Shown: positions 1-64,000 of the stretch, piece by piece
Layout: every line of letters starts with the position of its first letter
How positions within the stretch are numbered: position 1 is the stretch's first letter
Assembly (NCBI GenBank): GCA_014904985.1
Contig: MU128972.1
Span: 190,223-254,222, forward strand
Direction: 5' to 3'
Source of the DNA: Hydnum rufescens UP504
Lineage: Eukaryota; Basidiomycota; Agaricomycetes; Cantharellales; Hydnaceae
Length of the DNA stretch: 64,000 nucleotides
Translations under genes and position numbers: made by a program
Notes under the pieces: model-generated
Seen by the model: only the letters and a program-made list of their open reading frames with translations
Databases searched by the model: none
What the model was told of the DNA's origin: nothing

Positions 1-1313
1 TGAGCGCACCATTAGACTTGTGAACTTTCGGGTCGTGTGGGGGGTTTGTTGAGGATGAAGGGGATGTTGACGATGAGGGGTTCGCGGTGCGGGGTTGTGT
101 GCCACAATCTGAGGTCCTCATGGCTCTGAGTTCCTCTTGGCGTTCCCAATACTGGCCATCAAATCTTAGCACGGCTTGGTACATGCCTTGGAGTTTTGTG
201 GGCTTGCCATCTTGCGAGATGTCATCCTGCAGACGGTTCGGTAGGCCTTGGTAGAACTGCAAGCGGAGTGCGTTGTCATTCCACCTGGTGAGGCTCACTA
301 CTTCCTTGAACTGGTTGATGTAGCGAAGGATGCGGTGGTTGTCATTCATCTTGAGCACACATAGTTTTCACTCTTGAGTCATGACCTCATCTGGGTCTCC
401 AAAGTACATGTGGAGCTCTTCCTCGAAGAGCATCCAGCTGGAGAGTGTGGGGGATTCCTCCATCTCCATGATGAGGTGTTGGAACCATTGCCTTGCTGTA
501 TCCGTGAGATATGATCTGGCCCAGATGATGCGCGTGCTCTCTAGCATGAATCGCAATGGTTGCGATCAGAACACCATTTTGCAGTGCGCAAGGAATCCGT
601 ATAGTTTAGAGGGGTTGTGCCTGAGAACATCTCCGGCTCTTTGATTTTGGGTTCATGAAGTGTGTGTCCTGAGGGCGCAGAGGGTTGGGTGATTGTCGCT
701 GTTTCGCGGTATCACAGAGTGGTGGGGAGGTGTTCGAGTTTGGTTCCTTGATGGTCCATGCCTGGAGTTGGGGCCCTGAACACAGAGCCCAGGTGCAGGG
801 GGGTGGAGTGCGCATCCTCGAACATCGCACATCGTGGAGTTGGTTGCGCGATGTTGCTAGGTGGTGCATACATGACTGAATTGCCTCGCAGTGTGTCATC
901 GAGGTTTTGAGGTGGAAACTCATTGTTTTCCTCAGGGTAGGTTTGGGGCTCGAAGTGGGGACTTCGGTGAGGGTGTGAGGTGCAAATTGTGAGTTGTGCA
1001 CTGTGGGTGAGACTACTTGTCTCAGTCACGTATTTGCATTGAGGGTGGGTGACCGCAAATTGCAGTGTGCAACTTCATTGCACAGTTCTTGGTTTTCATT
1101 CGTGAGTTCTTTGAGGTGAGCATTCATCTGGGCATTGGTGCATGCCATTTCTGCTTGTATCTGCATGCTGCGTGCTAGGTCTGCCTGCATTTGTTGCAGC
1201 ATGCGCAGGAGCATTGTCTTGGTGCTCGAAGTTGATGTGGCACTGGGGGGTTTCCCATGTGCGGACCTTGCATCGAGGTGGGTGGTGTTTGTATCGTGGG
1301 ATATGTCGTCCAA
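1..1313 (-). pseudogene. Ty3/gypsy retrotransposon Gag (relic, runs off window)
   Basis: Gag is the structural protein that forms the retrotransposon particle. Read leftwards from 1313, the N-terminal part (1313-1026) is a polar, coiled-coil-like segment rich in M, Q, E and N. After a frame change near 1026, a segment with EPEMFSGTTP and LYGFLAHCKMVF (about 700-560) matches the conserved start of the retrotransposon Gag domain. The core follows at 556-368 with YLTDTARQWFQHLI and FEEELHMYFGDPDE. A TGA at 368-370 interrupts the frame, which then continues to the window edge with INQFKEVVSLTRWNDNALRLQ and YQGLPNRLQDDIS, both typical of gypsy Gag C-terminal halves. At least two frameshifts and one stop make it non-functional. 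No LTR is visible on the 5' side, and the remaining pol genes would lie outside the window. Confidence 0.8.
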
Positions 1314-2125
1314 GGGGTGATTGGCACCTTGAGGACGATTGGAGAGGAGAGGGTGGAAGTGGTTTCGATGGTGGCTGTGTCATTGTGATAGTCATTGGTG
1401 ACTGGTTGTGGGTGTGGGTTCCGTTGAGTGGAGGGCATATTGAGTCTTTCAAGGAAGTCAGTTATTTTAGATTGAAAATACTGTTAAGGGTTGTACTTGA
1501 GGCAAAAGATACGATGATGTAATCGAGTCAAATACAAGGAAATGCCCTTAAGGCAATTGACGAGGGAGTCATGAAGTGGGGATTACGTAAGTCATGAGAG
1601 ATGAGTACGTATGAGGAAGACTGGCTTCTTGAGACTTAATAAGCGAAGGTTTTAAGATGAGAGTCATGAGCGATAACTGAGATCATGAGAGGGGAATTCA
1701 ATCAGTTGACAATATATTCTCGATCTTCTAAGGAGCAAGTGTACATCAAGTAACTACTTATACTATTAGAGATCAAAGGGGTTTATGGATAAAGGGGTGT
1801 TGAATAAAGGAAGGATGTATATAATAGGAAATGCTGAAAGAGGAAGGCACAATGGCAGCAAGGGGGAAGGTCACGTGATGGCACGATTGGCTTGGTTATT
1901 CATATGTAAGCGAGGTTATGAGTACGACTTGTAACACCAATATCAGGAGGATGAGAGGCCAATGTAACAGGCTTCCCATTCTTCTTAAATTATATTAGTC
2001 ACGTTGTATAACATATACAATCCCAATGAACATACCATAGCTTCATTATAATTGAACCATTGTTCAAGTTCAGCCCATGCATATAGAAGCTCCTGCCATT
2101 TCAGTTCTCCTGCCAGGGAGGAGAG
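1314..2125. other. no gene recognised; upstream of the gag relic
   Basis: This 0.8 kb holds short broken reading frames only. 1480-1780 is purine-rich with many GAGTCATGA-like words. It could be leader or LTR remnant of the gag relic, but no TG...CA boundary or duplicated target was found. Confidence 0.4.
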
Positions 2126-2484
2126 TCATGCATACTGTATCTCAAACCAGATTGGCCATTTCTGCTGCTCCAGAATGGCCTTGGGTAATTTCAAGCCCAT
2201 TCCAGGTAGCTGTGAAGGTAATGTTGATGCTTGTGGAGTGGAAGATGGCTGAGGGGCAAGGCTAGTAGTTGAGGTGGACTCACCAGAAGATGCCAGCACA
2301 AAGAGTTCAAGTAATTCATTACCACCCTGGGGGGTCGAGACTTGGCAAACATCGCCCTTGAAGGTTGAATGAACATTGCCCTGTAAGGTCGGGACTTGGG
2401 GAATGTTGTCAGTCGAGACTTTGAGAATGTCACCAGTCGAAACTTGGGGAATGTCACCAGTCAAAACTTTTAGAACACCATTGG
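2126..2484 (-). pseudogene. fragment of unrecognised protein with short tandem peptide repeats
   Basis: An open minus-strand frame of 112 codons begins with about four imperfect 9-11 residue repeats of the type GDIPQVST (DNA period about 33 bp at 2370-2465). A Ser/Thr/Pro-rich stretch follows, then a W-containing segment (LEQQKWPIWFEIQYA). After a stop the same frame continues with WQELLYAWAELEQWF. I do not recognise the family. The fold-back element at 2485 begins directly upstream, so the fragment may be the displaced continuation of the gag-protease relic at 11886-13150, but I could not align the two convincingly. Confidence 0.35.
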
Positions 2485-3629
2485 CAGGCCATCCTGTAAA
2501 CTGGATACATCAAACATGATATCCTACCAGGTAAATTCATACATCAAGCTGGTATAATACCACATACCATTGTCATATATCCATACCACAGATGATATAT
2601 CATAACTGAAGGTGGTAGTGATGCATCATGTATGGTAACATAATGTATTATATAATCAATATTATGTAAGCACCCATAAAAGGCAATACACCATAAGTAG
2701 CTCCTTACATAACTTATTTCTATATTTGGAAATATTACATAATCACTTCCATATTTGGCAATATTACATAAGCATTTTTCCTTATTTGGAGTATTACATA
2801 ATTACTTCCTTATTTGGACATATTACATAATTATTTCTATATTAGGAAGTATTATGGAATATTTCCATATTTGGAAGTATTACATAAGCCTCCATATTTG
2901 GACAAATTACATAAGCTACTATATATGGCTATATTACTTAAGCTATATTACATAAGCAATATGCAGATGCATAGGCAATATGCATGGGGGGGGGATTGGG
3001 TGAAAGCCTTGAGCCTTATATGTTCCTCAGAATGTCTGTGTGCAGTTTGGTCCCAGTTGTGGGACGTTTGAGTATCACTCAATACTTAAACATCCCACAA
3101 CTGGGACCAAACTGCACACAGACATTCTGAGGAACATATAAGGCTCAAGGCTTTCACCCAATCCCCCCCCCATGCATATTGCCTATGCATCCGCATTTTG
3201 CTTATGTAATATAGCTTAAGTAATATAGCCAAATATAGTAGCTTATGTAATTTGTCCAAATATGGAGGCTTATGTAATACTTCCAAATATGGAAATATTC
3301 CATAATACCTCCTAATATAGAAATAATTATGTAATACTTCCCAATATAGAAATAATCATGTAATGTGTCCAAATAAGGAAAATGCTTATGTAATATTGCC
3401 ACATATGGAAGTGATTATGTAATATTTCCAAATATAGAAATAAGTTATGTAAGGAGCTACTTATGGTGTATTGCCTTTTATGGGTGCTTACATAATATTG
3501 ATTATATAATACATTACATTACCATACATGATGCATCACTACCACCTTCAGTTATGATATATCATCTGTGGTATGGATATATGACAATGGTATGTGGTAT
3601 TATACCAGCTTGATGTATAAATTTACCTG
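2485..3629. repeat. large palindromic fold-back element, main part
   Basis: The left arm (2485-3075) and right arm (3082-3629, continued at 11839-11881) are near-perfect inverted copies around a short loop at 3076-3081. Each arm contains about nine imperfect copies of a 25-28 bp AT-rich unit (type CATATTTGGAAATATTACAT). Outer ends are CAGGCCATCCTG...CAGGATGGCCTG. The two arms differ at only scattered bases, so the palindrome is young or kept homogenised. It has no coding capacity: open frames inside the arms are mirror images of the AT-rich repeat. An obvious flanking target duplication was not found. It was later split by the 8.2 kb element at 3630. Confidence 0.85.
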
Positions 3630-3781
3630 CAGGCTGGTCAGTCATATGGGGGACCTAATTTAGGTACCACTTTCAGGGCAGAAAATGGTACCTAATAGGT
3701 CCCCCAGACCTTATGGCCGAAATCAGGCGATTTCAATTCAGTTTTTTGGCCATCTGTTGGCCAATCCATGGCTGTGCTAGA

Positions 3782-3860
3782 TTATATGCTTATTTATTAT
3801 TATTTGTTTATTTATTATTATTATTATTATTACTACTATAATTATATACATATTATACTA
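3782..3860. repeat. AT-rich microsatellite (TTATTA)n
   Basis: A run of TAT/TTA triplets lies just inside the left end of the 8.2 kb element. It is simple sequence with no coding value. Confidence 0.8.
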
Positions 3861-4036
3861 TATACCTATTATCCCCCCTGGGGTCTGCCACCACAGGGGG
3901 GCATGGTTTATGTGGATCATGGTCATGTGCCCGCATTTACCCACAGTACCCTCCACAGCGAGTGCAGTCAGGGGCTGGTTCCTTTTGGGCACTCCCTTGA
4001 GAGGGTTGGTCTTCATTTGTGGGGCTTCATTCATGG

Positions 4037-5403
4037 TGTTGGAGGGATAAAACCCTACTATGTATATTCTGCTTCAGGACCCAACTACCTCCTCAAATGA
4101 ATCCAAATTATTCAATTCCAATCCTTCAAATACCTACCATTCCTTTGATTGCCATATGACATGGATTTCAATTCTCCAAGACCCATTTTATTTCTCTTTC
4201 CTCCACCTTGTACATGAGACATTTATTTGTCCATCTCCAAGTCTTCAACAGACTACCTCAAATTGTAGTTACTTCAAGCCCAGCCAACTGTGGCTCAGGC
4301 AATTCAACTTGCCCTGTTTGTTTGGTACCCAATCCATTGTGCATTGCTCATTGCCTCAGCGGGGATATACGAGTCCCAATTATATAATCAAGATTGCCTA
4401 ATCCTTTGGATCCAACTCACGGATTAGTCACATGTTAAATAGGGGCTATTCCCATACTCTCAAGGAGTATTTCACGAATATCTCCCTCATTTTTGATCGG
4501 ATCGACTCGGCAAGATGGCACACAGAAAGCTACGATCAATACCTATCCAACGGTACCACATATGTGTTTATCGGATGCGAACTGCACCCTCCAGGTCGAT
4601 TTTACTTCATGCTCCACACTATCCTTCAGTATTTTGCGAATATCTCCACCAGTTTTGATCTGATTCGTTAGTAACAACCACCCCTGGAAAGACGCTGAAA
4701 ATCCGCATCGAATGGTACCAAGGGAAAAACGAGCGGATTAGAACTCGGCTTTCTGAAATTTAGTCTCCCCATGTCTCATTTCACTTTTACCTCTGCTTTT
4801 CTGATTATTAAAGGCAATTATGGTTCTGGAACCCTATGTCCGATGGAGGGTACGTCCAGGGAGACCAGTTCCACCTTTCCCCAAGGGATTCTGTTCAGTA
4901 GGAGAGGAGGGATACCTTGGTTAAGCCATATTCCCCCATTCTGACTTGTTAATTGAATATCTCCTTCAGTTTTGAAGCCTTTGACTCAATCTCTTTTTCA
5001 TCATTTTTGCCTTAACCCCACCTTTCTGCTGGTTACCATGGCATTATTCCAAGATGTATATTAAGTGCAGGGGATGCGAATTTTGATTGATTTCCCCCTC
5101 ACCCTCAGTCTCTAAAGTCTTGAAGGACAGCTGTTGGCACCAGGGTGATTTCCAGACCATATCTAGTATTGTTCACACTTTGGATAGGCCCTCAAGAGGA
5201 GAGCCATCAGTGTGATTTCTGAATCAAATCATCCATTCATTCATTGTTAGAGCAAGCCCGCCCTAGCAAGACAAATTCTCAACCTCAAGGCCTTTCATTC
5301 AATCGGACCTTAACCTACAGATTGACTCTGTGGCCCTCTCCTTTCATCCTTGATTCAACAATCTTGGACTGTGGCATAGTCTCTTAGGAGATTCCTGCTT
5401 ACA
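4037..5403 (+). mobile_element. solo LTR, copy A (TGTTGGAGGG...CTTACA family)
   Basis: This 1,367-bp LTR begins TGTTGGAGGG and ends CTTACA. It is flanked by the 4-bp duplication ATGG (4033-4036, 5404-5407). Three other copies are present: 15321-16686 (inverted), 20483-21836 and 25665-27012. The body contains two related internal blocks of about 180 bp (GCGAATATCTCC..., CGGATGCGAACTGCA...). No internal retrotransposon sequence lies next to it, so it is a recombination-derived solo LTR. The 113-codon frame it contains recurs only because the LTR recurs and is not a gene. Confidence 0.9.
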
Positions 5404-5747
5404 ATGGTTATCATTCATGGCGTCTTGTTCGGTGGGTTTCTGCTTGGGGGCTCACGGGGGTTCTGGTTCAGGATCTACAGAAATAAATAATGAAATATTA
5501 GTACAACAGTAATGCAGCGCAAAAAGAGCAGCTTATGCTGCTCTTTTTGTGCCACAAGACTAAGAAATGAAATATAAAACATACCTTGTACCTTGCACCC
5601 ACAGGTGTAGGGTACTGGGGCCGTGTACATTGGTGCGTACATATGCCGGCTTGTACACACGGTGTGGAAGATAAAAACATCCAGTATCAGAAAATGCGAA
5701 ATTACACAACTTCCAGTCATTGGACGATCACATGACCAATTATGAGA

Positions 5748-7440
5748 TTAATTATGGCTATGTGCAGCAACCAAATTCATTTTATAACTCCGTCAGTTTT
5801 GATCGGAGAGGTACGCCCATATAACGCTTAGAAAGCTATGATTCACACCTTTTGAACAGTATGAAACACAAGTTGAACGGACCAAAACTGCACTCTCCAG
5901 GCCAATTTTATTATTAAAATCCAGGATTTCCAGTAAAAAATGAATACCTCCATCAGTTTGCATTCAATCCTCTCGGAACAACCGCGTCTAGAAGGATATG
6001 AAAAATCCGCATCCAATGGTACTAAGCACACGAAGAACAGATCAAAATTGAACTCTACAGAATGATATTACTATCAGAATCAACACCCATCAGTAAAAAA
6101 TGAATTTCTCTATCAGTTCACATCCGATCTGCTCAGAACCACCGCACCCAGAAAGCTGTTAAAAATCCACATCTAATGGTACCAAGCACACCTATTATGG
6201 ATGCAAACTGCTGTCTCTGCATCGAATCCCACACCATGCACTTGTTCCTTTTATTAACCAGTAACAAAAAAACACCTTAACCACTGGACTATGCTCAGAT
6301 TAATCTCCAAAACCTGGAGATGTCCCTTAATTTCGCTTCCCATGAGCCCCAAAACACATCACAAGATCAATGACATCATGCTCCAACTACTCCACAAGCT
6401 CAGCAAACTAGTGACATCATTTCCTTTATGAATCCTTTTGTTCTCTTTATGAATGACATCACTATGACATCACTATGACATCACACTCTATGAATGACTC
6501 AGCTATGACTGCATTATGACATCATTTCTTTATTACTCTTTTGTTCTACTCCACTATGACTCCCCCATGACATCACTATGATCTCATAGCTTTATTACTC
6601 TTTTGTTCTTGCTCCATGCACAGCCACCTTCAGATAGGTATATAAGCTAGCAGATTTTCTTGTTCCCCTCCATCTCCTCACTCTGGAAATCAACCACTGT
6701 CAACTACTGTCTACCATTCTGCTTAATATCTAAAGAACTGTCTATCTAAAGCCATCTGGAGCTAAGTCATCTTCAAGGTTGTTGAGACCAAGCTACTGGA
6801 AGTCATCTACATGAAATACTGAAGCCAAGGATAGTTGCAGAACCTAAGGTTAGAGTTGCTGGACATCCAAGGAAAAGGTAAGCATAAAGAAATACAAGCC
6901 AGGAAAGAAGATTGAAGCATACTAACCAAACTAACCAAGCACTGACCATTCCATAACCCACAGATATCCGCATTTTGACTAGGAGGACGTAAACAAGGAC
7001 ACACAAATATCAGTAAATGGACAAACACAACACGAACATGTATAAGCCTTTCCATAAGCATCCCAGACGTATAAGCCTTCCTATAAGCATCCTCCACATA
7101 TAAGCCTTTCTATAAGCATTCCATATGATGTATAAGCCTTCCTATAAGCATCTACGATATATCATTGACTATTGCTAGTCCATATCACATTCCATTCTCC
7201 AATAAACACATACATATCTTGCAGAGAGTGATCAACCATTGAAGTGAACCAACCCATTTGAATAAACAGAAACACAGTCTCCTATCTACACACTGGCTGA
7301 ACCAGATTTTGATTTGACAGTCATCGGAGCTCCCAACCCTTCTTCTATAATGGCAGTTCATATGGCCCCCCCATCGTTCGGGCGTCAATAGGCGGGGTTA
7401 GGGGGTTCTTTGTCGGTATTCGTTCGTGAGGGGAGTTGAA
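5748..7440. repeat. LTR-like block with TATA box and several tandem repeats
   Basis: The block sits inside the long last leftward exon. 5770-6240 holds three diverged units related to the body of the 1.37 kb LTR family (ATCCGCATC.AATGGTAC motif). 6435-6600 has about eight TATGACATCA words, close to the CRE/ATF site. A TATA box (TATATAAG) is at about 6640 and is followed by a pyrimidine-rich start-like region. 7041-7160 has four imperfect 27-33 bp repeats containing TATAAGCCTTCCTATAAGC. It is probably a second, older LTR. Its exact ends and a target duplication could not be fixed. Confidence 0.5.
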
Positions 7441-7554
7441 ACCTACAAAATATTATTTTTAAATTAGTTAAGAAATAAGGACCACGCAAAAAGAGCAGCT
7501 TTCACTGCTCTTTTTGTGTGGCTGTAGGTACTGGGGGGGGGGGTGGGAACTCAC

Positions 7555-7815
7555 CTGGTATAGAACCACACACCTGCTGTTGCGGATGTGTGATTCCTGG
7601 GGCATTATTTGGCCTGGTTGCGCCCTCATTTGGCATGGTGCCATATGTTGCGTCATTGGTGCGTTGGCATTTGGTGCGTTGGCATGGCGTGTTGGTGTGT
7701 GTCGCGTTGGTGTATGTCGCGTTGGTGTATGTCGTGTTGCCATGTTGCATTGCCATGTTGCATTTCCATGCATCGCATTGCTGTTTGGGCTCTCATCATT
7801 GGACGAGGCCTCAAT
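7555..7815 (-). CDS. open exon of the leftward module array, unknown protein
   Basis: This 261-nt exon lies between two introns with consensus splice sites and is open for all 87 codons in phase 0. It reads IEASSNDESPNSNAM at the start and RCVVLYQ at the end. The middle has short TPTRH and NAPNA repeats. The sister exon 7921-8142 begins IEAWSKAQ and ends CVVLYK in the same phase but contains several TGA stops. In the rightward array, module ends such as HHRCVVLYK keep the same phase. The conserved C-terminal peptide is forced by the hairpin DNA, so translation is not proven. I do not recognise the protein. Confidence 0.4.
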
Positions 7816-8289
7816 CTAAAATAAATAAAGAGATTAGTAAAATATTCCAAAGCAGCGCAAAAAGAGCAGCTTTCGCTGCTCTTTTTGCATGGCTGTAGCT
7901 ACTGGGGGGGCGGGACTCACCTTATATAGGACCACACACCCACCATGGCAGGTGTGTGGTTCGTGGGGCCCTCATTTGGTGCATTGCCATATGTTGCATC
8001 CTCATTTGGTGCATTGCCGTATGTCACGTTGTTTGGTGTGTTGCCATGTGTCATGTCATTTGGTGTGTTGCCATTTGGCGCATTGTCGTTTGCGCCCTTG
8101 TCACTTCATGGGTTTTCGCTGTGCTTTGGACCAGGCTTCAATCTAGAATAATAAAAGATGCATTAGTATAAAATTTCAAAGCAGCACAAAAAGAGCAGCT
8201 TTCGCTGCTCTTTTTGCACTGTTGTATCTACTAGAAAAAATACTCACCTTGTGACCACACACCTGCAGCAGCGGGTGCGTGGTCATGTG

Positions 8290-9050
8290 GTTGCCTTTTC
8301 AGGCAGTTGCTTGTTGTGGTTGTGGAGATAGGAAGCAAGATGCAGATTCAACACTGGCAATTGCTGATACTCAAGAAGTGCCCAAGTGCTGGCGCTGCAA
8401 GCACAGTACACAATAGTACCAAGCATGTATATTATAAATAAATACTATATAATAAAAAATTGTCCAGGAAAACCCAAAGAAGAGGATGTAATGAGTCAGA
8501 GGTCAATAAGGCATGAGATTGCTAATTACAGAGTGGATTGGGCCACTTCTACGCATCAGAATTGGCCCAAATTTGAATATAGTAGTGTTATATATACACT
8601 CTACATGGGTGATTAATTATCTTGGATGATTTTCACATTTTCAATTTTTCATGCCTTCAATTCCCTATTTAGGGAATTGAAGGTGTGAAAAATTGAAAAA
8701 TGTGAAAATCATCTGAGATAATTAATCACCCATGTAGAGCGTATATATAACACTACTATATTCAAATTTGGGCCAATTCTGATGTGTAGAAGTGGCCCAA
8801 TCCACTCTGTAATTAGTGATCTCATGCCTTATTGACCTCTGACTCATTACCATCCTCTTCTTTGGGTTTTCCTGGACAATTTTTTATTATATAGTATTTA
8901 TTTATAATATACATGCTTGGTACTATTGTGTACTGTGCTTGCAGCGCCAGTGCTTGGGCGCTTCTTGAGTATTGGCAATTGCTGGTGTTGAATTTCGAAC
9001 TTTACGCAGCCACACCCAGCAAGCGACTGCACAACCATGACACAACAGCA
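8290..9050. repeat. central palindrome between the two module arrays
   Basis: Two arms of about 370 bp mirror each other around CCCTATTTAGGG (about 8663-8674). The outermost shared elements are the first module on each side, so the leftward and rightward arrays are arranged head to head. Arm divergence is a few percent, by eye. It could act as a divergent promoter or simply be the seed of an inverted duplication. Confidence 0.8.
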
Positions 9051-9110
9051 ACAACAGCAGCAACAGCTGCTGCAGCTGCTGCAGCTGCTGCAACAGCAGC
9101 AGCAACAGTG
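9038..9110. repeat. CAG/CTG trinucleotide repeat
   Basis: CAACAG and CTGCAG triplets run just upstream of the first rightward hairpin. A short frame starting ATGACACAACAG reads as poly-Q with Leu and stops before the donor at 9179. The left arm of the palindrome lacks this expansion, so the repeat arose after the arms formed. Confidence 0.75.
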
Positions 9111-9149
9111 CATGACTGTGACCGCATGACCACGACCACATGACCACAC

Positions 9150-11490
9150 ACCCGCTGATGCGGGTGTGTGGTTATAAGGTAAGTTTTGTCTCAGTAAATA
9201 CAATACTGCAAAAGAGTAGTGCAAGCTACTCTTTTTGTGCTGCCATGAATTTTTATACTAACGTAGCCTCTATTCCTCCAGATCAAAACCAAAACAACAA
9301 ATGACAGGCCACCCAATGAGTGAGCCCAGGAACCACACCCGCTGTGGCAGGTGTGGTTCTATTTAAGGTGAGTCTCCCCCCTAATAGATGCAGCCGTGCA
9401 AAAAGAGCAGCAAAAGCTGCTCTTTTTGCGTCGCTTTTAATTTTGTAACTAATTATATTTTATTCTAGGTATTGCCATAAATGAAGACCCAAGCAGCAAG
9501 CCCGCCCACAAAGGAGACCCACAAATGAAGAGACAAACCACACACCTGCTACTGCGGGTGTGTGGTTCTATCTATACAAGGCATGTAACACACCCCTGAC
9601 GACACAAAAAGAGCAGTGAAAGCTGCTCTTTTTGCGGTGCTTTTAATTCTTTTTAACTAATGATTTTTTATTCTAGGTACAGTATTGTCACAAATGAAGA
9701 CTGAAGACCCATGAAGCAAGCCCCCCACAACAATAACACACCCGCAGAGGGGACCCCCAAATGATGACATGCCACATGAAGAGATGAACCACACACCCAC
9801 TTCAGCGGGTGTGTGGTAATTTTAAGGTGAGCATATAACCACGCAAAAGGAGCAGCATGCACTGCTCCTTTTGCATGGCTTTTCTTTTTTCCTTTTTACT
9901 AACATATTATACATTATTTTAGGTTGTCTGAACCCACAACCCCACCAAGCAAACACACGAGAACAGCAACAGACCTGCCAAACGAAACCCGCAAGAGTTC
10001 AAACCCCCAACATGACAACCAAGCCCCATACTGAGTATGAACTGCATGACTGCAGTACAAACCAAGGACCACACCCACCAAAGTGGGTGTGGTCCTACAA
10101 GGTTTTTATTTTTTTTATTTGATTTCTATATGTACAATGACACAAAAGGAGCAGCGTAAGCTGCTCCCTTTGTGTCACTTTGAATTTTTTTTACTAATCA
10201 ACATTCTCACTCTAGGATCTGAACCGAGACCCACAAACAAAACACCCACCCAAGTGATGACCAGCCCCCCATACAGAACCAAGTATGCGACCAGGGTGCA
10301 AAGGGAGTACCACACACCCACTTCGGCAGGGATGTGGTACTAGTTCAGGTGAGTCCCCCCCCCTCAATAGATACTGTGGTGCAAAAAGAGCAGTGAAAGC
10401 TGCTCTTTTGCATCACTTTTAATTTTTTAATTAATAAATCTTTACTCTAGGTATCACCACAAATACAAATGAAGACCCACAGTGCAACCCCCACCCCCCC
10501 CGAATGATAACATGCCCATGAACGATGATGCACCAAACGAAGACATGGGACGATGCCAAAACCGGTACGAACCACACACCCACCATCACAGGTGTGTGGT
10601 TCTATACAAGGTAAGTAATGCACCCCCAAGGGCACAAAAAGAGCAGCCTTGCTGCTCTTTTTGCATCCATTTTTATTTTTAACTAACAAATTCATTATTC
10701 TAGGTTCTAGGTTCTTGCCTGAACTACCACCAAACAAAACCCCCCCCCCTTTGGAAATGACAATGCACCCACCAACGGAGAGTCCCAAATGCGACCAGCC
10801 AAACAAAACCCAGAAACAGGGACGCACAACGCAAGGTCCAGGGACCCTGGACGAACCACACACCTGCTTCAGCAGGTGTGTGGTAATTTCAAGATAAGTA
10901 GGATCGCGCAAGAGGAGCAGTGTATGCTGCTCCTTTTGCATGGCTTTCTTTTTTTATTTTTTCTTTACTAACACATTATTTATTCCTAGATTTTCACCTG
11001 AGCCTACCACCTGCACTAACCCCCAAATCAAAGACCCGCAACCCTGCCAAAGACAGCCGTGAGAATGGACGCCCACAAACCCCCAAAATGATGCCCAGCC
11101 AGTACAAAACAGTACCACATACCCACTTCAGTGGGTGTGTGGTACTACAAAGGTTTTTTTTTCAAATTTCTATATGTGCAATGATGCAAAAGGAGCAGCA
11201 CAAGCTGCTCCGTTTGCATCACTTCAATTTTTTTTTACTAACATACAGTATGATTCTAGGATCCAAATTGAAACCCCCGAAATGACAACCTACCCCAACA
11301 GTGAAGTGCCAAGCTGCACCCCCGACCACACCCACCCAAGTGGGTGTGGTACTACTACATAGTTTTTTGTTTTTAAGTTTCTACAGATGGTACCACACCC
11401 GCCTAAGCGGGTGTGGTGCCACTAGATAGTTTTTTTTAAATTTTATTTTAAATTTCTACAGATGGTACCACACCTCAGTGAGTGTGGTGA
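9150..11490 (+). other. rightward array of hairpin intron-exon modules (9 introns plus degenerate units)
   Basis: Plus-strand introns are 9179-9281, 9368-9468, 9581-9676, 9827-9922, 10102-10215, 10349-10450, 10611-10703, 10894-10989 and 11153-11259, all 93-114 nt. Donors are mostly AAG followed by GTAAGT, GTGAGT, GTGAGC or GTTTTT. The one at 9581 is GC (GCATGT) and the one at 10894 reads ATAAGT. Acceptors are TTCTAG-like, and several have a full TACTAAC branch site. Every intron has the GAGCAGC...GCTGCTC hairpin. Every exon ends in a CCACACACC...GGTGTGTGG hairpin 5-12 nt before the donor. Exons vary from 86 to 190 nt. After 11260 the modules shrink to hairpin plus a short T-rich stretch (11320-11490). 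No long frame survives across the modules. Confidence 0.75.
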
Positions 11491-11838
11491 CTTTTTAAAT
11501 AAATAAATAAATAAAAATAAACAACTCAGTAAGAATAAAACAGAACTGCCAAATTAAACCCACTGACTGGGGGTAGCAGTGATAATAAATAAATAAATAA
11601 TTATAAATGGAACATGTTATCCCCAATAAGTCCATATGGCCTGCTGCAAGTCTGAGATTCTCTAAGTCCCAGTTTTGGCCAATTTTTGGCCATTTCAGCC
11701 AATTCTGGGCCAGGAGGTGAAATTATAAAAATGGCCATTTTGGCCGAAATAGTGATGGGACCTACTTAGGTACCATTATCTGCCCAGAAGTGGTACCTAA
11801 CTAGGTAGGCTTAGATGACTGACCAAGGTGTTTACCTG

Positions 11839-11881
11839 GTAGGATATCATGTTTGATGTATCCAGTTTCCAGGATGGCCTG
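11839..11881. repeat. distal end of the fold-back element
   Basis: This 43-bp piece is the reverse complement of 2485-2530. It belonged to the right arm before the 8.2 kb insertion. The DNA to its right is the gag-protease relic that hosted the fold-back element. Confidence 0.85.
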
Positions 11882-11885
11882 TCCA

Positions 11886-13150
11886 TGAACCACTTGTCAT
11901 GCCCCTTAGCTGGACCTTCCATGGGAACCCTGGTGACCCAACCAGAACAGATCCTCATGTCCCTTGCAGCTTTCAGCAAGCAGGGCATGCGTCAGTGTTC
12001 TTGGTCATTGGTAGGGTTCCTGGAAGCAGCTCGGTATGTGGTGTGATTTTTTATCTCTGGAGGGTGGCAGGGCTGAACTTGAAACTTCTCTGGTGAAAAG
12101 GGAGTTGAGTAGGCAAGGACATCGAACTGTTCCCCTGGCTGGTTAATCGCCAGGTGCGTTTCCTGTGCTGTCCTCAGCACTGAGACTTTGTAATTAACCT
12201 GGAAGTCTTCTCCTAGTAGTACTGGGACATTCATGCCTGGGATCATGTAGGCTTCTTCGATGAATTCTAGGACTTGGTTATTTGTCGTGGGCATGAAGAC
12301 ATGAAGGTTTATAAAACCCAGAATCTTCGCCTGGTTGGTGAGCTCGAAGAGGCTAAGTTTCATTCCCTTTTGTAGTTTCAGGCGGTGCTCTAGGGTGTTG
12401 TAGTATTCCTCCAATATCAGGGTGATGTTGGTGCCTGAATCCAGTCATAACTGTACTTCGGGACTTGAAAGAGACCCTAAGTGGCCCCTGTACACACTGA
12501 GAGCTGTAATACTGAGGGCAGATTTCCCTGGGGGTGTAGTCCTAGCTTTATGACAATGAATGACCTTCACTGGAGGGTCATTTGGTGCTTCTCAAAATCC
12601 AGGCAGAGGGCCCCTGGCTGACATTGACCTTGTTGCCATGGCTGTGACCCTTCTATGCGTCCTTTTGAGGTCCTTGGAAGCTCGTTTCTCTGGTGGCTTC
12701 TTCAGTGGGTCCAGGGGGACTTTTATGGGAGGGGGAAGCAGTATATTACTTGTTGCTATATTTACATTATGCAACAAGTTGAGGTGTGTTTCTATGTATG
12801 TGGGCTTCCCATGGGGTACAGGGGGCCAGATGATGAAGCTTAAAAATTCAGCGCCACATTGACCATCACTGAGTATGCAGCCTTATAGTCAGGCGTTTCA
12901 TACTGCTGGTGCTCCTTTTTAAGCATTCTCCTTTCTAGATGATTAGAATACACCCTGAAGTGCTTGCAATCCCTAACCCAATGTTTTTCACTTCCACATG
13001 TGAAGCATTTTTGATTCAGCTTGTGATAGCTAACTACAGTGTCTCCCTTTTGTGTCTCCCTACATGCTTCCCTAGGCTACATGTTCAACTACCCTCAGTT
13101 CACGATGGTTTACTCATCCAATTCATAGTACTTTATTACACTGGTTCCCT
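11886..13150 (-). pseudogene. gypsy-like Gag zinc knuckle and aspartic protease (relic)
   Basis: Read leftwards: a CCHC zinc knuckle (CFTCGSEKHWVRDC, about 13010-12965) followed by KHFRVYSNHLERRMLKKEHQQY; a basic linker; then a retropepsin-type protease with LDSGTNITLI (about 12440) holding the catalytic D-S-G. An in-frame TGA lies directly before LDSG. A 140-codon open frame follows (12414-11992) with MNVPVLLGEDFQVNY, which recurs almost unchanged in the plus-strand copy at 18290-18345. The C-terminal part (LLKAARDMRICSGWVTRVP) aligns with the copy at 18570-18640. The relic is cut at 11881 by the fold-back element, and no reverse transcriptase follows. Confidence 0.75.
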
Positions 13151-13159
13151 CTAGCCAAC

Positions 13160-14343
13160 TGAGAGTTTGAACCGATCACTATGGGTCCTAACCAACCCTC
13201 TACTTGAAGTGCCTCTAAAACCCGGACTCTACATGTCGTGGTCAATCCCAATGACCCTGGAATTGAATACCACCCCACAACGCGAGAATGTCTCACTATC
13301 CCTGCTCATCTGCGAATGCCAGGTCATCTGCAGGAGATTATCAATCGTCTGGATGCCCCATTGGGCGAATATTGTCTCCCAGACACAGACGTGCCCATCA
13401 TGCTCTACCAATTTCTCACAGCATGGGCGAAGTTCTCTCCATCCATGTATTACAGCAAGTATTTCCAGCAGGATGAGGACACTGGGGCCTGGGCCATTGA
13501 TCAGGAGATGAGAGCTCTGGTCCAGATGGGAGTAGAAGTGTTACAAGCTGTAATTACAGACTCCATATGTCTAATGGGAGAAGAGAGGTACCCTTCTACA
13601 TCAACAAAGAGCACATCCTCAGCAAGAAGCTATGGACATCGACTACGATCGAGGAACTGCGCACAGCAGATAAACTGCTGAAGCTACGGGTAGAATTGAT
13701 GCTCGCATGCCTAAAGAAACTGAAAAATCTACATCAAGGAATGCTACTGGCTACCCCTATGGTGTCCCTCACCTCCCTCCCTCCTACTCCTGACCTACCT
13801 AAGTGCCTAAAAGAACTGTGGGAGGACAAATGCCTCCCCATATGCAAGGTCACCCACCGAGCAGTTATGGTAGGGTGGGAGACCCTACAACGTGAAATCC
13901 AGCAAGGGGAAGAGGTCCCGTATTCATGACACCACCCATTCCTGGGCATGTATGTGAAAAAGCTCGATGTGTACGATGCAGAGCTAGATGACCATCTTAA
14001 CCTCCAGCCCCTTCCATGTATATACACTGAGCCATATGGCCTGGGGCTCTTCATACCTCCTGAGGAGGAAGCTACCCCTTCAGCCACTAATAAGGGCAAA
14101 GGGAGGGCAGTAGCTCTCAAGCGAGGACTTGGATTAGGACTTGGGAGCCTGTCAATGCCAACTCCCCCCACTGAGCCCTCTCTGTCGCTCTCGGCAGCGC
14201 GCTATTGCGCCTCTTCAGTGGATTGGGACACCACACCATCCCCTCCATCTAGTTGGAAGGACATCCCCTTGGATGAAGGCCCATCACCTTCAGGGTCTAC
14301 TCCCGAAGGACTCCTCCAACAGACACCCCCGTCAGCAATATGA
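13160..14343 (+). pseudogene. gypsy-like gag-protease relic, N-terminal region
   Basis: This is the start of a plus-strand copy of the same element type as 11886-13150. Overlapping frames at 13238-13681 (YHPTTRECLTIPAHLRMPGH, LYQFLTAWAKFSPSMYYSKY), 13567-13929 and 13948-14343 are one coding region broken by small frameshifts. The last part is Pro/Ser-rich. I know no defined domain here. Its role is inferred only from its place upstream of the Gag core. Confidence 0.5.
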
Positions 14344-14346
14344 CGA

Positions 14347-15320
14347 TTGGCAGGATGGTCCCAACGGGTCTCCACTATGGGGGAAGGGCTACTGAGTGCT
14401 ATGTGGACCCCTACTAAAGCCTGTTCCATGTCACTGCAGACTCAAGGACAAGAACCACCCCGGACCCCTGCATTACAGTGGATTGCCCAGTCTCCCCCAG
14501 GGGGAGGCCATCAGGCCATGGCCCCTGAAGAGGTGGCTCCAAGTACGCTGCATACAGACTTCTTCATCATGAAAGCTAACAATGAGTACATGGACGTCAA
14601 CAACTACCTCTATAGGGATGCTCCCTTCCTCCCCACTACCCAATGTCTCCCTCAAGCCCATCACCATTTCACCCGCCTAATGGAGGAATCCATCACCCCC
14701 ATGGCTATACTAAAGGCCCTGGGCCCTGTCCTACCTCTGGAGCCCACGATACGCATCCTCCCAAGGGAGCTAACGAACAAAACGGTGCCCACATCATCTC
14801 CGGGCTCAGGACGCGTGGGGATGAGTCCTAGTCCTCCCCATGTCTCGACACCCAGCCCCCAAGGATCGAAGGGTGATTCTGGAAGGCCCGACAGCCCAGG
14901 AGGAGGGGAAGAACTGGATAACCTACCAGGTGGGAGCAGGGGACCCCCACCCCTGCCAGAGCCCCTGAGTGGTGATCCGGGGCCTGGAAGGGGACCAGAC
15001 CCAGGGCCACAAGGCCCTAGAGGGCCACCTGTGCCCCCGAGACCCCCTGGACCCCAGGGCCTTCAGGGCCACCAGGGCCACCGGGGCCTCCAGGAGGTGC
15101 TGGTGGTTTCTTCCAGCTGCTGCAGGGGCTTATATGGGATAACAAACTCAAGTGGTCGGTCATTCCAGAATGGGACGGGGACCTGGAGACGGCCCTAGAG
15201 TGGATCCTAGCCTGTGACAACCTCACTAACCTTGGCCTGGAAGTCGCGAGACTTCTCCCCATGATAGCATCATCTTGATTTAGAGGTGCCATAGCCTCGG
15301 CATGGCGAGCTCACTCTCGT
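14347..15320 (+). pseudogene. gypsy-like relic, proline/glycine-rich linker and start of Gag core
   Basis: A 283-codon frame (14347-15198) contains MKANNEYMDVNNYLYRDAPF and then a strongly Gly/Pro-rich, collagen-like stretch at 14930-15100 (GPRGPPVPPRPPGPQG). A frame change leads into the Gag core: FFQLLQGLIWDNKLKWSVIP, EWDGDLETALEWILACDNL and, after a TGA, FRGAIASAWRAHSR. This order (disordered, PG-rich, then WDGD...W) fits Agaricomycete gypsy Gag proteins. A solo LTR interrupts the gene at 15321. Confidence 0.65.
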
Positions 15321-16686
15321 TGTAAGCAGGAATCTCCTAAGAGACTATGCCACAGTCCAAGATTGTTGAATCAAGGATGAAAGGAGAGGGCCATGGAGTC
15401 AATCCGTAGGTTAAGGTCCGATTGAATGAAAGGCCTTGAGGTTGAGAATTTGTCTTGCTAGGGCAGGCTTGCTCTAACAATGAATGAATGGATGATTTGA
15501 TTCAGAAATCACACTGATGGCTCTCCTCTTGAGGGCCTATCCAAAGCGTGAACAATACTAGATATGGTCTGGAAATCACCCTGGTGCCAACAGCTGTCCT
15601 TCAAGACTTTAGAGACTGAGGGTGAGGGGGAAATCAATCAAAATTCGCATCCCCTGCACTTAATATACATCTTGGAATAATGCCATGGTAACCAGCAGAA
15701 AGGTGGGGTTAAGGCGAAAATGATGAAAAAGAGATTGAGTCAAAGGCTTCAAAACTGAAGGAGATATTCAATTAACAAGTCAGAATGGGGGAATATGGCT
15801 TAACCAAGGTATCCCTCCTCTCCTACTGAACAGAATCCCTTGGGGAAAGGTGGAACTGGTCGCCCTGGACGTACCCTCCATCGGACATAGGGTGCCAGAA
15901 CCATAATTGCCTTTAATAATCAGAAAAGCGGAGGTAAAAGTGAAATGAGACATGGGGAGACTAAATTGCAGAAAGCCGAGTTCTAATCCGCTCGTTTTGC
16001 CCTTGGTACCATTCGATGCGGATTTTCAGCGTCTTTCCAGGGGTGGTTGTTACTAACGAATCAGATCAAAACTGGTGGAGATATTCGCAAAATACTGAAG
16101 GATAGTGTGGAGCATGAAGTAAAATCGACCTGGAGGGTGCAGTTCGCATCCGATAAACACATATGTGGTACCGTTGGATAGGTATTGATCGTAGCTTCTG
16201 TGAGCCATTTTTCCGAGTCGATCCGATCAAAAATGAGGGAGATATTCACAAAATACTCCTTGAGAGTATGGGAATAGCCCCTATTTAACATGTGACTAAT
16301 CCGTGAGTTGGATCCAAAGGATTAGGCAATCTTGATTATATAATTGGGACTCGTATATCCCCGCCGAGGCAATGAGCAATGCACAATGGATTGGGTACCA
16401 AACAAACAGGGCAAGTTGAATTGCCTGAGCCACAGTTGGCTGGGCTTGAAGTAACTACAATTTGAGGTAGTCTGTTGAAGACTTGGAGATGGACAAATAA
16501 ATGTCTCGTGTACAAGGTGGAGGAAAGAGAAATAAAATGGGTCTTGGAGAATTGAAATCCATGTCGTATGGCAATCAAAGGAATGGTAGGTATTTGAAGG
16601 ATTGGAATTGAATAATTTGGATTCATTTGAGGAGGTAGTTGGGTCCTGAAGCAGAATATACATAGTAGGGTTTTATCCCTCCAACA
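15321..16686 (-). mobile_element. solo LTR, copy B, inside the gag relic
   Basis: This 1,366-bp inverted copy of the TGTTGGAGGG...CTTACA LTR is flanked by the 4-bp duplication TCGT (15317-15320, 16687-16690). It closely resembles copy A over its full length. The gag frame resumes on the far side (WHKLEDWVLKHYLGDSW), which confirms insertion into an existing gag. Confidence 0.9.
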
Positions 16687-17282
16687 TCGTCCAATCCGCA
16701 CTCCCATATTACAATCCTGGCATAAGCTAGAAGATTGGGTGCTCAAACACTATCTAGGTGATTCCTGGGTCACAGCGCAGCATCTAATGTACAGCCAAGA
16801 GACATTTTGAGGTGCAGTGCATCCCTACAAATCCCCAGCCCAATACATCCAGCGACACATTCTCCACACCCATCTCTTCTACCAATTCCCAGTCAATAGC
16901 GCTGAAGAGATGGCGTTGATCATGGAGAATGCCCCCCTCCCTTGGAATCACATACTACACTGGAGTGAGAGGCCTCCCATCAAAGACATCCTCACTTTAG
17001 CTAAGCAGTACGAAGACACACTAGTACAAGATTGGGAGGATGAATGACACCAGTGGAGGAGATGCGAACAGAGGCAGCACAAGCAAGCAAACCTCGCGGA
17101 TGCTGGGAGTCCCTCCTCTGGCAGCTCAGATTCCCTCCATTCAGAATGGGAGGATGACGAGGAAGGCACCTACAAATACTCTGATACGAGTATGGCATGG
17201 GAGGTTATGTCCAGAGCCTATAACACAAGCAAATGCCCCTTCAAGCCCAGGAACTGAGATCAATCAAGAAAGCCACAGCTAG
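16687..17282 (+). pseudogene. gypsy-like relic, C-terminal half of Gag
   Basis: Continuation of the Gag core after the LTR. Frame 16817-17047 has YKSPAQYIQRHILHTHLF, EEMALIMENAPLPWNHIL and TLAKQYEDTLVQDWEDE, matching the C-terminal half of gypsy Gag in sense and order. A TGA near 16809 and a frame change near 17045 break it. 17040-17282 is a polar linker before the zinc knuckle. Confidence 0.65.
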
Positions 17283-17290
17283 ATCGTACA

Positions 17291-17524
17291 GTGGCAAGTA
17301 TGGAGAAAACGTATCTGTACCCATGCAATGATTCGGTCGTCAGCCACCATAAACCTGGACAATGCTGTTTCGCTTGTGGGAGCGAGAAACACTGGCTGTG
17401 TGAATGTCCCCACTATGGGGAATTCTCCAGCCATCTGGACTGCAAAACTTTGCAGAAAGAGCATAGACACTATGAAACCCACAATACAAGGCCACTTACA
17501 TGGCGTACGTTGATGAACAGATGA
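17291..17524 (+). pseudogene. gypsy-like relic, CCHC zinc knuckle
   Basis: CFACGSEKHWLCEC is a C-x2-C-x4-H-x4-C retroviral-type zinc knuckle that binds element RNA. The following HYGEFSSHLDCKTLQKEH matches the inverted copy at 12930-12990. All four metal ligands are kept. Confidence 0.75.
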
Positions 17525-18950
17525 ATGGGCAGTCTTTTCAGTAGAGGAGCAGGGGACAATTACTCCACCACCTGTCTCCAGTGTAATTAGGAAGGAGCCT
17601 ACATTTGTGGAGACACATCCTGACCTGCTAAATAATGTAAATACAACTGCAAAGACTTTTTGGGAGATCCCTCCAGCTGCTTGAGTGCCCTGAGGCCAAA
17701 GAAGCTGCCAGATGAGGGAAAGGAAGGTGACCGAACCATAAGGGCCAAATTAAGCATTGAGGCAAGGGAAGCCCCCAGGGGGCTGCAATTGCCAGTGATG
17801 ACAGATGGGATGTCTCGCCTGCACGTAATGCATGACCTGCAGAGTGAACTAATGGGAGCACAAGTTGATCCCACCCCCGAGAGCAAATTTGCACACTCAC
17901 TAGGCTGGAGGGGGACCCCTTTTCCCCGAGGTCCGAAGGAGGAGGGACATCCCCCAGGAATAAGCACAGTCCAGTGCATGAAGGCATGATCAATGCCTCA
18001 GGGAAGGTCTGCCTTGGGTATAACGGCCCTTAGCATTCTGGATGGCCACCTGGGAAGCATAGAAGGACCTGTAATGCAGTTGTGCTTGGATTCAGGTGCA
18101 GACATTACGCTGCTGTCAGAGGAATGCTATCGTGCCCTCCCTTCATGACCCAAGCTCCAGAAAGGGATGAAGCTTAATCTGTTCAAGCTTACCAGCCAAG
18201 CACGAATACTAGGCTTCATCAACCTAACCTTCCTAATGCGATCGAAGGAAGGCCAATGGCTAGAGTTCATGGAAGAAGCATACGTCATCCCAGGGATGAA
18301 CGTACCGGTCCTCCTAGGAGAGGACTTCCAAGTTAACTATGAAGTCTCGGTCCTGCGCATGGCCCAAGAGTCCACATTGTCTATCTGACAGCCTCGAGGT
18401 GTATTTACAATACAAGCCTACTTGACTCCACCACCTGCTTTAAATGTGGAGATAAGACCCAGGCATCCAGAAGGAATACGAGACAGAAATGTGTACCTCG
18501 CAGCCTTGCGATGGGGCAGGACTCAGCAGTTGTGCCCTACCTCTACCTCCAAGAAAGACCACCTCATAAAGGCCGCCAAGGACATTCATATTCCCCGGGA
18601 CATTCGGTGAAGATAGGGTTGCGAGGCCAGTTCCAAGGGCAAGAGGAATGGCTCATCAAGAAGGTCATACTTCCTTCAAAGGACAGGTACTTCCTGGCCT
18701 CTCCTTCCTGCCTGATATGATCTGACAACCCATTCCTCCCAGTCTCTAACCCTTCACCTTGGCCGAAATGGATATGAGCAGGAGATGTGCTGGGGATCCT
18801 TCATGATCCAAACAAATATTTTGACAGTGGGCAGGATGAGACACAGTTGAGGAAATTATGGGCCTATGCACTACTGGTCCAGAAGATCGCCAAGGGTTCC
18901 TTAGGCAAATGGGATTTGGGCACCATTGGCAGTATAGATTGATACATCAA
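17525..18950 (+). pseudogene. gypsy-like relic, aspartic protease and C-terminal region
   Basis: 17600-18030 is a frame-shifted linker. CLDSGADITLLSEECYRAL (about 18090-18140) is the retropepsin active site. 18167-18388 continues with FKLTSQARILGFIN and GMNVPVLLGEDFQVNYEVS, the second half of the protease. After a stop at 18386, 18422-18720 reads HLIKAAKDIHIPRD and, in the next frame, EWLIKKVILPSKDRYFLAS. 18730-18940 has AGDVLGILHDPNKYFDSGQD. No reverse transcriptase, RNase H or integrase follows. Both copies in the window end at the same stage, so the parent may have been gag-protease only or truncated. Confidence 0.7.
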
Positions 18951-19407
18951 AACCAGTAAGTTACCGCAAAAATTCATGCATCAAACCCCAATAACTACCA
19001 GGCCTGGTTTGATATATTGGGGCATGATAATGATATATGATACCAACTACCATGGTATTATGTATAGAGGCTGCTAGTACTTATCCATTGGAGTATGGTA
19101 ATAGGGCCAGGTTATCTCCATGATGATTTCATCACGTTATCAATTGCCATTATAGGAAATTAAATTTAATATACAGTATGACCATTCCCTGTGCTAGGCA
19201 TTGGGATTCCCTCTTGGGTCCACTGTTGCTGCGCTGTGATCCCTGAATGCCCTCGGGCTACACCTTGGGGCTCATATTGTTGCTTCTTGTGTGCACTTGC
19301 CCACAATCCTGCTGCTGCTTGGAACACATTCACAACATGTTCATTCTCCCAATTCCATCACATCCGATATGGGAGATACCTAGAGGAAGAATTGTTGCAA
19401 TATCATA
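18950..19407. repeat. MITE-like fragment and unassigned sequence
   Basis: 18950-19080 carries GATACATCAAAACCAG, GTAAGTTACCGCAAAAATTC and GGTATTATGTATAG, motifs shared with the fold-back element (2500-2580) and with the small palindrome at 27013-27115. It is probably a decayed relative of the same non-autonomous family. 19190-19400 shows no recognised gene. Confidence 0.4.
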
Positions 19408-19751
19408 AGGTAGGCTGCATCCATACTCATCCAGCCTCCGGCCCCTGCCGAATGGATCATGTGATGGTTAGGGTTAGGGTTTAGACACTCAAATTTTAGG
19501 GCCAAGTACCAACTTTTCTCCGGGGCTCTGGCCATGACTAGTTTTAAGTTGAATGTATACACATAATGGAAATGAGAGGTATCAAGTTTCTTTGTCTAGG
19601 TCATCCATTAGAGTGTCTGGAAGGACTCTATGACTGTGATACCTTTTGTTGGCCATGCCACTTGCACACCATTAAGCCCCTTTTGGTACACATCCATAAA
19701 TCTTAATGACCGTGTAAAAAATCTATGGCAATACTAAGCAAGATGGAATAT

Positions 19752-22700
19752 CTAAATGCCAGAGCACTTGCCGGTGCATGGAAGTATAGGAACAGACTCC
19801 AGGGCACTTATAACATTCCACTCGAGCTCTTTCTCATTTGAAGATTCTGGGTATTGGTGGTATATGTGCTTTGAGTATCCCCAGTTATTTTCAATAAAAT
19901 TGCACTCGCAGTGGAAGCGGGGGTAGAAAATAACTCCATACCCATATTTGTCCCCAAGCTCCTCAAGCCGTGACTTCTGGTTTGTGAAATCTGGCTGATC
20001 AAAGAGGGCCTTCCGGCAGCAGCATGGTTGTGAGCCCAGCAGGAGGACACAGTCTCGGCATTTGAATTTAGGACACTGTGCATTGAGACTTTGGGTGTTG
20101 ATACCGTGCTCTTCCAGAATCGTTGCCATGCCTTTAAATTGGCCACAATATTGGTGGCCCAGTGGGAAATAGAATGGCTGTGGGGAACCATCCGGCAACT
20201 TGCCATCATGCATCTGTTGCTTTTCCTTCACCACATTCCCACTGGCATCAGTGATTGCTTTCCCTGCTGCATCGCGTACTGTAATGTTAACAAGAAAGTT
20301 GCGAGGTGCCTTCGGCATTGCTTTTGGCATCTTTGATGCAGAGAGGGCGTCATCTGGACGTTTCAGGTGAGTTGTTGCGTTATCAAAGGCGAAGATGTGG
20401 CTTTCATGTGGGTAATACTTGTCAAGGATATCCATGGCGTGAGCTGCCTGGGCAACAATGTCATCATTGGTGAAGTAGCCGTTGTTGGAGGGATAAAATC
20501 CCACTACGTACATACCTCATCCGGGCCCAACTACCTCCTCAAACGAATCCATATTTCTGTATTTCTCGCGTATCCACACTCGTTATTCCTCTGGCCATCA
20601 AATAGTATGGATTCACATCCCAGGATCCGTGGTCCTTTATACTTTTCCTCCACCCTATATACGAGACAATTATTTGTCCGTCCTTGGTACTTCAACAGGC
20701 CATCTAAATTGTACTTATTTCCAAGCCAGTTCAACCAGGCTAAAGCAATTCAACTTGCTTACTTTCGTCCACCTATTGTATCACTATTGGCGTATCCAAA
20801 TGCCTCAAGGGCGATATTTGACCTTGGATTACATAACACAAGTCCCACTTTGACTCATGGACTTGTCACATGTTGAATAGGGCTATTCCAATGCTCTCAA
20901 GGAGTATTTCGCGAATATCTCCCTCATTTTTGATCGGATCGACTCGGCAAGACAGCTCCCAGAAAGCTACGATCAATACCTGTCTAACAGTACCACACAC
21001 ACGTTTATCGGATGCGAACTGCATCTTCCAGGTCAATTTTACCTCATGCTCCACACAATCCTTCAGTATTTTGCGAATAACTCCATCAGTTTTGATCTGA
21101 TTCGTTGGGAACAACCACCTCTGGAAAGATGCTGAAAATCCGCATCGAACAGTACCAAGGGAAAAACGAGCGGATTAGAACTCGGCCTCCTGTAATTTAG
21201 TCTCCTCATGGCTCATTTCACTTTTACCTCCGCTTTTCTGATTACTAAAGGCAATTATGGTTCCGGCACCCTATGCCCGATGGAGGGTACATCTAGGGCG
21301 ACCAGTTCCACCATTCCTCAAGGGATTTGGTCCAGTAGAAGAGGAGGAATACCTTGGTTAAGCCATATTCTCCCATTCTCACTTGTTAATTGAATATCTC
21401 CTTCAGTTTTGAAGCTTTTGACTTGATTTCTTTTTCCTCATTTTCGCCTTAATCCCACCTTTCCGCCGGTTACCATAGCATTTTTCTGTGATGTATATTA
21501 AGTGCAGGAGATGCAAATTTCTATCGTCTTTCCCCCATCCCCAGCTGAAAAGCTAGTTGAACTGCTGCTGGTGTCAGGGTAAATTCCAAAACTCCACCCC
21601 CACTAATCACACTTTTGATAGGCTCTCAAGAGGAGGACCTAGAGTGTGATTCCCTGATTTATCAACCCTTCATTTATTGTCTGGATAGGCTCTGTCTATA
21701 CAGGACAATTTCACCCATCCAAAGACCTCCCTCCCCTCGGACCTTAACGTTTGGATTGGCCCCGTGATCCCCTCTCTTCGTCCTCGTATCCATTTCATGG
21801 ACTGTAGCTGGTTTCATCTGCTGTTTCCCACTTACACCGTCACGGTTTTTACCAGCTTTAAAGAGGACCCAACCGGCATCCAAACCATCAGGTGAGCACA
21901 ACCAACCATAGTCTGCTGATGCAAAGCTGGAGACCATTAGTGATGCCCCTTCACCCTTTTGCATAGGTCTCAGATTCTCGCTATCATGGACCCAGCGAAG
22001 TTTGTGCCGATCATGTGCGTAAAATGTTGATTCATCGTGAGTCCATATTACCGTCCTTCGATCTGCCGCCCTGTCCATTATCTCGTTACCATCCATATCC
22101 CATTCTCTCAGTGAAGGCAATAGTCGCTCCCAGAATGGCAGAAATCTATTCTGGCAGTATGCAACGACATCAGTGCATTCATGGCCGTCGGCATATTGAC
22201 CTTGCAGTTGTTTTTGCCAGCGATATTGCATAACTTTCATCCATCGCTGTGCCGTCACAACATGGATTGTTTTCCTCAGGCCAAAGCGGGATTTCACCTC
22301 TTCAGTGTCCAGATAATGTACAATGTTGATGGCAGCAATGAATTTTCCCTTTGATTGCAAGTGCAAATGAATTTCGGAGGCAAGATCCTCATCGGCGAGT
22401 GCAGATATGTTCCATTGACCATAAATATTGACTGGGAGAGCATTTCGATCCAGGATGAATGCGCGAGTCCATTTCCGCATGCATCGTGCCAACCATGGGC
22501 CCTTTCCTGCCACCTTTGCAGCAATCAGTGAGGTCTGTGTCCACACTGCTGTGGTGTTGGTGTTGACATTGCCCTTCAAACCCACTATGTACAGATTGAG
22601 CAAAATGCTCATCATTTCAAGTCATCCTCAGTACACAACGCCAAGCCCAGGGTCCTTGTATCTGGCACCCATATTATGCGGTGGTTTTAAGATTGCTTGG

Positions 22701-23502
22701 AGATCCTTGAGTGCCACACTTGAATCACTTAGTGAAGGTGCGGGAAGGAAGAGTTTGCCTGTCATGTGCAATGGGCTTGTATTGACATCACCAAAGTCAT
22801 CGCGGTTCTCCTCCTGTTGTGTGAGGGAATCTTCACCTGGTATGTCATCAGGGGGAGGTGGTGGAGTTTCGCTGGTGGTGGATGGAAATTTGGGGGAGGA
22901 GGGACAGGTAATGATCGTGGAGACATTGTGGCACTTGTATGGGTGGTATCCACACCACCACCAGGCAATGACCCCAAATCTGTCAGTATTGCTTCTTCCT
23001 CTTCGTTCTCACCGCCAATGGTGATCTGAATTATGGGGCAGTGTGCAATGGGTGACAGGTGATGAGAAGAAATGGTTGATTCAGCAGCTGGTACCATGGG
23101 ACTTGGCACATGACGCATGTCCTTAACAGATGGATGAGTAGTAAGGTCTGGCTTAAACCACCTGGTGAGTTGGTTGCCATTTTTTTCAGACTCTGCAAGT
23201 GCATTCCTTATCTTGGCCCTGTGGCACCGTTTGGTAGAGTCTGCCTTCCTTCCCAATTTTTTGTAGAGGACTGATACCCCTTCTATGGCACCTCAGACAT
23301 GCATCCTTGTGTCACTTTCGAGTCTGCGCATTCCGGCAGCAAGTATTTCTGCATAACCATCCATGTTGTTTAAAAAAGGAATATCATCTTCAGAAAGGTG
23401 GGTTTCAACTGAAAGAATAGAGTCACAGTCTGAGGTTGCCTCCACATGGTCTGTCTGGGGGTTGTCTGAGTCTGAACTTGAGTGGATATTTATTGGTTCC
23501 AA
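19752..23502 (-). pseudogene. DDE transposase, interrupted by a solo LTR
   Basis: Cut-and-paste transposase. The N-terminus (23502-22762) is polar and low-complexity, starting MEPINIHSSSDSDN, with a TGA at about 23292 and KLGRKADSTKRCHRAKIRN after it. A frame change leads to LKPPHNMGARYKDPGLG and then the DNA-binding-side region (KSRFGLRKTIHVVTAQRWMK). The catalytic domain has WTHDESTFYAHDRHKLRW (first Asp, about 22025), then the LTR insertion, then HIFAFDNATTHLKRPDD (second Asp, about 20385) and CNFIENNWGYSK (Glu, about 19890). The NxIExxWG form of the third motif is that of the IS630/Tc1/mariner clan. A Cys-rich zinc-ribbon-like loop (KCRDC...QPCCC) precedes the Glu. All three acidic residues survive, but the gene is dead through the LTR, a stop and a frameshift. 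Confidence 0.8.
20483..21836 (+). mobile_element. solo LTR, copy C, inside the DDE transposase
   Basis: This 1,354-bp member of the TGTTGGAGGG...CTTACA family is flanked by the 4-bp duplication CCGT (20479-20482, 21837-21840). It is more diverged than copies A and B. Transposase coding runs into it on both sides. Confidence 0.9.
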
Positions 23503-23999
23503 TGCACGTGCCTACTCCATTAGGGAATTATTGTCTGGGGACTAGATTTGGTGCTTGATTACACACCCTTTTTTGTGCATGATGCTGCAAATTTGCCTGC
23601 CATGTAAGCACAAGTTGGCGCTTGCATGGCATGATCAAGACTGGAGTTGACCAATGGCTAGGCCTGAAAAGGCAATTCCGGAGATCGCCAAGGACCGGCA
23701 AGATCCAATTTCCTTTTTTGGAAATGCTCAAATTTTTCATCTTGAAAATTAAGTTGCTCAGAATCTGATTATAAGACTTTCTGTATTCACACTTTTTCCA
23801 AGTGTATCTCCTCTCTCCCAAGACCTTTTCTTAAAATTCTTTTACCACAGATTACTAGATAAGACCTATGCCCACCATTTGGTGGTCTTACATAGTCCAT
23901 AAAGTAATGTGCCAGTGACTAGTAGCAGTTGTGGTGAACATGCCCAGTAAGTGCCAGAGACTGGATGAGTATGGATGCAGCCTACCTTAGATTCTGGGA

Positions 24000-24850
24000 C
24001 ACCGTAAAGGGGCCATTTCATCCCCAAAGGGATCCTACATGTATGAATATGAAGGTGGCTCCTAGACCTCTTCATTGCACTCATCCTCTGCCTCATCACC
24101 CTACCGGCACATCCACTAAGAACCACAATCTCAGTCTTCATATCTTTCCTATGTATCCGGAATCACCAGAATACACACCTTTATCGTGACATTGAGCTCT
24201 CCTCCCGATGTTATTGTCTTCCATGAAGGCCATCTTCAGATTCTTGACTCGGGTGTGGTTGGCTAATTAAAATACCCAGGCTTGCACCGATACAATGAAA
24301 GATTGCATGTTAACGTACCACATCTGTCACATTTCTATCCAAAACAGAGAATGGCGGTAGCAGTAGATTTGGGTTGATAGCTATAATGGGCGTGTTCTCA
24401 GCCACATCAGCCACCCCTTGCATGTCATCGATTGCAGCTGGCTTACAGGATGTCTGCTCAATATCTGCTCGCAGCTTGATCAGTTGGGGTGTCAGATGAC
24501 AGCCAATCGTGGCGAGGTGTGATTTTCGTGTGTCAGGTGTGACGTTCAATCCTCCGAAAACATCTGCGTACTCCCTAAATGACCATTAGTAGAAGGAACA
24601 ATCGAAAGGACATGATGCAAATACCAATGGCTGCATTTCTTCCCAACAAGCTGGACAATTTGGTCGTATAGTGCTTCTGAATCTTCCTCACCAGTGCCTG
24701 TCTTGGCATCTGCGACGGCTCCCACAGTGTCTTCTTTGTCTGCTTCAGCACTGTGTTCTGAGGTGGATGCCGGCCTAGCAGTAGGGTTGAAAGCAGATGC
24801 AAAGGGGAGCTTGGATGCAATGTGTCACCTGATCAGTCATGTATCGGTCT
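24000..24850 (-). pseudogene. unrecognised gene fragment, probably multi-exon
   Basis: Two good minus-strand blocks suggest a real former gene. The upstream block (about 24830-24600) has EEDSEALYDQIVQLVGKKCS followed by HWYLHHVLS. The downstream block (about 24565-24310) has EYADVFGGLNVTPDTRKSHL, CHLTPQLIKLRADIEQTS and INPNLLLPPFSVLDRNVTD. An acceptor-like TTTAG lies between them near 24570. A further piece at about 24240-24190 (KMAFMEDNNIGRRAQCHDK) may be the next exon. I do not recognise the family. It resembles dispersed low-copy gene fragments of mushroom genomes, but that is inference. Confidence 0.4.
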
Positions 24851-25018
24851 TCGCATCTTGGAAGAGAAAAGACACATATGGCTCTTGCCCAACCCATCTG
24901 ACTAACAATGATAACCTCGAACTGAAAGACACACTTGAGCAGCTCACGCACAGGACTGGGAGCAGGGAGAACCAATACAACAGCGAACAGTGCTGGTTCA
25001 GTATCAAAGACTCGGCAC

Positions 25019-25250
25019 TGGTGAGAACATTGGCAAGTGCAGGTGAGAACATTGGCAAGAGTACAGGTGAGAATGTTGGCCAGAGCGCAGGTGAGAACAT
25101 TGGCCAGAGCGCAGGTGAGAACATTGGCCAGAGCGCAGGTGAGAACATTGGCCAGAGCGCAGGTGAGAACATTGACAAGAGTGCAGGTGAGAACATTGGT
25201 GGTTGGCGAGAGTGCTGGTGAGAACATTGGCATGAGTCAGGGTGAAACTG
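25019..25250. repeat. 24-bp minisatellite, about nine units
   Basis: The unit GCAGGTGAGAACATTGGCCA plus GAGC repeats about nine times. The central copies are identical and the outer ones degenerate. On the plus strand it encodes SAGENIGQ octapeptides within an open frame (24694-25221); on the minus strand it encodes LTCALANV. Recently expanded by sequence identity of the central units. Repeats are contiguous without spacers, so this is not a CRISPR array. Confidence 0.85.
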
Positions 25251-25664
25251 GCACAGCCTGCCAGGCTCGCATGCCATTGCTCATGTTTTCTCTGTGTCAA
25301 AAACTTTGATTCAGTGGACTCAACATCAGGTTATGCCATTAGATTTATGACTATAGATAGAGCAAATGAGAACACGACATTAAAATATAGAGGAGAGTCG
25401 AAGCAGAAGCAATTCAGAGATCTTCATTGGCGACATGATATTCCCAAACATCTTCATCATCGCCATCCACATCACTCTCGCTATTATCGCCATTGTCACC
25501 ATGACCATCACCCTCATAATGTACCAAAGACATGTGTCCTCTATCAATGTCAGTATTATTAATGGAGGATGACTGCTGCCCACTAAGACCTTGGAGGGAA
25601 AAAGTTGAACGAAAGAGAGTCGCTCATTGGTGGAGAATCTGGGACTGTTGAAAAGCATATGCGC
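25251..25664. other. no gene recognised; acidic frame on the minus strand
   Basis: A minus-strand frame at about 25520-25420 reads GDNGDNSESDVDGDDEDVWE, an acidic low-complexity stretch. It could belong to the unrecognised gene at 24000-24850, but no continuous model could be built. Confidence 0.3.
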
Positions 25665-27012
25665 TGTTGGAGGGATAAATCCCTACCACATAGAATTCAT
25701 ATCACCACCCAACTACCTCCTCAAAAGAATCCAATATGTTCAATTCCGCCTCCTCCATTTCCTGTCATTCCTTTTATTATTAAATAGCACGGATTTCCCT
25801 CTTTCAAAACCGTGGCCTACTCGCTTCTCCTCCACCTTGTATACAAGACAATTGTTTGTCCACCCCCAGGTCTTCAACAGACCACCTGATTTTGTATTTA
25901 CCTCGAGTCCAGCCAATTGTGACTTTGGCAATTCAACTTGCCCTCTTCATTGATGCTCAATCCAGTCTTCTGTGCCATTGCCTCAAGGGCGATATACGAG
26001 TCCCAATTATATAACCAAGATTACCTAATCCTTTGGATCCAACTCGCGGATTAGTCACATGTTAAATAGGGGCTATTCCCATACTCTCAAGGAGTATTTC
26101 GCGAATATCTCCCTCATTTTTGATCAGATCGACTCGGCAAGATAGTGCCCAGAAAGCTACGATCAATTCCTATCCAACGGTACCACTCACGCGTTTATTG
26201 GATACGAACTGCATCCTCCAGGTTGATTTTACCTCATGCTCCACACTATCCTTCAGTATTTCATGAATATCTTCACCAGTTTTGATCCAATTCGTTAGTA
26301 ACGACCACCCCTGGAAAGATGCTGACAATCCACATCGAATCGTACCAAGGGAAAAACAAGAGGATTAGAACTTGGCTTTCTGTGATTTAGTCTCCCCATG
26401 TCTCATTTCACTTTTACCTCCGCTTTTCTGATTACTAAAGGCAATTATGGTTCTAGCGCCCTATGTCCGATGGAGGGTATGTCAAGGGCAACCAGTTCCA
26501 CCTTTCCCCAAGGGATTCTGTTCAGTAGAAGAGGAGGAATACCTTGGTTAAGCCATATTCCCCTGTTCTGACTTGTTAATTGAATATCTCCTTCAGTTTT
26601 GAAGCTTTTGACTTGGTTTCTTTTTCATCATTTTCGCCTTAATCCCACCTTTCTGCCGGTTACCATAGCATTTTTCTGTGATGTATATTAAGTGCAGGAG
26701 ATGCGAATTTTGATTGTCTTTCCCCCTCATCCCCAGTTTTGAAGGCTTAACAAACTGCCACTGGTCCAAGGGTAAACTCCATAACTCAATCACTACTTAT
26801 CACGCATTTGATAGGTTCTCAAGAGGAGGACTTAGTGTGTGATTGATCCTTTCATTCTCTGTTTAGATAGTCTCTATCAGAGCAGTACATTCCCCTTTCC
26901 AAAGACCGTTCTTCACAAGGACCTGAACACCTGGATTGATCCCATGATCCCTTCTCTTCGTTCTCGATCTCATATCGTGGACTGTAGCTGGACACCTGAT
27001 GCTGTAGACTTA
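25665..27012 (+). mobile_element. LTR copy D, 3' end interrupted
   Basis: Fourth copy of the TGTTGGAGGG family. The 5' flank is GCGC (25661-25664). The expected end TTACA plus GCGC is missing. The match stops at about 27012 where a small palindromic sequence begins, so the last bases were lost or displaced by another insertion. Confidence 0.8.
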
Positions 27013-27115
27013 TTGCATCAGATATGGTAACTTACCACAAGTTTTTTGCAAAAATTGCGGTAAGTTACCATTACCGCATTTTTGATGCATCAGGTTAGCT
27101 GTTGCATCAGCTGGG
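27013..27115. repeat. small palindromic MITE-like sequence
   Basis: GGTAACTTACCACAAGTTTT, TTGCGGTAAGTTACCATTAC and GATGCATCAGGTTAGC form nested inverted repeats. Related words occur at 18950-19010. It sits exactly at the broken end of LTR copy D. Confidence 0.5.
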
Positions 27116-28370
27116 GTAACCCCCAGGCATTTTAATATCAGCCAATGGCTCAGTTGGGTTCTTAATGGATTTGCATCCAATCATTTCCTATTTAGGATAA
27201 TTTCCTACTGGGGTTGGGGGGCTAAAAATATTATATAAATGATTCCTAAAATTAATACACTGATTCCTATTGAAAAAAAGCCTAAATGCGGAAATTAAAT
27301 GAACTACATCCAAGAAAAATTTCCCCATCCAGCCCAATGGGGGCCCAGGACCAGGGGGTGGTGCCTGGGATGGATGGATGGACCCCTAGGGACCCTGATA
27401 CAGTGAAAAAACCAGGCCCAGGGCCACTGGTTAGTGCCTGAAACAATGAGAACAGTAAAAACAGCACCGGAACCACCAGAAATTGCTGAAAAATAAGTGC
27501 TGGGTGGATGAGTCTGAAATTTGGCACATGATTAGAGACTATTAGGACACAAATTATATCAATATTTCAGCCCAATCCATGCATTACTTATGGAGATATG
27601 GGCCAAACAAGTTTGGACATTAAAAATTGATTTCCTCCCCCTATAAAATAGCTGGGGACTTGAAAACTTACACAGAGTATGAAGTCATTATAAAGTAATT
27701 ATGTGCCAAAAATCACCCCAATCCATGCACTTAAAGAGGGGGAACTGGGCAGGGAGGACCGGAACCACTGGAAGTTGCCAGAAAATAAGTGCTGGGCAGA
27801 CATGTCTGAAATTTAGCACCTGCTAGGAAGTAACGTTTCTCCCTCCCGGAAAGACCGTCCAACGTAGGAGGGCACGTGGTGCTTAGGTAACACCGGAGGC
27901 GAATCCATCAAGTCGGCCAGAGAGAGGGGGGATGGAGCAGAGAGAGAGCAGGGGGGGGTGGGGGGGGCACAACAGAGCAATCTGATCAGGGGGAAAGAGG
28001 ATATATACTAAATGTCGTAAAATAAACTGAGTAAGACGAACGGCTGGCTGATGGATGAGAAAAATGGAGAGAGATCAGGCCTGGTGCATGAGGCCGGATG
28101 CAGATGCGGCATCGCCCGATCTGGGACTGTCTTTATCGTTATGGGCAGCCGTTTCTCGCAGCACGATCCTAATATAGATTTACTAGGAGTCCATCTATTC
28201 GCGATTTCCCACGGAGAAAAAAGACAGTCCCTAGACAGTCCTGAGACGGTCCCACCAGAATCAATTGGGCTCATAGGCGGCCTTGGTTGGTTGTTCCCTC
28301 TTCCTTTTCTGTTCCGCTCATGTCTGCTCATTTAGGCGCTTACATGCCCCCATGACATTTTACTCTGTCA
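27116..28370. other. no gene recognised; ~290-bp direct duplication and a CpG-rich block
   Basis: 27471-27535 (ACCGGAACCACCAGAAATTG...) recurs at 27758-27822 with few changes, a direct duplication with about 287 bp period. 27840-28330 is CpG-richer than its surroundings. It contains the words GGGACTGTCT, GACAGTCCC and GAGACGGTC, which also occur, partly inverted, at 37180-37225 beyond the tyrosine-recombinase gene. No coding region is recognised. Confidence 0.45.
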
Positions 28371-29050
28371 GTGGCTTTGAAAGCCCCCGAAGGTGACTTG
28401 CAGTGGAACAGAGAGGTGGCCTGGCACATTCATTTTGGTACATGAGATTTCGGCCCATCACAACTTCTCAAGCCCCATCTCTGACAATCAGTTTCTCTCT
28501 GTGGATTTGATTCATGTGCCAACAAATCCCCACATCGGCTCCTGTGCCCAATATGAGTACCGGTACGTGGAATATTACTGTCACAGGTTTGTGCCCTCCC
28601 CTCCCCTCCCCTCGGTGGCCCAACTCCAATCATACACTAATGATTTCTCACTCTGAAGATTGATGGAAAACTTGCTTTGAAAGCCGCTGAAGGTGACTTG
28701 CAGCAGAATGGAGAGGTGGCCTGGCACATTCATCTGGTACATGAGATTTTGTCTGTCACAACTTCTCAAGCCCCCTCTCTGACAATCAGTTCCTCTCTGT
28801 GGACTTGATTCATGCACCGACAAATCTCCACATCGGCTCCTGTGCTTGATATGACTATGGGTGCATGGAATATTGCCATCACAGGTGTGTGCCCCCGCCC
28901 CCCATGCCTTCAGTGGCCTGACTCTGATCGACTTGATTCACGCACTGACAAATCTCTACATCGGCTCCTGTGCTTGATATGACCATGGGTGCATGGAATA
29001 TCGCTGTCACAGGTGTGTGCGCCCCCACCCCCGCTCCCACCCCTTCAGTG
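28371..29050. repeat. tandem repeats of about 300 bp
   Basis: Units start TTTGAAAGCC.C.GAAGGTGAC at about 28376 and 28676. They share TGGCCTGGCACATTCAT, TCTGACAATCAGTT and CATCGGCTCCTGTGC. A partial third unit covers 28928-29050. Each ends in a pyrimidine-rich run (CCCTCCCCTCCC, CCCCCGCCCCCC, CCCCCACCCCCG). No coding function recognised. Confidence 0.75.
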
Positions 29051-30269
29051 GCCCGACTCTGATCGGCAACTTGGAGGCATCAATAGTACTATACCTAGTC
29101 CTTGGTTCTCAGAGCAACCAACTGTGTAATTATAGGTGGGACCCCTGAAAATGGCTGAACGACGGAGTTGATGGCTAAGCAGTCATTGCAGGTGATCCCA
29201 CCCTGTCGAAAACATATATACCGAAACTCGTCCTGTCCCGGGTGCTCGCTCAGACATCCCAGATGTGCTCTCAAAGGCTCCCTCAGCTTCTCCTGACAGT
29301 CCAGGGCATTTCCGGTCTTATAGTGATTTGGTCCATCATAACCAGCGTAATGATTTTTGTCCATCCTATGCTTCCCCATCTCAGTCCATCTAGTCTAGCC
29401 CATGAATCTGCAACAATCTTCACCACACAATACTCACCACAACCCCCGTAACCACTCTCGGCCTACCTTTTCTCATTCCTACCCAGCTCCTGGGGCACTT
29501 TCGACACATCCGTCACCATTCCATTATTCGGAATATCCTCCTCATCCTAGTAAGGTGTCCACATCTTTTGCGCATTCCGCTCAAGCACCAATCCGAGTCC
29601 TACCTCACCCCTTCCTCCTCCCTTGTCAAAACCCTGAAGCATTGTTTCGATACAACTCACAAACAGCAGTTGAGTGGAAGTTCTGCATGTTTATTGCCAT
29701 GTGCGACAAGATAAGTGGCACAAATCTGATCACAAGCCCACTTGTGACTGATTGCGGAGCAGATCCCCCGGTGTGCGCCAGAATAGCCAACCGTCCCAGG
29801 TTACCCATGCCTAGGAGAATTCCTGTCCACCATATCGTGATGCCGTGCAACTGAAACACCTCGATCACTGAGGTATGCCCTGTTGGCACTCTTTTTGTCA
29901 CACCGAGGCTGATGCTTCTGTCATACGCTCACCATAGATTATTGAACATTGTGCAGCATTAACAGCCTTTGTGTGACACTGGTAACCATTCCTCAGCAGC
30001 ATAGCACTGTACCATTGCTGATCTCGTTCCTTCTGATACCTCAGCTTCCCTTAAACGTGAAGGCTGAGAAGGCCAGCACGCATTTCCTTCAGTGTTGGAA
30101 TTATCCCAAATGGTTCACCAAGCCACTCTTGTGGCCATAGCTCCTGGATGCATTGTGAGTGGCCTGGAAAAATGAGGAGAATGCTGTGGCTAATGCCCCA
30201 ATCTCATTGACTGGCTCAAAAAGATCCTGGGACATCGTTTTTAGAGGAGACCCAAGCACTGCCATTGCC
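29051..30269. other. unassigned sequence with broken reading frames
   Basis: A plus-strand frame at 29402-29854 is Ser/His/Pro-rich. Minus-strand frames at 29095-29379 (LGCLSEHPGQDEFRYICFRQ) and 30260-30101 (MSQDLFEPVNEIGALATAFS) look more protein-like, but neither is recognised. The latter runs into the assembly gap. Confidence 0.3.
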
Positions 30270-31156
30270 NNNNNNNNNNNNNNNNNNNNNNNNNNNNNNN
30301 NNNNNNNNNNNNNNNNNNNNNNNNNNNNNNNNNNNNNNNNNNNNNNNNNNNNNNNNNNNNNNNNNNNNNNNNNNNNNNNNNNNNNNNNNNNNNNNNNNNN
30401 NNNNNNNNNNNNNNNNNNNNNNNNNNNNNNNNNNNNNNNNNNNNNNNNNNNNNNNNNNNNNNNNNNNNNNNNNNNNNNNNNNNNNNNNNNNNNNNNNNNN
30501 NNNNNNNNNNNNNNNNNNNNNNNNNNNNNNNNNNNNNNNNNNNNNNNNNNNNNNNNNNNNNNNNNNNNNNNNNNNNNNNNNNNNNNNNNNNNNNNNNNNN
30601 NNNNNNNNNNNNNNNNNNNNNNNNNNNNNNNNNNNNNNNNNNNNNNNNNNNNNNNNNNNNNNNNNNNNNNNNNNNNNNNNNNNNNNNNNNNNNNNNNNNN
30701 NNNNNNNNNNNNNNNNNNNNNNNNNNNNNNNNNNNNNNNNNNNNNNNNNNNNNNNNNNNNNNNNNNNNNNNNNNNNNNNNNNNNNNNNNNNNNNNNNNNN
30801 NNNNNNNNNNNNNNNNNNNNNNNNNNNNNNNNNNNNNNNNNNNNNNNNNNNNNNNNNNNNNNNNNNNNNNNNNNNNNNNNNNNNNNNNNNNNNNNNNNNN
30901 NNNNNNNNNNNNNNNNNNNNNNNNNNNNNNNNNNNNNNNNNNNNNNNNNNNNNNNNNNNNNNNNNNNNNNNNNNNNNNNNNNNNNNNNNNNNNNNNNNNN
31001 NNNNNNNNNNNNNNNNNNNNNNNNNNNNNNNNNNNNNNNNNNNNNNNNNNNNNNNNNNNNNNNNNNNNNNNNNNNNNNNNNNNNNNNNNNNNNNNNNNNN
31101 NNNNNNNNNNNNNNNNNNNNNNNNNNNNNNNNNNNNNNNNNNNNNNNNNNNNNNNN
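30270..31156. other. assembly gap (887 N)
   Basis: Undetermined bases. Reading frames that span the gap are artefacts. Confidence 1.
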
Positions 31157-32256
31157 GGTAACCGACACCCATTTCCAAGACAGGATGGTCCTACTCATTG
31201 CAGGATTTTCAGAGACCCTGGGATCAAACGGCCTAGGGGGGGCAGGTGTGCTTAGCTCTAGGAGGTGGCCACCATGCAGTTGGTGGCATGGGCCCCCCAC
31301 TGTTGGGACTGGATGATCCCATGGCAGCAACATGACATTCGGGTGGTGGTTCCACAAGGAAGGAGCCAGAGTGTGTTGGCCTAAGCTGGTGAACAACATT
31401 GACAGTTCGTCTGTTTTTCGGGCAATTTGGCGCAATATCACGTGTTATCAAGTGCCTCAATGTCCTGAACCAGGAGAGTTAATGTGGCCGGTGGGCAAGG
31501 CATTACTGTGAACAGTATCACACCTTGCTGGCTGTGGGGGATTTCCAGTGCTTGCATATCAACAGCTCCCTCATTTAGGACTACACTTTTAAAGTAGTTC
31601 ATGGCCTTTGCCATACTGTCAATAATGATCCACACAGGGCATGCACAGGTAGAAGATTAGGTGGAATCATTTTCACTTGCCATTTCTTTCTGGACGTTGA
31701 CCTCGGCATCTGTCCGAGTGTCCCGAATGGGTGGCTCATTATTGTACACACCTACTAGTGACAAATCGCCAGGGCTCGCAGTGTTGGGTCCAAATAACTG
31801 CTGTGCACGGATGGCAGCACTGGACTTGCCTGTCCGTTTACTGGCTGGATTGGGTACACTGCCACCACGTTGGCACTTACTGGACAGCTCTGTACATACT
31901 GTGGGAATCAACATATGAGTGGCAAGTACGATGGCCAAAAGACAGAATTAATGACAAGTTTCATACATGCTCCATCCACTTGGATTTTCTGCAAACTTGG
32001 CCAAGCGCTCAATAAGCACACTCTTGTTCCCTCCCATAGGGAGGTTGTGCTCAGTAAGGAGTGTCTTCAGCTGCACCACTGTCAAAATTTGCCTCCAGGA
32101 CAGTTGCATTAGTTTTGTTAACCACCCATGGCACTAGGCTGCATGATGCTGGGCGGTGGGACTCACGGGTCATGGTAGACAACATAGCCCTGCTCTTCAC
32201 TGGCATGTGCCTTCTTTAAGGGGAGCCTAAGCTCATTTGGGTCTACTGAGACAGCC
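31157..32256. other. unassigned; minus-strand frames of unknown protein
   Basis: Minus-strand frames 31938-31657 (KRTGKSSAAIRAQQLFGPNT) and 31635-31438 (IDSMAKAMNYFKSVVLNEG) are in the same frame with a stop between them. They may be exons of one decayed gene. No family recognised. Confidence 0.3.
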
Positions 32257-33249
32257 ATGGAGATGAAATCCCAGATTTCGGGACTGAGACATTCACCGCT
32301 CCTCCTCCTAACTACAGCAATGGCTGAGTCCGCCCAGTCCTGTCCCCCCGGAACAGCCCTCCAAGCAATTCTTGCGCTCTCAACAGGTGTGCTAGCATCT
32401 CATATTGCTGATGATCTGGAGGCCAAGGGCGATGCCTTCAATGCCACAGTGGCCAATGTCAGTTCTGGTGATGATCACTATGTGTCTGACCCACCTGCGG
32501 AGGAGTCAAATGTTACAGCTATATCGGCGCTCTGAGACAACATCAAGAGTGCATCCCAGGGCGTTGTCATTCCGAACACTCTGAAAGGTTATCGAAGGTG
32601 AGCATATATATGTGATAATTTCGGCCACTTAAATGCATAATTTCCTGATTAGGCTATGGAGTGATATCGTGTGCTCATGTACAGACCGTGGATTCATCAA
32701 GGCTGAGAGTGAGCTCGTGGGCTCTTCCCTTCCAGCTGATGCACCATTATGGTTTGCAATCCATATTGCCTCAGTGTGAGTCAAGTGTCCATCTCCCGAA
32801 CTGTGGTAGCATGAGCCTCTTACCCCAATCAATTTCCCAAGGTGTGATGAGATTGATATTGAAACAAACAAGCAACGCACAGTCAATGAACCACACAGCA
32901 CCTATGGACATGCCCAGAAAATAAGGGCCGCCATTAGCCACAAATATGGGCAGGACCTTGGACTCAGGGCTCAACCATGGAGGATTGAAGGTGATCACAC
33001 AACAGGGAACCCATCCATGGCACCCTCATTGGCCACCTATATGGTCAGCCTCAGACAAAGGAAGGTATGTACCTAGGTCCCTGGGAGCAACTCCAGGAAT
33101 CTATAACAGAATGGACTTAGGTCGAGGATTACCTCATCTTTGGAGTTTCAATTTTGCTTAGTTCATCTGTGGAGTTTGAACTGGGCAGTGAGCCGGTGCA
33201 TCCCAGTGATGAGAGCTGAGGTGCCAAAAAACAAATACCCTCACTCAGG

Positions 33250-33330
33250 TTTGAACATGGAACCTTTCAATGCCATTACAGCAGCAATCTGCCTTAAGCA
33301 ATAAGACTAAGGAGACTACATAATTTACTT
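33250..33330 (-). other. tRNA-like segment with Pol III B-box (copy 1)
   Basis: Reverse-complement reading gives GTTCAAACC, a full match to the B-box consensus GWTCRANNC. About 50 bp upstream lies a weaker A-box-like TTAGTCTTATTGCTTAAGG. The same segment is in copy 2 at 46006-46085. It may be a decayed tRNA-derived head. No complete cloverleaf was drawn. Confidence 0.3.
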
Positions 33331-33385
33331 TGGAATTAGAACCTATGACTGCACTTCAAGTGGTACAAGATGTAATCATTCCACT

Positions 33386-34620
33386 TGTCCGGGGGGGTGT
33401 TTGTAAATGTGGGGGAAGGGAATTATTACCTTCAAGGGGGGTTAATTTGCAAGGGGGGTTTGTTAGGGGAGTTGGTAACTCCAGAGGGGTATTACCAGCC
33501 CAGGGGGGGTATTACCAGCAAGGGGGGTAATTACCAGCAAGGTGGGGTATTTACCAGCAAGGAAGGGGGGGTGAACCCATAAGGGGTGGGCAAGGGAAGG
33601 GGGTTGTTACCAATAAGGGGGGTGGGGGGTATTACAGCAAGGGAAGGGTGGTGTTACCCAGTAAGGGGGTTGTTACAGCAGGGAGGTGGGCAAGGGAGGG
33701 GAGGTGGCAAGGAGGGGGTGTCACCAATAAGGGGGGGTGGGGGGTATTACCAGCAAGGGAAGGGGGGGTTTGTTACCCAATAAGGGGGGGGGTGTACAAA
33801 TAAGGGGGGGGGGTGTTACCAATAAGGGGGGGGGTGTTACCAATAAGGGGGGGGGTGTTACCAATAAGGGGGGGGGGTGTTACCAATAAGGGGGGGGGGT
33901 GTTACCAATAAGGGGGGGGGGGGGGTGTTACCAGCAAGGGGGGAGGTGTTACCAATAGGGTGGGGGGGGGTATTACCAGCAAGGGAGGGGGGTGTTACCA
34001 ATAGGGGGGGTATTACCAGCAAGGGAGGGGGGTGTTACCAATAGGGTGGGGGGGGTATTACCAGCAAGGGAGGGGGGTGTTACCAATAGGGGGGGGTATT
34101 ACCAGCAAGGGAGGGGGTGTTACCAATAGGGGGGGGTATTACCAGCAAGGGAGGGGGGTATTACCAGCAAGGGAGGGGGGTGTTACCAATAGGGGGGGGT
34201 ATTACCAGCAAGGGAGGGGGTGTTACCAGCAAGGGAGGGGGTGTTACCAATAAGGGGGGGGTGGGGGTATTACCAGAAAGGGAAGGGGGGTGTTACCAAT
34301 AAGGGGGGGGTATAACCAGCAAGGGGAGGGGGAGTGTTACCAATAAAGGGGGGGGTATAACCAGCAAGGGGAGGGGGAGTGTTACCAATAAAGGGTGGAG
34401 TGCTACCAATAAGGGGGGGGGGCATAACCAAAGGGGAGGGGGAGTTTACCAATAAGGGGGAGGGTATAACCAGCTAACCAGCAAGGGAATGGGGTGTTTA
34501 CCAATAAGGGGGGGGGGGTATTACCAGCAAGGGAGGGGTGTTACCAGGAAGAGGGGGTTGTTGCCAGCAGGGGGGGTGGGTTGTATTAGCAAGGAGGGGG
34601 GGGGGAGCAGGGGGGGCACT
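33386..34620. repeat. G-rich minisatellite, predicted G-quadruplex DNA
   Basis: About 1.2 kb of 18-24 bp units of two alternating types, GGTGTTACCAATAAGGGGGG and GGTATTACCAGCAAGGGAGG. Runs of four to thirteen G recur every 10-20 bases on the plus strand. Copy 2 (45545-45930) has the complementary C-rich array but is only about 0.4 kb, so array length is variable. Any reading frame through it is a repeat artefact. Confidence 0.9.
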
Positions 34621-35610
34621 GATGAGAATATGAGCATATTCTGTAGAGTGCATATGGGGAGCATTGTCTGATCCACATCTAATTTGACATCCTCAGAAAC
34701 AAGTGGTATTGCCCCAGAGTCCCAAATGCTATTCTAATATGAATTCCATTTAAAATACCTTGATGAAATGCATTTCAATTTGGCATAATCAATTTGTGTA
34801 TCTCATGAAAATACAGATTATATCATTTTTTAAATGCAGGTACAGACTTATGGCTGTTAGTGAGAGAAAAACTTAATAGGGGGGTCAGGGGATCCTGAGC
34901 TATATACTGTACATCATGTGGATTATATAATCAAGATGAGACTGATCCAATCCCAACAGCAGAGGACAGGTCTCAATCAGAATAGGAAAAAAAAGTCCAC
35001 CAGGAATAAATGAAAAAATAAATGAAAAAAAAGAGTGGCAGGGTTGGTTACATAAGGGATATCTGCACTGGCAGTACAAAGGAATGGAGGGTGTGCATGT
35101 GATAGGTGAAGATCAGGTGTAACAGCATCATGGGTTATGGGTGCAGGTCAGCCACAATACAGTCAGGTAACTTTTTCAGGGTACAGGTATGGTTTCAGTT
35201 TCAGTTGCAGGTTAACCACAGGGCCATGGTTGCAGGTTACAGCTTCAAGTCAATACAGGCTATACTTTCAGATACAGTGTCATGGGGTTGAATATGAGTT
35301 TGGGTTTGGTCATGTGATGAATCCACACACATGGTGGGATTCATGGACACAAGGAGGGTGGTGCATGCAGCATGGGGACATTAGAGCCAGGGAGACAGGA
35401 ACACCACTTCACTGTGGGTTAATCTCCAGGTATCACAGAGCTTAATTGGGGCCCACAGCCTTGGCAAAAGGAAAACTTGATAGGAGATCAGGAATTCCCA
35501 AGCTATATACATCATGTGGATTATGTAATAAAAACAAGATTGATCCAATCCTCTCATACTAACAATGGCAGGCTCAAAGCTGGCACCATAGGCTCACAGC
35601 AGCCACCTAA

Positions 35611-35752
35611 GGGCCTGTTTGGATACCCCAGAAACATTTCAAAGAAATGTGTTTCTCAATATAAAAATGGCGAAACATTTTGGGTCATTTTGCCATTTTT
35701 ATATTGAGAAATGTGTTTCTTTGAAATGTTTCTGGGGTATCCAAACAGGCCC
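35611..35752. mobile_element. 142-bp Tourist-like MITE
   Basis: Two arms of about 60 bp starting GGGCCTGTTTGGATACCCCA form an almost perfect hairpin. Flanks are TAA (35608-35610) and TCA (35753-35755). The empty site in copy 2 reads CCTAAGGCAAG, so a 3-bp TAA duplication with one later change explains both sides. A 3-bp TWA target and GGGCCTGTTTGG ends fit PIF/Harbinger-type MITEs. Confidence 0.75.
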
Positions 35753-35895
35753 TCAGGCAAGGTACAAGCCATGTATGGACAAAGCAGCCAGCTAAGGCAA
35801 GAGTACAAGTCATGTATGGACAAAGCAGCCACCTAAGGCAAGAGTACCAGCCATGTATGGACAAAGCAGCCACCTAAGGCAAGAGTACAAGCTGG
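35753..35895. repeat. 41-bp tandem repeat, three to four units
   Basis: Unit: CATGTATGGACAAAGCAGCC plus ACCTAAGGCAAGAGTACAAG. Copy 2 has a single unit, so this expansion is specific to copy 1. Confidence 0.8.
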
Positions 35896-36930
35896 CATGC
35901 ATGGGTGACAGCCTTTACTCGTTCCGAACTCTGTCTGTAGAGAGACTGAAACACCTCCAATGCCCCAATCCCAATAGGCACGATCTGGTGAGCAGGTGAC
36001 GAGTGCGCGAGTGATCACAGATGAAGTCATCAAGAAACTTTTCCATTTCAACAAATCCTTCATTGATGCTGAAGCGGCTGCAAGCACACTCACTCCAGCT
36101 AGCCAGAAACAGCCCAGGCTGGCATCATGGGGGGATTCAAACACTCGAATTATGCTCCATCTCCTCTATGTTCTATCCTTCTGGTGCCTCCTTCGGTACG
36201 ACGAGGCATTGCGGATCCAATGCTCGGAGGTGAGTTTGGAATTCATCAAGGGTGAGCAGGGCATCAAAGCCCTTGCTCTCAAGCTCATGTTGCCATTCAG
36301 GAAGACGAATCAGTATGGAGGTGAGGTGGCCATTTCTGAAATCAAATTGAGGGGGGACGGATGATTGCAAACTGACCTGACTGTTCAGACATCCAGCCAT
36401 TCTTCTTGTACCCACAACCCGATACCCCGCACATTTGTCCCCTTTATGCTTACACATGGTGGATCTCTGTCGTGCCTATTATGTGAGGTCCACTCTTCCC
36501 AGCCATCCGTGCTCACGGTCGTAGGTGTGACTCGCACACATTGGTAAGTAACTCTCAAATCCAACAGGGCTGGTGGACACCCATGTGGGCCAGACTTACA
36601 TGTGTATTTGCTCTTCCGTAGACTCAGACCCACTTCCTGGAACTCTTCCGCCATAATTTGATGGACGTTGGCATTGACCCACAGCCATATGGCACCCACT
36701 CCTTCCGATGTGGTGGCTGCCAATACTTACATCAGCGTGAACGATGGTCCATCCAGGATGTTTGCGAATGGGGTGGCTGGACCTATTCCTACGACAATCC
36801 TGGTTCAGTATTCAAATATCTTATCTCCTGGAGCGATGACCCCTCTCGCACACGTGAGATGTTCCTACATCCTGTGCCTCCCATCAAGGATCACTGCCGT
36901 ACCTGCAAGCGAACATGCAACTGTCACTGA

Positions 36931-37460
36931 CAGTGGCATTGGGACGGGGGGGTTTTTTTTTTTTTTTCTTGTCTTTGCTTTTGTTTTTCCACCCCATAAT
37001 AAAAAATAAAACAGAAAAATCGCACACACACACATGCACACATATATATATATATATATACTCTTGCTTCCTTGCTTGATTCGGGGGAGCCCAGAAAAAC
37101 ACCGTAAGAATAACCATCAGCGATAGTGTTCATTCATTCCCATAGCGACGAGGACCCCCCAGTCCAATCACGTGACTCCAAGACCGTCTCCGGGACCCAG
37201 GCAAAACACGTCGCGGGACTGTCTCTCGTGGGGATGAAGTCGGCTTAAGTCCGGAGTCAGTCCGCTTTGGGTCGAGTCAAATCCTTTGATTACCAATCTT
37301 TGGGCTTGACTTGACTTGACTGGGGCTTGAGTTCGACTTGGGTGTAGTTAGGTAAACCAATATGTACATAGATATAATCCTTGAAGAACACTATCCTGTG
37401 TGCCACACAGATAGAGTATTAAGGACTCCCATTGGCAGGCGGTAAATCACCGAAAAAAAA
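36931..37460. other. simple repeats and CpG-rich block, no gene
   Basis: T16 run at about 36952, (CA)n at 37021-37035 and (TA)n at 37044-37060. 37140-37230 carries GACCGTCTC and GGGACTGTCT (see 28120-28255). 37255-37345 has repeated CTTGACT/GAGTC words matching those at 52790-52920, interpreted as left subterminal repeats of the hAT element. Confidence 0.5.
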
Positions 37461-37735
37461 ATGAATACAATCCGAATTCCATGTCTTTTCCCCCATCCTA
37501 TGTCAACCTCCAGGAAGTGCTCAAGTGATGAGACTCAATCTGGCACCCACAAGGCTCTCTGTATCGATCCTCAGCTGAATCTAGAGCTTGCATCAGCAAC
37601 AGCAAAGACAGCCATGCCATTGGGTGTACCTGGGCATGATCTTGGGGAGTTGCTAGATGTACCCAGAACTGCCGAAACTGAGCATGAAGTTGTAATAGGG
37701 GGCTTCATGGTAGAGAAAACTAGAGAAAAACTGAA

Positions 37736-37981
37736 AGCAAAAGTGTGACACAAGTGCCAGTTTTGTTTTTGCAGCAATACACCAGATTTGATAATGGTCC
37801 TCCAGAAGTGGCTGTACTTCACAGAACTGGGTGAAGCCCAGTTTTGTTCCAGTTTTCCGCCACTTGGACCTCTGGAGCTGCTTCAAGAAACTGGAGCAAA
37901 ACTGCACATTTGTTCCAGTTTTGCCCAGTTTTGCCAAGTCTTTTCCAGTTTTGATTTTTCAGTTGTGTCACACTTTTGCTC
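37736..37981. mobile_element. ~245-bp MITE with GCAAAAGTGTGACACAA ends
   Basis: GCAAAAGTGTGACACAA at 37736-37752 is the exact inverted match of TTGTGTCACACTTTTGC at 37964-37980. Inside, CCAGTTTTG and its complement recur about nine times as subterminal repeats. It separates the hAT leader from the BED-containing frame. No target duplication was confirmed. Confidence 0.6.
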
Positions 37982-38416
37982 CAGTTTTGCTACCATGAAC
38001 ACCCCTAATGCCCCCACAACTCAAAACACCTGTGCCATCATGACATCGCCAACATCAGCCAAGCACTTCCTCACCTCAAGCCATTTGGAATTCACTCATC
38101 ATTCGCTCCCTCACAAAAAAGCTGAAAAGGGGTACCCCTAAGACTACTGACATTGATCATTTTTTTGAAAGATATGAATCCAAGAAGGGAGGTTGAGGGG
38201 GGCAAAGTGTAAATCTTGCAAGTGCATCTGTCCCCTTCAATTCTAGGAATACAAAAAATCTTGATTGTTCAACAGATCTCTCTTTTCACAATCAAATGGC
38301 ATGAAGCCTGATGATGGCTGTACTTGGGTTTATCAGAATTCAGGCACAGGGACACTCCGTACTCACATTGAGAAATACCATGTGGATGAGTATCTGGAGG
38401 CATGCCAGACACATGG

Positions 38417-38685
38417 TGTCACAAGACTAGGTATATGACTCAGTCTCATTATGGAGAACTGATATTCTATTAAGGAAGGTTTACCTAGGTATATGACTAG
38501 GGAAAGTGGAATGAGAATATGTAAGGGAATGTATGGAGAAGCACAGCTCACCTCAGTCTCATTATGGAGAACTGAGGAGAGTCAGATGTTACCAAGAAAC
38601 TATACTATAGTTGCAGTGAGGATAGGAAAGGAAATAGGGGTAATTACTATATATGGAAGATGTCTGTGAGTCTTGATTACTGACA
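38417..38685 (-). repeat. copia 3' LTR
   Basis: This 269-bp repeat matches 46383-46652 almost base for base. Ends are TGT...ACA. An internal duplication of ACTAGGTATATGACT-like sequence is shared by both LTRs. Confidence 0.9.
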
Positions 38686-38698
38686 CACCCACTCAAGG

Positions 38699-40088
38699 CT
38701 AGTGGATTCCATTGAAACCCATCATGTCCATGAATGTATAGAATTTGTTGGCAGCAAGAGGCTTAGTGAGAATGTCTGCTGGCTGTTTATCTGTGGGGAT
38801 GTACTCAAGGGAAATAATTCTGTCCTCAAGCTTTTTGCAAACAAAGTGATGGCCGACTTTGAAATGCTTCATCTGCTCCGAGAATCTTTCATTCTGTGCA
38901 ATGGCAATTGCCAACTGATTATTGATATGGATGGTAGTCAGGCTTGTCATTGGGTGGCCCAAGTCACTGAGGAGATTGTGGAACCAGATTGCATCATGTG
39001 TGCCTTGTGTCGCTGCAATGTACTCTGCTTTGGTACTCGAAATAATGACACTTGACTGTTTGTGGGAAGTCCAGCCAACGGGAGCACCACAGAGCAGCCA
39101 CAGAGTTCCTGTGATTGAATGGCAATCTGCAGGGTCTCCTGCCCAATCTGAGTCAGTGAATCCACACAGTGTGTCTGACTTTGAGCCATCAAAGGTTAGG
39201 CTCACTCCGGCAGTCTTGACAAGGTAACAGTAGATCTGTTTAAGGGCAGTCAAATGTTCAGGTCCGGGGGTAGATGCATGTCAACTGAGATAGCCAACAG
39301 CAAAAGCAAGGTTGGGTCGAGTACCAATCATTGCATACATAACCAAGCCAAGCATTGACTGATAGAATTGGACATCAGTCATAGGTATGTCTAATTTCTT
39401 GAGTTTCAATTTTGTAGCCATTGGAGTAGTCATGGGTCATGCATCAGCCATACTGAAATGCTCAAGTATGTCGTGGGTGTAGGAGTCCTGCAAGATTGTG
39501 ATGGTGTGTTGATTTCAATCATGTACAATCTTGATACCAGTGTACCAATGGAGGTCTCCCATATAGTGCATGTCAAAGGTTCCAAGGAGGTTGTCTTTGC
39601 ATGTAGGAAGTGAGGGTTTTGGGATGGCAAGCATGATATCATTGATGTGGGCTCTGAGTATTGCAAGTCTGTGCTTATCACACTGAGTGAAGACAGCATA
39701 ATCAGATTCTGTCCTTTTCCACCTGACTTTTCCAAATTCATTTCTCATCTCTAGGTACCATTCACATGCAGCTTATTTAAGTCCATAGAGGCTATGCAGT
39801 AACTGCCAAACCATGCCAGGCTTTGGTGGAGTGAAGCCATTGGGAGTGTCCATGTAGATGAGTTCTTTAAGTATGGGGTTGAGAAAGGCTGATTTTACAT
39901 CGAAATGAACAAGTTCAAGGTCATGTTTGGTGGCAAGTGTGAGGATTACTAGGAAGGACTGTTTCCAGATCATTGGGGCATATGTCTCGAAGAAGTCTAC
40001 TCTGGGAACTTCAGTATAGCCCTTTGCTACTACATGAGCTTGATAGCTGGTGATGTTGCCACTGGAGTCTTGTTTAATTTTGAATACC
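38699..40088 (-). pseudogene. copia reverse transcriptase (C-terminal part) and RNase H
   Basis: Reads leftwards from the solo LTR: TQWVFKIKQD, VDFFETYAPMIWKQSFLVIL, HDLELVHFDVKSAFLNPILK (catalytic Asp of the DVKSAFLN motif), WQLLHSLYGLK. Then comes the normally YVDD-containing motif, here AHINDIMLA, in which Tyr and the first catalytic Asp are changed. RNase H follows with CGFTDSDWAGD, SSTKAEYIAATQG and TDKQPADILTKPL, keeping its acidic residues. The protein ends near 38699, just inside the 3' LTR. Stops or frame changes occur near 39772, 39510, 39440 and 39285. The altered YVDD box alone would abolish polymerase activity. Confidence 0.85.
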
Positions 40089-40093
40089 CACTG

Positions 40094-40962
40094 TGTAGAA
40101 GGGTAGGAAACTTAGGGTAAGAAAATGCCTAATTTTCATTATTTGAACCTTAGGTCCTCAGCTAAGCTACCTATATACACAAGCAGACTTGGAGTTGGAC
40201 AATGGACAGAAACCGGGATGACTAAGAACTGACAAGTCATTTACTAATGAAAATTATGTCACCTGAATCATGTCATTGCCTAGACTCCCTAGCAAATCTC
40301 ATAAATAGATCAAGGACCTTCCAGGCTGGGTGGAGCCTTCCATAATAGGAAGAGGCCAGCCAGATCCAGAGCCCATCTAAAAATAAAAATCCATACCATG
40401 TGCTACTCAGGAGTTCTGGGCCAGCATATAAAAGCCTGTACATTACACCCCCAATAATAATAATTCTTTCCCTCTTACCACTACAAGCCAGACAGTGCTT
40501 TGTGAAGCTGTGTGAAGGTATTCCCTGGTCAACACCTAGACCTTGTAAGATTTCTGTGGACTCAGCTTAACAACCAGCTGGCACAAGAAAGACTGAATTC
40601 TGAGACACCTGACACCTACCTGAAAATCTGAGGATAGCCAAACCCCTCAGTTTCTGACTCATACCCATCTTGAGGACTGGCAGCTCCTCTCATCTACCAA
40701 CCAGCAACTGCTTGTGGACAGTATAATCCCCTCTTCTGAGCCCTACCCATTTGACTAATCCTGAGACAGTCAGTCTCAACACTCTTATTGCTAGTACAGA
40801 TAGCTTTCTATCCTAGTACTGTTCTAAAAAGCTTACAGGCATTCCCATCTATATTGGAAGGGAAGTACCTGTCTCACCTTGGCATATTAAGGCAAGGTTT
40901 TGAGCTCTAAACTCAAATCCTCCCTTAGGTTTCTCACATCCTATATAGAAGAAACCCCTACA
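40094..40962 (+). mobile_element. solo LTR inserted in the copia reverse transcriptase
   Basis: This 869-bp sequence starts TGTAGAAGGGTAGG and ends CCCCTACA. It is flanked by the 5-bp duplication CACTG (40089-40093, 40963-40967). A TATA box (TATAAAAG) is at about 40429. It is unrelated to the 1.37 kb LTR family. The reverse transcriptase frame continues on both sides. The plus orientation is inferred from the TATA box. Confidence 0.9.
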
Positions 40963-40967
40963 CACTG

Positions 40968-41260
40968 ACTGCCAACAATCTGTCAGTCTGCAGGTTTCTC
41001 TACCCACTCAAAAGTTTTACTCTTGGCCAGGGCATCCATTTCATAGATGCATGCTTCCATCCAATGGTATGCTTCGGACAATGCCATGGCCTGCTTGTAA
41101 CTCAAAGGTTCATGTGGCATGGCCAATTTAGCATGTTCATTGCCCACTGAAACAGCATCCATAGGATTTGAGCTCTTCAGCATTGAATTGGAATGACTAT
41201 ATGAGGTAAGGGTGAGTTTCAGGTTTTCGTCATCATGCATTGTCAGGATCAAATTGACAT
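40968..41260 (-). pseudogene. copia reverse transcriptase, N-terminal end
   Basis: An open frame of 89 codons ends PLSYKQAMALSEAYHWMEAC, then YEMDALAKSKTFEWVEKP, the conserved entry into copia reverse transcriptase. It joins TQWVFKIKQ across the solo LTR. Confidence 0.8.
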
Positions 41261-42086
41261 TTGCTTCTGCTTAAGGACTTACCCATTGGAGTATCATTCT
41301 TCATCAACTCTATCATATGGCGCCTACTTCCTCAAATGCTCTTGTCTCCTCTCTCCCTCCATTCACTAAGGGGGTTATTGTCATCCTTGCCATTATTGGC
41401 ATTTCTCTTATTATTATTGCCCTCATTCTATTGGGCCTCAACCAGTGGGCTATGGGCTGGGTAGTCAACCAGTGGCAGCATTGGCACCCTTGTCAGCACC
41501 TGTCATTCCCTCACTCCCCATGTGAGTCCATGGAGTTGCCAATCCAGACTCCCCCTCCTCCTCTGCCCCCAGTCCCTGAATCCACACCACCCATCCCAAT
41601 CCATACTCCATCCACATCATTACAGCCCTTCAACACTTTGGACACCTTTGGAGTACCCAGGCATACACTGCCTTGGAAGTACATATGCTAAGGGGGATAC
41701 ATATGGAAGTTGGGGCATAGCCATGTGGAGGTGTGCACAGGATTCATAACATGGCTGCATCAGCTTAGTGAGGCTTAGTGATGGTGGCTGTGGAGGCTGA
41801 CTGATGGCTGTGGAGCTGCATTCTAGGAGGATCCAGATGATGATGAGCTGGCATTCTAGGAGGATCCAGAAGGTTATGGAAGATGGTGGAAGGCTCTGGA
41901 AGGCTGGTGGCTGTGTGCAGGAAATAGTATTTATAGCCCTTTGCAGTTGGGGGATCACCAGTTTCGATCTCTCAGGATTCCCACTGCTGATAGTGTGTGG
42001 TTAATTAATCTCTTTCCTCTTTCTGTTTGTGGCTTCAATGGCAGTGTCGCCCTGACATGCATAGGTTTGATTACCATGCATCCTGA
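41261..42086. other. unassigned block between copia integrase and reverse transcriptase
   Basis: No copia homology is visible. 41814-41875 holds a duplicated GCATTCTAGGAGGATCCAGA unit. On the minus strand, CTATAAATACTATTTCC at about 41935 resembles a TATA box. The plus strand holds a short membrane-protein frame. It could be another insertion, but no terminal repeats or duplicated target were found. Confidence 0.4.
41317..41691 (+). CDS. putative small single-pass membrane protein, antisense to copia
   Basis: A 124-codon frame begins MAPTSSNALVSSLPPFTKG, followed by one strong hydrophobic helix (VIVILAIIGISLIIIALILL), a Trp/His-rich segment (NQWQHWHPCQ) and a Pro-rich tail. It lies opposite to the copia genes. 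Upstream 41240-41316 shows no obvious promoter. It is either a chance frame or a captured fragment of a cellular gene. I do not recognise a family. Confidence 0.3.
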   Translation: MAPTSSNALVSSLPPFTKGVIVILAIIGISLIIIALILLGLNQWAMGWVVNQWQHWHPCQHLSFPHSPCESMELPIQTPPPPLPPVPESTPPIPIHTPSTSLQPFNTLDTFGVPRHTLPWKYIC

Positions 42087-43330
42087 TCAACAGAGTACTG
42101 GTTCTTTGTTAGGTAACAAGTGTGTGGATGGTTGGGATGGTGGAGCAGCAGTTGAGGATTTGAGTGCTGGTGAGTCAGTGACTTTATCAACAGGATTTGT
42201 CTTCTGATCATTATCCTCATGCATGTTATTCTCCCCCCCTTCAACTGAAGATCCAACTTCAATTTTGACATGTTCCGTTACTCCCATTCCCTCATCAAAT
42301 ATCACATCGCGAGATTCAAAGAAGTGTTTAGATTGGCGGTGGTAAGCTTGGTAGGCTTTCTTGGATTCCAAATACCCCAAGTAAATGCATTCCATACTAC
42401 ATGCACCTAATTTGTCATGATGTTTCACAGGAATTTGGACATGGGCTTTGCACCCAAATACATGAAGTAGCGATAGAGTCAGTTTCTGGCCAAAATAGGC
42501 CTCATGAGGGGTGATACTACTGGGCAAAGCTCGTGATGGTGTTATATTATGAATATGTACTGTGTGTTGGACTGTGTGGCCCCAAAAGGCCTTCAAGAGT
42601 CCAGCATCTTGGAGTAGGGACCAAGCATGTCCCATGATATATCCATTTGCATGTTCAGCAACACCATTCTTGGGAGGGGTATCAGGATTCATGAGTTCAT
42701 GCTTTTGTCCCTTCTCTTTGAGATAAGCTTGAAACTCTTTTGAACTATACTCCCCCCACCATCAGTGCATAGGGCTATGACATGTTGTCTGGTTTCATTT
42801 TTGGCATGCGCAACAAACAATTTATATTCTGCAAATGTGTCGCTCTTGTGCTTAATAAGTGAAACACTAATTCGGCAAGACTTGTCATCAATGAATAGTG
42901 CATAATATTGTTTGTTCAATGGTGTGAGTATCAGGGCTGATCCCCAGATGTCTGAAAATACATGGCCAAGTACTGTGTCAGCACACATTGATGTTTCCTT
43001 TGGAATAGGTGTCTGAGTGTGTTTACCCTCAACACAAGGGCTACAGATGGCTGAAGGTTCCTTTGAGTCAGAGGGAATCTCCATTCCTTTGACTAAGTCC
43101 TTATTAACCATGTGGCAGATGGAGTTGTAATGGATGTGTCCAAGTTGATGATGCCAGATTTCAATGGATGCATGTGAAGATAGAGATCCTATAGCAAGTC
43201 CATACTGACTTGAGGTGTTGACAGTACTGATACATGCTCTTTCCTCAGCATAGACTGAGACTTGCAGTGTATATAGGTTTCTGTCAATAGGGGCAAGCCC
43301 TACAACCTCATTCTTTGAGTCTCAGATGAT
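42087..43330 (-). pseudogene. copia integrase
   Basis: Integrates the cDNA copy into the genome. The N-terminal zinc-binding region (about 43230-43000) keeps GHIHYNSICHMV and CSPCVEGKHTQTP. The core has GHVFSDIWGSALI (first Asp), VIALCTDGGG (second Asp) and, after a frameshift near 42700, PPKNGVAEHANGYIMGHAWS (Glu). The C-terminal part has EAYFGQKLTLSLLHVFGCKA and ECIYLGYLESKKAYQAYH. The D-D-E residues survive. Two overlapping frames (43111-42689 and 42692-42087) are one former gene. Confidence 0.85.
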
Positions 43331-43406
43331 GCACTCATTCGCAGTGAATTGGGTCAAGCACCCAGAGCAGCCAAGTTGCCACACAGAGAGTAAATTCCTG
43401 TTTAGG

Positions 43407-43640
43407 TCAGGGGATGTGTAAGACAGATTGGAATGCTCCAGGAATGGTTCTCCCATTACCAACAGCCATCTCCACCATAATATGACCTTTGCCCACTGCT
43501 TCTATATAGTGGTGGTCACCTAGCCAGATGTGGCATGGTGGATGGATTTTCCAGTAGGTTGTAAACCAGTCATGGTGTGAAGACATGTGCATTGATGCAC
43601 CAGAATCCATGATCCACCCTTGACAATACCTAGGCTTTAC
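43407..43640 (-). pseudogene. copia protease
   Basis: Aspartic protease that cleaves the polyprotein. WIMDSGASMHMSSHHDWF carries the D-S-G active site and the copia-type context (H..WF..Y). The frame reads into GHIMVEMAVGNG and SVLHIP. It lies between the Gag zinc knuckle and the integrase, as expected. Confidence 0.85.
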
Positions 43641-43643
43641 AAG

Positions 43644-44504
43644 TCAATTAGCAACATGTAGTTCAACATGTTCATTGTTGCTTTTGCTTTTGTTGTCATC
43701 ATCATCCACACTCACCATAAACAGTGCAATTGGTTTCAAGTTGGTTGTATTTGATTGGTTGGATGTCTTGGCTACTTTGGCTTTGTTGGCACATTTATTG
43801 TCTTGTTTCAGAGGACCCTGTCCCTCCATTCCACCACCTTTTGAGTAACATCTCTCAACAGTATGTCCAAGCCATTTGCAGTTTGTGCACTTCTTGTACT
43901 TTTTACCATCCTTTGCATCCTTTCCACTGTTAGATTTTGTGGCATGTGCCCAAAAAGCTGCCTTGCCAGTTTCATGCCTACATTGTTGTTCAGCAAGGAT
44001 TAAGGTTGTGACCTTATGTGAGCTGAGCTTGTCATCACCTGCTACTCCAATTGATGTTTGGAGATTGGCATATGAGGGTGGTAGTGAAAGGAGAATAGTG
44101 ATGGCAAGAATGTTGTCAGGGAGGTCGAATCCAAGGTTTTTGAGCTTAAGGGCACTCACATGCAGTTCATTTATCTGTGTTTGCAAGTCCAAGGTATCAT
44201 TAAATTGCTCACACCAAATTTTACTCATTAGATATGAGATGGCTTGTACTCTGGTCCCTTCATAGTGTGTACAGAGGGCATCCCAGATAGCCACAGCATT
44301 GTCTAGGTGCATGACACCAAGAAGTGGGTCATCCCCCAGTGTAAGTGTAATCTGCTGTTGCACTTCATGGTTCCTGGTAATCCAGTCACCATGGTTTGCA
44401 TTGCCAGTGCTGGTTTCAGTTTGTATACTGTTGCCAGTGACGTAATCAAGTAGGTGACATGCTTCAAGAATCTCTCTTACATGATACTTCCACAGCATAA
44501 AACA
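43644..44504 (-). pseudogene. copia Gag
   Basis: Structural protein. An open frame of about 290 codons contains WKYHVREILEACHLLDYVTG, VMHLDNAVAIWDALCTHYEG, LMSKIWCEQFNDTLDLQTQI and LSLPPSYANLQTSIG, all in the usual copia Gag order. The C-terminal zinc knuckle is CTNCKWLGHTVERC (C-x2-C-x4-H-x4-C). The N-terminal end is separated by the 1.7 kb repeat at 44505-46227. The first residues lie at about 46340-46228 (STTMATSADPTRCLF). Confidence 0.85.
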
Positions 44505-46227
44505 AGTAAAGGCTGTCACCTGTGCATGCCAGCTTGTACTCTTGCCTTAGGTGGCTGTTGTGAGCCTATGGTGCTGGCTTTGAGCCTGCCATTGTTAGTA
44601 TGAGAGGATCAGATCAATGTTGTTTTTATTACATAATCCACATGATGTATATAGCTTGGGAATTCTTGATCTCCTATCAAGTTTTTCTTTTGCCAACAGG
44701 CTATGGGCCCCAATTAAGCTCTGTGATACCTGGAGATTAACCCACAGTGAAGTGGTGTTCCTGTCTCCCTGGCTCTAATGTCCCCATGCTGCATGCACCA
44801 CCCTCCTTGTGTCCATGAATCCCACCATGTGTGTGGATTCATCACATGACCAAACCCAAACTCATATTCAACCCCATGACACTGTATCTGAAAGTATAGC
44901 CTGTATTGACTTGAAGCTATAACCTGCAACCATGGCCCCTGTGGCTAACCTGCAACTGAAACTGAAACCATACCTGTACCCTGAAAAAGTTACCTGACTG
45001 TATTGTGGCTGACCTGCACCCATAACCCAAACCCATGACTGTAATCCATAACCCATGATGCTGTTACACCCCATCTTCACCTATCACATGCACACCCTCC
45101 ATTCCTTTGTAGTACAGATATCCCTTATGTAACCAACCCTGCTACTCTTTTTTTTCATTTGTTCCTGGTGGACTTTTTTTCTATTCTGATTGAGACCTGT
45201 CCTCTGCTGTTGGGATTGGATCAGTCTCATCTTGATTATGTAATCCACATGATGTACAGTATATAGCTCAGGATCCCCTGACCCCCCTATTAAGTTTTTC
45301 TCTCACTAACAGCCATAAGTCTGTATGCCTGGATTTAAAAAATGATATAATCTGTATTTTCATGAGATAACCACATTGATTATGCCAAATTGAAATGCAT
45401 TTCATCAAGGAACTTTAAATGGAAATTCATATTAGAATAGCATTTGGGACTCTGGGGCCAATACACTTGTTTCTGAGGATGTCAAATTCAGCTGTGGAAT
45501 CAAGACAATGCCCCATATGCACTCTACAGAATATGCCCATATTCTCATCCAGTGCTCCCCCCTGCTCCCCCCTCCTTGCTAATACAACCCACCCCTGCTG
45601 GCAACAACCCCCCCCTTGCTGGTAACACCCCTCTCCCTTGCTGGTAATACCCCCCCCCTTTATTGATAACACTCCCCCTTCCCTTGTTGGTTATCCCCCC
45701 CCCCTTATTGGTAACACTCCCCCCTCCCTTGCTGGTAATACCCCCCCCCCCTTATTGGTGACACCCCCCTCCCTTGCTGGTAATACCCCCCCCCCTTATT
45801 GGTGACACCCCCCTCCCTTGCTGGTAATACCCCCCCCTCTGGAATTACCAACCTCCCCTAACAAACCCCCCTTGGAATTAGACCCCCCCCCTCTGAAGGT
45901 AATAATCCCCTCCCTTAACAACCCCCAGGGCAAGTGGATTGATTACACTCCCTCCATAGCACTTAGAAGTGCCAGTACATAGGGTTCTAATTATCAAGTA
46001 AAGATGCAATCTCCTTAGTCTTATTGCTTAAGGTAGACTGCTGCTGTAATGGTATTGAGAGGTCCCATGTTCAAACCTGAGTGAGGGTGTTTGTTTTTGG
46101 CACCTTGGCTCTCTCATCACATGGGATGTGCCAGCTCACTGCCCAGTTCAAACTCTGCAGATGAGCTAAGCAGAATTGAAACTCCAAAGATGAGGTAATC
46201 ATTGACCTAAGTCCATTCTGTTATAGA
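44505..46227 (-). mobile_element. 1.7 kb repeat element, copy 2, inside copia gag
   Basis: Inverted copy of 33100-35919, without the MITE and with a shorter C-rich array (45545-45930). It separates the first codons of copia gag from the rest. Its age is therefore younger than the copia insertion or it travelled with this copia copy. Confidence 0.75.
46006..46085 (+). other. tRNA-like segment with Pol III B-box (copy 2)
   Basis: GTTCAAACC at about 46069-46077 fits the B-box. TTAGTCTTATTGCTTAAGG at about 46015 resembles an A-box. Spacing of about 55 bp is within the range for tRNA genes. Confidence 0.35.
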
Positions 46228-46369
46228 TTTCTGCCATCATTAGCAAGCTTTGGATTGATGTGAATAAGCATCTGGTTGGATCTGCAGAAGTTGCCATAGT
46301 AGTAGATGGAGTAGGAAGGGCAGATGAGGGAACAGTAGTGGGCATGGCAGTACTAGAAGATGGGGTCGA

Positions 46370-46382
46370 TGGGCCCATAACC
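46370..46382 (-). other. copia primer-binding site (initiator-Met tRNA anticodon type)
   Basis: Directly next to the 5' LTR the minus strand reads GGTTATGGGCCCA. This is complementary to the TGGGCCCATAACC anticodon stem-loop of eukaryotic initiator-Met tRNA. Drosophila copia is known to use this half-tRNA primer. Confidence 0.75.
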
Positions 46383-46652
46383 TGTGGTGAGACTAGGTAT
46401 ATGACTCAGTCTTGTTATGGAGAACTGATATTCTATTAAGGAAGGTTTACCTAGGTATATGACTAGGGAAAGTGGAATGAGAATATGTAAGGGAATGTAT
46501 GGAGAAGCACAGCTCACCTCAGTCTCATTATGGAGAACTGAGGAGAGTCAGATGTTACTGAAGAAACTATACTATAGTCACAGTGAGGACAGGAAAGGAA
46601 ATAGGGGTAATTACTATATACGGAAGATGTCCACAAGTCTTGATTACCAACA
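46383..46652 (-). repeat. copia 5' LTR
   Basis: 270-bp partner of 38417-38685. It abuts the primer-binding site on its inner side and the CATGG duplication on its outer side. Confidence 0.9.
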
Positions 46653-49019
46653 CATGGCTGGAAGATTGGGATTCAATCTCTCTGTGAAAAACAGAAACTG
46701 GTGAAGGGCCCTAACAGAAGGGGTGCATTCACAATGGAAGGACTCATTCAGCATCTTGTCCATTGGATAGCAGCAGATGATCAAGTGTGTCAGTGACTCA
46801 AAATTAATGTATATCCAATTTAACACAGCTCCTATTTTGAGTCTCTAAATGTAGTTGAATGTCCCAAGTTTCGAGAGCTCCTCCTGTATGTGAATGCAGA
46901 GTCTTGCTGACAAAGATATACCCCACCATACAACCATCCAAAACATCATTGTCAAGATGTGGAGTGAAGAATTTTCAAGGCTGAAATGCAAGATGGCAGT
47001 AGGAATCAAACCAACTATTTATATCACCACATGCCCCTACTTATTATCACTTAAGACCAGTTTAGGGAAAATATCATTTATTGCTGACATATGGATGGAC
47101 AGCTGACTTCGCCCTTTCTTAGCTATCACTGCTCATTGGATACAACACCAAGAAGACTGTACACTAGCTCTTCGAGCTGATCTCATAGCCTTCCACTATC
47201 TGGGAAGCCATGATGGAAAATCTCTATGTACTGCTGTGATGAAAATGCTCAAATGTGCTCACATAATAAACAAGGTGAACTTAGAGTATGATCCACCCAC
47301 TCCATTGGCTGATATCTAGTATTTCAAGATCAGTTGGTGGACACTCAATAATGCATCAAACAATAATACCTTCATGGTTGAGCTTGAAAAGGTATTGAGT
47401 GGGGTGGGTGTCATGTTCTCTTCAGAAAATAATAGAGTCCAGTGCATGGAACTCATCTGGTTTGCACCAAACCATTCCTTACTGCTACATGTCATGGTGA
47501 CTAGATGCTTTGCCCATGTCATTAATATTGCTGTTCAACATGTACTCATGCGCTCCTGAAGATGGCACCTGAGGGTGACATCATGGCCCAGCTGCATGGA
47601 CTTGTTAATGCAATCCGAACATCCAGTGACCATTGTGTGGCATTCCTGGATACTGTATGACAAGGAAATGCCTCAAAACTATTCCAGCCACCTGTCCCTG
47701 AAGTAGAATTGCTTCAAGAGGTTGAGACAAGGTGGGACTCAGCACATGGTATGTTAAGAACAACAATACCCACACAGCCAGTAAGTGCTCCTTTTCAAAA
47801 GGACAGTCTAATACTGATTTTTTTTTGAGGCCATCGAGGCCATGATGATACAGAAAAAATATCGTGAAATACAGAGCAAGAACTTGACCAATGAGCAGTG
47901 GACCATGGCCCAGAAGATTCTGGATATCTTAGATGTATGTCAGTGTCCCCTGACCATTCCATGGCCTATCCGTACCACATACCAATTGTCTCACTGCTTT
48001 GGAATAGTATCCACACTTGTTCCAGCACCTAATGACCAGGCGAGGCCACCCCTACCCTCAGTAGTGCCTTACCCACCTTCCAATGCCTTCAAGATCGCTG
48101 GGAGGACCATGCAGGAAAACACCCTGACATGGAAAACACATATTAGGAGGAATGGAATGGTTGGATAAGTACCATGAGAAGGCAGGAAGGACATGTGCTT
48201 ATGTGATAGCCTTAGGTAAGTAAATCTTCACATTCCACTGACCATCAAGCTTATGTCCATCTATATCCTCTTAGTTCTCAATCCAACCATCAAACTACCA
48301 TTCATACAAAAGCATTGGTCCCCAATAGAACAAGAAATGGCCGAGATATGGATCAAGGATGAGGTAAGCACAACATCGGTGGTGGCTCTTACCTGTGGTA
48401 CAATCTAGCTTCAAAAGTATTGAGTGGATAGCCCTATGAATTTGGGCACAACACCACTCACCAAGCTTTCTGACTCTGCCCATGTAAAGCTTGGTCTTAT
48501 TGACATGGATGATGACCTTGACGGTGAAGAAATCAGTGTGGATGATGAGTACTCTGTGTATATCAGTAGTTTGACACCTTGGATTCAAGCCATGCAACCC
48601 ATCCTTACATTCTGGCAGGTCTGCCCTTTTCATTCAACTTTTGGTTCTATTATCCAAATATATTTTGAGCACTCATCTGTATAGGAACATGAGCATACCT
48701 ACCCAACATGGTTCCAAATGGCATTAGATTATCTACCTATTCAAGCATCATCCATTCCATGTGAGTGGGTCTTTTCTTCAAGCTCAGAAACCATGACAAA
48801 AAGATGAAACTGCCTGAAGCCCAACATTATGGAGGCTCTTCAAATGCTTAAATTTTGGCTTACAGCACTTTGCACTGGAGTGTGCAATTGGTTTTTTTTT
48901 CTTGAGCATGTCCTAGATTCAGAGCCACCTGATTCAGAAATTTGAATTAGCTGTCCGACAACTGCAGGTACTGATGGTTTTCTGCTGCATGCAATTTTCT
49001 GTCCTGATTCCTGCCTACA

Positions 49020-51058
49020 TGTCACAAGAACAGTCTCAAAGTTCAGTGGACAAGGAACCTTTCCTTGTCACAGTGATTATATGTCTTCAGGAAACTAAGG
49101 TTATCCAAGTCCAGCCCTCTGCTCCGGGGAGAAAAGCCCTGGCTCCAAAAATCACCAAGGAAAGTCTTCAGAAAGCCTTTGACTTCAACTTTGAGAGCTT
49201 GGACTCATCCCTCTATGAATTCTGGAAATGTGGGCTCCATGCTTTGGGGCCATGCTTTGATGGGCCATACAAGGCCATATGAGGTTCAAATGTGATGTTC
49301 AAATGGCAGGTTGATGGCAGGGTGTGAGTTTTCCAAAATATGCATTGGACTCATCAGTACTAATTGGCGTGGTTTTCAAGGGAGAGATTAGGAACGTCTG
49401 TTGAAACCAAAGAGGAATATAACAGTATGAAACAAGGGATTGAGAGTCACTGCACAACAATTGTATGCATCAAAGTCAAAGACACCAACCTAGCAGTGTT
49501 TCATGTATCAGTGAGTCTCAGATAAAGCCCTTATTACTTTCATCTGGCTCAATGGGTAACCATAGTCCGATATCAATGTGGATACGAATCCCCCAGCCAT
49601 CAACAGTGGTGGAGCTGGGTATGCTATGGCCTCACAGGTAATATTTTTGTTACTCAACTACAAAGCTGCAGCCAGCACTTACTCAGTATTGAGGCTCCGA
49701 ATGTACAGGATTTAACCCCACTTGAAGCCACCCAGGCAAAACACACCATTGCACTGAAAGCCTGATGGAAATGCTTGCTTCACCTTGGTGATTGGTGCTA
49801 TAGGTGCCATATGGATGACTACAGCATCCGACTCAATGTCGCAGCATTTGGTATATGGGCCAGAGCAATAGTGAGTGATTAGTTTGATCATGGCACCCCC
49901 CATATAATCAATATCCATCAGTATGAAGATACAGCATCAGTTGAAAATCCACTGAATGTGAAATATTTCGATCTCGCTTCCCACCATCACTGGAATACTC
50001 AGTTGGAACAAGCAGAAAGTGCCAGTGGTGGTATTGTGACATCGCAGTTTCTGGAGCTTCTGACAGCTGTTATAAAATGTGATACCCCTCATATGACTAT
50101 GGCTCTCCCAATGCCTCCTGTAACACTGAAGCAACCTGATACCCAGCTGCCAGTCCAACACAATCTGAATGCCTCTGAGCACCTCTCATCCCCAGGTGTG
50201 AGGACTGCAGCTGGAAATATTGAAGATATTGACCTGTTTATCGCCTGGTGTTGTGAGAACAATCAGGGGAATTATTCATCATTTCATGATACCATGATTG
50301 AGCAGGAGCTGTATCCAGATGATACAGTCCCTGACCTCTCAAACAAGGATCTGTGTGAATGTATACCATTTCTCAAGGTATCCACTGTCCCTCACTTCCA
50401 TAAGGCTTGTGCTGGGTACTGGAAGCACAGGCTGTGGCTTTCTAAAGCCTCAAGGCTGAATCATCATCGCCAGGACTCAGATGCCAATCTCCCTGCATGG
50501 CTTGCTCATGACCCACCCGTTCGAACCTTTCCCTCATCCATTCATTCGTTGCCATCACCTGCGGCAAATACAAATACAACCAGTTCTATGAATTCCAATC
50601 CTATTACAATTGTGAATACTGGAACAGGAAGTACAAACATGTCCATCACCAGTCCTCCCATATCCACCCATGTCAATCCCATCTTTTCCACCTCTTTACC
50701 CATCCCCAATCCTTTGCCACCTTCACCATCAAACCTTCAGACTCATGGTGATAGCAGTATCGAATTCTCTGTGGGCCAAAAGCACCCCCTCCCGGAGCCT
50801 GCCAATGATGGCTGGAGATGGTGTGAGCACATATATCCTGAAGGTGGTGGTTATACTCTATGGTATCAGTATGATCAGGAAAATCAGACATGGGGTGATG
50901 GGGAGGGTGGGACAGCCCATTCTATGCAACAAAATACTGACTATTTGACGAATCTTCAAGAGCAGGTGGGCGAGGAAGGGTGTATTGATAGGATGCAGAA
51001 CCCCAATGGTTCTTGGACCACAATGGAGCCAGGAAGGTTCAATCCTATCAGTTTTTAG
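49020..51058 (+). pseudogene. hypothetical multi-exon gene inside the Tc1/mariner element
   Basis: Probable exons: 49020-49282 (ESLQKAFDFNFESLDSSLYE, FWKCGLHALGPCFDG), about 49385-49512 (VETKEEYNSMKQGIESHCTT), about 49690-49860 (LEATQAKHTIALKA, stop, WKCLLHLGDWCYRC, RLNVAAFGIWARAI) and 49958-51058 (366 codons open). The last exon has IEDIDLFIAWCCENNQGNYS, a compact helical segment, then a Ser/Thr/Pro/Asn-rich region and a Trp-rich end (GWRWCEHIYPEGGGYTLWYQ). The arrangement resembles an expanded Agaricomycete family of unknown function. I assign no activity. Two internal stops (about 49765 and 49880) suggest decay, but the last exon is intact. Confidence 0.5.
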
Positions 51059-51116
51059 GCCACTATTGGACTCTTTGTGTTCACAGCAGCATAGGTAGAA
51101 TTTCCTTGTAACTACA

Positions 51117-52218
51117 TCACATGGTGTACCCTGAATCCCTAAACCACCCATGAGCCTTTTCCACTGTTATGGTGTCACATGCACATTGTATGAAGCTAAT
51201 TGGACTGAGCCTATCAACTTCTTCATTGTAGTGACAGTGGAGCCATGCCTTGACACAAGAGAAGGACTCTTCAATTGGATTGAAATCAGGGGAATATGGT
51301 GGCAGAAATAGGAGCCTGCCCCCTGTGAGAACCAGATCCTAATGAGCAACAGTTGAGTGGAGCATAAGTGACAAATTTTACCCACTTCTTCCTCAATAAT
51401 TGTCTTGACAGAAAGACCATGGTGGATTGAGCAGTTATCAAGGAGAAGAACACTCCATGGCCCTGGGTAGGACACATCAATGGCAGCTGGTCCAAACTGT
51501 TAGGATGGCCACAGCCAGACATGAATCATTATTTGACATACCACATGTTCTCGTAGGAATTTCTCAAATGCTTGCCCCATAACTGAACCTTCAAAGATAT
51601 CATATGAGAGGTAGCCATCCATACTAAGGACTGGAAGGATTGAGAATCGCTTACTGCACACAAAGGGTTCACGGACAATACATTGTGTACCAACATGTGA
51701 ATATCCCCATCGCCAAGCCACTGTATGATCATCCTTGGAGGACTCATCCACACACAGCAGCATATCAGGGTTTGGAATGAGCTCAGCTGCTTGGTTTACA
51801 AAAGCCGCCCGGAGGAGCCCATTTTGTTCCCTAGCTTCCTTGGAAACTCATTTGCAAGAAAAGCACATCTGATCAAGGGTACACTTGACTGTAGAAATGG
51901 ATACTTTGACACCACAGACTGAGAAAAGCTGCTCCTGAATTTCATCAAGGTATAATGTGTTATCAGCAACTAGCAGCTTGTCAAAATAAATTCAACAGAA
52001 CTGGCACTGAGAATGTGCTTCCACCCCAGTCAGACACAACTCAGACAGTAAGGAACACCATACTTGCTCTGAAGCTGAAGGGTGAGGTGGACAATTGAGA
52101 GTGAGACACCCAGCTTCTCAGCAATCTGCATTGGTTGAAGCCCTCCAGTGTGAAGGATGGGGATACAGGCCTTCAAGTTGTCAGACAATGCTTTGGGCAT
52201 GTCATGGAGAGTGGACAA
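51117..52218 (-). pseudogene. Tc1/mariner-like DDE transposase
   Basis: The N-terminal helix-turn-helix region (52218-52030) has LSDNLKACIPILHTGGLQPM and AEKLGVSLSIVHLTL. The middle has DEIQEQLFSVCGVKVSISTV, then a stop. The catalytic domain has NPDMLLCVDESSKDDHT (first Asp), FSILPVLSMDGYLSYDIFEG, WSVLLLDNCSIHHGL (second Asp) and PPYSPDFNPIEESFSCVKAW (Glu). The PPYSPDxNPIE motif is diagnostic of Tc1/mariner. Frame changes lie near 51530, 51490 and 51300. All catalytic acids remain, but the gene is broken. Confidence 0.85.
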
Positions 52219-52544
52219 GAGGGATGAGTGGTTGCTGTAGGGCAGAGTGCACCAATGGGTATATACAAAATGTATTGAGGCCTGGCAATCAGCAGATCAA
52301 TACTAGAGCTGAATCGGGTGGCCCTGAATCTAGGACACACTCAAGAAAAAAAAAACCAATCACACACTCCAGTGCAAAGTGCTGTAAGAAGGACCAACTA
52401 AATTTCATGAAAGATTGGGAGACTCCGATCACCGATATGACAGTCGACCCGGACAACAGTGACATGCTTGGCAAAGTCTTAAGTACCCAGTCGGCAGAAT
52501 TAGACAGTTGTTGTTGTAGGCGGTTATCGGCTACGGCGTATTAG

Positions 52545-53030
52545 TGTCACGTGCCGTTTGTGGCGGCCTTTACCCCTCTCCGCTCTTCTGGCCCATTCTA
52601 GGGCCGCCCCCTTTTATTATATATAGCATAGGTACTAGACTTAGTTTCTCACTGGTTTGTACCTCCGCATCCTTGATCTATTGCACGAGGTTCTTTTATC
52701 ACACCAACAGTATGCTGGACCGTCTTTTGGGGGAAGAAGATTAGAGCTCTTAACCGACTTAACATTATGTACATAAAGAGTATGCCGAGTCTTCTTCAAG
52801 TCAACTCTGAGTCCAAGTCAAATCCGAAATATGACTTGACTTCGGACATAAGTCAAGTCTCACGGAAATCTCGCCAAGTCACCCGAAGTCGAGTCCAAGT
52901 CAGTTCAAGTCAAGTCGCGGCAACACTAGCGGCACATACCACCCGCTGATGTTGGAATATATTGCACCCGGGAAAACGCTTCGGCGATAAGCGTGTTGCT
53001 GAACTGTTTACTGCGGAGACAGTCGATCCA
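52545..53030. repeat. right subterminal repeats of the hAT element
   Basis: After the transposase stop, 52790-52920 carries about fifteen CAAGTC/GACTTG/GAGTC words in both orientations, ending GCGGCAACACTA at about 52932. Similar words lie at 37255-37345. Clustered short subterminal repeats next to short TIRs are usual for hAT transposase binding. The outer TIR and an 8-bp duplication could not be verified. Confidence 0.5.
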
Positions 53031-53833
53031 ATTTAGGCATTGCGTTTCATTCCTTTGACTTCTCGCGCACCGTCGGTACAGGGCTTATTCGGATCGACGC
53101 GACTATTTTGCATCCCGAGGGTGTCCAGGGCATAATGTCGTTCCAAAACCAGCATCCTCTGCACAGAATTTCGCAAATCGCTGATAGGGGTCTGGAAACA
53201 GATTTCACCGGGCCCCGCTGTAATAGAACTGGACGGGTGCCTATTCTGTGATCCGTCGAATATCGCAGTTGATTGACTGACAACGTGGGCGGAAAGGCAT
53301 CATGCTATTCTGATATCCGCTGCAACTTTCTCATGCGCCGACGTCGTATTTATATGTATACCTCATTGGTGCGGCTGACGAGCGAAGGCGTGAATGGAAC
53401 GGTCTAGCCACTGAAAGTGTCCGAAGGAACTTGATGACTGCAGTATACAGAAAAATCTCACCGTTTTATTGGGAAAGGAGCCTGGATCTATCTGTCATCT
53501 GCTCAATGAAATCGATTCGAGCACTCCTTTGTCCATCGCACAGTCATTGTGCAGGCCTTTTCCTGCGGATTGCTTGGAATGCACAGCCGTGAGACCACAG
53601 TTGTCTCTTTATAATTAGTCCTTAATTCCGTTTTCGCCAATGTATGGTGAGTGATGCAGGGGGGTGACGTGGGGAGTGATCGAGCTGCCCAAGCTCAAGC
53701 CAACTACTGGTTGAAGAAGAATCATCGGATCTTCTTTCTGTTCAACTTTACATTTCACTTACCTCAGTTCTCATGTGATATGTAGCACCGCCGGGCATTC
53801 CACTTCCTCGATCCTCCCCCTCTTTCTTTCATC

Positions 53834-55900
53834 ATGGAGATAATTCATGTCACTCGTGTCAACGTCCTGGGTGGCTCGTTCTTTGGTAGTCTCCTCACCG
53901 CTTTGTCAGTCTCCTTCAGCCTTAAGGACGGGCACGACAGCACTGATCTAACGTATTTGTCAGATGCTTCGGTGTTCTCACTGTCCAGACCGCTACCTAT
54001 TATCATGCGTTCCCAAGTGACGGAAGGCCGGTGAAACTGGCGGTACGTCTCTCGATAAATGTGCATTAGCCGCCCATTATCTACCCCTTCTTCAGGTGGC
54101 CTTTTTATGGCGAGCATCGCACACACTGATATTTCAAGGCATATTCCTCATCTTCTATTGTAAAGGACTTCACAGGCTTTTCAACTGTTGGTGTCTTCTT
54201 TTCGGTGCTCTTCAACTACTTCGAGGAAATAATGTGGAGGCTTATCGTTGGCCCACACTAATATGTACGTTATACAGAGCGTGCATTACCTGGTCTTTAT
54301 ATTGGTGGTCGGTCATAAATTACCATAATCCTTTGGCTCTGGACCGGGCCACATGGTGCGTACCGGAGGGATCACGGCCGTTCCCCGCTCCTTTTCCCTA
54401 ACGATCCCCTCTACCCATGAAATCATTGCATATTTATAGGGAATTCTTGATATATCAAATCAACACAGTGAATACTGAGTCGGCTCTTGTTGTGGATGTT
54501 CTTATCTTGGCTTTGGCACTATCTCCTTCAAGGTCTTCGCATCAGTCATTGTCCAGACATTCTTCGCGTATCGTGTCTATTCTCGTAGGTCTTGCTACAT
54601 ATCCTCGCCGGAGAAACCACTCATTCATGATTGCCCTTGACCTCCATAGTGAGCGCCAGCCTCTATGTGGGCGTACTTGTATGTTGTGGCCCTGATGTCG
54701 TAATAGATCAGGCTGAAAGTCATGTACTATGGCTTTGTAGCTAGTCCTTGTGTTGCTTCAATTCGGTTAGTCGTTCCCGATTACCATCGTCTTCCAATGT
54801 CCTTCTATCTTATTCTTCTTGTACTAGGGTTTGGTGCCGGTTAGTGCTCATCTTCGTATGTCTCGATGGACCGAACTTATTGTATTCCTATCAAATCGGT
54901 GTTCTCGCGTGGCGCAGCAACCGCCATCAGAGCGTATGCATCCCCGTATTCTCTTCGGCGAGGCCACAACTCACAACTTGTTCGTCTAATTTGGCTGCAT
55001 TTCTCACTGTTGTAGGAACATAAATTTAGAATTTCAAGCGATAGTCAAGGACTGTAAATGGCTCGTTGTGTCATGGCTTACCATTCAAGTGCGTCTTGAC
55101 CACAATTTGTCTGCCCTTGTTTCTAACATACACCCACTTGCTTCGTTGGTACATGGTACATGGTGTGATTATGTCGCTTTCAGGCAACCGCAGATATTGT
55201 AATTGCGACTTGTATGTGTCTCTTATTGCGACGTCGGCGGACCGGGTTTCAGAAGTGCGTATACTGTTACATTTGTGATGGCACATCCATGCACTAACTG
55301 AGTCTCTTGTCTGGTTAATGATCATGCGTCGTTACGTGGCCCAGGACTGATTCAGTAATCAACCGTATGGCACTGTACACCATTAGTACGGGGTTGATCA
55401 CTAGTGTTCTCTCGTGTTTCCTTCTTGTGGTGGTGCGTTTCAGTAATTTCCTTACATTTTTCAGTACGATAATGCTAGTGCTGCACTAACTGGGGCAGTT
55501 TGTCAAATTCGGCTTCCATGTTAGTGGACTTCCTATCGGCATAGTACGTTACTCGATTTTTCGGTCTTCTGCCCGTTCGAGAATGAGCATATTTCTACAC
55601 GAAACTAATTCCTTGATTATGTTCTAGGCACTGCCCACGTTGTATCCCATCACTATGCTCGCCAAGTACGTCCCTATAATGTCTCATTATGCGTGTGATG
55701 CTGAACAACTTAATTTGTTTCCTTACAGCCTACATATGCGAACGACACTCCGGGTGAAGCTTGCTACACCAACCCCCCTTGAACTAATCAGCCGCTCCGT
55801 CAAAAAGCGAATGTGGAAGAATGCGGGGGATCGTGGAAGTGTATGTCTCAATGCATATATTGTGCCCTTTGTGATGTCAGGGGTATGAAGTGATACTAAC
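53834..55900 (+). CDS. DUF6534-type multi-helix membrane protein, copy I
   Basis: Multi-exon gene encoding a membrane protein of the large Agaricomycete DUF6534 family (function unknown). Exon 1 53834-53904, exon 2 53964-54042, exon 3 from 54096. The first three exons read GSFFGSLLTALCFGVLTVQT, ATYYHAFPSDGRPVKLA and VAFLWRASHTLIFQGIFLIF in one frame. Later exons give SFKVFASVIVQTFFAYRVYS (about 54525) with the family FFAYRVY motif, ATADIVIATCMCLLLRRRRT plus GFQK (about 55191-55254), and TDSVINRMALYTISTGLITS (about 55350) leading into a hydrophobic stretch. Introns are about 50-60 nt with CTAAC-like branch sites. Exact middle and terminal exons are uncertain. Most sequence looks intact. Confidence 0.65.
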
Positions 55901-55959
55901 TGACGCTGACCGGAGCTTGTCCGTTTTTCCTAGGAAGAGGGGTTCCAGGCTACAGCATA

Positions 55960-56770
55960 AATATTACCAGAGAGATGGTGTTCGATGATGTGGGCACAAA
56001 TTCGATGGTTCGTATTGGATGTTACCTCCATTTGTCATGCTGTTCAGTGATCCACTTTCTATCGTCGTTACTCCCATCAGAATAGTGACACAAAGGTTCG
56101 GTTTACTGCGGTTCAGAGCCCTGCTTTGGGGGTGACCTGAACCCGAGTCCAAGGTTTTCGGTGCACCCCCGATCAGACCTGAATGTTGATGTTGATGTAG
56201 CCTTGCATGCGTACAAGTAGAGAAACCCACCCCCGCCAATCGCAGGTGCCTCTCGCGATAAATCCTTAGCATGACACCTCACTGCATGTGTAATTAAATC
56301 CCAGCTTTCTACCTGCTCTGTCCGGACGACCTCATCACATGAAACAACGAACACTTCTATCGCGTCCACCAGAATTGTTATTCCTATGACTGTGTAACAA
56401 GACCCACGGTGTTGGCCGGTGACTTGCGTTGGACTCATAGAACCATTTAGACGCCTATCTTAACGAGATCAAAAGGATTCCTCGCCCATGTGACTAGCAC
56501 CCTATTGTAATATGAACCAGGACCAGTACAATTGAATCAACGCCCTGCTCTCAACAACTTGTAAGCTCAAGAACGCCTATACGGGTTCTTGAGCTACCTG
56601 GCGGATCTGGGTAGAACTCACCTCACCTTCAACTCGATTGCAGACTTGACGCAGAGAAAGGTGATGGAACGGGGCAGAATGGCTGGCAGAGGATTCAAAC
56701 CGTCGCCGAGTATGCTTCCACGAGATTTTTGAGGTTTGACGTGTCTTAGTAACCCCTGGTCGTAAAACGC
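55960..56770. other. duplicated flank, no gene recognised
   Basis: Downstream part of copy I. Short minus-strand frames (56774-56577, 56438-56103) do not stay open in copy II, so coding is doubtful. Conserved blocks include TCTATCGCGTCCACCAGAA and the hairpin at 56564. Confidence 0.35.
56564..56595. other. conserved hairpin (copy I)
   Basis: AGCTCAAGAAC and GTTCTTGAGCT form a perfect 11-bp stem with a 10-nt loop. Copy II keeps the stem while the loop differs. Confidence 0.7.
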
Positions 56771-58179
56771 TCATTCTTGATCACCGGAGACAGGAAGCGA
56801 GGTGCACAGCGCCTTCTCGCAGAATGACACCAGCGGATAGGACTGGAGAGAGTGACCGACCAAAGCCGGAAAATTGAGTGAGAGTCAGATCGTCGATTTC
56901 ACGAGAACGGATGGTACTCTATGCAATGCTAAAATGACGAGGCACCAGTGTATTGGAGGCAACGAAATGGGCTAAAGGATCATCAGAAAACATTTCCTAT
57001 AGCTTGTCGAGAAACGAACAAATGGCCTGACGCAGAGCTGCAAAGAATGATTGAGGGGAAATTAGGGCTTAGAACGGCAGCACGCCCTCATCTCTATCGA
57101 AGAGAATACCTGGAGACATGATCGTCATCACAGTCTGAAGCAGGGTCCGCACCAAGAGTGCCCAACGAACAAGTCTGATCAGGGGGATAAAAGTGCAGGC
57201 CGGGGCATTAGCCTGGGTTCGGAGCAGGGGCTAAGGCACAAGTATGAGCGAAGAATTGAAAGAGAACGTCAGCAGGGACAAGCATCTCCTCAAATTGCTG
57301 TCAAGGGTAGGAAAGGTGGGGATGCATCGGTTTGGACTCAGGGTCATGAAAGCTCATCGATTTCACCCTGAAAGTTCATGGCCGAGCAACTGAATGTCCA
57401 GGAGAAAGTCTACGGGACCATGAAAACCAATGCTGCGAGACCAAAGGTGAAAGCGTGCTTCCAATTGGAGCGCAGCAACTAGAGAGAGAGATGAGGCAGG
57501 ATAATCGGCTTGGGAGCCGTAGGCGAAACCAACTACATAAGGGGCATGAACATCGGAAAGCGGGCGAGACTTGCATCACAATTATATGAATCGAGCGTGC
57601 TATGGCTTCCGTCTCCCGAGGACCTGTCACGGCTGTTGGCCAGGATGGAAGCATCAAGCATCAAGTGATTGGAGAGACATCGGCTCTTTAATCGCCATGA
57701 GTATCGGACGGGCCGGGATGAGCGGTATCAATTATTTGGTACTAAGACGAGACAGCTGACTTCCCCCATGTGCAATAAAGAATTTCAGAAACGGTGGGGG
57801 CAAAGCATCACTCTTGATTTGCATGGAGGTGACCTGAGGACATATGGTCTGGTACCCAGACATATCGACGAGGCCGCGTGCGTCCAGTGCGGGTTTTGGT
57901 GTATTACGTGCCGTCCAAGTCCATTCAGTGTACCAGTGACCACGTAGTTCTGCCAAGGACTCAGGCTTCAGCCAGCTCGAGTCCGAAACCAGTCATGTTC
58001 AATGAGACTAGTGCGGCAACACCCGGCGGCGGTTCCGCATTCAGCCATACAGTATATATAATAGGCTAATAGCCTCAGCACTCTCAAGCTCGGCCAATAT
58101 TAAGTAGGTCACAGGGCTGTCACGTGCTACCACCTATGCACTCAGGGAAGGCTTCAGAGATGAGCGTGCTGCTAGACAG
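56771..58179. other. single-copy spacer, no gene recognised
   Basis: Between the two duplicated segments only short frames are present (for example 57376-57657 minus). None shows family motifs or splice structure that I could follow. Confidence 0.4.
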
Positions 58180-59334
58180 GTATTTTGCGTTTACTTCGAG
58201 GATCCGACTTGAGATCTCGAATCGTACTGTATTTTATGTCTGCCTTGGACTTCTCGCGTACCGCCGCTATAGCGCTTACAGTATCCGGATCGATAGGGAT
58301 AATTCTCACCCTGAGGTGCCTAGGGGCGTTGGAAAACACCAACCAGCATCCTCTTGCCAGAATTTCAATCGATAGCACCTCAGACCTTCGGCTCTATCTG
58401 TGGGCTTGAGATTTAGAATAACATGTGAGACCAAAAAAAGGGGTGGGTATGTATCCGCGCTTCCTAGTCGTTGTGTACCTTACACCTATCCTCAGCACCG
58501 CGGGTTATATGTATATTGGAGACCCCTGATTTTTGTGCGAGCCGCAGGGGACGAAGTCAAGCACAATTGACATGGCTCACCACGCGTGTTCGCCTTCTAT
58601 AATTCTGTAATAGATCGTGAGTTTCCCGTCCCAGGAAGATTGACAAATCACTGATGGCGTCATCTAAGCGGGTTCCGGCTGTAATAGAACTGGGCGGGCA
58701 AACATATCCCCTGATCCGTCGAATACCGCAGTTGATTGACTGGGAACATGGGCGGAAAGGCGTCATGCCAGTAGTGGATTATTTCAGATAGGCCGATATG
58801 CACTGCAACTTTGTCATGGGGCAGGGGCGACGTGAATTGGACGATTTAGCCACCGAAGGTACTTCGTAACTACAGCAGACAGGAAGAACATCACGTACCG
58901 CTTTGCTGGGAAGGAACCGGGAGCCGTCTGTCGTCTGCTGAAAGAAATTAGATATACGATTCGAACGCTATTTTTGTCCACCTCCAAGTCATCTGTGGAG
59001 GTGTTGCACTCACGGACAGGGCCGGCCATTTCCTGTAGATGACCCCGAATGTAGGCACCCGTAAAAGCACAAATCTTCTTCTCCTATGTGGGCACAAGAG
59101 TTCAAAATTGCTTTTTTATATATTAGTCTTTAATTTGGTTCCGGTCAATCTAGTGTGAATGGTGGAGCCGCCCAAGCTCAAGCAAACCTAGTTGAAGAAG
59201 AATGATCGGATCCTTTATACTGTTCAACTTTACACCTCATTTACCTCGGCTCTCGACCAACCGAGGTAACATGATAGTGCATCCAACCTTTCCGCCCCCA
59301 TTCCTTCCCCGATCCACCTGCTCTTTCCTTCTCC

Positions 59335-61420
59335 ATGGAGATAATGAATGTCACCCTAGTCAACATCTTTAGGTGGCTCGTTCTTTGGCAACCTCCTCAC
59401 CGCTCTGTCAGTCTCCTCCAGCCTTAAGGATGCCCACAGCAATGCTGACGTAGCTAACGTATTTGTTAGATGCTTCGGTGTCCTCACTGTCCAGATTTCT
59501 ACCTATTATCATGCATTCCCGAATGATAGAAGGCCGTTGAAACTGGCGGTATGTTCCTCCATATTCCCTTGAAATGTACATTCATCGCCCATTATCTATC
59601 CCTTTCTCAGGTGGCGTTTTTATGGTGAGCCTCGCACACTTATCTTTCGAGGCATATTCATCATCTTCCATTCTATAGGACTGTGGATGCCTTACAACTG
59701 TTGGTATCTCCCTTTCTGTGCTCTTCCACTGTTCCCGTGAAACAGTGTGGAGGCTTACTGCTCACCGATACTATCCACGTTATACAGTGCATGCGTTTCC
59801 AGGTCTTTATATTGGTGGTTTGTCATAAATTATAGTAATCCGTTGGCTCTGGGGTGGGCGACATGGTGCGTATCGGGTGTATCAAGTCCGTTGACCGTTC
59901 CTTTCCCTAACGATCCCTTTACCTATGAAATAATCGCCTACTTATAGGGAGTTCGCCGTATATCAAATCAACACCGTGAGTACTAAGTCAGTTCTTGTTT
60001 TGGGTACCCTTATCCTGGATTCGGCGCTATCTACTTCAAGGTCTGCGCATCAGTCACTGTGCAGACATTCTTTGCGTATCGCGTCTATTCTTGTGGGTCT
60101 TGCCACATGTCATTGCTAGAGAACCATCCCATTCACAATTCCCCTTGACTTTCATAGTGAGCGCCAATCTCTACGCAGGAGTGTTGGTGGTGTGTTGTGG
60201 CCCTGATATTGTCGTGGATCAGTCTGAAAGTCTTCCATTATAATTTTGTAGCAAGTCCTTGTGTTGCTTCAGTTCGGTTAGTCTTTCCCGATTGCCATCG
60301 TTTTCCAATGTGCTTTTATCTTGTTCTTCTCGTACTAGGGTTTGGTGCCGGTTAGTACTTATCTTCTGTCTCGATGGACCAAGACTTCTTGTATCCCGAC
60401 CAAATCGATGTTTTGGCGTCCTGCAGCAACCGCCATTAGAGCGTATGTATTCCCGTATTCTCTCCGGCGAGACCACAGCCAACAACTTGTTTATTTGATT
60501 TGGTTGTGTCTCTCACTATTTCAGGAATATGAATCTGGAATTTCAAGTGATAGTCAAGGAGTGTACATGGCTCGTTGTGTCATGGCTTACTGTTCAAGTG
60601 CGTCTTGGCCGCAATCTATCTGCTCTTGTTTCTGACACACACTGTTCCCTTCGCTGATACATGGTACATGGTGTAATTATGTCGCTTTCAGGCAACTGCA
60701 GATATTGTAATTGCGACATCCATGTGTCTCTTATTGCGACGTCGGCGCACCGGGTTTCAGAAGTACGTGTCCTGATACATTGTGATGGTACATTCCTGTA
60801 CTAAACGAGTCCCATTATCTGATTAATGATCTCATCTGTCGCTGCGTGGCACAGAACTGATTCAGTAATCAACCGTATGGTACTGTACACCATTAGTACG
60901 GGGTTGATCACTAGTGTTCTCTCGTGTTTCCTTCTTGTAGTGGTGCGTTTGAGCAACTTTCTTTCGTTTTTCAGCACGATATTGGTAGTGCTGAACTAAT
61001 GGGGGCAGTTTGTCAAATATGGGTTCCATTTTAGTGAACTTACTATCGGCATGGTAGGTTGCTCATTTTTCGGTCTCCTGCTTGTTCGAGAATGAGCGTA
61101 GTTCTATGCAAGACTAATCCCTTGATCCTGTTTTAGCCACTGGGCACATTCTATTCCATCACCATGCTCGCCAAGTACGTCCCTATAGTATCTCTCGTTG
61201 TGCGTGCGATGCTGAATTTTATGTTCGGCCTTGTAGTCTGCACATGCGAACGACGCTCCGGGCGAGGCTTGAAACACCAAGCCCCCTTGAACTGATTAGC
61301 ACCTCGATCAAAAAGAGAATCCGATGGAAAGCGAGGGTTCCTGGACGTGTACGTCTCTATGTCGTGGCCCCTATGACGGAAGAGCGATGAGGTGGTGCCA
61401 ACTGACACTGATTGGAACAT
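59335..61420 (+). pseudogene. DUF6534-type membrane protein, copy II (frameshifted)
   Basis: Same exon order as copy I: start ATGGAGATAATGAATG at 59335, exon 2 with CFGVLTVQISTYYHAFPNDR, KVCASVTVQTFFAYRVYS near 60035, and the ATADIVIAT exon near 60690. One extra base in exon 1 (AACATCTTTAGGTGG against AACGTCCTGGGTGG in copy I) shifts the reading frame before the first helix. The later exons remain well conserved, so the loss is recent, or a different start is used. Copy I is the likely functional gene. Confidence 0.6.
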
Positions 61421-61487
61421 GTCTGTTTTTCTAGGAAGAGAGGTTCCGGGAGATAAGGATAAATATCACCAGAGAGGTGAGATGGGA

Positions 61488-61518
61488 CGATGTGGATGTG
61501 GATGTGGATGTGGACATC
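61488..61518. repeat. (GATGTG)n microsatellite
   Basis: About five units. The equivalent place in copy I lacks the expansion. Confidence 0.8.
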
Positions 61519-62206
61519 AAACCAATGGTTCGTATTAGATGACCCGTGCATTTATCATGCTGTTCAATCGTTCGCGTTCCATCGTGGTTACTCTCATCAG
61601 CATAGTGATACAAAGGCTCGGTTTACGGCGGTTCAGAGCCCTGTCTTAGGGGGGACCTGAAATCGTGTCCGCGGCTTCGATGCGGCCTCGAGGCCTAGGT
61701 ATTCTTGAGGTTTAGGTTGGAATTTTGATGTAGCTTTGCATGCGTACAAGTAGGAACATTCACACTCCCTTAATCCCAGGTGCCCCTTGCGACGAATCAT
61801 TAAGGTCCCTTGGGCTGGCACAAAATTTGGTGTACATTAGGTGTATATCTAACCTTCTTGTATTGACATCAAGCAAATATATAGCAAGTGCGTGTAGACC
61901 CTTGGCGCGACACTTCTTTGGATGTAATTAAATCTTGACTTTCTATCTGCCCTGTCCCGACTACCTCATCACAGGAAACAGATTCGAACACTTCTATCGC
62001 GTCCACCAGAACTTGTGCTTCTATGACCGTGTAACAAGACCAACGGTGTCAGCCAGTGACTTGCGTTGGAATCGTAATCATAGAACCAATTAGATGCCTC
62101 TCTTAACGAGATCAAGAAGATTCCTTGTCGATTTGACTAGCACCCTATTGTAATGTGAACCAGGATCAGTGCACTCGAATCAATACCCCGCTTCCAACAA
62201 TTCGTA

Positions 62207-62238
62207 AGCTCAAGAACGTGTGTGCAGGTTCTTGAGCT
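62207..62238. other. conserved hairpin (copy II)
   Basis: Same 11-bp stem AGCTCAAGAAC/GTTCTTGAGCT as at 56564, with a changed loop (GTGTGTGCAG). Confidence 0.7.
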
Positions 62239-62310
62239 AGTTGGCGAATCCGGGTAGAACTCACGTTCGACTCGAGCTAACTTGGCGCAGAGCAAGGTGA
62301 TAGAACGGGC

Positions 62311-64000
62311 TCCAACGGCAGGCAAAGGATTCAAAGGATTGTTAACCAGGATGTCGGCACCAAGTGATCAGGAAAACATCGGTTCCTTGCTGGCCTGAAC
62401 GAGCCGTATCGCTTAAATTACTACATGAGCGGGGCAGTGGCGAAGCCAGACTTGGACCAAGCGTCAGGAATCCAAAACTACCGAAGAAGGATCGGCAAGG
62501 GAAGTTGTCGGAGAAGATATCAAATGATTCCAAACGTACGACTGATCGAAGGCCTGGGTGGCACGAGTACGCGCGCGGTCGGGACAATTCAACACCCAAC
62601 TATTGGTCGCACGCGCACCTCGCACTTGTCCCGCCAGTTCTTGACCCAGCCCCAGCACACATATTTCTGATTAAGCTAAGTCACGGGTGGATCCCAAGCA
62701 GTGGCATGACCACACACCGATGGCCTAACAATCTCTTGGCTGCAGCAGAGCACATTATATTTGTGACAGACGTAGCATGGCCCTTTCAAGGTGTCTGGGT
62801 TCAGTGTGCTGCCCTCGGGCTTACGAAAATACAGAGACTCCCTTCGAGGTGCGGTACGTACACACAGTAGCTGACTGGCTCGTGGATCTGACTTGACTTT
62901 CTGGGCAATATGAGGGAATTCAGTGGAACGAAAGTACTGTTTGGGATGGGTGCGCACGGGATTGAGGCAGCCGCGCGCTCGCTGGTGCCTCTCACGATAT
63001 CAATTGTCAGACTGAAATATGCTCCTGTTTTATCGTAAGTTTGTTTGTGATCACATCTGGAAGATTTGGTATAATCCATGTCGCCCAAGTCCGTGAGTGC
63101 CGACAATTGTCACGATTGTCGGTGACGAGGTCACATCACTGATGAATAATATTACATAATCATGGCCTGTGGGACATCCCCATTTCCAACATCCTGTTAC
63201 CCAAAGATCCCTGGCACCAGCCACCCAGCCCCATTTACACATCCCATCAGCACCCCCAAAACCTCGATCCAATCCACCATCCTCCCTGCTGTTTTGTGAG
63301 GAATTCCGCCCATACTATATCCTATATCCTATCCAACAGCCCCCCCCTCAGAAACTACCCGAGATTGCGCGTCCATCACAATGCACAGAACGAACGGCGG
63401 CGATCCTCCCCAAAAACCTCTTTGAAAGGAATCTGCATCGTCAAGAATTGAGATTAGAGCCTCCTCCCCACAGAAAGTGCATGCATGCACACCAGGGATC
63501 AGATATCGGGACGCAGCGACATCCAATAAGCATTGTATAACGAAGCGGAGCCTGAACCAAAATTCCATCCAGAGACACACAAGCCAAGAAGCCAGAGAGC
63601 CCGGCAGGAGAGAGACGCTTCGGGAGCCAGAGAAGCCAGTAGGTAGAGACGGAACGGTAGAATCCAAGACAACTGTGCCTTCACGTACAGCGGGGATCAC
63701 TGTAACACTGACCGATAGAAACGGGGGACTTCAACAAATCCACCGAGTCGAATGCAGAATAAACTTCAGATGGTCAATTTCACCGGATACCGCGAGAAAA
63801 GCAGAATCACGCCACACACGATGGTATAAATAACTGGCCGATTATTGCAGACAAGACAACTGAAACAAACAACATTAGAAACAATCATCACCTCACCAGG
63901 AAAAGCATAAGCCACTAGGAAGCGCAAATATTATCGGGGGAGACGATATCAAGGGCAGCAAAAACGGGTGACACGGCTCACCACCACCACCCGAGACGAA
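62311..64000. other. no gene recognised
   Basis: The longest frame (62364-62870, plus, 168 codons) has no family motif and no codon pattern that convinced me. Composition is CpG-richer than the repeat-filled part of the window, so it may be ordinary host intergenic DNA. Confidence 0.4.

Follow-up and report, generated by a model that had tools for sequence, protein, structure and literature searches.

Divergent arrays of predicted hairpin-bearing introns in a recently mobile, apparently non-autonomous DNA transposon of Hydnum rufescens

In the window, i.e. the whole 64,000-nucleotide stretch of Hydnum rufescens DNA under analysis, the region 3630-11830 is an apparently non-autonomous DNA transposon of the terminal-inverted-repeat type, with inverted-repeat ends, dispersed copies and a target duplication. 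It is a mobile element of recent spread and genomic abundance, with covarying hairpins and enriched splice signals. Its body carries two divergent arrays of tandem modules, and the intron-exon module with two hairpins, repeated in tandem within a transposon, that an earlier note on this DNA described is indeed found there. From the sequence, the most probable reading (roughly 0.55) is that a palindromic promoter would drive a non-coding, spliced transcript in each direction, and that the arrays would have grown by tandem module duplication.

The copy has subterminal inverted repeats of about 70 bp (about 84% alike), and the arms of the palindrome lying between the arrays are 93-94% alike. The arrays do lie in the interval 5475-11490 first given for them, but this interval includes a foreign repeat and the carrier is larger. 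The carrier and its flanks comprise the following features.

3622 to 3629, unstranded: left target duplication TTTACCTG
3630 to 11830, unstranded: non-autonomous DNA transposon copy, with ends CAGGCTGGTCAGTCA and TGACTGACCAAGGTG
4037 to 5404, unstranded: high-copy repeat of 1.37 kb, a foreign insertion within the transposon
5658 to 7353, unstranded: high-copy repeat of 1.7 kb, a foreign insertion within the left array
8337 to 9002, unstranded: palindrome of 666 bp separating the two arrays, a putative bidirectional promoter
8589-8596 and 8742-8749: TATATATA motif, one per palindrome arm
11831 to 11838, unstranded: right target duplication TTTACCTG

Regarding the wider superfamily, which is large, terminal motifs number 550 in the genome (63 Mb), against 0 in the control. 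Among the 15 copies with both ends read, six are flanked by an exact target duplication of 7-8 bp (7 bp in three, 8 bp in three), and the nine others have possibly recombined. The five copies compared are only 0.4-1.2% apart outside CpG columns, which indicates that the family moved recently. At least six copies sit within module sequence, some of them inside hairpins; besides, copy L038 is devoid of one palindrome arm, and two copies have in common that an exon hairpin has been lost beside an intact intron. Among the matches listed, which are part of a total of 293, none was an intronless copy; two long ones turned out to lack an exon hairpin while retaining the intron, and the other long ones were judged by span only. 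The element contains no long reading frame for a transposase of its own, and no autonomous partner was obvious in two longer end-pairs, one of them with a long run of N. Matches to KDZ amount to at least 154 in the genome, and none was seen inside an end-pair in a by-eye comparison with the first 100 of the 550 terminal motifs. With 5,033 intron-hairpin cores and these 550 terminal motifs genome-wide, the feature is far larger than the window.

As for the arrays, 13 introns are predicted, four on the minus strand and nine on the plus strand, and the near-constant length of 93-114 nt reported for about 13 introns in two divergent arrays is confirmed. The same type of hairpin, a GAGCAG/CTGCTC-type stem (the intron hairpin), is present in 13/13 predicted introns, as had been claimed. 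The other claim, that every exon ends before the donor in a shared hairpin, holds for 12 of the 13 exons preceding introns, which have a clear ACCACAC/GTGTGGT stem just 5' of the donor, that of L4 being degenerate. Likewise, consensus donors and branch sites are the rule in most introns, the donors of R3, R5, R8 and R9 and the branch site of R6 being the deviating ones.

8143 to 8247, minus strand: predicted intron L1, with intron hairpin; its TTCTAG acceptor ends at 8143
7816 to 7920, minus strand: predicted intron L2, with intron hairpin
7443 to 7554, minus strand: predicted intron L3, with intron hairpin
5475 to 5584, minus strand: predicted intron L4, with intron hairpin
9179 to 9281, plus strand: predicted intron R1, with intron hairpin
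9368 to 9468, plus strand: predicted intron R2, with intron hairpin
9581 to 9676, plus strand: predicted intron R3, with intron hairpin; donor GCATGT
9827 to 9922, plus strand: predicted intron R4, with intron hairpin
10102 to 10215, plus strand: predicted intron R5, with intron hairpin; weak donor GTTTTT
10349 to 10450, plus strand: predicted intron R6, with intron hairpin; branch TTAATTAAT
10611 to 10703, plus strand: predicted intron R7, with intron hairpin
10894 to 10989, plus strand: predicted intron R8, with intron hairpin; non-canonical donor ATAAGT
11153 to 11259, plus strand: predicted intron R9, with intron hairpin; weak donor GTTTTT
9143-9172, 9332-9357, 9537-9566, 9788-9817 and 10068-10093, plus strand: right-array exon hairpins 1-5
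10309-10338, 10571-10600, 10855-10884 and 11114-11143, plus strand: right-array exon hairpins 6-9
8254-8283, 7931-7960 and about 7566-7595, minus strand: left-array exon hairpins
5588-5615, minus strand: left-array exon hairpin of L4, degenerate
11325-11350, 11392-11417 and 11467-11488, plus strand: three terminal exon hairpins, without an intron hairpin after them

Splice signals were assessed in 42 module types oriented from the exon hairpin alone, after 98 of 348 hairpins had been dropped for lack of an exon hairpin or for duplicate context. Donors were present in 29 of these types vs. 2.5 in shuffled sequence, the GTRNGY donor being absent from the tested interval in 13 of the 42, and a branch site plus acceptor in 39 vs. 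11.1 shuffled and 4 antisense. The geometry is fixed, with a distance from exon hairpin to donor of 8-9 nt (quartiles) and an intron length of 92-112 nt. A switch in composition coincides with the splice sites: in copy C65, T content is 0.09-0.12 in exons and 0.36 in introns, and the same trend from T-poor exon to T-rich intron appears in three diverged arrays. The enrichment over shuffled and antisense levels supports conservation of the splice-like signals among diverged modules, as opposed to their being coincidental parts of a satellite, which the earlier note had allowed for. A simple satellite is ruled out by the splice-signal enrichment, and Tandem Repeats Finder returned no array at the period of the module. 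Recursive splicing at TAG/GT junctions was also rejected, as the regenerated donors (GTATTG, GTACAG and GTTGTC) look weak.

Exact intron-hairpin cores number 5,033 in 63 Mb vs. 5 for the reversed pattern. The sets compared were filtered: 20 of 278 modules were dropped as antisense, 2 of 32 representatives lacked a plausible acceptor and 3 of 30 a recognised exon hairpin, and the slot consensuses omit 13 of 32 groups, each of which had fewer than three members. Across diverged modules, the intron stem covaries on five measures (0/500 shuffles) and the exon stem on three of five (0/500). Stems are about 13-18 bp long, GNRA loops occur in 14/42 module types in sense vs. 1/42 in antisense, and the folding of one module gives z = -9.5. 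In the wobble test, G-U exceeded A-C by 35:17 in one set; the excess was not significant in the controlled sets, i.e. slot consensuses (17:12) and diverged types (29:20), and the exon stem gave 17:16, so that wobble asymmetry is no proof of RNA-level selection. Of the 29 Rfam matches with E no higher than 1, none exceeded its gathering score. The intron-hairpin core also occurs in 21 stretches of a viral collection and at least 118 of a prokaryote collection; at a guess, these are probably terminator-like stems, unrelated to the present ones.

In the proposed model, a transposase encoded elsewhere would move the non-autonomous superfamily, and the palindromic core, with TATATATA on each arm, would start both divergent non-coding units. 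Each module starts with a T-poor exon, whose hairpin ends 8-9 nt short of the donor; the intron hairpin follows the donor and precedes the branch site and the acceptor. The signals suggest that the introns would be removed by the host spliceosome. Placed between the donor and the branch site, the intron hairpin would exclude some 40 nt of the roughly 100-nt intron as a loop, leaving a donor-branch spacing like that of a short intron. The exon hairpin would cover position -24, that of the exon junction complex, and may spare the spliced RNA decay marking, even if this coverage is almost forced by the length and place of the hairpin. Module resemblance and varying module number suggest that the arrays lengthen via tandem module duplication. 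The likely benefit would be intron-dependent RNA accumulation or silencing escape; according to PMC3744415, mRNA accumulation in a basidiomycete depends on introns. More tentatively, and less probably than not, the superfamily body as a whole may be a self-amplifying row of spliceosomal modules (more than 5,000 cores), where intron hairpins would set effective length and exon hairpins would mask the exon-junction-complex site, letting non-coding transcripts pass surveillance.

Other explanations have to be weighed against this reading. The hairpins could act as DNA, as cruciforms or binding sites for transposase or host proteins that promote duplication and insertion, the splice-like signals being inherited passengers. 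Covariation by itself does not separate RNA from DNA, the controlled wobble test is not significant, and module sequence, in some cases within hairpins, is the insertion site of at least six copies; yet diverged types retain donor, branch and acceptor far over shuffled and antisense levels, composition changes at the splice sites, and GNRA loops stand at 14 in sense vs. 1. This explanation is unlikely. Of similarly low probability is a role of the arrays as a source of small or structured RNAs, from the hairpins or the palindrome, that splicing would release for silencing or its evasion. The thousands of similar stems and the 666-bp palindrome with arms 93-94% alike are in its favour, but at about 13-18 bp the stems are shorter than is expected of a Dicer substrate, and all Rfam matches are below the gathering score.

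A decayed relic of a multi-exon protein gene from an autonomous transposon is quite improbable. T-poor exons do leave long open stretches, and the two arms of the palindrome encode short start peptides that resemble each other; however, a protein-coding nature of the arrays was rejected, since no frame remains open when the right array of C65 is spliced, nor in three diverged arrays (where donors were set by a simple rule and some junctions may be off). Moreover, exon lengths keep no common phase and six frames of the window have no Pfam match at E 0.01. Least probable, to the point of being scarcely credible, is that the module is a mobile intron spreading into host genes, in line with the kinship to introner-like elements put forward earlier (elements for which van der Burgt et al. 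2012 is cited). The abundance of structured introns that resemble one another and have standard signals would fit; but the ends of the mobile unit are not splice sites and are far from any, hence the element is not an introner, and all modules read are in arrays, including the isolated pattern hit C2:7610, in a small sample where most loci were picked for similarity to the transposon 3630-11830.

Compared with known systems, introners as described in PMC9860276 likewise comprise many introns that resemble one another, have standard splice signals, bear hairpins in fungal cases and derive from non-autonomous transposons; there, a single intron in host genes is the mobile unit, whereas here intron-exon rows lie inside a transposon. 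According to PMC9024468, the sister stwintrons of Hypoxylaceae are also fungal introns that have multiplied, are similar in sequence and are predicted to form hairpins, but these are nested, located in genes and have stems formed from terminal inverted repeats, while here the introns are single and their hairpin stands between the donor and the branch site. A stwintron is ruled out by the one donor, branch and acceptor per module. Regarding the carrier, Kyakuja of KDZ, as described in PMC12730594, has 5'-CA..TG-3' termini and 7-bp duplications in Agaricomycotina; the present element shares CA..TG termini, with duplications of 7 or 8 bp. Unlike Kyakuja, for which the same paper gives an encoded transposase and no terminal inverted repeats, it has inverted ends and no transposase was found in it. 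The 8-bp target duplications of hAT and Zisupton (PMC12730594) also occur here, but no transposase was found that would assign the element to either. No description of such arrays was found in the literature searched.

If spliced, the arrays would amount to a large collection of natural intron paralogues that have in common one hairpin between donor and branch site and another at an almost constant distance 5' of the donor. They would then be a test bed for RNA structure setting intron length and for exon-junction marking, and could serve to test if transposons rely on introns to get past RNA surveillance. Beyond the element itself, the arrays are a possible reservoir of structured introns for host genes, which bears on the origin of introns.

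The divergent module arrays are carried by an element filed as a non-autonomous DNA transposon, and the stretch 5475-11490 singled out in the earlier note does contain them, but is only the inner part of the element. L-numbers, C65 and C17b denote other copies or stretches from the same genome.

Features of the transposon (window positions unless an L-number is given)
3630-11830: transposon copy, 5' end CAGGCTGGTCAGTCA, 3' end TGACTGACCAAGGTG
4037-5404: high-copy repeat interrupting this copy
5658-7353: high-copy repeat interrupting this copy
L010:4208-4251; L028 near 2628; L056 near 48; L076; L063; L069: transposon insertions into module sequence

The window copy is flanked on either side by TTTACCTG, and four other copies measure ~5.1 to 5.5 kb. 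Exact target duplications of 7 or 8 bp were found in 6 of the 15 copies having both ends read, namely the window copy, C65, C17b and three of ten end-pairs, whose partner ends were paired off by distance and orientation only, and in none of the other nine. The terminal motif has 550 genomic occurrences vs. 0 for the reversed control. At least six transposon copies have inserted into modules belonging to other arrays, in some cases within a hairpin or at a donor; the transposon may prefer its own arrays, or palindromes, as insertion targets. Regarding the interrupting repeats, the 1.37-kb one (4037-5404, and again downstream at 15320-16686) has ~40 scored copies, most at 93-98%, and the 1.7-kb one (5658-7353), possibly a solo LTR, has ~40 scored copies at 91-96% and cuts a module in L057 as well. 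As read from the sequence, ~2485-3632 and 11828-11885 form a long palindromic (fold-back) stretch, into the right arm of which the transposon appears to have inserted. Elsewhere in the window are minus-strand frames akin to a Ty1/copia polyprotein (38699-44546; a relative carries PF00665), G-rich tandem repeats of ~45 bp in mutually opposite orientation (33486-34578 and 45588-45837) and a run of N of ~0.9 kb (~30245-31160).

Within the transposon, a 666-bp palindrome (8337-9002) separates four minus-strand introns on the left from nine plus-strand introns on the right. The near-constant intron length reported earlier for two divergent arrays is borne out, all 13 predicted introns measuring 93-114 nt, and so is the common intron hairpin, with 13/13 holding the stem GCAAAAAGAGCAGC-loop-GCTGCTCTTTTTGC. 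The shared exon hairpin, of stem type ACCACACACCCGC-loop-GCGGGTGTGTGGT just ahead of the donor, is clear in 12 of the 13 preceding exons; the remaining one has a degenerate form in the window. Exons do vary in length: inner ones of copy C65 run from 86 to 261 nt. In that copy the T fraction is 0.117 in exons vs. 0.365 in introns of the right array and 0.089 vs. 0.355 in the left. Some donors in the window arrays are weak or non-canonical. Translation of the C65 right array, spliced as predicted, gave no frame open throughout. In the window sequence, TATATATA can be read on each palindrome arm. A single short start peptide is encoded by both arms, with the sequence MLGTIVYCACSASAWALLEYRQLPVLN in C65 (window 8337-9002; L010:1254-1330), and similar peptides are seemingly encoded, by eye, in L029 and L080. 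Besides, exons often start with GT directly past the acceptor (TAG/GT), the second exon base being T in 17 of 22 types.

Both hairpins are conserved as structures. Across 30 module types (29 distinct rows), 95.6% of intron-stem cells are paired, with both-side changes in 10 of 18 pairs (35 such cells), and 0/500 shuffles matched any of five measures. For the exon stem (27 types, 26 distinct), 89.5% of cells are paired and both-side changes affect 6 of 15 pairs (18 cells); the number of such pairs was equalled by 21/500 shuffles and that of further pair types by 26/500, the remaining three measures by 0/500. The exon-stem score is lowered by the misalignment of rows with a short exon stem. Since related rows are not independent, these shuffle counts are not probabilities. 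Sliding either stem drops the paired share to 32-55%, and the double changes comprise A-U to G-C, A-U to U-A, A-U to C-G and C-G to G-C.

Whether the splice-like ends could be coincidental, as the earlier note had allowed, was assessed with module orientation fixed solely by the side of the exon hairpin, so as to avoid circularity. Of the 348 intron hairpins whose flanks were long enough, 71 were without any recognised exon hairpin and none had one on both sides; 250 distinct oriented modules were left, which fall into 42 types, each less than 75% like the others. The sample is biased to the transposon's kin because similarity to it was how most of the loci were picked up. Downstream of the exon hairpin, 29 of the 42 types have a GTRNGY donor (letter-shuffled mean 2.5), and downstream of the intron hairpin 39 have a branch site with acceptor (against 11.1 in shuffled and 4 in mirrored antisense windows), or 25 under the strict form (0.8 and 0). 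A set of 26 types, under 65% alike, behaves in much the same way, with 17 donors (shuffled 1.9) and 22 branch-acceptors (shuffled 6.7, antisense 2). Chance is thus not the explanation, the signals exceeding shuffled windows and, at the 3' side, antisense ones too. A donor was recognised in 183 of the 250 modules; there the exon hairpin stops 8-9 nt short of it (quartiles), the intron measures 92-112 nt (5-95% range), and position -24 lies under the exon hairpin in 182, a coverage made near-automatic by the hairpin's size and place.

GNRA tetraloops occur in 14 of 42 types in sense vs. 1 in antisense, UUCG occurs in 6 of 27 exon loops, and one module taken as RNA has a predicted fold of -63.8 kcal/mol (z = -9.5). 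The order and strand of the signals, the switch in composition and the stable sense-strand tetraloops favour RNA. The excess of G-U over A-C mismatches, the direct test of RNA action, is not decisive, with ratios of 35:17 across intron-stem rows, 17:16 in the exon stem, 17:12 in slot consensuses, 122:109 among recent changes and 29:20 over the 42 types. Taken together, these sequence features make it likely that the hairpins act at the RNA level.

The window copy belongs to a recently mobile family within a large superfamily, and the modules extend well beyond it. In the genome (63.2 Mb, 539 contigs), the intron-hairpin core AGAGCAG-N(2-10)-CTGCTCT is found at 5,033 places vs. 5 for the reversed control. 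Six core-containing stretches on contigs C1 and C2, picked from the first 100 rows listed, each contain one or more entire modules, from exon hairpin through donor and branch site to acceptor; truncated modules also occur in L055 and L057. For the right array, 40 scored candidates include 10 full-length or near-full-length matches at 92-100%, the window's own among them, besides many partial and diverged ones. Five right-array copies differ at 0.4-1.2% of non-CpG columns vs. 9-44% of CpG columns, so the copies spread recently and have decayed since, probably by deamination of methylated cytosine, pointing to their methylation.

Regarding known systems, the mobile unit of introners is one intron, in many cases with transposon ends (PMC9860276), and sister stwintrons are nested introns that have multiplied (PMC9024468). 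Kyakuja elements share CA..TG ends and 7-bp duplications with this transposon but are said, in the account that describes KDZ transposons from Agaricomycotina (PMC12730594), to be without terminal inverted repeats. The KDZ transposase domain has at least 154 matches in this genome vs. none in 14 control genomes, which makes an agaricomycete the probable source of the sequence. Such arrays go unmentioned in the available portion of a Laccaria bicolor transposon survey (PMC3411680), and titles and abstract openings of the literature yielded no description of them.

The proposed mode of action is a pair of divergent non-coding transcripts whose introns the host would splice out. About 60 nt is a usual intron length in such fungi, and the intron hairpin, lying between donor and branch site, would reduce the effective length of the ~100-nt intron to 60 nt. 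RNA structure at the exon junction complex site can hinder deposition, and the exon hairpin would overlie the site where this complex is placed. Several observations count against this reading, among them the weak or non-canonical donors. A spliced 669-nt query retrieved no intronless copy among the matches listed of 293. L081 and L082 have in common the loss of one exon hairpin, with the adjoining intron intact, a loss that predates their separation, and the L038 copy is without one palindrome arm; a copy can thus exist with either of these parts missing. In Cryptococcus neoformans, mRNA accumulation drops strongly for most of the genes tested when introns are removed, with cumulative effects of intron number and position (PMC3744415); on this ground the intron rows of this transposon are proposed to serve RNA accumulation.
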